Assembly: GCF_004210375.1 (NCBI RefSeq)
Contig: NC_134828.1
Location: 24,606,400 to 24,670,399, forward strand
Source of the DNA: Tachypleus tridentatus
Lineage: Eukaryota; Arthropoda; Merostomata; Xiphosura; Limulidae
Direction of reading: 5' to 3'
Length of the DNA: 64,000 nucleotides
Of the stretch, positions 1 to 64,000 are shown one piece after another. The notes beneath the pieces are model-generated. The model did no database searches. It worked only from the letters and a program-made list of their open reading frames with translations, and was not told where the DNA came from. How positions within the stretch are numbered: the stretch's first letter is position 1; each line of letters begins with the position of its first letter. The translations under genes were made by a program, and so were the position numbers.

Positions 1-98
1 CGATTCATATGGGATATTTTTTAAGCTACAATTGCGCCATCTTGTGGGAATGAGGTTATATATAAATAATCTAACTGACAAACTGAAGTATGCTACTG

Positions 99-226
99 GT
101 TGTTTTGATTGCTATTAAGCGCACAGCTACGCGATTGGTTATCTGCACTCTAGCTGCCACGAGTATCGAAACCCGAATTTTGGCGACGTAAGCCTACAGA
201 CTTACCACTGAGCTACTAGATGGGTA
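99..226 (-). repeat. SINE-B copy (tRNA-derived, short type)
   Basis: Reads on the minus strand as a tRNA-like head (box-B-like GTATCGAAACC region in reverse) followed by a short tail ending in GTAGCTGTGCGCTTAATAGC. The same arrangement recurs at 7173, 16725, 18455 and 27387. Diverged; no clear target-site duplication seen. Confidence 0.6.
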
Positions 227-1971
227 GAGAGGGAGCGAAACAGTGTTTACCATAAAATGTTGAAAACTTCACAACTTAAAAGAGCGACACAATTACTACT
301 TCTAAATATGCAATTTTATTCAACCGTAATCTGAGTACCGTGAAAAAAATTGTGGTTTTAAGTTTCACGTAGTTTAGTCAAGTATTTAAATGTGAGATCG
401 AAATTAGGAGATATCCATGACGTACTCCACCAGTCAGGAAAGACTTAGTCAGTAGATTTAATCAGAAAGTCTTAATGTTTGTTTCTGATTGTTGCTGTTT
501 AACTTTTGCCACAATAAGTGAAATGAATATGACATGATAAACAGCATGAACTTTGCATTAAAGTTTCAGGCAAGATACTATATTTGTTCGGTGATTCACT
601 CAGCAGCTTTCTCGAAAGTGCCCTAAACAAAAAATCTCAACTTTAAACTGCAATGGTAAACATAGAAGGAGATAGGGCTGTTGTTTATAAATGTCCCAGG
701 GCTACTTGTAAACTTATAAGCTTGAAGATTTATGTAGCATTTTAAAGAATTTGTAAAGCGAAACTACGAGTTAAATATTTTTCTGGAGTCTTAAGACCGT
801 TTTCTTACTGTTTCCTATCGTTTTTGTTCTCAAGAGAAGTAGTATTCCAGTTTTTCATTCGATTCACAGAAATATCACTTCTCCTCTCCTTTCCTTTTCA
901 ATGTTTGCTTACAACAGTGTGAGAAAACTCAACGTGACTGACATCTAAAAAAACGGGATGATATTTTTTCTGCTATGTCTTTCCATTCATTCTTTTGTGC
1001 TAGGCCTTGCTATGGCTCAACCTGAAAGACACGGTGTTCTCTCTCTTTTAAGATCGATTTTTATCCCTCTATCGGACATCACTCGAAAACATATTCCTCA
1101 CAAAACTACGTTTTGCACACTTTTGTTGTTGTTTTTTCCACATCGAAAAAAACCTCGTAAACATGATTCATATGTTAACGTCTTATTATTTTTATGAAGA
1201 TATATCATTTCAGACATATATATCACAAACACCAGGTTGTAACAACATCGTCTAAAATATTCAGATTTACTTTAAAACTGTTTTTTTCAGTCAAACATAA
1301 ACTCAAACACAACTTGGATCTCATCAGTATTCAAATACAACAAAATATAGATGAACTCCCAGTCTTACCAATACATTCAACAAGCTAAGCCTAAACGCCT
1401 GAGGTAAATCTTGGAAACTTTGACGTAAAACGTTATTAGTTAAATACATGTCACTGGGCTCTATGTAAATCCCTAAAGCTCAGTGTTCAGAACTTGAAGT
1501 TAGACCTACAAATAGTCTGAGTTCATTCCAATGCTATTAATCATAATTTTGGCATATTTAATCAAAATTGATATAAGTTTATATTCAAATAAGTCTCTCC
1601 GAAGTATTTTTAAAATTCAGAAAAATATTAAAATGGGATTGATATAATATATCATTTTGAAAACGTTTCGTCACGAATTATAATATCGTTTACCCTGAAG
1701 GTATTGCTACGGTTCATGTTATTACGTAATATTATTTCATTTTATTCTATGAAAACAGTATTATACAATTGAAACCCCCCCCACACCCACATACAGCAAC
1801 ACACTGGGACAAGTCTTCCTTACCTACTTTAAATATATTTTTCTTAAACTAGCGTTTATCGTATCTATATTTAAAAGTTTTGAACTTCGGTTCTGTGGAT
1901 TAAACATGGTGGCGAGTGGCATATCAAAATATATTTCGAATAAAAGACATTAAGATAATAAATTTAATATC
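227..1971. other. Gene-free AT-rich DNA
   Basis: I see no exon, RNA gene or recognisable repeat here apart from a C-rich run near 1771-1790. The short open frames at 958-1388 have no family signature and look like chance. Confidence 0.5.
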
Positions 1972-2241
1972 AGGCCAGGCATGGCCAGTGGTTAAGACAC
2001 TCGACTCGCAATCCGAGGGTCGCGGGTTCGAATCCCCATCACACAAAACATGCTCGCCCTTTCAGCAGTGGGGGCGTTATAATGTTTCAGTTAATCCCAC
2101 TATTCGTTGGTAAAAAAGTAGCCCAAGAGTTGGCGGTGGGTGGTGATGACTAGCTGCCTTCCCTCTAGTCTTACAATGCTAAATTAGGGACGGCTAGCGC
2201 AGATAGTCCTGGAGTAGCTTTGCGCGAAATTCAAAAAAAAC
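1972..2241 (+). repeat. SINE-A full-length copy with target-site duplication
   Basis: Long-type SINE: a tRNA-like head with anticodon-loop and GGTTCGAATCCC box B at its start, a central body ending in a CTAAATTAGGGACGGCTAG block, then GTAGCTTTGCGCGAAATTC and an A-rich tail. It is flanked by a 12-bp direct repeat AAATTTAATATC at 1960-1971 and 2242-2253, which marks retroposition. It sits within gene-free DNA. Confidence 0.9.
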
Positions 2242-2299
2242 AAATTTAATATCTCAGGCACTAATATCATAATCATATAAGTTTATCTCAAAGTGATGG

Positions 2300-2425
2300 C
2301 GCCCCCCGCTAGTACAGCGGTATGTCTCCGGATTTACAACGCTAAAATCAGGGGTTCGGTTCCCCTCGGTGGGCTGAGCAGATAGCCCGATGTGGCTTTG
2401 CTATAAGACAACCACATAAAACCAG
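2300..2425 (+). repeat. SINE-C copy
   Basis: tRNA-like head (GGGGTTCGGTTCCCCTC box B) fused to a short tail with GAGCAGATAGCCCGATGTGG and ending TATAAGAC plus an AC-rich end. Flanked by an 8-bp direct repeat AGTGATGG (2292-2299 and 2426-2433). Minus-strand relatives lie at 31332 and 55777. Confidence 0.8.
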
Positions 2426-2583
2426 AGTGATGGAGAATAGCAAAGATTTCATTTAATATACCTGTACAACAAAAGATTATTTGCTTGAAACCAAAACCAC
2501 TTTAAGCTCTTTGCTGTGTTCAGTGCGAGAAACCAAACGTCGAATTTTAGTGTTGTGAGTCTGTAGTCAGAAAGAAACGTCTT

Positions 2584-2748
2584 TTGTTTGTTTGGTTCGT
2601 TTTGAATTTCGCGCAAAGCTACACGAGGGATATCTATGCTAGCCGTCTGTAATTTTGCAGTGTAAGACTAGAAGGAAGGCAGCTAGTCATCACCACCCAC
2701 CGCCAACTTTTACCAGCGAACAGTGGGATTGACCGTCATATTATAATA
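2584..2748 (-). repeat. SINE-A partial copy, head missing
   Basis: The minus strand carries only the body and the AAAC-type tail of SINE-A. Similarity stops at the CCCACTGTTCGCTGG block, where a palindromic TATTATAATA stretch begins (about 2740-2770). Confidence 0.8.
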
Positions 2749-3258
2749 TGACTTATATTATAATATAACTTACTTCAAAGTGTAATTTGTACTTCAGTAA
2801 ACAGATCCTAGTTTTCGTTCTTCAGTCAACTTCCTTGGAGTTTCGTTTCAGAATTACGAAATATATCCATAATATACATGCGTTTAATCACAAGTCTTTC
2901 GCTGATGACTCATTGTTGTACGTTTCTATGGCAACTCCACGATACACGTTATTAATACATATTAGGTGATATTTTTCATTTATCGGGATTCCCTCAGAGT
3001 AAACACTTAGCCCCGCTAACTGGAGGTTCAGAAGATTCTGAATGGTGAAGTGTGTATCTGTTTATTTATCAGAGTTAATCTGGAAGAAACAGTCAAATCA
3101 GAAAAACAAAAATATACGAGAACAGTCTTTATTTATAAATAATAAAACAAATAACGAAACAATAGAACAAGGACAAGTGTACGTGTGTTTTCGCTGGATT
3201 GGACTGGTGAATGAAAGAGAAACAAAAGTTCGGTGAACCCTCTTTCAACAGTCCAGTG

Positions 3259-4046
3259 TGTGACTTCTCCCTCGCATGGTAAACTAGAACCATGTAATAT
3301 ACTCGTGCTCAGTGTGACTTCTCCCTCGCATGGTAAACTAGAACCATGTAATACACTCGTGCTCAGTGTGACTTCTCCCTCGCATGGTAAACTAGAACCA
3401 TGTAATACACTCGTGCTCAGTGTGACTTCTCCCTCGCATGGTAAACTAGAACCATGTAATACACTCGTGCTCAGTGTGACTTCTCCCTCGCATGGTAAAC
3501 TAGAACCATGTAATACACTCGTGCTCAGTGTGACTTCTCCCTCGCATGGTAAACTAGAACCATGTAATACACTCGTGCTCAGTGTGACTTCTCCCTCGCA
3601 TGGTAAACTAGAACCGTGTACTTCTCCCTCGCATGGTAAACTAGAACCATGTAATACACTCGTGCTCAGTGTGACTTCTCCCTCGCATGGTAAACTAGAA
3701 CCGTGTAATACACTCGTGCTCAGTGTGACTTCTCCCTCGCATGGTAAACTAGAACCATGTAATACACTCGTGCTCAGTGTGACTTTTCCCTCGCATGGTA
3801 AACTAGAACCATGTAATATACTCGTGCTCAGTGTGACTTTTCCCTCGCATGGTAAACTAGAACCGTGTAATACACTCGTGCTCAGTGTGACTTCTCCCTC
3901 GCATGGTAAACTAGAACCATGTAATACACTCGTGCTCAGTGTGACTTCTCCCTCGCATGGTAAACTAGAACCATGTAATACACTCGTGCTTAGTGTGACT
4001 TCTCCCTCGCATGGTAAACTAGAACCATGTAATACACTCGTGCTCA
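3259..4046. repeat. 54-bp minisatellite, 14 full units plus one 33-bp unit
   Basis: A tandem array of a 54-bp unit starting TGTGACTTCTCCCTCGCATG. Units are nearly identical, differing at single sites (T/C, A/G). One unit near 3600-3632 is shortened to 33 bp. Both 54 and 33 are multiples of three, so long open frames run through on both strands; that is an effect of the period, with no sign of a protein. Confidence 0.95.
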
Positions 4047-4289
4047 AAAACTTTGTTACATGTGAAATATTGAGCGTTTTTGTCTCTCATTTGTTATTTT
4101 TCTTGTGTTTTTAACGTGCGCAATGTCTTTCCTTTGATAATTATTGGTAAGTATGTTTATAACATGAACATTCGTGCAATATTTCATGATTATGTTCTTT
4201 TTATGGAAATTTCTGTAGAACTTAATATCTGTACAACCAGAAATGGGCTTTTTTTTCTCCATTTCTAAGTCAAAACAAATAAGACCGTC

Positions 4290-5545
4290 ATTTTGTGAAA
4301 ATATTTAGTATAAACCTGAAACCTTCAGAAACGTGCAACAATTACATTCACATCAGAATATTAACTCAGTAACGTGCGTGGTCCCCACGTACTGCAATAA
4401 TGTTCACTAGGAGACGTGGCATGCTCTCATCTGACGTTACGAGTCTTTGATTTGGAATTCTGTTCCACTCTTCAGTCAGCGCTTGGCGTAACTGCTGTAG
4501 GGTTGTATGGGAATCGTTCCTATTACTAACTGCACGGCCAAGTTCAGCCCAGAGATGCTTTATAGGGATGGTATTTGGGTTTACATGTGGTTGCTCAAGG
4601 ACCAACACTCCACGTTGTTGCAAGAAATCTTGCACATTGCGAGCACTATGAGCCGGTGCATTGTCCTGCTGCAGCCGGAAATTGTCCTGGAAAATACCCT
4701 GGACAAATGGCAGTAAGTGGCTATCCAGGATAACCTGATACACTGCACCAGTGACATTTTGATCCAGAATGACCAACTTGCTGACAGCTGCAGAACAGAA
4801 TGCACCCCAGGCGTGCACTGAACCTCCACCTCCTGCGACGTTGCGTTGAACATTTTCATCGTTCAGCTGTTCTCCAGAAAGCCTTCGCACTCGTATACGT
4901 CCATCAATGAGGTAGAGAAGAAATGTGATTTCGTCAGCAAAAACTGCATGATTGCAGTGTGCGATTATGATATTACCGTATCGCTAAGCTTACTGCAGCC
5001 TGTTGTTACAATGTCTAGCCGTCAGTTTAGTTTTCTTGACCATCCATCTTGCTCTGTATTCAGCTTGCACCAACAGTCGATTGACCGTCTGGCGTGAAAT
5101 CCGGATAAGATGTTGCGCACGTAACTGCGCAGCAATGGGCCAGGAGGACATCGTATGGTTTCGACGAGCAATGGTGAGGATCCGGCGATCATCGCGTGCT
5201 GTAGTGGACGGTCCGTAGGTCTGCTGGGTCTCACACTTCCGGTTGCAACTCTTCGTCTGAGAACTCTGTTGACGATCTTCCTGGATACACCAAGTCGTCC
5301 TGCAATATCGCGTTGTTTCAACTCAGCGTTGTCGTAGGCAACCATCTGATTTTTCAAACCTACGTAAGTAGGACCTGGCACAATGTCTAAAATATTTACA
5401 GAGTTGAAAACGCGTCGCCAACTGGTAGGGTACAAAAGTAACACCAAAATCTCTGACTTTTATATCTCACCCCAGACATTGCGTTCGGGACAAGTCTCAG
5501 AACCCTCCCATGTTCAAGGGATTAAACCCAGTCAAAATGAACTTG
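4290..5545 (-). mobile_element. Tc1-like DNA transposon, inactive
   Basis: The extent is set by the transposase remains plus a little flank. Possible ends are the short inverted match TCATTTTG near 4290 and CAAAATGA near 5535, which is weak, so the borders are uncertain. The element stands alone with no other genes and no intact frame. Confidence 0.6.
4366..5447 (-). pseudogene. Tc1/mariner-superfamily transposase pseudogene
   Basis: This would have been a DDE transposase for cut-and-paste movement. From the N-terminus (5345 downward) one sees a helix-turn-helix region (ELKQRDIAGRLGVSRKIVNR), then, after frame breaks around 4900-5030, a VFADE block (first catalytic Asp, near 4935) and the QQDNAPAH block (second Asp). 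The third catalytic site, normally PIEHLW in this family, reads PIKHLW here, so the acidic residue is lost. The preceding SPDLN-type block is also altered. Full-length relatives are about 340 residues; this copy is in at least two frames. Family assignment is firm; subfamily is not. Confidence 0.88.
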
Positions 5546-6003
5546 TGTAATGCAGAATAGTAGAAAAATAACATTTGAAAGTTTAAGGGCAATACATAAA
5601 GTGAATTTAGTTTTAAAATGATATAAATGACCAAAAATCACATTTTACGAATACGTAACAACCTTTTTAAGCGAGAGTATATTTAAACCAACCCCCGAAG
5701 TCTTAAGAGACAATTAAACAATGTCTAGCATGACAGATAAGATAAAAACTATTTACTACAACTCTGAAAGAACGTTTATGTTATAATAAAAGCAAAATCC
5801 CACAAAACCTCTAAAGAAATGAAAACTCACAACTATCTCCAGTCAGTCATATATTTAACACCAAAAGTAATTTTGAAGTTACGGTGTAAACCTACGTTTA
5901 CAAATTCACTAAAAGCGCCGAAAAAAAATCTGTTAAACAGAAGAAAAATCTCCCTTTAAATACAAACCATACAGTAACGTTTGTACACAAAATCATTGTG
6001 CTC
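5546..6003. other. Gene-free AT-rich spacer
   Basis: Nothing recognisable between the Tc1 remnant and the next SINE. Confidence 0.5.
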
Positions 6004-6257
6004 GTTTGTTTATTTGTTTGTTTGTTTGTTCTGAAGTCCGCGCAAAACAACGCGGGAGTTATCTGTGTTACCCATCCCTAATTTAACAGTGTAAGACAAA
6101 AAGGAAGGCAGCTAGTCATCAAAACAGTGAAGATTGACCATCGAATTATAACGCCACACACAGCTGGGAGGACGAGCATGTTTCGTGTGACGGGGATTCG
6201 AACCCGCCACCCTCAGATGGCGAGTCGAGCGCCCTGATCACCTGCCCATGCTGGGCC
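6004..6257 (-). repeat. SINE-A copy
   Basis: Minus-strand SINE-A with a long TTTG-type tail at its low-coordinate end and a clear GGGATTCGAACCC box B (reversed) near 6191. The body has an internal deletion around 6121-6130. Confidence 0.88.
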
Positions 6258-6428
6258 TCAAATGTCCCCGTGACCTCTATCCAGTCACACTTTAAAGCTG
6301 AGAAGTGGGAACCAAGAACTATTAACAATTTCACTGAATGATAACAAGTACATGGCTGAAGGATATATAGATTTATATAGAAATTATTATTCATGGTCTG
6401 GAATTCGACACCGTATACAGTTAGTGAT

Positions 6429-6707
6429 GTTTGTTTGTTTGTTTTGAATTTCGCGATAAGCCTCACGAGGGCTATCTGCGCTATCAGTCCCTAATTTATC
6501 AGTGTAAGGCTAGAGGGAAGGCAGCAAGTCATCACCACCAACTGCCAACTCTTGGGCTACTCTTTTACCCACGAATAGTGGGATTGACCGTCACATTATA
6601 ATGTCCCATGACTGAAAGGGCGAGCACGTTATGTGCGACGGGGATTCGAACCCGCAACCCTCAGATTACGAGTCGAACGTCTTAACCCACCTTGCCAAGC
6701 CGGACCA
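6429..6707 (-). repeat. SINE-A full-length copy
   Basis: Minus-strand copy with tail, body and complete tRNA-like head ending at the reversed GTCCGGCTTGGC start. Confidence 0.9.
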
Positions 6708-6734
6708 ATAGTTAATGATGTTTTCCCTTCAGTA

Positions 6735-7094
6735 CAGTGGAACCCCTCTAATCAGGCCAGTTTGTCTCAGAGGCCTGGCATGGCAAAGCGTGTTAAGGCG
6801 TGCGACTCGTAATCTGAGGGTCGCGGGTTCGCATCCCCGTCGCGCCAAACATGCTCGCCCCTTCAACCGTGGGGGCGTTATAATGTGACGGTCAATCCCC
6901 CTATTCGTTGGTAAAAGAGTAGCCCAACAGTTGGCGGTGGGTGGTGATGACTAGCTGCCTTCCCTCTAGTCTTACACTGCTAAATTAGGGACGGCTAGCA
7001 CAGATAGCTCTCGAGTAGCTTTGTACGAAATTCAAAAAACAAACAAACAGTTTGTCTCAGTCCCGAAGGTGACTACTTTAAAGGGGTTCCACTG
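6735..7094. mobile_element. Small pogo/Tigger-like MITE carrying a nested SINE
   Basis: The ends are inverted repeats: CAGTGGAACCCCT at 6735 and AGGGGTTCCACTG ending at 7094. Each is flanked by TA (6733-6734, 7095-7096), the target used by the Tc1/pogo superfamily. Without the nested SINE (6771-7047 plus one 13-bp duplication) the element is only about 70 bp and non-coding. Superfamily is inferred from TA plus CAGT-type ends. Confidence 0.7.
6771..7047 (+). repeat. SINE-A full-length copy nested in a MITE
   Basis: Complete head, body and AAAC tail. Its 13-bp target-site duplication CAGTTTGTCTCAG is perfect (6758-6770 and 7048-7060), indicating a fairly young insertion into the older MITE. 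Confidence 0.95.
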
Positions 7095-7172
7095 TATTTT
7101 AATATGACATAATTCTATCTTTAACATATTTTCCATAATTATATCAGCGTATAAACACACCATCCATAATTT

Positions 7173-7288
7173 CGTGCCCCTCAGTGGCACAGCGGTACGT
7201 CTATGGACTGAAACCACTAGAAACATGGTTTCGATACCAGTGATGGTAGCCCACTGTGTAGCTTTGAGCTTAATTCCAAGCAAACAAA
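7173..7288 (+). repeat. SINE-B copy
   Basis: Short-type SINE: tRNA-like head with GGTTTCGATACC, then GTGTAGCTTTGAGCTTAATTCC and a CAAA-rich tail. Flanked by an 8-bp direct repeat CATAATTT (7165-7172 and 7289-7296). Confidence 0.8.
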
Positions 7289-7544
7289 CATAATTTTGTA
7301 ATATTCAACTGCGTCAACAAGAAAACAAATGCGAAATTACACTCTTGTGAAGTATGTAATAAAAATATCTGGAAATCAAAATACCTTTCAGAGTTCAATT
7401 TGTTTAATGTTGTCGTTCTCGGTTCCTATATTCCAGTAAAGGTGTTTTGTTAGATTTAATAACCATCTTTTATTATGTTAAATAACGTGATTAGTTTCTA
7501 TATACCTCCCCTTCCAGTGATACACTAAAAATCGCGTTCTTTGC

Positions 7545-7612
7545 GCGTGGTGAGCAGACAGAGCACAGTTAGCTCATCGTGTAGCTTTCTGCTTAATTTC
7601 AAACAAAGTTTC
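7545..7612 (+). repeat. SINE-B 3' fragment
   Basis: Only the GTGGTGAGCAGA...GTGTAGCTTTCTGCTTAATTTC tail part is present. Confidence 0.65.
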
Positions 7613-8102
7613 CAATTAAAACAAGAGGGAGTCCTCAATAGTCTCGGCACCTGAAGTTCTTTCAGACAGGATCAGAGTAAGTTTATCTAAGAGCTTTTTT
7701 TTTTTTTAATCTTTTTATAACTTATACTTTTTGTGCTCCAGCAATACCAGTTGTAAAATGCACGTATACCCGATTTCATTTGAATACCCATTAGGGTCTT
7801 TACCAGTCTACCCTAAAAGTGAAAATATTTTAGGCAGAATTAGAATAAATTAATCCATGAGACCTTAGTCGTGGCTCAGTACATCAATCAAAAGGGTTTG
7901 CTCTCCTGAGTTCAAATATGTAATAAGATCTCAAATCGGTCAAGAGACGACGGAGATACGAGCTAACACTTTGGACTTGGAAAAAAAAAAACTCAGAGCC
8001 GTTTTATGAGCCGATATGCCGCGGCTGTGAGAAAAGCGAAATATCCTTTGTAATTAAGTAGTTGTAACTTAAATGCTTAATACTGATGAGAGGTTACGTT
8101 AG
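7613..8102. other. Gene-free spacer
   Basis: Contains a short poly-T tract near 7697-7710 and nothing else recognisable. Confidence 0.45.
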
Positions 8103-8202
8103 TTTTGTTTATTCTTAAGCACAAAGCTACATCATGGGCTATTTGTGTTCGAAACCTGATTTTAAGAGCCATAAGCCCTCAGACTTGCCACGAGGGAGCA
8201 AT
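8103..8202 (-). repeat. SINE-B copy, diverged
   Basis: Minus-strand tail (TAAGCACAAAGCTACATCATG region) followed by a decayed tRNA-like head with GTTCGAAACC. Confidence 0.6.
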
Positions 8203-8334
8203 ATATGTCACTTACTGCCACTGAAAAATCTGTTGAAACGAATCAGTTATATGTTTACTCATTTTAATTTCAAATTAAATAACTTCACACAGTGTGCAAA
8301 GCAGGCATTTAGATATTTGACTTCGGCATAATCA

Positions 8335-8565
8335 AGGGTTTATTGTTCCCGACCCGTTGATGAAAAAACAAGGTATTCACTTTCAGTAGTGAGTGCATTA
8401 TAAGAGTGAAAGTTGAATCCACTATTCAGTCAAACAAATATAGCTCAAAAGTTGACGGTGAGTTCTGTTAACTGTTTACCTATCCTCTAAACTAGGGACG
8501 CGATGCTTTAAGCCCTCGGATTCACAGTCCCAGTACGCTAACAGCTTAGTCAGGATCGGTCCATT
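8335..8565. repeat. Decayed SINE-A body and head fragments
   Basis: 8335-8512 follows the SINE-A body on the plus strand (GTGCATTATAA, CCACTATTC, GTTGACGGTGAG) with many changes. 8513-8565 resembles a tRNA-like head in reverse (CCCTCGGATT...CAGGATCGG). Confidence 0.5.
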
Positions 8566-8818
8566 TCATTTGATAAGTAATATATATTGTTCTTATTGTA
8601 TTTTATAATCACCGTAAAATATAAGTGTATGTAAATAAATATACTCCTAAAAGCTATGCTGTAAAAAAGTGTAAGTCTTGGGTTAATTGTTAGTGATGAA
8701 CCTATTGTGCTAAATAATTAATTCGAAGGTAAAATAACAGCAACCTATATAGCAGGCGAGTATATAATTTTACTTATTTTAACGTTTCGACTCATAATAT
8801 CATATTATCACCCGGAAA

Positions 8819-9095
8819 CGGCCCGACATGGCCATGCTTGTTAAGGCGTGCGAGTCGTAATCTGAGGGTCGCGGGTTCGCATCCCCGTCGCGCCAAACAT
8901 GCTCGCCCTTTCAGCCGTGGGGGCGTTATAATGTGACAGTCAATCCCACTATTCGTTGGTAAAATAGTAGTCCAAGAGTTGGCGGTGGGTGGTGATGACT
9001 AGCTGCCTTCCCTCTAGTCTTACACTGCTAAATTAGGGACGGCTAGCACAGATAGCCCTCCAGTAGCTTTGTGCGAAATTCAAAACAAACAAACA
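8819..9095 (+). repeat. SINE-A full-length copy with target-site duplication
   Basis: Head, body and AAAC tail are complete. A 12-bp direct repeat ATCACCCGGAAA flanks it (8807-8818 and 9096-9107). Confidence 0.95.
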
Positions 9096-9143
9096 ATCAC
9101 CCGGAAAAAGTTACATTCAAAGAGCCGGTTGAATATTTTTATT

Positions 9144-9388
9144 TGGTTTGGTTTGTTTTGAATTTCGCGCAAAGGTACACGAGGGCTATCTGCGCTAGCC
9201 GTCCCAAATTTGGTAGTGTAAGACTAGATGGAAGACGGTTAGTCATCACCACCCACCGCAAACTCTTGGACTACTATTTTACAAACGAATAGTGGGATTG
9301 ACTGTCACATTATAACGCCTCACGGCTGAAATGGCGAGCATGTTCGGTGCAACAGAGATTCGAACCTATGACCCTCAGATTACGAGCG
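9144..9388 (-). repeat. SINE-A copy, head truncated
   Basis: Minus-strand tail and body with part of the head (GAGATTCGAACC). Similarity ends inside the anticodon stem region near 9388. Confidence 0.88.
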
Positions 9389-10289
9389 GTGTTTAACGTT
9401 CATTTATGTTATGATATACCTTAATTTACCACTTAATATACATTTTATATGTTTTATTAATCAATCCTAATTGCGTTCATTTTTCCTTGTGTGTCTGGTA
9501 CTGAATTTTTATCATTGATCATTAGCGATAAATAGAAGCAGAAGCCCACTATTTCCATCTAGTGGGGAAAATAAAAAACATTCCGACCACCGGTATATAC
9601 TTCTCAAATGCACGTAATTGGGAAAAGTAAAGAATAATTGTACATTTCACAAATATATCATTTATTAATGAACATGGTTTTACCACTAAAGACATCATCA
9701 GGTACAGACTGACGTGGTTTGTAGACATACTTGTATGTATTTAACCAAGTAGTCCAGCGGATAAGCTCAGAATTGTTCAAATCCGGATAAAAGCATGAGG
9801 TTTGACACATTTGTATTTGTCCGTATGGAGATTTGTATAAAAACAAAATATATTTAATATCGTGCCCATAAAGATCTCACTTTCACGTTTAATAACGAAC
9901 ATGTCTGCCTGACGGAACGTGCCAGGTGTTCCATCATTAAGAAATCAAATTGTCTAATAAAACGCATTTATTGTTTTACTTTCAGTTTGAATTTTTTCGA
10001 ACTGTTTATTCAGAATGCTCAAGGTATTTGATAGCGTTTTCGGAGACTTGAAATTACATTCGAAAGCGCAGCTTGGCTAATTGAAAGTTCACTTGTCTGA
10101 GATCACGATCAAAGTCTTAATAAGACATCGTATCTTGTATATTATTGAAAGAAACTTATGATTGTTTTTTCCTGTTAGATTATATCATTCTTACTTGGAC
10201 TAGTAAAGGATTGATGCATATGACTATATATGAATACTTCTGTGTTTACTTTTATTTCATAAAAATAAATACGGTCTGCAAGAAATTCA
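9389..10289. other. Gene-free AT-rich spacer
   Basis: No exon or repeat recognised. Confidence 0.45.
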
Positions 10290-10541
10290 GTTCATTTTAA
10301 ATCTCGCGTGAAGCAGCACGAGGGCTATCTGCTCTAGCCGTCCCTAATTTAGCAGTGTAGACCAGAGGGAAAGCAGCTAGTCAGAACTACTCACGGACAA
10401 CTCTTGGGCAACTCTCTCACCGACAAATATTAGGACTGACTGTAACTTAATGACGCCCTCACGGCTGAAAGAGTATGTTTGGTGTAACAAGGATTCAAGC
10501 CCTTGACCCTCAGATTACTAGGCCCTAATCACCCGGCCTAA
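10290..10541 (-). repeat. SINE-A copy, moderately diverged
   Basis: Minus-strand body with CTAGCCGTCCCTAATTTAGC and a head with AGGATTCAAGCCC. Many substitutions suggest an old insertion. Confidence 0.85.
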
Positions 10542-11990
10542 GAAATTTAGCTAGCTGGTTCTTCAAATATTATATGTAAATACTTTCCAGAATGAATTCA
10601 ACTTATGTACTATTTAAAAACAGACGCTATTATATTTATATATACTAATTTGTACATAACGTGTCAACAGAAAGCAGTTAATTAACTTGTACAAAAGAAT
10701 GCGTAATTCTCTGACTACGCGTATATAGATTCATTTCTAGAAATCAAATCTCTTAAAAAACATGGACTTCTCCTGGTGACAGTTTCTAACACATTAATAC
10801 AGTCTTGTGCGGTTCAGATTGGTTTTGCTACATTTTGAGAGACATCTACAGATCGTCTTGCAACTTCAGTGAATAATTTTGTAACATGCTTTGAACACCT
10901 CTGGCGGTATGGTCCAGTTTGGTCTCTAACAGTCCCTCTGTGGTTGATTCCACCCCCATTCATTCGGACTCGGCAGTGTTTGCTGTGGTGTCAAAGCTTG
11001 TCCACAGACATGACCGCCTTGACAAGTAACACGTTTATTGTGTTCGGTAAGTGTAGTTTGGTTCGACTAAACATTTTCGAAGGACTTTGTGCTTTGAGCA
11101 AAGAATGTTTAGCGGGCTTAGCTCTAAGTGCTGTATTCTCAGATGTGTTTTGTTGAAATACTTTGGATAGAATACAAAAGGTATATGTCATAGTTGTGTA
11201 AACTTTCCATGTGTTAAACAGAATTTTCTTTTTCTTTCCACAAAATACTGGTGTCATATCACAGTCTTTGAAAGAGCGCAATGCTTGACATTTGACCAAT
11301 TACAATCCGTGATAGAGGGCAATGTTTGACATTTGACTAACCCCAGTAAACCGACAATGATGTTTGCTGACAATTGTTTCCCAACACCAAAGGCTATCCA
11401 AAATTCAATGTTCAGTTTGTGAACATAGGAGACGGCTAGAACCACAATGTATGTGTCCTTATTGTTCTTCATGGGAAAGATGGAACAGTATCCTTGTGTC
11501 ATTCTCTTCATGATTGGATAACTTATAATTGTTGAGCTGGCAATATCTTAACTGTATGTAGACACAAACTTCACATCAGCTACATTCAAGGCACAATCTC
11601 ATTTCCCAAGTACAGAAACGTGTCTTATTTCCATCTGAACGAAGAAAGCTCTGTTAATTTTCTGGAACTTCTGCCTCTCGATGAACCCGTCTGTTGATAC
11701 ACTTAACAGGTGCTTCTTTGGTGCACTGTCTGAAACTGTTCTTGATATATTTATCCCAAATAATTTCAACTCTCCTGATATTACTGTCCCTGTTCACCAA
11801 CGAAGGCAACATTACAGAGTTAGTATACTTCTCAAAATTTATGTACAATCCAGATGTTAACATATTCACTATGAAAGCTCCATCCAGCACCTTCATGTCC
11901 ACTTCTGGAGCTCCATCTTGTACCTGAACGTCTGTCTGCAGACACTGAAGTAGTTCTGACTTCCTTCCAATGTACATTTCTCCAATGGAA

Positions 11991-13679
11991 TGAGAAGATG
12001 GGTGAGGTTGGTTAATGAGAAGATGGGTGAGGTTGGTTAATGAGAAGATGGGTGAGGTTGGTTAATGAGAAGATGGGTGAGGTTGGTTGACGAGAAGATG
12101 GGTGAGGTTGGTTAATGAGAAGATGGGTGAGGTTGGTTAATGAGAAGATGGGTAAGGTTGGTTAATGAGAAGATGGGTGAGGTGGTTGACGGTGGCTTGA
12201 CGAGAAGATTGAGGCTGGTTAATGAAAGGATGGGTGAGGTTGAATAAAGATGGGTGAGGTTGGTTAATGAAGGTGAAGAAGATGGGTGAGGTTGATTAAT
12301 GAGAAGATGAGAAGCTGATTAAAGACAGAAGATGGTAAGTTAAGGCTGGTTAACGAGAAGACGGGTGAGGCTGGCTGACTAAGAGATGAGGTATGAGGCT
12401 GGTAAAAGATAGAGTGAGGCTGGTTAACGAGAAGATGTAAAAAAGAGAAAGAAAATAGAAGAAAGATGCTGGTTAAAAAGAAGAAGGAGGCTGGTTAACG
12501 AGAAGACGTAAGTGAACGATTAATTAACGAGAAGACGTAAGTAAATGAGATTAACTGAAAAGAGAAGAGGCCGGTTAACGAGAAGAAGAAGTGAAGGCTT
12601 AACGAAAAGAAGGTAAGGCTGGTAATAAAATAGAAGACGGTGAGGCTGGTTAACGAGAAGACGGGCAAGGCATGAACGAGAAGATTGGTCTGACGATAAA
12701 GACGGGTGAGGCTGGCTTAACGAGAAAGGCTGGTTAACGAGCAGACGAGGAGGCTGGTTAACGAGAAGACGGGTGAGGCTGGTTAACGAGAAGAAAAAGA
12801 GGCCGGTTAATTAAGACGGGTAAGGCTGGTTAACGAGAAGACGGGTAAAAGAAGGCTGGTTAACGAGAAAAACGGGTGAGGCCGGTTAAAATTAGCAGAC
12901 GGGTAAGGCTGAGTTAACGAGAAAATAAGTAAAGGCTGGTTAATGAGAAGACGCAAGAGGCCGGTTAACGAGAAAGAAAAGTGAGGCCATAAGAATTATA
13001 GAAGACGCAAGTGAGGTCAAACGAGAATGAAGGGTGAGGCTGGTTAAACCCAGAAGAAAGAATAAAGTAAGGCTGATTAATGAGAAGACGTAAGTGAGAA
13101 TGAAAAAAAATAAGTAAGGTTGAATTATGAAAAATCGTGAGGCTGGTTAACGAGAGGTGAGGCTGGTTAACGAGAAGATAAAGATGAGGCTGGATTAACG
13201 AGAAGATATAGTGAGGCTGATTAACGAGAAGAAGATTAAAAGAGAAGACGGGTGAGGCTGGTTAACGAGAAGATGGGAAGGGCTGAAACGAGCAGATGGG
13301 AGGCTGGTTAACGAGAAGGGAATTAACAAGAAGACAAGTGAGGCTGGTTAACGAGCAGATGGGTGAGGCTGGTAACGAGAAGACGCAAGTGAGGCTGGTT
13401 AACGAGAAGATTAATGTTGGTTAACGAGAAGATGGGTGAGGCTGGTTAACGAGAAGACGGGTGAGGCTGGTGATGGGCAAGGCTGGTTAATGAGAAGATG
13501 ATGAGGCTGGTTAACGAGTGAGGTTGATTAATGAGAAGATGGGTGAGGTTGGTTAATGAGTAGATGGGTGAGGTTGGTTAATGAGAAGATGGGTGAGGTT
13601 GGTTAATGAGAAGATGAGTGAGGTCGGTTAATGAGAAGATGGGTGAGGTTGGTTAATCAGAAGATGGGTAAGGTTGGTT
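11991..13679. repeat. 25-bp minisatellite, 1.7 kb, regular edges and scrambled core
   Basis: The unit is TGAGAAGATGGGTGAGGTTGGTTAA (given here by its 25-bp span 11991-12015). Both edges (11991-12180 and 13510-13679) are regular. The core uses a variant with GACGGGTGAGGCTGGTTAACGA and is broken by many small insertions, deletions and A-rich changes. It lies between the middle and C-terminal parts of the decayed Cys-rich gene. Confidence 0.93.
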
Positions 13680-15651
13680 TTCATGTTTCAAAAATAAATT
13701 CCTGTTCTTTCCCTGGTGAGCAAATACAATCATGCAAAAAGGTTGCAGTGAGACTTATGTAGCGTTAACTAGGTTTTTGTTTTATTGTTAGATTGTGACG
13801 AAGAGGTTCCAAACAATGGTAACCTGTTCCTTGTACTTTTGTCTGTAACGCTTCTTTCGTATCGGGAACTAAAAGGTCTGTACTTTCTTCTTTCAATGTG
13901 TTGTACATTTCTTCTATTACAACAACTTAATATCTGACATCATTGACACATGATTGTTCAACACCTGGTGTCTATTTATGATTTCGAACACCTGTAGACT
14001 TAAACTTGAGTAAAAAAAGTTTTTTCACAATTTTCCAGCCCCAGCCACAAGACAATGTCCCAAAGCTGTTGCATTGTCTGTGTGTTCCACTGATTCTCCC
14101 TTTTCTTTGATTGTAGCATTTCCTTATTCGTTATTCTGATCAAGGTTTATGATTGAAAATACCTGTTGCGATTTCTGAACCACACATTTTCCTTGCTTGA
14201 AGCTTTGTTAAAATCTCCGGATGTTTTTCTCTCAGGGTCATCATGTCTTGTATATATACAGGAAGTCATCTTTCGTTGTGATAATAGTATAAAAGAAACA
14301 CACGTGGAACAATCTGGCTAAATATCTGCATATAAAGAGCAAAACTTTCTTTTATGAATGACTTAACATATTCAAGGAGCATAAGTTATAGTTCCTGTAC
14401 AAATTACCAGTATGTAAACCGAGGGTCTTTAGTTGCCCTTTTATTCGTCCAGGTAGTAAAACCTCGATGAGCATTGTAATTACTGTGGTCTAGTTCTTCG
14501 TGTGATTTGACACGTAGCACATAAAGTACAGTAGCACTAATCTGGCATGCATATCAAGAACGGACTTTCAGAATAACATCTGCGTTTAATGGAGTTGTAA
14601 TTCCAGATTCTACCAGAACATTTGTCATTCCAGTGTTAACCAATACCAAATCATTTTGAGTATTCACATCTCTATGTGCAACCTATCCACCATACCAATG
14701 GAGTCCTCTCCATTCATATTTAGTGAGTTCCACTGAATTCGGCATTTTCGTGAAGTAGTGAAAGCAAGGCTGTAATGACTGGGGTCTTATAAGTGGTAGC
14801 TGAACAGATGCATGATAGCAAACCAGAACAAGTAATCGTCTTCTACAAGTTTATATTTGTTCAAAAGCTCGTAAATCCTCACAAACCATTTTTGTTCTGA
14901 TTTATTTGAACATTCAATTGAATATGATGTTCTATAGTCTCAGCTGGTCTGATCTCTGAATTTAACTTTTGTGGTTCATAGAGACCTTTCTTTCTCGTGA
15001 TAGCATGATTAATTATAACCACTTTATGATCAACCTCCATCTCATCTTGACTGGAATTCTGAGTGGATGAAACTGCTATTCCATGAAACGAGTCCTTTGC
15101 AGTTCTTGAACTGGAATTGTGGTCAGTATTATCAATAGTTTCCATCATGTAATCTCTTTCTCTTATATTTGGTGGGCACGCAATCCCTTCTCTTTCATAT
15201 TGGACACACACACTATTTCTCAGATCAGCAAATATTTGACCCTGCCAAATGAGGTATAGAGTCCAACTAATGAAATTTGTCAAGAATGTCCCTTTTACGA
15301 GTTTCCGCATAAATAACAAATGCTATGCAGATAGCTAGCTAGAGGTGCTTCTACATCAGCATTATATTGCACTGTAGATGTACGTGCCAATCTTTTTCCA
15401 CCAGTCTTGTCACAAAAAAAGCACGCTTCCTTCACTGTTGCTGCTGATCCTACACTGAAACGTATCTTTACATGGCTTGGATGTAAGGTATCATCATACT
15501 TTCTCTTCTGTGCTATTTCAAGTTTCAGGTTATTAAATCTTTTATGACATGAATTATGCCAAGAAACGTTTCGGGCCTTCAACATCTCTTTTATTTACAC
15601 AGTGTCCCTCATTGAGTACAGTAGCATCAACCTGATCACCTAATGTCATGA

Positions 15652-15923
15652 GCACAGCAAGGACAAGTGGTTAGGACTGTGAACTCGCAATACGAGTGTC
15701 GCAAGTCCGAATTCTCGTTCCACCAAACATTCTCTCCTTTTCAGCTAGGGGGCGTTATAATGAGACGTTCAATCCTGTTATTTATTGGTAAAAGAGTTTC
15801 CCAAGAGTCGGCGGTGGGTGGTGATGACTAACTAACTTCCCTCTACTCTTTTATTGCTAAATTAGGGACGGCTAATTCAGATAGCCCTCGTGTAGCTTTC
15901 GCAAAATTCAAATCAAAGCCAAA
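15652..15923 (+). repeat. SINE-A copy interrupting the Cys-rich pseudogene
   Basis: Diverged head (GTCCGAATTCTCG), body and short tail. A 7-bp direct repeat GTCATGA flanks it (15645-15651 and 15924-15930). On the minus strand the host frame reads ...SQNFMTL on one side and LMTLGDQ on the other, so the duplicated codons MTL mark the insertion point in the former gene. Confidence 0.85.
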
Positions 15924-16114
15924 GTCATGAAATTTTGAGAGATTTCTCGCTTAGTACCCAGAACCATAACTTTACTTTGTAACTTTACTGGACATACAAG
16001 ATTCTTAAAAGTCTGTTTCTGGCAAAGAGCACAAAGAGTCCAGTTTGGAATCTGACAAGGTCCCTCGTGGCTGTTGGCCATTTGTAGACCTTCACTGATG
16101 TTCTGTAAAGACAT

Positions 16115-16724
16115 TTTACTTTATTACAAATATCTACATGATCTTGTCTACACGCTTCTACGGTATATCTACATCACCACCAATACGAACAAACTGTACA
16201 GAGTTCTATGATATTACTACATCACAGTTACAAGCAAACTTTACAGTTTCACTTTAGTTTCTGTAGAAAAAAACACAAACATGAAACTAACTGGACGTCT
16301 GTAACTGTTGTCAGCAACGGTTATAAATCTTCTCCAATTATGTTATGGATTTGTCATATCATATGAAATTCACACATGTATATGGTTGATTTTTTTCTTT
16401 GACGAGAAAAATTAAGGCTCAGAAAAAAATTTGTAACATCATTCATGGAAGATATGTCCATGAGACTGGAATGCAGATAAAGTGAAGATTCTGATGGATT
16501 TGTTCATCATCATTCATACAACAAAGATATTAGTTCCCTTAAATAAACTTTCTTAATTATTTTAACCCAAGAAACACGCATTAAATGTTATTTAATCAGA
16601 TATCTTGAAAGTACCAAGGAGACATGAATTTCTATATAAAAAACTACAAATGCTCCAAATTTCACGTTTCTATCCAGAACAGTTCTTATCGTACTGAGAG
16701 TTTATCTACTGGACGAAAAGAACC
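16115..16724. other. Gene-free AT-rich spacer
   Basis: Nothing recognisable upstream of the pseudogene apart from AT-rich DNA; no promoter can be supported. Confidence 0.4.
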
Positions 16725-16848
16725 TTGTTTGTTTTAAATTAAACACAAAGCTACACAATGGGTTATCTGTGCTCTGCCCACCACGGGTATCAAATCCCGG
16801 TTTTTAATGTGTAAGTCCGCCGACACACCACTGTGCCACTGGGGTGGC
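16725..16848 (-). repeat. SINE-B full copy with target-site duplication
   Basis: Minus-strand short SINE with TTTGTTTTAAATTAAACACAAAGCTAC tail and head. The 11-bp direct repeat CGAAAAGAACC flanks it (16714-16724 and 16849-16859). Confidence 0.9.
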
Positions 16849-16859
16849 CGAAAAGAACC

Positions 16860-17459
16860 AGAAGTGACCATGTCATTTAATTTAAGACGAGTGTCGAATA
16901 GCTTAAGTTGTTTTGGTCGTTTAGGACATTTTTTGATTTATTTCGAGACTTCTATTTATTTCTAAAATTCACAGTCGATTTAGTTTTGTTGTGTTTTGTT
17001 TTTACCCTTTTCGCTGTTCTGTAACATTTTGCAGTTTAAACAATTAAAATCCATCAACCTAAAATCAATATACACAAATACGATACCAAATGACAAAAGC
17101 AAAAAAGGTTAAAGATAAGACACATTAGAAAACCTCACAAAATATATAAGACACTGAACAAAATAACATATACGCCGGTAAAATCTAGGCAAACTGTCGT
17201 ACTGCGACAGTTGTGTTTACCAATAATGTATAGAAACAAGAGTTAATTAACATTCTAGAAGCTGGAAATGAAGGAAACTGAATTCAATCTTCGCATCCAA
17301 TCTTGTTGAAACAAAACCAGTTTGATCCGGAAAAACAAACTACAGAATTTTACATTTGTGTGGAAAAGGTAAAAAAAACTAGATGACCTGATTTTTTTTT
17401 AAATAATTAGAAGTATAGAAACAAATCCAAAACAAAAGCTTTAGAAAACCAACTTAAGA
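16860..17459. other. Gene-free AT-rich spacer
   Basis: No recognised feature. Confidence 0.4.
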
Positions 17460-17624
17460 ACTCCCCCCTGCTTGTCTCAAGGTAAATGCCAAGGTTATTT
17501 CTCCCCCTGCTTGTATCAAGGTGAATGTCAAGGTTTTTTCTCCCCCCTGCTTGTCTCTAGGTGAATGTCAAGGTTATTTCTCCCCCCTGTTTGTCTCAAG
17601 GTGAATGTCAAGGTTATTCCTGGT
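17460..17624. repeat. 40-bp tandem repeat, four units
   Basis: Four units of about 39-41 bp built on CTCCCCCCTGCTTGTCTCAA followed by GGTGAATGTCAAGGTTATTT, with one or two changes each. Confidence 0.92.
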
Positions 17625-17683
17625 CCTTTCGTTCAACATATGTAAACCTGTTTATAATTCATTTCAATGTGGACTTCATGATA

Positions 17684-17812
17684 CGGTCCGGCATGGTCAG
17701 GTGGTTAAGGCACTCGACTCATAATCCGAGCGTCGCGGGTTCGAATCCCTATCACAACAAATATGCTGGCCCTTTCAGTCGTGGGGGCTTTATAATATGA
17801 CGGTCAATCATG
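17684..17812 (+). repeat. SINE-A head and first part of body, 3' truncated
   Basis: A complete tRNA-like head and the GTGGGGGC block are present; similarity stops abruptly after GACGGTCAATCA, where the composite repeat begins. Confidence 0.85.
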
Positions 17813-17814
17813 TT

Positions 17815-18121
17815 GTTTATAAAGTACATAATTCAAAATTTATTTTCAAAAGATTTGTGCTGTGTGAATAACAACCTGTATGGTCAGGTGGTTAAGGTAC
17901 TCGACTCATTATCTGAGGGTTGTGGGTTTGAATCTCTGTCACACCAAACATATGTTATAATGTGACGGTCAATCCCACTATTCATTGGTAAAAGAGAAGC
18001 CCAAGAGTTGGCGGTGGGTGATGATGACTAACTGCCTTCCCTCTAGTCTTACTTACACTGCTAAATTAGGGACGGGTAACGCAGATAGTCCTCCCGGGCG
18101 AAATTCAAAAAACAAACAAAC
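17815..18121 (+). repeat. Composite repeat: shared 5' flank plus SINE-A with a diagnostic deletion
   Basis: About 60 bp of non-SINE sequence (TAATTCAAAATTTATTTTCA and GCTGTGTGAATAACAACCTG) precede a SINE-A copy lacking the usual GCTCGCCCTTTCAGCCGTGG block after ACCAAACAT. The same flank and the same deletion occur in inverted orientation at about 47406-47725. Confidence 0.88.
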
Positions 18122-18454
18122 CTGGTAACACCTTTATTGGTGAAACCCATGGCCGTTAATAAATGACATCTTTGTACAACATATAATTATTTTTTTTGTT
18201 TCTCAATTCTCTACGTATGGAAATTCATCAAGTACTGAAGGTTACAAGTATCGTTTATATTCTCAAGTTCAGTTTAATTGTTTGTTTGTTTTTTAATTGT
18301 CGTTTTGTTTTTCAAAGTACGAAAGTGAGGTGTAAAACAAAACATTTAAAAATTCCTCTATTTAAATATACTTATAATTTCACCAGGTGGCATCTTATAT
18401 CATCGATACAATCTGTTTAATTTAGGCTTCAGCTGAACAGGGTTTAAATTTGCT
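18122..18454. other. Gene-free spacer
   Basis: AT-rich, no recognised feature. Confidence 0.4.
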
Positions 18455-18577
18455 TCCTTGTTTGTTCTTAAACACAAAATTTCACAACAGACCATCTGTC
18501 TTGTACCCATCGCAGTTATTTTACCCTGAATTTAGGTGGCATAAGCCATCAAGTGTGCCACTGAACCATTGTATAAA
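18455..18577 (-). repeat. SINE-B copy, diverged
   Basis: Minus-strand tail TTGTTCTTAAACACAAAATTTC and a decayed head (CACTGAACCATTG at the far end). Confidence 0.65.
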
Positions 18578-18724
18578 GTAAATTACTAGGCGCTTTCCAG
18601 CTCTATTAACGTAAGATAATGAAAGAAATGAAAACTCTATTGACAGATTGTTTTGGAAGAGTATTCATGATGAAACATTGTAGAATGGACGGCAACTGCC
18701 TGTTGTGGAGACACAACTGTAGAG

Positions 18725-18763
18725 AACAACGTTTCGAAAGTCTTCCGCCTTTCGTCATCAAGG
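18725..18763 (-). other. Hairpin with hammerhead-like flanks (Penelope-type terminal motif)
   Basis: The minus strand reads TTGATGA, then C, a GAAAG/CTTTC stem with loop GCGGAAGA, then GAAAC. This arrangement resembles the core of hammerhead motifs known from Penelope-like elements. One extra base precedes the stem, so activity is doubtful. A related motif is at about 25753-25786. Confidence 0.35.
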
Positions 18764-19263
18764 AAAGCTTTAGTTGCAAAATCTGACAACCATATCTAAT
18801 TGTCCTCATAGAGATATCGGTAGCTATGGGTTAATCTTTTTTTATTAACGCACTGGGTGAGCCAATAATAGCTTACCTAACTTAATCTTTTAGGCCTAAG
18901 CGAGTCGAGAAAGGAGTTTTATTTCTTACCGAGAAAGTAGAGTTCTTCGCATTTTTAAATATAAGCTTTTCGATAATGGATAATGATTTGTTTTTAACTG
19001 TGCAACAAGCTTCATCCACCCACAAACTAGATTTAAGATAACGTTCCGATACGCCAGCGCAGAAAGAAGACCTGTTATAGTAGTTTGAAATGTCACCTCC
19101 GTATTACTGTAGGTGAATAAAAATTATTACACAATACAAAATTACGATTTTACTTTATACTAAAATTATCATCAATTTTATTTACATACAAAAGGTTATT
19201 AATGTGTCCTAGTAGGCTGTCTAATACATTCATAAAACTAAAATATTTTTACTTTTAGTTTTT
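18764..19263. other. Gene-free spacer
   Basis: No recognised feature. Confidence 0.4.
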
Positions 19264-19379
19264 GCCTGGCATGGCATGGCAGTTAAGGAGTTAAACCCCT
19301 AGTCTGCGATAGCAGGTTCAAATCCCCGCCATAGAACACGCTCATCCTTTCAGCCAAGGAACGTTATAATTCGTTGGTG
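19264..19379 (+). repeat. SINE-A head fragment
   Basis: Old, diverged tRNA-like head and start of the body, interrupted after ATTCGTTGGTGA by the next SINE. Confidence 0.75.
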
Positions 19380-19382
19380 ATA

Positions 19383-19652
19383 GGCCTGGCATGGCCAAGC
19401 GCGTAAGGCGTGCGACTCGTAATCCGAGGGTCGCGGGTTCGCGCCCGCGTCGCGCCAAACATGTTCGCCCTCCCAGCCGTGGGGGCGTTATAAAGTTACG
19501 GTCAATCCCACTATTCGTTGGTAAAATAGAAAAAAAAATTGGCGGTGGGTGGTAATACTAGCTGCCGTCCCTCTAGTCTTACACTGCTAAATTAGGGACG
19601 GCTAGCGCAGATAGCCCTCAAGTAGCTTTGCGCAAAATTAAAAACAAACAAA
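19383..19652 (+). repeat. SINE-A full-length copy
   Basis: Well preserved head, body and AAAC tail, next to the older copy and directly upstream of the LINE remnant. Confidence 0.92.
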
Positions 19653-19952
19653 CACTATCTTAGGAGTTTTGTCATAGTAATCACACAAATACCAAAACCA
19701 AACGAACAGCAAACACCAACAGTTGTGATAAACAACAGCACGCAGATAAAACACAACAATACACACAGCAAAACTACAAAAGAAACAAACACAGATGACA
19801 AAATAAACTTATTTGTGAATATAATTGCAAATTTAATGACGGGCTTTTTAGCTGAACACACAAACAACAAATTTCCTTGACATAGCAAAAAAACACATCG
19901 TACCTTATATTCCACGAAACTTACAGGATACCTGCTATCAACTTAAATTCAC

Positions 19953-20539
19953 TGTTGTATATATCAACATCCAAGGTGCACTGGCTTCCAAGAAACATGA
20001 GATCGAAGACATAATTCAACAAACTAACCCAGAAACTGTAACATTAAGTGAAACATTATTATACAAAAACAACAGATTTAAAATACCATACTACATAACC
20101 ATCAGGAAAGACAGATTAGATAAACAGGATAGAAACGGAGAAATGTTGCTACTACACAAAACAAATCTACCAGTTACTGAAATTCAAATCAGCAGGAACA
20201 ACGAACATATAACTACCAATATCCTGTTAAATAATCGTTCAACCGTTTCTGTAACAGGAATTTGTTGCTCACACACAAAATAAATAGACTTAACATTACT
20301 TAACAAGATCTTTTCCCACAATCAAAACACCATTTTAATAGGAGATATAAACAGTAAACATATCAACCTTGGATGCAACTCCACAAATTCAGATGGAAGA
20401 TTCGTCCTCCAATTCACAGATGAACACAACATATCCTTCCTGAATGACAACACGCCTACGCATACAACGTATGACACTAATACCAGTGACATACTAGACA
20501 TATGCTTAAGCACGTATAACATAAGCCAAAAATCAGTTT
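19953..20539 (+). pseudogene. LINE endonuclease domain (APE type)
   Basis: Reading from TVVYINIQGALASKKHEIED, the domain shows PETVTLSETLL (Mg-binding Glu), IGDINSKHI (the GDxN-type catalytic block) and, near the end, YDTNTSDILDICLS, the usual SxxD-type block. One stop follows CCSHTK near 20281. The nick-making domain of a LINE would prime reverse transcription at the target. Confidence 0.85.
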
Positions 20540-20584
20540 AATTGCATGTGAGAAAAGATGTAGACAGCGATCATCTACCAATAT

Positions 20585-21592
20585 GGTGTGTCTTCAATCT
20601 CACCCCCCCTAAAAATATAATGTATAGAAAAGTGTCTTCGATCTCACCCCGCCCCCTAAAAATATAATGTATAGAAAAGTGTCTTCGATCTCACCCCCGC
20701 CCCCTAAAAATATAATGTATAGAAAAGTGTCTTCGATCTCACCCCGCCCCTAAAAAATATAATGTATAGAAAAGTGTCTTCGATCTCACCCCGCCCCCTA
20801 AAAATATAATGTATAGAAAAGTGTCTTCGATCTCACCCCCGCCCCCTAAAAATATAATGTATAGAAAAGTGTCTTCGATCTCACCCCCGCCCCCTAAAAA
20901 TATAATGTATAGAAAAGTGTCTTCGATCTCACCCCCGCCCCCTAAAAATATAATGTATAGAAAAGTGTCTTCGATCTCACCCCGCCCCTAAAAATATAAT
21001 GTATAGAAAAGTGTCTTCAATCTCACCCCCGCCCCCTAAAATTATAACGTATAGAAAAGTGTCTTCAATCTCACCCCGGCCCCCTAAACATATAATGTAT
21101 AGAAAAGTGTCTTCTATCTCACCCCGCCCCTAAAATATATATATATAGAAAAGTGTCTTCAATCTCACCCCGCCCCTAAAAATAATATAATGTATAGAAA
21201 AGTGTCTTCAATCTCACCCCCGCCCCCTAAAAATATAATGTATAAAAAAGTGTTTTCGATCTCACCCTCGCCCCCTAAAAATATAATGTATAGAAAAGTG
21301 TCTTCGATCTCACCCCGCCCCTAAAAAATATAATGTATAGAAAAGTGTCTTCGATCTCGCCCCGGCCCCCTAAAAATATAATGTATAGAAAAGTGTCTTC
21401 AATTTCACCCCGCCCCCTAAAAATATAATGTATAGAAAAGTGTCTTCAATTTCACCCCGGCCCCCTAAAATATAATGAATAGAAAAGTGTCTTCGATCTC
21501 ACCCCCGCCCCCTAAAAAAAAGTGTCTTCAATATAATGTATAGAAAAGTGTCTTCGATCTCACCCCGGCCCCCTAAAAATATAATGTATAGA
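20585..21592. repeat. ~48-bp minisatellite grown from LINE coding sequence
   Basis: About 21 units of 43-49 bp, each with GTGTCTTCGATCTCACCCC, a variable C/G run and CCTAAAAATATAATGTATAG. The first unit is continuous with the endonuclease-side frame (WCVFNLTPPKNIMYRK) and the last is continuous with the RT-side frame (PKNIMYRKLKFDYKK), so the array expanded from the element's own codons. Confidence 0.93.
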
Positions 21593-23690
21593 AAATTAAA
21601 ATTTGATTACAAAAAAGCAAATTGGAAGGAATACCAAAACGAATTAGATCATTGGCTACCAAACAAAATTATCGCAACAGCTAAAAATAAAATAGACATT
21701 GAAATTACTGTCAAATAATCACGGAGTGCCTTCAAACCACAGCAAACATAGCAATACCAAAATAACAACATAAAACTATAAATAATACATGGAAACCACA
21801 CAAACAACTAATAACACTAATCAAGCACAGACGAAAATTAAGAAGACAATACATGGAGACGAGAGACAGAGAATTAAAAACATAAATAATAAAATAAGAA
21901 ACAAAATCAGAACAGAAGTTACATTATTAAAACAAGAAAAATGGGAAGATTTCTGTTCCCAACTTAATGACAAAACAGAACCGAAACAATTTCAGACACA
22001 CCTAAAAAGACTCACAAATGGAAACACAAGAAAATATACACCATTAGAACACAATAATACCACAGCACAAACAACCAAAGAAAAAGCCGAAACATTCAAA
22101 CAACAACTTCAAAACACATAACGACCCAGACATGAACGTATAGTTTTATAACAAAGTAAACAACTTCATAACGAATAACAGTGACTATCTGAACAACTTT
22201 TCCCAGTCAACTTAAATAACTATCAAATCAACAACACAAACGAATACATAAACACAAAGCTAACAAACACAATTTCCGCACAAGAACTTATGGGAGCAAT
22301 AACTAACACAAAAAATAAACATCCAGGAGAAGATGGTATACAAGTCATCCTTCTTAAAACAGGCACTCCGAAATTATTTGAACATTTCACAGCAATTTTT
22401 AATTTATCATTATATTCTGGATATATCACGGTTTCTTGGAAGCATGCAAACGTATTAATGTTTCATAAAGAAGGAAAGCCAGCCAATAACCCAAATAGCT
22501 ACCGACCAGTCAGTCTGACCAGCTGTGTAGGCAAACTTCTTGAGAGAATAATCAATAACAGACTGTCCACATTCCTGGAGATAACATCAAAATTACCAGA
22601 AGAACAAAATGGATTAAGAAAACTCAGACAAACAACAAACCATTTATTCAAAAATAACCGAAGCAATTGTTGATAGTTTTAATAAACGAGAATGCACTGT
22701 CGCTTGCTTTCTCGATATTGAGAAGGCATTCGACACCGTATGATATAACGGTCTCCGGTTCCGAATGCAAGAAATGGAACTACCGCAGAGAGCTATTCGC
22801 TGGCTATCTAACTTTTTGAAAAACAGTATATATAGAGTTAATGTTGAAGGGACCTTCTTAGAGTGTTTTACTCCAGAAGCTGGTGCCTTTCAAGGAGGGG
22901 TGATTAGCCCTATCCTATTCATCATGTACGTGAATAACATGCCTCTAAAAGATCCAAATAATGGATACTTCACACATTTCGCAGACGACGTTGCTGCCTG
23001 GAAAGTTCACCAACACCAACAACAGCAGCCACAAATATACAACCACAATTAAATAGAATAAGTGAATATTGTCAAAAATATAGAATCAAAATAAACACAA
23101 CTAATTGTATTCACAACGTTAACTAAACATAAACAAGTACAAGCTCAGATCTATATGAATGGAGCACTCCTTCAGGCTGCTACATCTGCAAAATATTTAG
23201 GATTTACACTTGACTTAAAACTAACATGGGTAAACCACATAAATAATATTAGAACAAAACTTTGGTAAATAACAAACTATGCTAGGAGTCTAACTTGTAA
23301 AAACAGTGGAGCAACAGCAGGTAACATCATAAAAAATATATAAAACATACATTAGACCCGTCATTGACTATACAGCCCCTGGATGGACAAATGTAAGTAA
23401 AAAATTACTTCAAACAAAACTACAAACAATACAAAATACATTACTCACAAAAGTACCAAGAACAACATCATATGAATTCACACATAAATACGCACACATA
23501 GAAACAATAGCAAACAGACTCCTACATAGTACAATAAATTATTTTGACAAAAATTGGAGAAAAAATAAGCTAGTAAGCGAACTTGACAGATACATACATG
23601 ATGAGGATAATACTAAACAGCTTTCCCCAGTGAATATACATTTTCAAAATAATAAAAAAACCACCTATAAAGTAGACTCCACATTAGTTT
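21593..23690 (+). pseudogene. LINE reverse transcriptase and C-terminal region
   Basis: Blocks in order: DGIQVILLKTG, NSYRPVSLTS, EEQNGLRK, FLDIEKAFDT-like (about 22700, with a stop after it), GAFQGGVISPILF and the catalytic FADD at about 22981-22992. A later KYLGFTLDLKLTW block and the PVIDYTAPGW region follow. Frameshifts and stops (near 22130, 22673, 22742 and 23052) break it. The domain would copy the element RNA into DNA. Confidence 0.88.
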
Positions 23691-23695
23691 AGTGG

Positions 23696-24297
23696 TTAAT
23701 TACTAAACATTGAAAGGGTTTTTTATGTAAATGATTTATAGTTAATACCTAACTAATGAAAGTGTAAATAATTATGGAACTATAAATGAAATGATGTATT
23801 TGCACCAAGTGTATATGCAGATAGTACATGGACATTGCCCTGAAAGGTTCTTGAGTAAGTGTGGGTTACTCTGGCCCTCGTGTACCATATATAAATACAC
23901 TTGACAGTTGTAAAACCAAAATTTAAAGGAAGGAGGAAGAGGTTAACAAAACCTGACTCTCCTGGGTATAAAAACATTAATACACAAACACCTATAAGAG
24001 AGACAGTTTTGTCATCTTTTTCAGTTAGGCCTAGATCTAGAAATAACTAAAAACTGGCTCTTAGAAATCTTTTGCATTAGCACATGAGAATCTGTCTTTG
24101 TGTGTGTGTTTCTGAAAAGTCTTCCGATTCGGTTGCAGTAGCGATTTCTAAACAATGTGATTTATGCCTAGACGTGCCAGTAGAAAAACGGCTTAGCATC
24201 TAGTACACACACATATTACACTATAGAGGGACAAATCTAAAAGGGTTAAGTTACTTTTGTTTTGACTCCTTTATTTTGTTAAGTTTTGTCCAAAGTT
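23696..24297. other. Gene-free spacer
   Basis: No recognised feature after the LINE end. Confidence 0.4.
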
Positions 24298-24412
24298 TTG
24301 TGAGGTTGTCTGTGCTAACCATCCCTAATTTTAAAATCATGAACTAGAGGGAAGGCAACTATTTCACAGCACCCACCACAAACTCTTGGGATTTAATCTT
24401 TAAGTTTTATAA
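24298..24412 (-). repeat. SINE-A body fragment, diverged
   Basis: Minus-strand fragment with CTAACCATCCCTAATTTTA and CACCCACCACAAACTCTTGG. A second 27-bp scrap (GACTATCTGCGCTAGCCGTC) is at 24624-24650. Confidence 0.7.
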
Positions 24413-24650
24413 CGTACCTATGGCCCCAAACTGCGAAATGCTGGTTTATTTATCTGTTTAGTTTTACGATAATAGGACGAGAACCAGGAACCTCAAATCT
24501 TCCTCACCTCTCTCCACCCCTCTTTTATTTCAATGGTACAGAAAATTCGTTTGTTTTTTTATAGTTTGACAAAAATAGACAATTATATTTTAATGGTAAA
24601 GAGATGGAACATAAGTCATTATGACTATCTGCGCTAGCCGTCCCTAAAAA

Positions 24651-25700
24651 AACAAAATGAAAAAAAAAGGAAACGTTCAACAGTATGAACTGTCATACAA
24701 CATTTTCTGAAAAGTTTTTGTACCTTTTTTTTTGTTATTATGTGAATAAAACTTTGAACTAATAACTTATGCCAGTTTATGATTATTGTTTATTTTATTA
24801 TTTTTATGTCGAAAATGTTGAGTTTTATCAAACAATGTTGACAACTGTTCATGAGCCGAATTTTTTTTTATTGTTGGTTTGTTTTTTAGGTTTCTCATGA
24901 CTGCTAGGAATCATGAAACAGGGAACTTATTTCAATCTAATTGATAGCGCGGTTTTCTTCTCTGGTTGTCCAACAAATTCATCAGTTTTTACCACAGCGG
25001 GAGTACTTCCAATTGAGTGGCACCTGTTATCGACAGGAAGATGCGACACCTATATTCTCGTAAATTATAAGAGGCGCCACTACTAGTAAAGCGCTAGGTC
25101 CTCTCTTCCCTTTATACTTGGGCGAACTATGCGCTGGCTTATTTCACGAACAACGCGAAAGGATCGTAAACTTCCTTTTATTTCTTCCAATCTACCCATT
25201 ATAGTAAAACATAATGTCCTCTATCGGCAGATTATATTAGACAGGAATTTTTCCAAGAGTAAAAAAAATCATAGTTGATCTACTTTGTAAGATTCTTCAC
25301 AAAGTAATAACAGCTTCAATGATATTTTTTAAAACAGAATATCTTCCCGACTTCTTGTACAACGCATTAGAAAAATGTTTGAACAAGTCTAATCGTGCAG
25401 AAGACTTCGTGTTTATGTTGAATAAACCTACGTTATTAAAATCGTTTTATGTGAGCGAAAAGGTCAGATTTTGACACCAACGATGTTATTCAAGACTGGC
25501 GTACGAATAATTACAATAAAAATTAAACCAATACAAATGAAAAAAATACTAAAATTAAGCAGTAACGTTCGTAATTTTCTTACGTGAAAACAATATCATA
25601 AGTGTATCTTCATTATCTTTACTTGCTGTGCCTCGTCGTTAATTTACTATGATCACATACGGAAAGGATAATATCGGAGTAAGGCTTAGCACTTATGTGT
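24651..25700. other. Gene-free AT-rich DNA
   Basis: No recognised exon or repeat. Confidence 0.4.
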
Positions 25701-25709
25701 TCTAAAGAC

Positions 25710-25800
25710 AGCCGATATGAATATTAAAACTTTAATTATAATAAAGTACAGAACAACGTTTCGACTTTATTAGGTCATATTCAGGTTAACAAAAAGAGTT
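25710..25800 (-). repeat. Fragment of Penelope-type terminal repeat with hairpin motif
   Basis: The minus strand reads CCTGAATATGACC, loop TAATAA, AGTC, then GAAACGTTGTTCTG. The upstream neighbour GAATATTAAAACTTTAATTA also occurs at 34361, within a foldback. The CTGA...GAAAC layout resembles hammerhead cores, but the core GA is changed and the stem is imperfect, so this copy is probably dead. Confidence 0.4.
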
Positions 25801-27119
25801 TGCAACTGACCGTTGCTGAGCACGTCTTAGGGACGAGAGGCTTAGCACTGTGATTAACTGGCCTGTTCATATAAACAATGGCTTAGTTAAAACAATCTCG
25901 GGCTGTAGTTCTCCAGCGAGTGCAAAAGTAACGCAAACTTACTTATATAAATAGAAAACGATGAACACAACTTTGAACATGTTTCATCATATTAATACGT
26001 TCTTCGCTAATTTTAGATAATAGATGTGCATGTAAATGGAAAAATAAATATAACTGGCTTATAAATATTTAATAATCAAAAACTTTTTGACAATCAAACA
26101 ACTGCAGAATTTAGTGGGGCTGGTTTTCATAACTGAGCTGGAGGTCAAAATTACAAGATAAAACTCATTTGCTACAGTAATATTTTACATGTGTATTCCA
26201 TATTTGTAGAAAACTTTCAGTGTGTGTTTGCCTGTATTACAAAAAATCAACAAAGCTAAGAACGATCAATATTTTCAAAGTTTTTTTTTATCCTGATTCA
26301 TTCATGTTCCTTTGAACACAAGTTAAAGAAAAATAGATATATTAAAAACTTATGTCAGGAATTACTCATAAAGACTCTTTTGTGTGTTAGGTACTCATAT
26401 CAGCGAAATTTATTACATATATTTTAAGATTTATTATTACAAATATGTAAGAACTAGCGAAAGGTTCCTGAGCGACAATCTATTATTATGCCTAGCGGAT
26501 CACCCACACAGCTATAAAAACAAATTACTAACGTCAATTTATTTAAAGTTAGATAAAGCATTTATCTTTTCATGGCAGATACGTAAACATACTATTGAAT
26601 AATCGTCGTAAACTATCAACTAATATAGGCTTATATACAGAACAATGTAAGCGATTTGATAGATGTAACAATGAAAACAAAGGCAGGTTTAGAAGAAAGG
26701 GTCGATTAAAGTTTGAGCACCTTTCGTAAACATTTAAGTGAATATTGCTCTTGTTGAAGTGGGCTAGTGAGAAGGTACTGAAGAGTATGGAAGTAGAAAT
26801 TAAACCTTAATATTTTCAATTGAGAATTGTATTTTCTTCTTGCGTAAGTTAAAAATAAAATAATTTAAAATAAAAATAGTGAAATAGTTTTAAAAACAAG
26901 TTCAATAAACATATTGTGCGAATTAATAAAATAGATTTTTTTTCTTGATCCAGACGGTTTGAAAATAGTTACAAATGTAAACAAAAATAAAAAATAAATG
27001 TAAGAGCACTCAAGGCATCTCACTCGAAATATATTTTGTTGGGAATTAATATTAACTTTTTACCAAAGTAAGTTAACTTCATAGATCATAATTGTATATA
27101 CATATGTATCTAATGACTA
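25801..27119. other. Gene-free AT-rich DNA
   Basis: Only short chance open frames; nothing recognised. Confidence 0.4.
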
Positions 27120-27362
27120 TAACTAGTAATCCGAGGGGCGCGTGTTCGAATCCCCGTCGCACCAAACATGTTCGCCCTTTCAGCCATAGAGGCGTTATAC
27201 TGGTACGGTCAATCCCACTATTCGTTGGTAAAAGAGTAGCCCAAGAGTTGGCGGTGGGTGGTGATGACTAGCTGCTTTCCTTCTAGTCTTACACTGCAAA
27301 ACTAGGGACAGCTAGCGCAGATAGCCCTCGCGTAGCTTTGCGTGAAATTCAAAAACAAACAA
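27120..27362 (+). repeat. SINE-A copy, 5' truncated in the tRNA head
   Basis: Starts at TAGTAATCCGAGG within the head, then a complete body and AAAC tail. Confidence 0.9.
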
Positions 27363-27386
27363 TGAGCATAACTAATTAACTATGCA

Positions 27387-27510
27387 CCCCCCCCCCAGCG
27401 GTACAGCGGTATGTCCGAGGACTAACAACGGGTTTCGATACCCGTGGTGAGCAGAGCACAAATAACCAATCGTGTAGCTTTGTGCTTAATTACAAACAAT
27501 CAACAATTAA
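27387..27510 (+). repeat. SINE-B full copy
   Basis: C-run start, GGGTTTCGATACCCG box B, GTGAGCAGAGCACAAATAAC, then GTGTAGCTTTGTGCTTAATT and a CAAA tail. One of the cleanest copies of the short type here. Confidence 0.88.
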
Positions 27511-28936
27511 AAACAATGCTACTTATAATAATTTGAAAGCATCATTTCCTCTGTTGAACACTTCATATCAACTATATTTTTGGCTGTGAGTCCAAGACAG
27601 TTTCTTTAATAGATATAACTGTGGTTTTCCACTTCGCCATTTTGTTAGTGTTAACTGTTTTGAATTTTAAACCAAATATTATGTAAACAATTAACATGAA
27701 TCCTTATTTCATGCTGTTTGAACTGCATTTCCAGTGGAACCGATAAAGACGTGACTTACGTTGTCGTTCAAGATTATGTAAAACAGTTTACAAACAGTAG
27801 ATTAAATTATCAAATAAATATTACCTAAAGAAACATATTTAACAACTAATTGTGACTGGATTAGGACTGAAGAAATTTCGTCAGATCACCTTTATATACT
27901 ATGAACATTTAAAATTCTTATGATCCACTTTCTCAAAAGAGGAATGAGCGACATCTTTTGAAAAATTACTCAACTATGAGCGTATTTTCATACCACATGT
28001 ATGTTAAATGAAATTTTGCCATTGAAGAGTGAAAATTTATCGATGAACAGACGCAGAAACCACAAAACAAAACCTCGATAAGAATATTATAGTTTTAAAT
28101 CTAATAAATTTTAAAGTTACATATATAGAGAGAGAAAGTAGCTTGATTCCATTTTTATTATATATGCTTGTGCAGCGTAATACTGTATATTTTAAGTATT
28201 ATTTTGTTTATTTGTTATCATTATAAATAGACTTAGTATTCCGACAATTGTTTACTTTCGATGTCAGAGTTCGAAGGAGATCCAGTTCAGTTTATAATTT
28301 GATCAACGTGTGTAATATTAGTTTCAGAGAATTCCGCTCTTCTTCAGTAACCCTGAAGAACTGAATATTTGTCACTAACACATTTTTTTCCAACTCATCT
28401 ATCCAATGTGTAAGTTTTTCTCATAGTGATTACAAAGCACATTCACTCCAATAGTGTGTTTGTTATTATTATTTACCTTTATAATTTCTTTGAAGTGTTT
28501 AAGTTTACTTACTTATTATATTTAAAATTAAAAACAAAACTAACATTTAAAATACACAACGAAATTTTTGCCAAAATTAAAAAAGGTTTGATATTTGTCG
28601 GAAACTTTACGATACCATCATTAGGACTAAAAATCTACATGACAAGTGGGTAGTTTTATGACGCAAAAGTTTATCTCCTTATGATTTATAAGGGTGGTGC
28701 GAGTATTGTGCATAAGAAGTCAATATTTCTTTCCAAAATTTTGCATTATCGCCAGCTAACCCTTCATCTGTACTTATCAAAGAATTATTTATTTTACAGC
28801 ACAACATTCCTATTGATCGTATATTTAGTTTACTTTGAGTGTTAGGTTCATTTGAAATTATTGTTTCGTGCTATTGCATTAAATGATGAATAGAATTTCT
28901 TTGTTGTTACATACAAAACCTTTACGTTCATTAAAA
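27511..28936. other. Gene-free AT-rich DNA
   Basis: No recognised feature. Confidence 0.4.
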
Positions 28937-29140
28937 GGAGGCATGGCTAGGTGATTAAGGCGATCGACTCCTAATCTGAGGGTCAAGGGTTCGAATCCTC
29001 ATCGCACCAAATATGCTCGCCCTCTCAGCCGTGGGAGCGTTATAACGCGACGGGCAATCCCACTATGAGTTCGTAAAATAGTACCCCAACAGTTGGCGAT
29101 GAATAGTTACCTTCCCTCTAGTCTTACACTGCTTAATGAT
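28937..29140 (+). repeat. SINE-A copy, 3' truncated
   Basis: Head with GGGTTCGAATCC and body up to CCTTCCCTCTAGTCTTACAC; the tail block is missing. Confidence 0.87.
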
Positions 29141-29529
29141 TTTAAACTTTGCGTAAAGCATTTTAAGTTATGCCTAGTTTGGCCAATATATATTTTTGTT
29201 GCATTCACAATTCATTTGATATATATATATATAAACATTTTATCTCTAAAATGTCTTTTTTATTTTTAGTACTTGGAAGTATTGTTTAAATTTTTTTTAA
29301 ATGGTTTTTAAAATAGGATTTTTTTTGTGTGTGGATGCATCGGCGATTTGGCTGGTTATACCTTGTATTTATAAGGTAATATCACTGCACTGTTAATTTT
29401 ACTATCATAGACATTGTTTAATGAAAACTGAATTGTATTTTCTTTGTATTATTCGTTCAACTATACCAACATTATAACCTCTGTTGTTAGCAAAGCTTTT
29501 AGTATAGCGAAATTCGTTATCCACTTTAG
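29141..29529. other. Gene-free spacer
   Basis: AT-rich with a short AT run near 29219-29233; nothing else recognised. Confidence 0.4.
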
Positions 29530-29541
29530 TAGAATCAGAAT

Positions 29542-29770
29542 GCCCGCGTCGCGCTAAACATGCTCGCCCTCCCAGCCGTGGGGGTGTACAATGTTACGGT
29601 CAATCCCACTATTCGTTGGTAAAAGAGTAGCCCAAGAGCTGGCGGTGGGTGGTGATGACTAGCTGCCTTCCCTCTAGTCTTACACTGCTAAATTAGGGAC
29701 GGCTAGCACAGATAGCCCTCGAGTAGCTTTGTGCGAAATTTCCAAACAAACAAACAAACAAACAAACAAA
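29542..29770 (+). repeat. SINE-A copy, 5' truncated, with target-site duplication
   Basis: Starts at the end of the head (GCCCGCGTCGCGC) and runs to a long AAAC tail. Flanked by the 12-bp direct repeat TAGAATCAGAAT (29530-29541 and 29771-29782). Truncation at the 5' end with intact duplications is what target-primed reverse transcription predicts. Confidence 0.95.
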
Positions 29771-29782
29771 TAGAATCAGAAT

Positions 29783-30564
29783 AAATTTTAAGCGCTCTTT
29801 CTGTACAAATATGAAAAACTGCTAACCTTTAAGAAAATGGATAACATGATCCTGGATGTGGCGGCATGGAGACTGAATATGGTTTCCAATAAACAGTTGT
29901 GAAAATAGTTCAAGTATTATTTCTTCAAAAAATTCATCTAAAAAAAAAGAAAAACAAATATTTTCTTCAATCCTTAAACTTACAAGGATCAACATTGTTT
30001 AGATAATCAACAAACCAATAATGTGTCATAAACAAATCTTATCCAACAATTAGGTTTTTAAAGTGTTATCAAAAGTAATAAGTTCGAAACTATCCATAGA
30101 AAGGAAAACATACGAATCATAATTTACCAGTTTGTATACATAATAAATATAATCACATTTGTTCAACACCACTCACTGTCTTTTGTCATTTTGTGTAATA
30201 ATAATATCGTTGTTCTTTTTTAACGACTGCAAATCAAGTTTTTCTTTTTTCGTCAAATTACTGTTCATTTTAATAACTCGTTTTGACATTATACCTTGGC
30301 ATTGATATCTAATAATATATTTTTTTAATTTCTTCAACGTTAGATTTAATATTAGTTATTAAATCATTAATAAATAGAATTTGTGGAATTACTGCAAAGT
30401 TTAAACCACAACTTAATACATTAATTTGCATGTTTGTAAAGTTCGTACCAGTCTAATTAATAACTTTGGGTTCACATACTGGTGATAATTCACGAATTTA
30501 CTTTTTATTAGGCGTACATAAAGATTTGAACTTGATGTTCAGTTGCTTACTGTAATATTCTTTT
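29783..30564. other. Gene-free AT-rich DNA
   Basis: No recognised feature. Confidence 0.4.
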
Positions 30565-30574
30565 CTTGATTTTA

Positions 30575-30857
30575 GGGCACAGCATGGCCAGGTGGGTTAA
30601 GGCGTTAGACTCGTAATCTGAGGGTCGCAGGTTCGAATCCCCGTCACATCAAACATGCTCACCCTTTCAGCCGTGGGGACGTTAAAAAGTGACGATCAAT
30701 TCGACTACTCGTTGGTAAAAGAGTAGCCCAAGAGTTGGCGGTGGGTGGTGTTGACTAGCTGCCTTCCCTCTAGTATTACACTGCTAAATTAGGAACGGCT
30801 AGCACAGATAGCCCTCGAGTAGCTTTGCCCAAAATTCAAAACAAATCAAACCACTTC
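30575..30857 (+). repeat. SINE-A full-length copy with target-site duplication
   Basis: Full head, body and tail, flanked by CTTGATTTTA (30565-30574 and 30858-30867). Confidence 0.92.
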
Positions 30858-30867
30858 CTTGATTTTA

Positions 30868-31331
30868 TTAATGGGTAATCATCCTCTCATCATTGGCTAA
30901 AGACAGTTAATGCGTAGTTATGTTCAGGACAATATGGGTTCAAACATCTGAAACTGGTTCACTATGATGTTACTTTTGTTCACCTCATGCTGATAGTGGA
31001 TTCCCATCCATGTTGTACTATGACTGAAAATATGGGTTATCTTCAGCACAATATGAATGTTAGTACACAATTATACACCACTCATTACTTTATTGGTTGT
31101 TACATTTATTTTCATTTCTGTGTGTTTTATCTTTGCGCATATTTGGATTAGGTTATTAAATGGTGTTATTATTAACAGACATTTTTACAATAATTCAACA
31201 TCATTTAAATTTGGGTGGTTAATCTTGGAAATACCCAAATGTTACCTCCCGTGAATGACGTATAATAATAAACAACTACAGACACGGCAATTAAACGACC
31301 TTTGTGATCACCATGTTATATAGAAGCTGTG
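30868..31331. other. Gene-free spacer
   Basis: No recognised feature. Confidence 0.4.
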
Positions 31332-31448
31332 TGTGTGTTTTCTTATAGCAAAGCCACATCAGGCTATCTGCTGAGCCCACCGAGGGGAATCGAACCCTTG
31401 AGGTTAGCGTTGTAAATCCGTAGACTTACCGCTGTTCTAGCGGGGAAA
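31332..31448 (-). repeat. SINE-C copy
   Basis: Minus-strand relative of 2300-2425: GTGTGTGTTTTCTTATAGCA tail, GCTATCTGCTGAGCCCACCG and GGGAATCGAACCC head. Confidence 0.8.
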
Positions 31449-31879
31449 ATGTATTAACTGAAAAGAATCACCTTCACAGATAAAAGATTTCAAAAAGCTT
31501 TTATATTAAAGTAAGAAAGTAGAAAATTCGTGGTGTGCGTATATAACTATATGTAGTTTGTAATAAAGTGGTTCAAGTCTCGGGATCTGCGAATTTATGT
31601 TTACAATAACAAAAAATTTATATACTTTACACAATCTAAAGTGTTAAAGCTTAAAATATGCAAGTAATGACTTATTGTAAGATTTTCTTTATCTATCAAC
31701 ATAAGCCATCAACTAAGATATGTGGTACCTAGAATTCGTAATATTTATATATAAATGTTGTTATTTAATATTAAGCATAATGAGTGTGAATGTATTCAAT
31801 ACTTTTATTTTTAAAAATTATCTTGATTTGTAAATTTCCAAACCAGTGCTAATTATCTGAAAGCAATTTAGAAATTTAA
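31449..31879. other. Spacer upstream of RPS11
   Basis: AT-rich; no recognised element. Confidence 0.4.
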
Positions 31880-31955
31880 GAAATGCCCCCTAAACTATAG
31901 GTACGCAGGCGCATTCGCTAAAACGCCTAATCGTTCTTTCTTTCTGAAGTAGATA
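31880..31955 (+). promoter_or_regulatory. rpS11: RPS11 promoter proximal region with TOP-like start
   Basis: A GC-richer island sits just before the ATG. The pyrimidine run CTTTCTTTCTG (31936-31946) lies about 20 bases before the ATG and fits the 5' TOP tract that begins ribosomal-protein mRNAs and couples their translation to growth signalling. The exact start site is inferred. Confidence 0.6.
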
Positions 31956-36753
<4,798 letters not shown>

Positions 36754-36780
36754 GAACTGTTGTATCCATGTTAGAGAGGA

Positions 36781-36786
36781 AATAAA
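36781..36786 (+). terminator. rpS11: RPS11 polyadenylation signal AATAAA
   Basis: Consensus hexamer 27 bases after the stop codon, giving the short 3' UTR usual for ribosomal-protein mRNAs. Confidence 0.85.
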
Positions 36787-36809
36787 AAGTCAAAATATGT
36801 GATATGCCT

Positions 36810-37275
36810 GAAAGTATATCAAAATCTGATTTTAGAATAGCAGCTCACAAAAGTTAGGTTTGGATGAGGTTTCCCACTGATCACTAAGGAACTGACACAT
36901 TATCTCTTTTAATATCTTAAAACTGTATGCAAGTTGTGGGTACATTATTACTTCAAAAGGTTGAAGTGTTTCTGCATGCTGTTTTAAGGATGTTTAGTAA
37001 TTTGTCAAATTAAAGTGGGAGTGGTACTTAAACATGGTATAACTTTCTTCAGCTGGTGCTGAGATCGAGGTAAACTACCGAGATTCTACATACAGTAGTA
37101 ATTGTCACTCTTAACACTACAAAGGAACAGGATTGTTGTTAAAGTAAAATTCAATCAAACCATTTAATTTATTTTCTGTAATACTACACTCAATGTTTTT
37201 CTTCATTGTTCATGAATTTCTTGTTCCACAGTTAGGTCAGAACAGTGTTGAAGCATTTAAGAAAAAACAAAACAC
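36810..37275. other. Convergent intergenic spacer between RPS11 and vinculin
   Basis: Under 0.5 kb separates the predicted 3' ends of the two genes. No other feature seen. Confidence 0.5.
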
Positions 37276-37299
37276 ATTTTAATTAGCACCAATTGTTAC

Positions 37300-37305
37300 T
37301 TTATT
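37300..37305 (-). terminator. Vinc: Likely vinculin polyadenylation signal AATAAA
   Basis: On the minus strand AATAAA is followed, 20-40 bases on, by a GU-rich run (TGTGTTTTGTTTTTTC), the usual layout of a cleavage site. It implies a 3' UTR of about 3.6 kb (37280-40932). Other AATAAA hexamers lie nearer the stop, so this is the preferred but unproven end. Confidence 0.5.
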
Positions 37306-38599
37306 AAGCCAGTCCAAAATTTAACAAAAAACATGGTTAAAAATAATCAACTGACCACCATGACTATTAAGTTTCAGTGCAAAGGTATCTCCAGCTGTAG
37401 AAAAGTTTTATCTAAATGGCATTTCTGATTTTTATTATTCTACAGAGAAAATTTGTCAAACATATTTAAAATATAAAGAAAACCAAAACATCCCAGTTTG
37501 GTAGAATATTAAGGCACAAGTTTTAAATGTTTGCAACCACAGAACACAATCTTAGTTAACATTTCTTAATAATCAATGAGACAAACATGAAATAAATTCT
37601 AAATATGTTAATATTTTGAGTGTTCAGGAAGTATTAGTCACAAAATAGACAAACACGACTGTTTATTTCCTGTTGCTATGATACTAAGCACTGTACACAC
37701 TTTAGATACCTTTTAAGATTAATAAACTATAAATGTAAAAATAACACAAGATATAAACTAAACTTCACTCCAGTAATTTTATGTTGTTAATATTTAAATA
37801 TTTTTTACGAGGGTCTACCTGCTTTCTATAATGTACAATATCAAATCATAAGCAGTAATTACAGAATCTTTAAAACTTTTTTTTTTTTTGTTGAGCACAG
37901 GTGAGGTAACACCACAGAAATGTTTAAGCTCAAGTACTACATCAACATTTTAGCAATACAACCTCCGGTTATTTTTGAAGCAATGCATGAAAAGCATAGA
38001 GAAGTGTCACATTATTAAAATTGTCTTTTAACTGGCATGCTAATACACTGCATTTATTTTAAAAAAAAACATTAAAACAAATGTTTCCACTTATGTAAAT
38101 AAAATTATTTGAGTAGCTTCAAAAAGTGTGGTCCAGAAATCTTTCAATAAATTAATGACTTAAATTGAACTTTCAAAATATTTAACTTTTGTTTGTTAGT
38201 CTGACTAATAGCTTAAGTTATGAACAGTTTTAACCAATGAAACTGGAAAAGCTTGCCAAATACTATGTAATTCATCATGAAGTCAAACTAGCTTTTGAAA
38301 AATTGGTATATATAAAACTAATAAATACATGATATGGCAGTAGTACAAGTATGTACACATTTAATAACAATCACTAAATATCTTGGATATCTAATGGGTG
38401 ACAACCACATTTTCATCAACTTACAGGGTCACATACAGTAGTTTGAGGTTTCCATTATTAAACATTAGTATCTAACTGGAATCTTAAACATTCTACCAAC
38501 AATAATTTTCTATTCACAACAACCTGATTGAGGTCCAAGACAGTCCTCTGAATATCAGATTATTACCAGATAAATTTCTTCAAAATGGGCTAATGATTG

Positions 38600-38760
38600 T
38601 TTTTGGATAATCCCACAAAGCTACTTAAAGGTCCATCTATGTCTACTGTGCCTAATTTTTAAATGGTGGACTAGATAGAAGGCAGCTAGTCAACACCATC
38701 CACTGCCTTCTGTGACATAATAATTGGATTTGATTATCACCTGTATTAATGCATCCACAA
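38600..38760 (-). repeat. Decayed SINE-A fragment in the vinculin 3' UTR region
   Basis: Minus-strand similarity to the SINE-A body (CCCACAAAGCTAC, GAAGGCAGCTAGTCAACACC, CCACTGCC). Another very old SINE-B-like stretch may lie at 39145-39260. Confidence 0.6.
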
Positions 38761-40932
38761 CTCCAAAGCAAAGAGGTCTATTTTTCGTTGTTGCACTCTT
38801 TGCATTTCCAATAATGGGATTTTGTACAGTGGACTTGCATCTTTGTTTATATTCTGTACAGTGACAATGAAAACATTGTTTATAAGTAAGAACTTACAAT
38901 CGTGGTTGTTGCATATGTGCTTTATACTTTGGACTCTTCAGCACAAAATCTCAAGACAGAGTAAAAACAAGTGGAATAAAATTTCATTTATGAAATGTTT
39001 CATTGGAAATTAAAAAAAAGGCTTACATTTAATCAATATTATTTTTTCTAAAATACAGACGTGTCTCAAAATGCTATGCATTTTAAAATATTAAGTTGTT
39101 AATCTGGGTTATCATTACCTGATTAATAACCTCCTTTCAACCATTGTGTCCCCTATTAAGTCAAGTGGTAAATTTATGGTCTTACAGTGAATATTTGGGA
39201 TTCAGATCTCATGATAGTCAATGCAGATAGATCGCTACATGGCTGTACACTGAGAAAACAACAACTTAAGATATGTTATGATATATAATTTTGGATAGAA
39301 GTTTAAATAATACTATGTAACTGCATCATTTCAAGCACTAGAAAGCATATTGTTCTCTTCTGTCTCATTCTGATGCTCCAGAGGTCATGGACTTTTTTCT
39401 TTTTTTTAATAAACCTATAAAGATTCTTCACATGTGAATCTTTTACTAATACAATAGTAAAGCTTAGTGGTTCCTAAGCTGATTGTGGACAACCTGAGTC
39501 TTTTCTAATATATTTAAATATATCTCTAGGCAGGTTATATAAAGTTATTTCTTATTGCAACAAACATACTCTGTTACTAGAATTAATAATAAAACATGTA
39601 CCACATCTGAAGTTAAAAACTACTTTTTAACATTCAGAGTTATTTAAACGATATTTGATGTACTTTCATAATTGCACTTTATTATATTTTAACCTATTAG
39701 AACTTTGAAGCATATAGACAATTGTGAACAAGGGGAGTAGATAATACCCTTTAATAAATTTGTACGGTTCATAAAAAAAACTGGTTTTTCACTTAGAAAG
39801 TTTTTAAACATCAATTTTAGTAACAAATAAGATTAAACAACATAAAACATCGTCATGTAGTGAATTATAGCATTTTTTTTTTACTTTACAAATACTTGAG
39901 TAACAATAGCACAACAAATTGAAATAACCACACCAAAGTAGAACACTAAATATTTTTCTTGTAATCGTTGTTTTCACAAGAAATTTAATACTAAATAATA
40001 CAAATTACTCTGAGCAGCTAGCGAATTTAATAAACTAATTCATGTATACTGTGAACTAGAAACAAGTGGATAAGAAATGAAAGATGCTCTCGTATCTTAT
40101 ATGAGCAACATGTTTTTAAGTAGTTTTGATCAACAACCAAAAAGTTTAAGACCAGAACATTTGTGTGAATAATGGACATTTTGGTTTCCTATTTTTATTT
40201 GCAAAGTAAAATTAAACATAATTTTAACCTTAAGTTAATTACACTATTTTAATCCACCTCATGTACTATTAGTTATAAATCGTTCAAAATGTATTGCACA
40301 ATTAGAAACCTCTGGCACTAATATACTGCCGTTAAAACTACAAGGTTATTGGTATTTGAGTCAAAATAACTGAGTTAATGAAGGCACAACTGAAGTCGCT
40401 GGTTTGTGTTAACCTCTACAAAACTTCAAAATTACTGTTTTAGCCTGATTATTGAATGCAGTTCATCATAAAGGACTTAAAAAAACATTATCTGATTTAT
40501 TTTATGTTTTGTAAGGAAACAAAATAACCTATTTAAAACAATGTATTATTGAAACCTGCATAAAAAAGATCAAATTCCAATTGGTCTATTTATTGCAATG
40601 ACTTTTAACAAGATCATAAGCAGCTTAAAACAATTAAATGAACAAAATAGACTGAATTCAACTTTGTGATAAATTTATAGTGATAAGAAATATTTGTATA
40701 TTTCAACTTTGAAGTAGAAATTAACAAAAACGTTTTTGTCGAGACTCAAAATGGTTCCTTCTTTCACAGATGAAAAGCTTTAACATAATCATAATGCAAA
40801 AGTTGGACTCAAATTGTAATGACATATTCAAAGAACCAAAATTTGGAAAACGTTAAGAAAAGATTGGAGTGAACATGTTTAACATATATGAAAATAAGAT
40901 TGCCAAAGTGTTTTACTGAAAACTGGGTTTGT

Positions 40933-41102
40933 TTAGTACTGATACCAGGGCTGTTTGCGAACCCAACGAACTTGAATACCAGAATCTGTGCGGATCTTGA
41001 TGGAGGCAGCCTCACAAGCTCGAACAGTTTCTTTCACGCTCTGCATAAGGTTTTGAGCGTTGCCTACCAGCATGTCTGTGGCCTCCTGATCTTCCTCTGT
41101 TC
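40933..41102 (-). CDS. Vinc: Vinculin last coding exon
   Basis: Starts [13 protein letters not shown], covers tail helices 4-5 and the C-terminal arm, and stops with TAA at 40933-40935. Acceptor TTCACTTTTAG. The basic residues of the arm ([15 protein letters not shown]) needed for lipid and actin contacts are kept. Confidence 0.98.
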
Positions 41103-44100
41103 CTAAAAGTGAACAACTAATTAGAATACTAGAGTTAACAAAAATAAAGCCTAATCTCTTTAAAAAAAATGTTAACATTTTTTGAAGTACATTTGCAGAC
41201 AATATAATAGGAGAAATCACATAAATCAACAGATGTTGGTCATCAAAACATGCACAATGCCTCTAGTGATCATTAATACACTAAATTAACCCACTGACTA
41301 TGGCTGCTGTAAACATGCGTGGATTTTTGCACCACTTACTTCAACTGCTTGAAGTGGACCATATCCTGTAAGGTGAATCAGAAGTCAGTGGGTTAAGAAC
41401 AAAAACTTGCAGTGGAGATACAACCTCAAACCATATTCATTTCAATACTCATTAGAATTCAAACTTGTTTTAGGATCTAAATGAACTAAAATATTTTCAA
41501 AACAATTAATTACAATTTCATAACATTTCACATTCTTTATCTATATACTTATAAATTACTAAAGCTTTTGTTTAAAAAATAATAAAGACTAAAAGTTTGC
41601 TTCAAATGATAAAAACAACTCTAACAAAACTTTAGAAATAAGTGGTGACAAGGAATTCTGGAACTCTATAATCTGAAAACATTTTTTTATCATTTGTTTT
41701 TTTTTTCAAACCTAAATTGTCTAATTTAAACACTGAACCAAAAAGTGTAAAATGGAAGATTAAAAGTCTCCATATTTGTTAGTAATTAACTGTTGGAAAC
41801 TTTGTATATGTATACATAAAGAACCAAGTGAAATCTCCATGAACATTCTAACTCTACCACTCATAGTTTTATAATAGTTAAAAAATAACAGTTTTACATG
41901 TATTACCAAGTCACCACACACAAACGTCAAGTACATAAGGATGAAATTAACTTTTGTATAAGAAATAAATTTTCTTCCTAAGAGCATGCTTTAATTGACT
42001 AAATGTGAGTTAAATATGAAACACACGCACAGAGAAAGGTGCTTGTTTACATTTACAAGAGAAAGTTGTTTATTTACGTGAAATTACTGTACATAACTCC
42101 CATAAACTAGTTTAATGAAACTAAGTGGTTTCATAGAAACTCCCACAGCATTTTTGTCAAAACAAATGTGTAGAAATAATATCTCCTGAATTATGTTTAA
42201 GTTGCAGGCAAAATTTGTTGTTTTACATTAATGTTTGTTTACAACTGTTAACAATAATTACTTGTAATGTTCAAGCCTCAAATGATACATTAAAATGTTT
42301 ACATTATTATCAGAAAAGTCCAATGATTGAGCCTAAACAAAGTTCGTGAAATACAGGTGAGAAATGTGTGTCTATTTCAACTTTATAAAGATGTTCCAAA
42401 ACTAAACATGCTGAAAACTAAATGGAGTAATTTACCACAAATAATTTCACTGCCATCTGGTGTTGGGACTGGTGCTGTAAAAATAATTCAGTCTAATTTC
42501 AATATCAAAACACATAAAAAAGCTAGTTCATGATAATTCAATTTTGGACTAAATTTGTGGAATTTCTTGCACTACACGTTTCAACCATATGCACTTTTTT
42601 TTTTTTTTTTTATATATAAACTCCAAATTTAAATTTGTAGGAACAAATGTTCAAGTTTTATTTAGCAACATTTGATAAGTTTCTTGATAGATCTAATTAT
42701 GACAAAATTATACAATGTGTTCCAAAATTACTTATTCAATAAAATAGTAAGCCACAATGCATAAACATAATAATGGATTAGATTTGATTTGTTTCGAATT
42801 TTGCACAAAGCTACACAAGGACTATCTGTGCTAGCCATCCCTAATTTAGCAGTGTAAGACTAGAGGGAAGGCAGCTAGTCATCACCACCCACTGCCAGCT
42901 CTTAGGCTACTATTTTACCAACAAATAATAGGTTTGACCATAACTATATAATGCCCTCACAGATGAAATGGCGAGCACGTTTGGTGTGACAAGGATTCAA
43001 ACTCACAACCCTCGGATTTCGAGTCAAGTGCCTTAACCACCTGGCCATGCTGGGCCCAATGGATTAGAATTACAGTAATGTTACTTTGAGCCATCTTTGG
43101 ATGATAAATTTCCATACATCATTTGACAGTATTACTCTGACTGCTTCAATCCAACCAGCTGTATACTAGATATCTGGGTTTCACCTATGATGGACTGGCA
43201 TCCAATCCCGTAGGATTGTGTTACCACTCCCATTCACTCAGAAAAGTGTGCATAAGCACCAGCTTTACATGTCGTTTGAGGCACAACAAGGACTGTCTTT
43301 TCTTACCTTCTGTAGTATCATGACTCGAATGTGAATCCATGTACATCAATTTAAAGCTTACCAAATCAGACCATAAAATAACCAATTTACCCAAGATCAA
43401 GTCATTTGAATTTCACCAGAAACCACAGTTTAGTTGCATTCCATAACTGTATTAGAATTATGTAACTTTCTCCAATATCAAGTATTTTAAAATAAAACAC
43501 GGATAAAACTTCCAACTACTGAACAAACTACAAAAGTTTGTTTCATTGAGCTTCATCAAAATATACACAAAAGTTTCGAATGATTGAATTTATCCTCTAG
43601 CAACGAATTAAACAAGTAAACATAGCTGAAATAATTGCCAATATCTCACCTTGTGCACCCAGCATTGTTGCTTTCACTGTTGAGAGAATTCTCAATTGAG
43701 TGCCAATAGTTGGAATTCGTTCACAGATCTGAAGAATGTTCTGTTAAAACAACAATACAACAATCAGAATTTTAACAATGTTTTATATGAGATTAAACAA
43801 ATTATTAATATACTACTAAATAATATACAGCATCCAGAATATCATACAATAAAGTTGTTTAGGGCATTTTAAAAAAAACTCCTTGTGAACAAATTCAATC
43901 AACACTGACTCAGCTACTTGTTGTAGTAACTTTGATAATATATTTATTGTATATTTTAAAATAACATTTGATATTTATATCAGAAACACTGTTTTAACCA
44001 ACAGAAAGTGTCATTTGGGGTTGTTTTTGGTTTTAAATGTTATGTTTGTACTTAAAACATAAATTACTACTTTTTCTACAGTTAACGAAAGAAGCATACT

Positions 44101-47100
44101 GGAAGCAGTACTTTTTCCAGTCTCGTGGTATTCTGCTGCAAATAAGTTATTATTATAGGTATGTAATATATTTTATTGTTAGAATTTGTGATAAAAACTA
44201 TATACTAATCAAAATAAACAATACTGAATCCACATTAATACTGCCTGGCATACAATTTAAATGCAAGAAGGTAAAAATATAATTCAAATAATTTGCATAT
44301 GCATGTTTTTTGATGGCCTTTTTTATTACCAGAACAGCTACAAAACTGTTTTGTTACCACTATAAGATTGACTGACCATGGCCATAAACGTTTACTGTGT
44401 TCATCTTATTTTACAAGATACACAAAAGACCCAATATAAACTGAGTTTCAACTGACTGTTCCCATAAACGTTTACTGTGTTCATCTTATTTTACAAGATA
44501 CACAAAAGACCCAATATAAACTGAGTTTCAACTGACTGTTCTCATGCGTTTATCTGTGCAAATTCGAGCTTGTTCTTTTGCCAATCTAGTTACTTCTTCT
44601 GAAGCTTCTGCAATAGCTTTAGCACACGCTATCAAGTCTTTCTTTGAACCGCCTTCTCCCCTGTTACATAAACAAACAAAACTATATTATCTTCATGTCA
44701 GAGCAACTTAAATGTCTTTAAACCTAAAAACAAAAACATTATCTCCACATCAGAGTAACTTAAATATCTTTAAACCTAAAGACAAAAACTACGTTATCTT
44801 CACATTAGAGTAACCTAAAGACAAAACTACATTATGTTCATATCAAAGTGCCTTAAATGTTTTTTAAACCTAAAAAGAATCTTTGAATAAAATAATTAAA
44901 TTAACTTAATTGGATATCAACTATGACTAAAACAATCTACGGGCAGGAACAGGAATGAAAAAATAATCTAAATCCAGAAAATTTTTACAAAGACCATACT
45001 ACCAACATTACTTATGTTGAAGACTTGTGGGGTACAAACAGCACAAAGTCATATATCAACAAGCAGTCTATAAAAATATACCCATAAAAATAAAAAATTA
45101 ATTAAATTTTCATGAGTAACCTTGGTATTAATAGTGTTTTTAACTAAGTGCAATGACATCAAAACATTAAGCCTAAATCAAATCACAAAATGACTGGTGT
45201 AAGTTGTAGTTTTCTTTTTAATCTTAAAACAGAACTTAGCCACTCTTACCTAACTAGCTGACTAAGATTAGCCATTAACAAAGCCATTTTCTTAGCAGCA
45301 GCCACAATTTCATTATCCTTGCTTGACCACTGTTTGACCTCTTGATGCAAACCATGTGCAGCCATCTAGTTAATAAAAAAAGCTGAATTTACTACCACTA
45401 CATCTCTAAATAAACACACCCATAAGTCAAGTTACATTTTCGGTTTTGATTCTATCAGTCTTCTGCCTTGTGCACTTTTGATTAAATTATTTTAAAAATA
45501 CACAGTAATTACAGTATTCTTTATTTTAGAACTTTTTATCCTTGCTGATAGTAAAGAAAATAATAAATAGATAATAAAATAACTATCATTTCACATTGCT
45601 CGTGAATGATGAATATAAAAATACTTTCTAATAATTTTTATGGCATTTCATTGATCTATTTATAGTGTATATTTCTTTTATGTTTCTAAAACATATTAAA
45701 CGAGGTACAAACATATTTGTTTACTGGCAAATTTCAATAAAAGGAAAGATAGTCCAGCTATAAATGTACTCTAGCAACTGTGAAGTTTTGTAGGTATACA
45801 TATAACACTTAACACTTTCCTTCAGTCTGTACTTTCCCTTTACAAACGTCCTATATTCTTATGTAGAACATCTCAAATCCAGATATGGTCATGTGCTAAG
45901 TTCTGTACAAGGCGATACGGTCATGTGCTATACGGTCATGTGCTAACTTCTGCGCAAGGCGATACGGTCATGTGCTAAGTTCTGCGCAAGGCGATACGGT
46001 CATGTGCTAAGTTCTGTGCAAGGCGATACGGTCATGTGCTAAGTTCTGCACAAGCGTCACGTACTAAGTTCTGCAAGATACAGTCATGTGCTAAGTTCTG
46101 TAGATGCAAGTCTTGTCCTGGTCTTATTGGTCACTCGTGCTGATAAGATTGTTTTCAACCAGTGAAAAATAAATAATATTGTTTATTTACATTTTCATTT
46201 GCAACAATCTTGCTACTTATACAGCTGGCTTGAAACTTTCATTTCAGCTTCAACATATAAAGCATGAGTTTTATTTTAATATTAACAGTGTCATCTTCTT
46301 CAAATCCATTTTTTATCTTTTAAAAAAAATCTCAATACTATTGAGTAACAAACAGCATCTCTTATAAAGTTAAAAAACAAAGTTAAGACAGTTTTATGAA
46401 TCTCCAGAGTTATTACTGTATTTCTTAAACAATAGCATATATTTTGAAATGTTAAATAATAAAGTGTAAAAAACTTAACCTTTTCTGATATACATAACCC
46501 AATATACTAGAGAAACTACAGTCATGACAGTTATAGCTGTGCAGCTTTACCATTTCTTGAACTTGTCTATCACAACTACTACGTAAGTTTATTCCAGGGT
46601 AAAAAAAATTCCTGACAAAAAAGAGAGATAGACGGGAATTTAAAATCTACCATAATTGGTTGATTTTAAATAAATATGATCTAACTTACCTTGATTGGCT
46701 GATCTGGAAATGAGCAATATAAAACTTACCATAATTGGCTGGTTAGGCTGAGGAGCAGGGAAGGTTGCTTCAAATTCATCATCTGTTTCTGGAGGGGGAG
46801 GACGAGGGGGAGGTACTTCTTCCTGGCCAGGTAGAGGGGGTCTGGGAGGAGCTTGTTCTTAAAGATAGAATACAAGTAATTATTAACAATTTTCATATGT
46901 ACAATCTCATAAATATGCCAACCAAGATACATCCTTGGTAGTGGTTCTCCATGAAGCATTACCAAACTGAAACAATACTGTTCTGTATATTAAACATATT
47001 TTGTTAACAGTAACAATAATGTACAATTACTACTTCTTCAAATGGAGCAGTGGCAAAATTCCAAAAAATAAAGATATATCATAAAACCACTCTCTCTTAT

Positions 47101-50100
47101 GTCCTCGTTTAGTTTATACTGATAAGGAAGTATTACAGTTTGCAAAATCTGAGCTTTTCTAACACTTATTTACAATGTTTCAGTTTGCATCATTCACAAA
47201 TTCCTCATTTTTTGAAGTTACTTTGGAATTCAAGTAGTTGATTTGAAATTATGTAAACTGCTTTTCACAGAAAACATGACACTGAAAAATATACCACCAT
47301 AAAGCAAGAATCTCTATTCTTTCTGTTAAGCTCTATTTGTGTGAATCTAAAGCAACTAAATCAATCATGCTCCAAATTCACACCAGAAAATTTCTCTATT
47401 TTTATAGGTTGTTTTGGTGTGTTTTGAATTTCGCACACAGCTACTCGAGGGCTATCTGCACTAGCCATCCCTAATGTAGCAGTGTAAGACTAGAGGGAAG
47501 GCAGTTAGTCATCATCACCCACCACCTTCTCTTGTGCTTCTCTTTTACCAATGAATAGTGGGATTGACCGTCACATTATAACATATGTTTGGTGTAACAG
47601 GGATTCAAACCCACAACCCTCAGATAATGAGTCAAGTACCTTAACCACCTGGCCATACAGGTTGTTATTCACACAGCACAAATCCTTTTGAAAATAAATT
47701 TTGAATTATATACTTTATAAATAACAAAAGATATTAATGTAAGACATGAGGCAAGTAGTTTTGTGGCAATACTATTTTGTATCCAGTTAGAATACAAAGA
47801 GCTAAACATGTGATTAAAGTAGGTCGTCTCATCTAGTAAGACTATTACTGGTTTATGCTGTCTACCAGTTATTTACCAATTCTTTGAACATTAGAAAAAG
47901 GTATTCAAAGTTAATAAATTCTAGTAGCCTGCCCTTAGCAGCACAGTGGATATTTTGTTGGAATCTGGAAAAAAACTGAATATAAATTATGTATCATTTG
48001 TCCTCACTTCTATATAAAAGGTACTTGTAACAGGTTTCAACAGCTTTAAAAGAAACAAGCAGACTAGTGGTTATTTTGGATGTTACATAAATATGGAGTT
48101 TTAATATAATTATATAAAATTCCAATAACTAATGTTCCTTTCTAATTGTTTTAGTTTGTTGTATATGAATTTTGTGCCTGATTATTCAAGTGATACTCAC
48201 TAACTATATTAATTACAATGTAGCTGTAATGGAATCGTTTGTATTGAATTTCTTTTAGAGAAAAACTACAACAGTAATTCTTGGATTGAGTTCATATCCC
48301 AATGGATGGTTTCATTGTATAATGAATTTACTGAGAGTGTGTAGTTATTGTCATAGATGAAGTATTCAGCTTGTTTAAAGGGATAAATTTATACAAAAAT
48401 GTTTCATAAAATATGAAATTAAACATTTCAACATCACATAAACTCAGTTTTTGATAAATATTACTTCAAATAGAGTAGATATAAAGCAAGTCTATTTCAA
48501 ACCTAATACTATATTTATTCAGAGTTAGATCAATTTGCAAAATCAATACAAAAATGTTATACACAAAAACACCAAGGTATTAATATTCTCAACTAAAAAC
48601 TACAAACAAAAAAAGTCAGGTGGTTACTGTTCCAAACCTTACTTTTACAAAACGTATGCAACATTCAACCAAATACGTTGGCAGGATTAGAAAATCACCT
48701 GCAGCCCTAGCTTGCCAATATTTATACTTTAATATTTTAACACTTGAAACTAATTTACAAGGGGAAATATGTCGAACAAACAAAGCCTCCTATATCAAAA
48801 CACATATCCATGCATACACACACACAGTTTAACCCTTTGACAGTAGCTGCTTTAAACATGCATCAAATTGTTTTGAGCCATACACTGTACATAGCACACT
48901 GCAGGAGGTAAGCTGTACCCAGTATGGTGAACCAGCAGTCAATGGGTTAACAATAAAACATGACAGCATGAATCTTACATACGTATATGATATATAAACC
49001 TGATACAAGGTGAACTGTTTTGTTACATATTTTAATGCTTACACAGTTATACTAAACAAGTCCTACTTAATCATTAAGAACAATATAGTGAAGCCAGTCA
49101 TCCATAAAACTTACCAATGGAACTTAATGTCATAAAAAAGCAAACTATAATGATTAGAAGCACACTGCATTGTCACTAGTTGGTATCCTCACTATTAATG
49201 GATATTTTTCCCCATATATAAACAAATAAAGGAGAAAATTTATAAAAAAAAATACAATACTCTAGTTTAAGAATGAATATTAAAAAGGCTTAACTGATTA
49301 TCTATCATTTTTTCCCTCACTAACAAATAGCTCTTATCAAACTGTGATTCTTCACACACCTAACAAGAAATAACTTTCTGAAAATAGAATGTAGTATACC
49401 CTCTTTTTTTTTACAGTTTCCCACTGCAAAGGGTTATACAAAAGTTCCTCCAAGTACATTTATTTAGATGAGATAGAAGCAAAATTATGCAGTTTCTACC
49501 TAATTTAACAGCAGGTTTATGTTTTTAAGCACAAAGTTACAGAATGAGCTATCTCTGCTTTGACTTCCACGGGTATCAAAAACTCAGTTTCTACATGTAA
49601 TTAGGTTTTAAATTTTCTGCCGACCCACAAGGGGGTTTATGCAGTATGAATATAGAATAATGCACAAAACGAACCTTCTTCAGTGCGATGGAATACATGC
49701 CGCAAAGAAAAAAAATCTATTGATAACCACTTTTTATGTTACTCAACATAGTTTTTAAAACAAGTTTTGACAAACAGAAGATTTTTGAATGTGTTTTTTG
49801 TGTATATATATTTAACAACTCTTCAGGAAAATAAAAATAAACAGTGGGCTATCTGTGCCGTGACCACTACGTGCATCAAAACCTCTGTTTTAATATGTTG
49901 AGCCTTCAGACTAATAATGAGCTAGCAGGTGTCAAGACTACTTGTAACATTTTTTTTATTAAATAAAAACAAGACCTCAAATCACTTTGTATCAATCTCA
50001 TACTTGTGCTTAGTTTTATTTAGTTTTCTGTAACAAACTAGACATCAGAAACTTCTCTGAAAGTTACTTTCACCTCTTCTGTCTATTACACACGACCCTG

Positions 50101-53100
50101 AGACCGAAAAGGTACTGATTTAAAACATACAATGTTCATGTTTAAAGAAAGTGACCAATTAAAACAAAGTGCATTAAAGTATGCATATGTTCTTAACAAT
50201 AAATCCAACATCACAGATTTGTCTGTAAATAGTAATGTAACTACTAATGAAAATCCAGTGTTATCTTTATAGTGGTTATGAAAGGTAGCATAATAAATGA
50301 CTGTTCCTGTTGAAACACAGTCTAACACATGCAAGAAAGAATAAGATAAATCAGATTCAACATTACAGGAATGTGTATCTGTTAATTTTTCATACTGTAA
50401 AAATTATCTTAAATTAATCCACTTTGACAAGCCCAAGTATTACTAAAGTCTGTTAAACTTCAGTGTAAATATACATTTCACTATTCTCAACCTACAACAT
50501 TATCTTCACTGTTAAATAGTGGGAAACTTGAGTGTAAACATACAGCTCACTATTTAATTCTACTATGTTATCTTCTCTATTGATTAATGGGAAATGCGAG
50601 ATACAAATTCTACAAAAGTTGGAACAATAATGTTTCATGCCAACCTAAAGAACTTTATTTTTGCACTGCACAAGATTTCCACAATTAACAAGAAACTGAA
50701 CACGATATTCTAAGACCAAACATACGATAAAAATACAAATAGTTCCTACTTTGTATTACATAAGTACATAAAGACTAACACTGGAGTGGGTATCTCAGAC
50801 ATTTAATTTACAAACAGCAAAGTAATAGTAACAGGCATCTTTCATCAGTAAGGAGAAAAGTGAATGAAAAACAAAAGAGTACAAGAAAGTTTTTAAGTGA
50901 ATCCATATGCTAGATACTTAAGCCTCCTTCACCATTATCAGGGGACCATTCCCATAGTTTGCTTTTTTGTTTTCCATAGCCCAAAAACTTTAATAAAAGT
51001 TGAAAACCAGGTAAACACAAGTTCATGCCAGCACAACTTATTTAATTCAAATTGTAGAAACATCAGTAGAACTGAATTATTATAAATCATTACAGCTATA
51101 CCATGCTTTGATGCAAATAACTCTTCAAACAAAAATATCACATCAATGTGACCTTAAGCAGGTGCAAAGTTAAATACTGACTGTCACAGAAGAAATCCAT
51201 TCTTTGTATCATTTTGCATTGTGAAAAACAGGAAAACACCCATGCAAACAACTATTTGGTCATCATGCCAAGTATAGGGTCTTGTGTAAGCACCATTAGT
51301 TCTATAGAAATAATCCTTGTTACCTCGTTCACACTGCAATGGGTAGTTCTCCTTAATTTCAGAGAAGGATTCCTGATAGAGCAGATCCGAAGTATCTCCT
51401 GAGAGTTGGAAGTATATAACAATGTAAGAAGTTGGATTAGTTTTAATTATTAGTTTCAGTTTTGTTTGTCTTGTCCCTAATTTTTCATTTACAAGCCATT
51501 AGTTACTTCTTTACTCCTGTTTCTTTGTGAAAAAATCTAAAACAAAAATAAATTAAAAACTAACAATTTTAAATAACTGCAAAACTGCTTAAACAATGTT
51601 AAACTCTTTGAACCAGTACAGTAAAAATAAAATCAATATTTTTTTAGTCGGCATCATACTAATTAACTGAAAAAACTGCTTAAACAATATTTTAGTAAAA
51701 TTTTTGAACCAGTAAACATAAAATCAGTTTTTACAGTATGCATTCAAACTAATTAAACTTTACAATAATAGTTAAAGAATTTAACTTAAATATTATTCAT
51801 TATATGTGTTATTTTCAGACCAAATGAAAAGTATTTTAATTCATTAACATTATTTAATTTAACAAGCCTTGTAGTTAAGATGCATGGAGTCAAATCACAA
51901 ACTTCACGGTGTTATTGTGTTACTGAAGAACAAGTACAATGTGTGTTAAAAGATTATGATCGAATCTAGAAAATGCATTACTAAAACATTATCAACCAAA
52001 CTGTTTAATCCAATAGTTTCATACAAGTAAAATCAGAAGAATCTTTTGTGTTTACTTCAGCTAATTCCATCGACTATGTGAAAGAGATCTGCACAGTTCA
52101 AAGCAATAACACGACTGAGCTGAATTTCATATTCTTAGGCCCACCAACAGCAGAATAGCCAATGGTACCCACACTGAAATAATGGCCTACTTGGAACAAA
52201 TGCGAAAAGTGAACTTTACTGTTAACACTTGTATAAAATTTCAGTAAAATATTCAACGGAAAATTTCGCAAATGATGTTAGGAAATGAATGGGGTGGTGC
52301 TTGTTTAAAAATAACAACAAACTGTGAAGATCCCTTTTCAGTAATGGTGCATGTGCTGAAAACGTTAAGTGTAATAACTCTTAAATATTCCCAAATATTG
52401 AAAGTGAAGAATACCTCTTGCCCAACGTGGCAGAGGAGAAACTGACCGTGGCGAATGAGTTGGCAGAGGGAGAAGGGGGGGAATAGGAGATGGAGTGGGA
52501 GAGGGTTGCTGTCGTACTGTTGGAGACACTGGTAAAGAAAAAGTTATTTGTTAATTAATACACTACAAAAAAAAAAAAAGGACAAATGTTAGCTGACTGT
52601 CTTTGTGCAATATTAAAAACAAAGAGGAAAGATATAAATATGTTTCTAACTATTTCCATTTTATTTTTCTTTGGAAGTGCTAGAATTCTCCTTTATGTTT
52701 ATTCAGTTTAACCTTCTAAACATGTACAGAAACATTAAACTTTCTAATGACAGTTCTGAATCATAATTTTCTTTCTAAGCTGATGAAAAACAAGATGAAT
52801 ATTTCTATAACCAAAAAGTAAGCTCTCCCCATACACCCTAGTTAACTGATCTGTTGTACAGCTTTACAAAATAATACAGAAAAACAAAACGGTGACAAAA
52901 TAACTTGTTTTTGTACTTGAAAAAGGAGAGTTTGCTCACATTGTTAACAAGTTAAACATTTATTACCATAGTTTTCAAAGGTGCATTTTTTCCTTTAAAA
53001 CTCTAATTTATACAGAATAATAGCTGTGGCTTCAAGCTTCAAGAAACGTTTATTGGAATTTTACTTGTTTTGAGCAGACAATGTCAAATGAACAGACATT

Positions 53101-56100
53101 TTTTGCAATTACATTCTTAATTAACAATTCCTGACCAGAGAGAGAGAAAGCAGCAGTTAGCAGCATCCTACCATTCATCATCCATATTAAAGGATGGGTT
53201 GACAGTTTAAATTGAGGAATATTTTGTGGTATTGCACAGATGAAAACCAGGATTGTCAACACTGAATTCCAAAGCTCTACCACAATGAGGGGACAGAACT
53301 GTACAAATTCAGATGTCAGCAACATATTAATGTAGCAATAACAAGACAGTTGTCTCCCTGTTGCAATAGTCAGGGATTTTACATATCATAATATCAAAAA
53401 CAACTCCCCAAGTAAACATGTGTAATCACTTTCCTCAATTTCATTTGGTTTGTGTCGTTTCTTTGTACTAATCATTAATGCACTGAATAAGACATCAACA
53501 ATAAATAACTGAGTTCACTTAAACACTGTTAACCTGCTAAACAAATTACATTTTTCTGCAGTGGTCCATGAATACTTTCATACTCTTAAAAAAAAAAATT
53601 AAGGGTTTGTTTTACAACAAACAAGAATAGTACACTTAAGTAATGTGTGTGGTTCCACGTATTAATAACATTTCTTTACTGACCCAACATGGGTTTTCTA
53701 TGAGAAGATATACAGATTAGCAATTATAACGAGTGATGAAACTTTATATATATAAATACCATGTCACTTAATGTTGACTTCACAAAAACACAACTGTATT
53801 TTTAACAATAGTAAAAAAAAATACTAGTTCTGAAATGTTATTACAGGATGGAAAAATCCTTGCTATGTAATATTTTCTACCTAAGTACCTTTGTCAGAGA
53901 AGAAGTGATAATGTAGAGGAGAGGAGCATTTTCCATCCTCCATCATTTGCTCACCCTCCAGGTTATTTGAGACTGAAAAGAATAGCACCAGGTTAGTTTA
54001 TTATATACAATATGACTAGTGAATACCCACTCCAGTGACACCGAGGTACAGTTTGGCCACTAAATACAAATATTTTCAAATTCAGAATACACAAGTAACA
54101 AAAAAAGGTGTTACAACAGTATATTTTAATATCCAGTATTTTTGTTTTTTATACCTTAACAACAGAAGGTGATGACCTCTCAATAGCTTGACACTCAACT
54201 GACCATGACAGCTTTAACTTGCATCTTCTCATATGTTCAATCCACATGCTGTTAGCTAATCCATTTATTCACCTACGATTGTTTTAAAGGTGTTTGTGTT
54301 CACTAATGATTATCACCTTAAATCTGTATGCTGTTAACTCAACTATATTTTCAGAATTAATCCAGCTTTTACAAGATCTGGACAAGAACTTGGTAACTTT
54401 TTCACACCTTTACTGTGTGGACTAAAAGGATAAATCCCATAGTTATTTATAGTGAGACACTTTAACAACTCCTACTGTCTGGCTACCACATTCCTCCTTG
54501 TTCACAAATAACTCCCACCCTTGGGCATAATTTAAGTCTAGGAATGGGATAGTGCGAGCTTGGAACCAATATTTTTTTTTTTTTATGTCCCAGAATTAAA
54601 TATAGAAACTCTTGCATGCAAAGCAGGTATTCTATACCTGAACTAGAAAGGTTAATCCCTATAGCTACTGGTAGTAGAACACTTATTAACCTTTCTCAAA
54701 CAGAGTCATGAGTTAACCACATGCTGAGTGCCTGTATTTATGTGGTAATCCACCTTCTGCTGGTTTTGAAATCAAATCCAAGCAAATACCCTACTACTGG
54801 AACAAAAGGTTTAATTCATGCTTATAAGACACCTTAATCAGCTCAAAATACTTGCTAACAATCTCCTTACCTTGCCTGCTGTACAAACAAAAGTATATCT
54901 TAGTATAAAATCAAATTATGTGATGTCACTTGAATCATTTAGCCATGAGTGCTTTAATCTATATCAGAAACAGATGATAGCCTTTTAATTATTTACTAAT
55001 CCAACAAGTCAAACTTATACCAGTACCAAATATTGTACAATCTCTTACTATTCAGAGACTTTATCACTACTAACTAAAAAACACATTTATTCCAAATATT
55101 AAACAAACATTCTGAAAACAACAATATAATAAAGAATCCTTTAAACACACAAATCATTTGTTCAACTTTTAATGTATTTACAATGAAAACTATGTTTTAA
55201 TGAAGATGTGATCTAGTATCATGACATGTTTTATCACTCTTTAATATGTCTCTACAGAGAACTTGAAGATTTTGTTTTGGCCAATGACTAACATTAGCCT
55301 ACTTTTCAAGGCCTTCAGTAACACACACAAGACTTTGGTTTTTGTATTTTTAAAACTTTAAACTAGAAACATTTAAGGCTCTGCAGGAACCATGTTACAA
55401 ATCACTCACCCACATATGTACCTCAGTGGTAGATCTAGTTATTACACTCTTAACCTGTTATATGTTCTTCACACAAAATCCAAATGCAGAAATTTAAAAT
55501 ACAAAACAAGAAACATTTCTTCACTTGTTCAACTTGGTCATGTTTTGTATTCAGCATGTATTTTATCCAGTAAAATACAAAAAGCAGGTATTTTATTAAA
55601 AATTATTTATAATACAACTCCACAAACTTCTGTTGAGTGAAGTTATTAATACTAGTCATAAATAAAATACAGTGAAACTAATTCATGTTTGACAGATGCT
55701 CTGTACAACACCAGTCAATCTCTTTTCACATCAATGACTCTCATGCTTGTAATGAACAAAAATTATTAATGTGTGTGTGTGTGTGTTTTCTTATAGCAAA
55801 GCCACATTGGGCTATCTGCTGAGCCCACCCAGGGCAACTGAACCCCTGATTTTAGCATTGTAAATCCAGAGACATAGGGCAAAAATCATTAACACAATGT
55901 ATATATAACACTGGAAAACAAGACTTTTTTTTCCTTCTTTTATTAAATTCTTCTACTGGTTTCATGACTTCACAGGAAATTATGACTTGAACATTTTTAT
56001 GAAGTTTCAAATAAAGATGAATCCTTGGTAAAAGATAAAATCAAATTTTTATTCTGTTGAAGGAATAAACCCAGAATTACAGTTAACTTATTAAAAAAAA

Positions 56101-59100
56101 AAGATTTTTCCTTAAAATTAAGGGAAGAATAATCTAACATTAAAACAACAAAAGACACTCAGGAAAATTAATAATTCTAACTTATTTTAAAAAATAGGTA
56201 AAAGTAAAATATGGATAATAATAACCCAATAATTTTATAATCAGATACTTCATAAGCAAGTAAGCAATATAGAAGTTTGCCCAAAAAATGAAAAGTTCAA
56301 ATAAATTGAGATATATAAAACTTTCAATAAAAAAAAATAATTTTGTTCACTAATGTAAGGCGATATTAAATAACAAGGAAAAATAGTTTAAGTAATTCAG
56401 AAATTATGTATTTACAGACTTGTTTGTTTTTAAATTTCATGTAAAGCTACATGAGGGCTATCTGCACTTGCCATCCCTAATTTAGCAATGTAAGACTAGA
56501 GGGAAGGCAGCTGGTCATTACCACCCACTGCCAACTCTTGGATTACTCTTATCAATAAATATTGGGACTGACCATTATATTTTAACACGCTCACAGCTGA
56601 AAAGTTGAGCAGATTTGATGTGACAGGGATTTGAACCCTTGACCCTCGGATTATGAGTGGAGTGCCTTAACCCCCTGGCCATGCTAGATCAATAACTTAT
56701 TGTTGGAAACAAGTGATGATATTCACATTGCAAAACCTTCCAACATTTGAAGCAGACTGATTGTTAGGAAAGAATTAAAGTATTACCAAACATTTAAGTG
56801 ACCTTTTACACATATTATTAACACATTTTTTATCTTATATTCCTAGTCATGTATTAGGGATGATTTTGTATTTGTTAAAAAAATTACTAAGGAAACTAAA
56901 AGATAATCAAGAGTTTTGTTTATTTAGACATGGTAGCTCTGTATCAAAGAATTGAAGACCAATACAGACTTAAAGCTATGGAAGATATAAATAAATAAAT
57001 AATTATTTAATACCAAATTTAATGAATGTTTGGAGACATCACTAGAGGTTTATTGAATTATAATTAATACACTACTCAATTATTTTAAAATATAATTTTG
57101 TAGCTCATGTGAAACTTTGTGGAAAATATTTTGATGATTGTTTTGTAATCTGGAAAGATATTCAAAATAATAAGTTTGTTGGGTTTTTAAATTCAATAAA
57201 CATGGACATCAAGTATACCTTTGAAAGAAACAATAAAGGCTTGTCCTTTTCAGATGTGTTGTTTCAAAAGAAAAGGAAAGTGTATCTGATATTTCTTACA
57301 AACCAACAAACTATTATCAAATAAGTGGATTTTTTAAACAATCATCCCAAACATAAAATTAAATATTCCTCTAAATTTTGCAAGTAAATTATATTGTTTG
57401 GTTTCCAATAAAAAAAAAACAAGAGGTATAATAATAGATTCTTACAACTAAAAGAATTTTTAGTTCAGTGTTACTATCTGGAAAAAAATTATATTAAATG
57501 GTTTTGAAATTGCAAAGAACTTTTTCAGTATAAAATATTTAGACAGAGGTTAGTAAACTGAAGAGAATGTTACAACCTTTTCTTGTGACTCATCATCCAT
57601 ATAAATGTGGATAATATACAATTTATATATTATCCACATATATATGGATATATGTAAGAAAGCAAAGTGAAGTCACTGAAAATTTATTAAGCGTATTTAT
57701 CCTTTGAATTTTTTTCTAATTAAAATTTGTTAATACACAATTAAAACAAATATTAAGTAAAAATTAAAAGATGTACTTAAAAACATTTTATGAAGAAGAC
57801 ATTCTAAACATTTGTACAGATTATTGAATAAATACAAAGAAAAGATAATTTATAAAGGTATCTTTACTTGTGACAGAATTGTGGTTTACGTAATTTAGAG
57901 AATTCTACTATAATAACAACAAACAATAGCAAAGACATTTTTTTTTGTTTTTATTAATAATTCATTTATTTGAAATTGAGAAAATATATCCTTCAAAATA
58001 TGTAAATTGTAGTTACTTATATATTGATAAAACAATTTAAGATTAAGGATAAATGTACATGAATTCCATGTTAGATGTCCTGAAAAAAACCCACTGTCAG
58101 TAAAACATTTTGAGGAATGTATTTTAAGAAAATTTAAAATTCTAAAAGACCCATATTTTCATGCCTTCCCTTTTTGGTAATGTGAAACATAAGATTATTT
58201 TCCAAAAATATATTTTATTTCTTTTAGTGCTACTTTAAATAGGTAGAAATAAGAGGACAGAAGTCAAATAAGATTGTGTGAAATTAATAAGAATTGGGAA
58301 ATTACAAAAACAGTTACTAAGATTAACAGAAAATAAAAATCAAGTAAGAAATTATAGGATAAATAAATTTAATTTTTATTATTATAATAATAAAATATAT
58401 AATAAGAATAAGATTTTAATTAAAATTAATTTATTTATTCATTTGTGTGTATTTGTATAGTACTTTATCTACACACATAGTGTACTATGTATTTGTACAC
58501 TTGGAAAGTATGTGTATTTAATTTAGATTTCTGCTCAGCTGAAAAGCAGTACTTGTGTATTTTTTATTATAAATTCTCAGTTAAATTATTTCCTGATGTG
58601 TGATCTTTGAAGTCATGAAACCAGTAGAAGGAAGTAATATAAAAAAAAAGCCCTTACTGATATTTTGGTTTCATTACATACATGCATATAGCACACATAA
58701 ATACAATTGCATATATGTATTAATAGCAATGATATCTCAATTAGCAGGAAGGTAACTGTGTGTATATATTAGTAATTTTCAAACTAATATTGTACTTGCT
58801 TGAACCACAAAGTAATAAATGTTTTATTTACGTTATATCAGAAAGTACTTCAAGTACGATAAGTATAAAAATTAAATGAAACAAAATTCAACAATGAAAT
58901 AATGCACCTTTTGTCTTAAATTAAAGGAAAATGTAGTTGTGTGTATATCTGGAGTAATGGTTATAATGACAGTTTACCTCCCCCTCCAAAAAAAGACAAT
59001 TAAATACAAATAACACAAGAAACTTAGATATATATAGAGTAATTTAAGTAGAAAACCTGATATTGTACGAGACCAATCAGAATGTTGCAGTTCTTCATTA

Positions 59101-62100
59101 CACAACAAAATATCAATATGTGAAAAATCAACTGTTTTCTGTTATACAGCAAATTCTATAAAGACATCAAAATAAAAGGAGAAACTGCAAAACTTGGGTG
59201 AACTTGCTATCAGTTAAAAGCAATGAGTGGGAAAAAAAAAAAAAAAAAAATAAAATGTGAAATAAAAATGAACACACCATGCCTAGTGTCACTATATATA
59301 TATATATATTATATTAAGTTGTGGATTCAAATCTTAATTCAGTTGGTAAGTGGAAAAATTCCAACCAAAAACTATCATGCCTAAATCAGGCACATTAATA
59401 AATAAAAATCTTTCAGGTAGCAGTCACATTCTCAGGAGCAAGCCCAAAAATGATGGGAAAACCACTACCTCTCTTGGGTGGACGCTGAGGACGTTCTATT
59501 GGGGCAAACATAGAGCTAAAATCCATACTAAAAATGTCACTGAAATCAGGATACTTGATCGGCTCTCTGGCAGAGGTCTCTAGAAAATCAATGTTAGGCT
59601 TCAGATATCTTTAAAAACTAAATGGATTTCTTGTTCTCTTTACACCATCATGGAAATCATTACATTTAATTAACTGAAAAAAACATTTAACTTCATTATA
59701 TGGTAGGCAAACATGTAAATAATCATTCAATAGTTTATTTCTTTATTTTGGATAACTGGGTTATCTGTGCTAGCAAATAATTTTTGATTGATAGACTAGA
59801 GAAATAGTAGCTAGTACACAACACTCATCACAGCTCTTTGACAACTCTAATCAAATAACTAAATCTTACTACTTGGATCTTAACACACTCGCCTATGGTT
59901 CCAAGGTGTGATTTTGCAGTAACAGAACACAAATCAAGAATCCTCAGATCCAGTCCGACGTACTAACCATTACTTAAAATAAAGAGCTAAACATACAGTT
60001 GAGAATACTGAGGATCTATAATACTGACACCTTCTTATAAAACACTAAAAGTGAATCCTAAGTAAGTATACTTTTGATAATACAATCTTTTCAAGCACCT
60101 CAAATAAGTTACCTTGTTACTGAGGTGACGGCATATTATGTAACAGAAAATCAACCAGTCTTAATTTCAACAAACATTTCAAATTTGTATAGTAATTTGA
60201 TATATTTAGTCAATATAGAATATCAATACGAAATATTTTGTGCTATAATAGTATACACATACACAGCTCTATTTTTTTTAAAGTTCTAGAAGACAATAGA
60301 TTTAATCTAAAAAATATTTTCTTTATTTTGAACAGTAACTTCGAGAAATAATATACTAAGGCACACCACACCTTACAATATCACCTGTCTCACTTTTGTT
60401 AGCTTGTATACGAGACACAAATAGGTTCTGCATAGAGTGATGACTTGGAAAAAGAAAGCACTCACTACAAACAAACTTTAGGTTCAAAATCATGATTTCT
60501 CTTTGTAATGTTCAATGTACAGTTGTTGGACTGTAAATGGCATTATTAATCAAAAATTTTAATACAAAGAAACTGATAACTGAAACAAAAAACTGGCCAT
60601 TAAGAAATTACTAGTTTTACTGAACTGAGAAATTCTCTCTAATCTTTTTTATTTAATATTATTGTCAAACACATGGAAGAACCACGTCACTTAAAGACCT
60701 GCAAATCAGACATTAACTCCACTGTTTTTTTCTTTCGAGAAAACATAACTCTAATATTCAACAACAATGCAGAAAGCACATCTTACGGGTTTCCTAACAT
60801 CTGATCCTTGATGATGTTAGTTTCTTTCTGTAACATGATACTGTAAGTGTTCTAAACCAAGTTAAATAACAAACACAAACCAACTCCTCAGAAAACTAAA
60901 CTCCTTTACTTGTATGACTAGGCTTAAATTCTACAACACAGTTTCAGTGTCTTAAATGTTTTCTAAACAAGTTTACAGCTGTTTTTGATGTTTATCATAT
61001 TCTCTTTAAAATAAAAAAATTCATTCATTTGTGAGAAAAAAAATTAATTACTTCTAAAAAAAAACCCAAAAGTGGAAACAAATAAATGTTATGATTAATC
61101 ATATAACTGAAAATATACAGAGATGGCAACATTCAGCAGCTTAAAAAAATGGACAAATGGACCATATATAGAAAGTAATATTAATAAATTACCATAATTA
61201 TCTCTACACTATATGCTTATAAATGTGCAATAATTACAACTAATAAAAATATTAATCTCAGCACATTTCTAAATCAATCAAGATAATACTTCAAGTTTCT
61301 TAAAACTTCCATCACCATATTACATGTAACAATTAATGCATGTACAAAATGTTTGTAAAACAAATTATGTTATATTTTTATGACTCACCAGTGATGTAAA
61401 GATTTTGCATGTCTGGGGGTGGAGGGACCTCTGGAGGTTCTACTTCAGGCGTGATGGTTACAGCATAACGTACCTGACCCACTGAAGTTATCAACTACAA
61501 CAGAAATAAGCTGTGGTTTAAATATTTCTATAACTGAAAGATCTTACGATAATAATAAAACCAACAAATTCCTACTTCTTAAGTATTTAGTCACCTTTAT
61601 TTAGAAGTACCACATTCTACAGCTGTGACAATGCTTTACCAAGGCATCCTTTCAACCATACTATAATTAAAGAGTTGGTATAAATTGACAGGTTGGGAAA
61701 TTCAGTAGGAGTATTTAAATTTTCATTTTATTTTCAGGACATCAGTTTAATATCAGTTAAATAAGTTGCTTAAAGTAGTGACACTGCACATCTTAATAGA
61801 ATCTTCAAAACAGTTTGCAACACCCAAGAAAGTAATGGCAGCTCTTACACATACAAATAATCCTATGTTTGCTACCAGTGTACGTACAAGCTCAACTTGA
61901 AACCAGCTTTACTTCACTTGTTTAACTACAACATTAGTCGTAAAATGATTGTGTGCCCCAACGAAGTGTAGTGTGTATATTTTTATATTTTAATTATTAA
62001 TGCATGTTGGCAGCTTTGGCACACAAAAATTCCATATCAAGCATCAACCACATAAATGGAAGAACAAAAAACAGCAATTCACAAAGCTTAGCAACTATTT

Positions 62101-62719
62101 CCAAAACAAAGTTTCTCATTAATGACAGGAGACATTAAACTTACAAACCACAGGTGGCATATATGATTACTAAGGCCAGTGTGAACAAGTAACTTAATAG
62201 CAGGAGTCTGTACTTTGGACTGCAGAAGTCAAATGCAACACTTAACTTGATTGTTTCTGTATCTTTATGTTAACCTGAGATACCATTTAATAAAGTTCAG
62301 TAACAAGATTCTTGTAGCTAAAGTCCACCGCTAAGAATATACCCCAATAACATCAGACAAACTGGCAAGAAACAAATAACAAATGGCCTGGGAAGGAGTA
62401 AAGAAGTTTTTAGTTTTATAACCAATAATAACATACAGTTTATAGTAGCATAAAGACATTCAAGTATAAAAAAAAATTACCGAGTGAGGAAAATTTGGCT
62501 GAACACCCATCAGACCTAAATAATGTAATTTATCGAAAACATTAGCCATTTACTCCTTCTGCTTGCAACAGTTTTAATAATTTCTTTGTACACATCTGAA
62601 AATTTGGATAAAATACCAAACACTCACAGCCTTATTTGATTCTCGCCATCGAGATATAGCTCGCTGATCTGTAGGATCCATGGCAACTGCTTTAGCATCC
62701 TGTACCATGGGAGTTACAG
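40933..62719 (-). CDS. Vinc: Vinculin, C-terminal half (5' exons lie beyond the window)
   Basis: Vinculin links actin filaments to talin and alpha-catenin at cell adhesions. Seven constitutive exons, in transcript order, are 62719-62628, 61494-61389, 46857-46730, 45365-45250, 44660-44537, 43740-43650 and 41102-40933. They encode the end of the head ([11 protein letters not shown]), the proline-rich hinge and the whole tail bundle ([43 protein letters not shown], and the C-terminal arm [11 protein letters not shown]). Phases agree at every junction. The tail binds F-actin and acidic lipids, and the C-terminal arm carries the Tyr phosphorylated by Src in vertebrates. The protein ends one residue later (Tyr) than the vertebrate PWYQ end. 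Four extra phase-1 exons lie in the hinge interval and are listed separately. Gene identity is certain; isoform usage is unknown. Confidence 0.97.
41290..41392. mobile_element. piggyBac-type MITE, 103 bp
   Basis: Inverted ends CCCACTGACT and AGTCAGTGGG, directly flanked by TTAA on both sides (41286-41289 and 41393-41396), the signature of piggyBac insertion. Non-coding. It lies in a vinculin intron. A homologue is at 48833-48946. Confidence 0.85.
42600..42616. repeat. Poly-T tract with TATATA
   Basis: A run of T followed by TATATATAAA in a vinculin intron. Confidence 0.6.
42783..43057 (-). repeat. SINE-A full-length copy with target-site duplication
   Basis: Minus-strand copy, so sense-oriented within vinculin. 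It is flanked by AATGGATTAGA (42772-42782 and 43058-43068). Confidence 0.93.
43650..43740 (-). CDS. Vinc: Vinculin tail exon (helix 3 region)
   Basis: Encodes [20 protein letters not shown], then [10 protein letters not shown]; phase 0 start, one base over at the end. Acceptor GTTTTAACAG, donor GTGAGA. Confidence 0.97.
44381..44540. repeat. 80-bp tandem duplication covering a vinculin splice donor
   Basis: Two copies with period exactly 80 (44381-44460, 44461-44540), almost identical. The copied segment includes the last four bases of the exon at 44537-44660 and its donor GTCAGT. A decoy donor in the same context therefore stands 80 bases into the intron. Confidence 0.95.
44537..44660 (-). 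CDS. Vinc: Vinculin tail exon (helix 2 region)
   Basis: Encodes [20 protein letters not shown] to [11 protein letters not shown]. The first base completes an Arg codon; the end is phase 0. Acceptor TTATGTAACAG; donor GTCAGT, a weaker match to consensus than the other donors. Confidence 0.96.
44680..44880. repeat. Degenerate ~52-bp tandem repeat
   Basis: About four imperfect units built on ATTATCTTCATATCAGAGTA followed by ACTTAAATGTCTTTAAACCT, at spacings of 52, 55 and 38 bp, just upstream (in transcript sense) of the helix 2 exon. Confidence 0.75.
45250..45365 (-). CDS. Vinc: Vinculin tail exon (helix 1 region)
   Basis: Encodes [20 protein letters not shown] and then [19 protein letters not shown], closely matching the first tail helix. 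Phase 0 start; donor GTAAGA. Confidence 0.97.
45884..46112. repeat. 32-bp minisatellite, about seven units
   Basis: The unit is built on GGTCATGTGCTAAGTTCTGC followed by GCAAGGCGATAC. Some units are shortened. It lies within a vinculin intron. Confidence 0.93.
46641..46760. repeat. 40-bp tandem triplication across a vinculin exon end
   Basis: Three copies at an exact 40-bp spacing (46641, 46681, 46721) of TTACCATAATTGGCTG-like sequence. The third contains the true exon end and donor. The second holds an intact GTAAGT donor; the first has GTAGAT. Confidence 0.88.
46730..46857 (-). CDS. Vinc: Vinculin hinge exon, constitutive
   Basis: Encodes [20 protein letters not shown] and then [12 protein letters not shown] to QPNQPIM. 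This is the proline-rich linker that in vertebrates binds SH3- and EVH1-domain partners. It starts two bases into a Glu codon, matching any of the preceding phase-1 exons. Donor GTAAGT. Confidence 0.96.
47406..47725 (-). repeat. Composite repeat: SINE-A plus shared 5' flank (inverted partner of 17815)
   Basis: Minus-strand SINE-A (47406-47664) missing the same internal block as the copy at 17.9 kb. It continues for about 60 bp beyond the tRNA head with the same non-SINE flank (GTTGTTATTCACACAGCACA, TGAAAATAAATTTTGAATTA). Confidence 0.9.
48833..48946. mobile_element. piggyBac-type MITE, 114 bp
   Basis: Ends CCCTTTGAC and GTCAATGGG with TTAA on both sides (48829-48832 and 48947-48950). The interior (GCTGCTTTAAACATGC) matches the element at 41290. 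Confidence 0.83.
49510..49620 (-). repeat. SINE-B copy, diverged
   Basis: Tail AAGCACAAAGTTACAGAATG and head CACGGGTATCAAAA on the minus strand. Confidence 0.65.
49843..49925 (-). repeat. SINE-B fragment, diverged
   Basis: GGGCTATCTGTGCCGTGACC and GTGCATCAAAACC resemble the minus strand of the SINE-B head. Confidence 0.5.
51324..51398 (-). CDS. Vinc: Vinculin hinge candidate cassette exon 4
   Basis: 75 bases with phase 1 at both ends, so it can be included or skipped without changing frame. Acceptor TTCCAACTCTCAG, donor GTAACA. Its open frame reads [20 protein letters not shown] and then QCER. No matching part exists in the vertebrate hinge that I know of. Called from splice signals and phase only; no transcript evidence. 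Confidence 0.6.
52415..52528 (-). CDS. Vinc: Vinculin hinge candidate cassette exon 3 (Pro/Ser-rich)
   Basis: 114 bases, phase 1 at both ends. It encodes [20 protein letters not shown], then [17 protein letters not shown]: a proline- and serine-rich stretch with several SP/TP sites, in keeping with hinge sequence and possible SH3 or kinase targeting. Acceptor TTTTTCTTTACCAG, donor GTATTC. The composition makes this the best supported of the four. Confidence 0.78.
53889..53972 (-). CDS. Vinc: Vinculin hinge candidate cassette exon 2
   Basis: 84 bases, phase 1 at both ends. Encodes [20 protein letters not shown], then YHFFSDK. Acceptor CTATTCTTTTCAG, donor GTACTT. Acidic and polar rather than proline-rich. 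Confidence 0.62.
55777..55877 (-). repeat. SINE-C copy
   Basis: GTGTGTGTTTTCTTATAGCA tail, GGGCTATCTGCTGAGCCCAC and a decayed head. The TG-rich run at its start (55771-55787) is the SINE-C tail. Confidence 0.78.
56418..56692 (-). repeat. SINE-A full-length copy
   Basis: Minus-strand copy with TTGTTTGTTTTTAAATTTCA tail, body and full head. Confidence 0.88.
56900..58240 (+). mobile_element. Penelope-like retroelement remnant
   Basis: Opposite in direction to vinculin. 57109-57324 keeps the reverse-transcriptase core with FDDCFVIW (the xxDD catalytic pair), [13 protein letters not shown] and LSFSDVLF, the order seen in Penelope-like RTs. Upstream, [20 protein letters not shown] (about 56912-56971) fits the earlier DxxxL block. 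Downstream, [12 protein letters not shown] continues after a stop. The remainder is too decayed to show the usual GIY-YIG endonuclease. Confidence 0.72.
57605..57640. repeat. Short inverted repeat
   Basis: Arms TGTGGATAATATA and TATATTATCCACA with a seven-base loop, inside the Penelope-like remnant. Confidence 0.7.
59240..59312. repeat. Poly-A and TA microsatellites
   Basis: A run of about 18 A near 59233-59250 and a TA run near 59293-59309, close to hinge cassette exon 1. Confidence 0.8.
59469..59579 (-). CDS. Vinc: Vinculin hinge candidate cassette exon 1
   Basis: 111 bases, phase 1 at both ends. Encodes [20 protein letters not shown], then [16 protein letters not shown]. The PQRPPK stretch fits a class II SH3 ligand (PxxPx+). 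The [14 protein letters not shown] part is an aromatic and acidic run that could act as a docking peptide. Acceptor TTGATTTTCTAG, donor GTAGTG. Confidence 0.7.
59740..59965 (-). repeat. Very old SINE-A copy
   Basis: Weak minus-strand similarity: GTTATCTGTGCTAGC, GACTAGAGAAATAGTAGCTA, and a decayed head ending near 59965. Confidence 0.5.
61389..61494 (-). CDS. Vinc: Vinculin exon, end of head into hinge
   Basis: Encodes [20 protein letters not shown], then [15 protein letters not shown] and one base of the next codon. EVPPPPDMQ corresponds to the vertebrate FPPPPPDLE site for Ena/VASP EVH1 domains, but the leading Phe is replaced by Val. Acceptor TTCTGTTGTAG, donor GTGAGT. Splicing straight to 46857 restores the vertebrate-like [10 protein letters not shown] order. 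Confidence 0.96.
62628..62719 (-). CDS. Vinc: Vinculin head exon
   Basis: Encodes [20 protein letters not shown], then [10 protein letters not shown]. The [11 protein letters not shown] run is near-identical to vertebrate vinculin. It starts two bases into an Ala codon, so the previous exon, outside the window, must end in phase 1. Acceptor TTTTTAATTACACAG, donor GTGAGT. Confidence 0.97.
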
Positions 62720-63600
62720 CTGTGTAATTAAAAAAACAAGAGACAATGGTTACCAGAAGATACCATAAACTCATTTACAATGTATTATAGTTTACATTAT
62801 CCAGTCCAGAGAAGCATTTATTGTATATTTTTTAACACTGAAAAGTTATTGAGCACTTCCGAGTTGTAACACTGTATTTTCATTAAGTCACAAATACATG
62901 TTCATTTATCAAACAAATTAAAGCACTGAAATGCCCCTGGTGGAGATAATAAAAAACGATGTAAATTATTTTTTTTTTTTTACTAACCTCTGATGTTTCA
63001 GAAAGTTGAGAAAAACATTTCTCCTACAATAACGTTTCTAGAATGCATTTATAAAAAAATAAAGTGACTTTGCAAATATAAATTTCTGTAGTTTAGTTCA
63101 CTAAAAACTCTGATCACACCCATTTTGTTATACAAATAATCACTGCTTAATTATTGCATGGATAAACAGTCACTGGTGGCAGTAAGAACATTGTTTATGT
63201 TGATACAGAAATAAGGTAAATACAAAAGTTACACCTGTAATCTCAAGTGTTTCTTACTATTCTTTATCTCAGGCCTTTCTCGTCCTAGAATAGCAAACAG
63301 GATCCTTAATAATGTGACTTAGATCCAAGTATGTAAAATGAAACATTATCACTACCTCCATGAATCTTACTAAATCACTTCTTTACAGGGAATATTGTAA
63401 CATACAAACATGAAATCACTCACTACGATGCAATGTGCAAGTTGTGTGTAGTGAATGGTATACAAGTAAGGCAGTTTTAAGGGGTACAGCTTTGTATGGT
63501 AAAAGTCACTAAAAAACTGGCTTAGATTTGTATAATAAGAATTCATCTGCAAAAAGGTGCAGTTTTGAATTATTGTAGTGGCTTAGAAAAAAAAAAGGTG
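62720..63600. other. Vinculin intron, partial
   Basis: No further exon could be recognised before the window edge. AT-rich with a poly-T run near 62970. Confidence 0.5.
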
Positions 63601-63639
63601 TAATCAGAATACCTAGTTTACAATAACTAATAATTAAAT

Positions 63640-63925
63640 GGAATATAAAAAAACTAATTTATCAGGACACAGTTTAAAATAATATATAAAGTTCCTATAT
63701 TAGGACAATTTAAAATTAATAGTTAAAACAAATTTATCATGATATCTAGTTTAAAGTAACTAATAATACATAAAGCTAATTTATCAGAAAATTTATTTTA
63801 AACTAATAATATATAAAGCTAGTTTATCAGGACACTTAGATTAAAATTAATAATATATAAAGCTAATTTATCAAGACTCCTAGCTTAAAATGGCAAATAA
63901 TACAAAGCTAATTTATTAAGATACC
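63640..63925. repeat. Degenerate ~44-bp tandem repeat
   Basis: Units with TATAAAGCTAATTTATCAGG and CTAGTTTAAAATAACTAATA recur at spacings of about 43-47 bp (TTATCA at 63734, 63781, 63824, 63868 and a variant at 63913), with older units before. Confidence 0.8.
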
Positions 63926-63944
63926 TTGCTTAAAATAACTTGTA

Positions 63945-64000
63945 CAGTAGTCCCTCTTAGATATGACCAACCTAACTGACACAATAAAATGTCACATAAC
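63945..64000 (+). mobile_element. Possible pogo/Tigger-like element end, cut by window edge
   Basis: TA followed by CAGTAGTCCCTCTTAGATAT resembles the CAGTrG...CCCTC end of the MITE at 6735. The other end is outside the window, so this is only a suggestion. Confidence 0.35.

Follow-up and report, generated by a model that had tools for sequence, protein, structure and literature searches.

Putative optional exons in the hinge intron of a vinculin gene of Tachypleus tridentatus

Introduction

The hinge intron of a vinculin gene of Tachypleus tridentatus appears, with a probability that we put at somewhat above three in four, to carry optional in-frame exons, two of which (E3 and E4) are very likely, one (E1) probable and one (E2) doubtful. 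A second vinculin gene of this genome contains counterparts of E3, E4 and probably E1, and so the protein probably occurs in this animal with head-tail linkers of more than one kind, unlike the one known vertebrate variant. These readings rest on genomic sequence from a stretch of 64,000 nucleotides (NC_134828.1, positions 24,606,400 to 24,670,399; hereafter the window) and on its comparison with the second gene, and they revise an earlier note on the same DNA.

The vinculin hinge and its intron

The exons around the hinge belong to the vinculin gene family, as the family profile PF01044 matches the tail exons of the window above its cut-off (C4:24647338, 24650936 and 24651642). Two constitutive exons frame the hinge intron of 14.5 kb, and each has a homologue in the second vinculin gene:

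61389..61494, minus strand: U, upstream constitutive hinge exon, ending in phase 1 and carrying proline cluster 1 (VPPPPD); 35 residues and one dangling G
46730..46857, minus strand: D, downstream constitutive hinge exon, starting in phase 1 and carrying proline clusters 2 and 3; (E) + 42 residues

The junction from U to D is in frame without any insert, and in a search of a copy of the PDB the joined peptide aligns to the chains 1st6 and 1tr2, which we take to be chicken and human vinculin, respectively. D aligns to the linker of vinculin chains, and the peptide of D with the following exons T1 and T2 also matches such chains. The proposal that the flanking exons by themselves yield a vertebrate-like hinge is thus borne out.

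Four candidate exons and the background of chance

Within the intron lie the four intervals under study:

59469..59579, minus strand: E1, candidate cassette exon, 111 bp, phase 1-1, (E) + 36 residues; probable
53889..53972, minus strand: E2, candidate exon, 84 bp, phase 1-1, (V) + 27 residues; unsupported
52415..52528, minus strand: E3, cassette exon as read here, 114 bp, phase 1-1, (V) + 37 residues; well supported
51324..51398, minus strand: E4, cassette exon as read here, 75 bp, phase 1-1, (G) + 24 residues; best supported

All four are preceded by AG and followed by GT, have lengths divisible by three and symmetric phases as expected of cassette exons, and stay open when entered with the dangling G of U. 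The earlier note had described them in these terms and had credited them with good donors as well; the borders, frames, phases and lengths stand, but the donors are weak (gtagtg, gtactt, gtattc and gtaaca), with no G at +5 in any of the four, as against gtgagt at the constitutive exon U. The G+C content of E1, E3 and E4 is high for the intron, being equalled by 1.5%, 0.1% and 4.8% of its windows, respectively, while that of E2 (0.43) is equalled by 5.5%. When the genome was searched with the DNA of E1, by a search that skips very common words, the one match was E1 itself.

Using thresholds set by the weakest of the four exons and an approximate splice matrix, we found 14 candidates on the sense strand of the intron; they form 9 clusters (6.2 per 10 kb), of which 5 are additional to those of the earlier note. 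For five control regions the number of clusters per 10 kb was 2.1, 4.0, 1.1, 3.1 and 4.4, where the region at 4.4 contains the hinge intron itself and that at 4.0 the E4 of the paralogue; the E3 of the paralogue, whose donor and acceptor are weak, falls below the threshold of the scan. By splice sites, frame and phase alone, therefore, the four exons are not clearly beyond chance, and it is conservation in the second gene that lifts E3 and E4 strongly, and E1 moderately, above it.

Counterparts in the second vinculin gene

The second gene (C2:32.87-32.97 Mb), which presumably shares an origin by whole-genome duplication with that of the window, has a counterpart for each of U, E3, E4 and D, arranged as in the window gene. 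The spacings in the window gene and in the paralogue are also similar, at 1809 and 2212 bp from U to E1, 1017 and 1243 bp from E3 to E4, and 4467 and 3455 bp from E4 to D. E3 aligns collinearly over 114 bp without a gap (74/114 identical; z 23; score 90, with no more than 38 in any of 100 shuffles), and E4 does so over 75 bp (51/75 identical; z 17; score 74, with no more than 36 in any of 100 shuffles); in both cases the phase is identical, AG and GT are kept and the frame is open. Outside E3 and E4, all that the intron shares with the paralogue (blastn, E 1e-5) is dispersed repeats, each present at several places.

For E1 the conservation is partial. Its counterpart at C2:32902076 is collinear but decayed to 83 bp, with a weak donor (gttgtg), and its local score of 42 (z 5.2) exceeds those of all 100 shuffles, the highest of which is 36. 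With another gap cost the score of 46.2 is equalled by 0/300 shuffles, but by 34/175 other windows of the same intron. Of these 34 windows, whose scores match or exceed that of E1, the top ones lie in dispersed repeats and the rest are unclassified. Another stretch, at position 24589 of the paralogue region (tblastn E 0.059), was dropped as a counterpart of E1 because the DNA alignments favour position 32077 and matching borders are absent by eye.

E2 has no counterpart in the hinge intron of the paralogue, where its best alignment spans 18 bases in the wrong place (z 1.5). Because it lacks a counterpart and shows only features that chance also supplies, E2 is unsupported and best accounted for as a chance open stretch between cryptic splice sites. 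The claim that all four exons are optional therefore survives as the best reading of E3 and E4 and as a likely one for E1, but not for E2. The sum of up to 128 extra residues (37+28+38+25) is correct as arithmetic; the up to 16 combinatorial isoforms proposed with it are unsupported.

Regarding further witnesses, a tail-only vinculin copy (C2:1.53 Mb) was set aside, as it is about 98% identical to the paralogue region and starts downstream of D. A search for synteny between 41 kb of the window and 40 kb beside the paralogue returned repeats among the best 40 DNA and 25 protein-level matches listed.

Intron flanks and candidate splicing motifs

The introns around E4 are themselves partly conserved between the two genes:

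51399..51648, minus strand: intron adjoining E4 on its upstream side, conserved between the two genes, alignment score 93
51024..51323, minus strand: intron following E4 on its downstream side; GCATG occurs at offsets 55, 78 (within TGCATG) and 217

The upstream score is equalled by 1/400 and 0/400 random intron windows, and the flank includes an ACTAAY motif (51436-51441) common to both genes at -43/-42, presumably a branch point or a STAR/Quaking-type site. The downstream flank scores 50, equalled by 5/400 and 15/400 random windows, and shares with the paralogue AAAGCATGGT, which, with GCATG, we take to be an Rbfox-type motif. The probability of at least three GCATG in 250 nt is about 0.005, uncorrected (four motifs were sought, at seven exons); GCATG is absent from the corresponding stretches downstream of E2 and E3. 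The flanks of E3 are not conserved with the paralogue, their scores lying at background.

Divergence and reading frame of E3 and E4

At synonymous sites, E3 and E4 together differ less from the paralogue (20.5/48.3 sites) than do five constitutive blocks (92.5/147.1; Fisher p 0.012), whereas at nonsynonymous sites they differ far more (43.5/140.7 against 22.5/497.9). The blocks compared exclude T3, which an indel misaligns, and the exon upstream of U; those named T1 and T2 take in a few codons from the intron edges, and stop codons do not count. At the protein level, purifying selection on E3 and E4, a test proposed in the earlier note, is weak: their pN of 0.31 is lower than pS by no significant margin (Fisher p 0.22). 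The frame remains open, however, and the replacements are conservative, and both points favour the proposed frame. Compared with random placements of these substitutions, the replacements in the phase-1 frame are more conservative (p 0.006); that both exons stay open in the paralogue has p 0.03. Each value is uncorrected for the three frames tried. The differences at codon positions 1, 2 and 3 number 30, 13 and 21 of 63 (p 0.006); position 1 diverges most, contrary to what coding sequence usually shows. A frame shifted by one, in which the pattern is more coding-like, was rejected, being out of phase with U and D and meeting three stops in the paralogue.

Excerpted text of one comparative study associates low dS with alternative exons of conserved structure, raised conservation of flanking introns with a subset of them, and high dN with exons whose structure is not conserved (PMC1543662). 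As far as that excerpt goes, E3 and E4 resemble conserved cassette exons in their low dS and, for E4 only, in the conserved flanking intron, and differ in their high nonsynonymous divergence and in being predicted from sequence (PMC1543662).

Alternative explanations

That E3, E4 and possibly E1 are real but non-optional, or reach only rare, low-level transcripts as relaxed, slowly decaying ancient exons without a function at the protein level, would suit the high pN of E3 and E4, the decay of E1 in the paralogue and the weakness of all donors. We nevertheless regard this as unlikely, since the exact lengths and frames of E3 and E4 are preserved, and their synonymous sites and the flanks of E4 are more constrained than decaying sequence would be.

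The odd codon-position pattern and the conserved introns around E4 would also fit noncoding elements, i.e., enhancers or splicing decoys flanked by AG and GT through accident; however, the conservation of E3 ends at its splice borders, both exons keep identical lengths in multiples of three without an indel, and the phase-1 replacements are conservative, which together make this account quite improbable. Least credible of all is the reading of all four intervals as chance open stretches between cryptic splice sites: the 9 clusters found in the intron are indeed not far above background, but the alignment scores of E3 and E4 far exceed their shuffle maxima and contradict it for these two exons.

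Position in the hinge and proposed consequences of inclusion

The optional exons favoured here would enter at the junction of U and D, equivalent to LRLT|DELAPP of 1tr2, so that the inserts separate proline cluster 1 from clusters 2 and 3. The metavinculin point (vinculin 915/916, after WSSK) falls within an uninterrupted exon, WSSKDNEI being intact within T1, which confirms the suggestion that the inserts fall inside the proline-rich linker and not at the metavinculin site. The constitutive segment NQP..WSSK matches a metavinculin-specific segment in the PDB copy, and the candidate inserts measure 25-38 residues against 68.

If all inserts are skipped, a vertebrate-like linker would result, whereas inclusion of one or more would add 25 to 100 residues (E1+E3+E4) between proline cluster 1 and clusters 2 and 3. 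The weak donors may leave inclusion to regulators, for which the conserved upstream ACTAAY block and the downstream GCATG motifs are likely handles in the case of E4; specificity for muscle or embryo would be a guess. The inserts would lengthen the head-tail tether and move cluster 1, presumably a VASP-type site, away from the SH3 sites, and E3 would add up to six S/T-P sites, changes which together may tune autoinhibition and partner binding. More tentatively, and in our view doubtfully, the lineage may have evolved three combinatorial linker exons before the vinculin duplication, setting hinge length and phosphorylation by tissue, as a splice-tuned mechanical tether that arose independently of metavinculin and was pruned differently in the two copies.

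Significance and relation to known systems

Vinculin connects integrin contacts to actin. Excerpts of two reports suggest that vinexin, VASP and Arp2/3 bind to its linker (PMC7827843, PMC6070524), and an excerpt of another gives VCL one confirmed splice variant, in the tail (PMC2904371). In metavinculin, as an excerpt describes it, a single insert of 68 residues enters between residues 915 and 916 and takes the place of the extended coil and of helix H1 in the tail (PMC7827843). The metavinculin exon (vertebrate VCL exon 19) and the candidates described here are alike in altering the head-tail region by an optional in-frame exon, known there and proposed here, and in that the skipped form is the standard protein or has a vertebrate-like linker. 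Here, however, two or three shorter inserts would lie upstream, inside the linker, instead of the single tail insert given in that excerpt (PMC7827843). If true, editing of the linker would be a second and independent solution, providing natural variants to test linker length and the spacing of proline clusters in vinculin activation, as well as a case of a duplicated gene pair keeping some optional exons and losing another. The titles and abstract openings of the CC-licensed PMC literature surveyed mention no cassette exons in the vinculin hinge. Alternative splicing of an invertebrate focal-adhesion protein is described, in excerpted text, for talin of Ciona intestinalis, which is a different gene (PMC1702346).

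The candidate hinge exons and their counterparts in the paralogue

The 3' portion of a vinculin gene lies on the minus strand of the window (C4:24606400-24670399; genome 2.17 Gb), and the peptide formed by joining exons U and D, the constitutive exons bordering the hinge intron, aligns with the linker of the vinculin chains 1st6 and 1tr2, which we take to be the chicken and human proteins, respectively. The earlier note had placed four phase-matched candidate cassette exons, all optional and with good splice sites, in this linker. Their coordinates, AG/GT borders, lengths and open phase-1 frame are confirmed; the donors are weak rather than good, with G at +5 in 0/4.

Exons of the hinge region
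61494-61389, minus strand: constitutive exon U, phase 1 at its end
59469-59579, minus strand: candidate exon E1, 111 bp
53889-53972, minus strand: candidate exon E2, 84 bp
52415-52528, minus strand: candidate exon E3, 114 bp
51324-51398, minus strand: candidate exon E4, 75 bp
46857-46730, minus strand: constitutive exon D, phase 1 at its start

Borders, frame and phase taken alone do not tell these exons from noise. Thresholds were fixed by the weakest of the four intervals, and splice sites were scored with an approximate matrix; under these settings the sense strand of the 14.5 kb intron yielded 14 candidates in 9 clusters, or 6.2 clusters per 10 kb, and the controls ranged from 1.1 to 4.4: 2.1 for the same intron antisense, 4.0 (sense) and 1.1 (antisense) for the intron of the paralogue A, the second vinculin gene of this genome, and 3.1 (plus) and 4.4 (minus, hinge intron included) for the whole window. 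Exon and noise are therefore not separable on these grounds. The sense intron of A holds 7 clusters, including its E4, while its E3 falls below the donor threshold.

Each exon was also aligned locally to the U-D intron of A (17.6 kb) and compared with 100 dinucleotide shuffles. E3 (score 90, z 23) and E4 (score 74, z 17) have ungapped counterparts of the same 114 and 75 bp, identical at 74/114 and 51/75 bases; their AG and GT borders line up with those of the window exons, their frames are open, and the order and approximate spacing of U-E1-E3-E4-D are common to both genes. E4 and E3 are very likely genuine exons of the hinge, and optional ones. For E1 the score is 42 and z 5.2, over shuffles with a mean of 27.5 and a maximum of 36; its counterpart, 83 bp with the donor gttgtg, is probably dead, since its length is not a multiple of three and a TAG interrupts the frame that corresponds to the 3' half of E1. 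Under a deletion-permitting gap cost E1 reaches 46.2, matched by 0/300 shuffles and equalled or passed by 34/175 other windows of the same intron (the top-scoring in dispersed repeats, the remainder unclassified); the case for E1 therefore leans no less on position and on the alignment of both borders than on score. A genome DNA search with E1, which skipped very common words and missed the diverged counterpart, matched E1 itself only. E1 is probably a genuine exon that the other gene has lost. E2 has no significant counterpart in the intron of A (score 32, z 1.5) and is unsupported as an exon.

At 46851-46860 of the window (minus strand), exon D could begin at either of two acceptors separated by 6 bases (AAG|AACAAG|CT), of which A seems to retain only the downstream one; through this pair the linker may vary by two residues too.

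Constraint on E3 and E4

Between the two genes, the pooled constitutive blocks (U, D and the tail blocks T1, T2 and T4) show synonymous and nonsynonymous divergences of pS 0.63 and pN 0.045, and E3+E4 of 0.42 and 0.31. The lower pS of E3+E4 is significant (Fisher p 0.012). Protein-level purifying selection, which the earlier note had suggested measuring, is weak: within E3+E4 the shortfall of pN relative to pS is not significant (p 0.22). Replacements in the proposed frame are more conservative than when the same substitutions are re-placed randomly 20,000 times (BLOSUM 132, random mean 84, p 0.006). Both exons are open in 3.2% of random placements, and the alternative two frames contain 3 and 5 stops. 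Changes at codon positions 1, 2 and 3 number 30, 13 and 21 of 63 (p 0.006), an unusual first-position excess. The reading one frame over has fewer altered codons than random (p 0.02; BLOSUM p 0.06) and was rejected, because it is closed in A and its phase does not match that of U and D. From these frame tests, the proposed phase-1 frame is the best of three, but constraint on the protein sequence is loose, which would suit a disordered linker. Even if E3 is conserved as an exon, its residue content is not: it has 12 prolines and 6 SP/TP pairs, and its counterpart 3 and 1.

Flanks and motifs of E4

The 250 bp upstream of E4 align to A with a score of 93, equalled by 1/400 and 0/400 random windows, and this conserved block includes an ACTAAY motif at -43/-42, which may be a branch point or a STAR-protein site. 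Downstream, the score is 50 (5/400 and 15/400 random windows equal); AAAGCATGGT is common to both genes, and the window gene has three GCATG within 250 nt, which may be Rbfox-type sites. Two GCATG follow E1, and none follow E2 or E3. Regulation of E4 via these motifs is hypothetical. PMC1543662 reports that alternative exons with conserved structure have low dS, that a subset of alternative exons has conserved flanking introns, and that high dN is linked to non-conserved exon structures; to this extent E3+E4 (pooled) resemble them in low dS and E4 in its flanks, whereas the flanks of E3 are not conserved.

Position relative to metavinculin

The insertion point aligns to LRLT|DELAPP of 1tr2. 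Metavinculin, as described in PMC7827843, carries instead one insert of 68 residues between 915 and 916. That point, after WSSK, falls within the single, uninterrupted exon T1 (WSSKDNEI), and E1-E4 are therefore not metavinculin exons by position, as the earlier note had held.

Vinculin-family loci and neighbouring features

A PF01044 profile search of the genome, in which the best candidates alone were scored, placed exons at C4 (the window gene), C2:32.87-32.97 Mb (A) and, as partial copies, C2:1.53 Mb and C2:1.65 Mb; four more loci (C8, C10, C7, C2:96 Mb) appear to be alpha-catenin genes. Such a set, in which two vinculin genes have both hinge and head exons and four other PF01044 loci are probably alpha-catenins, is as expected after repeated genome duplication. 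PMC7815833 dates a whole-genome duplication in horseshoe crabs to ~135 million years ago; that the two vinculin genes stem from it is conjecture, since around both genes no synteny other than repeats was seen among the matches listed. The partial copies, ~98% identical to the 3' end of A and holding tail exons without the hinge, are either a recent duplication or an assembly duplicate. The C2:1.53 Mb copy was dropped as an additional witness because of this identity and because it begins downstream of D.

Within a vinculin intron, a ~3.6 kb block (L026, about 6360-9910) is 74% like the upstream region of A near C2:32.93 Mb and is perhaps a transposable element. The window also contains a tandem repeat open on both strands (3133-4086; HGSSLPCEGEVTLSTSVL...) and broken reading frames at 4366-5459 (minus strand) and 19852-23692 (plus strand), presumably of a Tc1/mariner-like transposase and a LINE-type reverse transcriptase, respectively. 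Short dispersed repeats at 47380-47670 and 56420-56690 (minus strand), common to many places on C2, are perhaps tRNA-derived.
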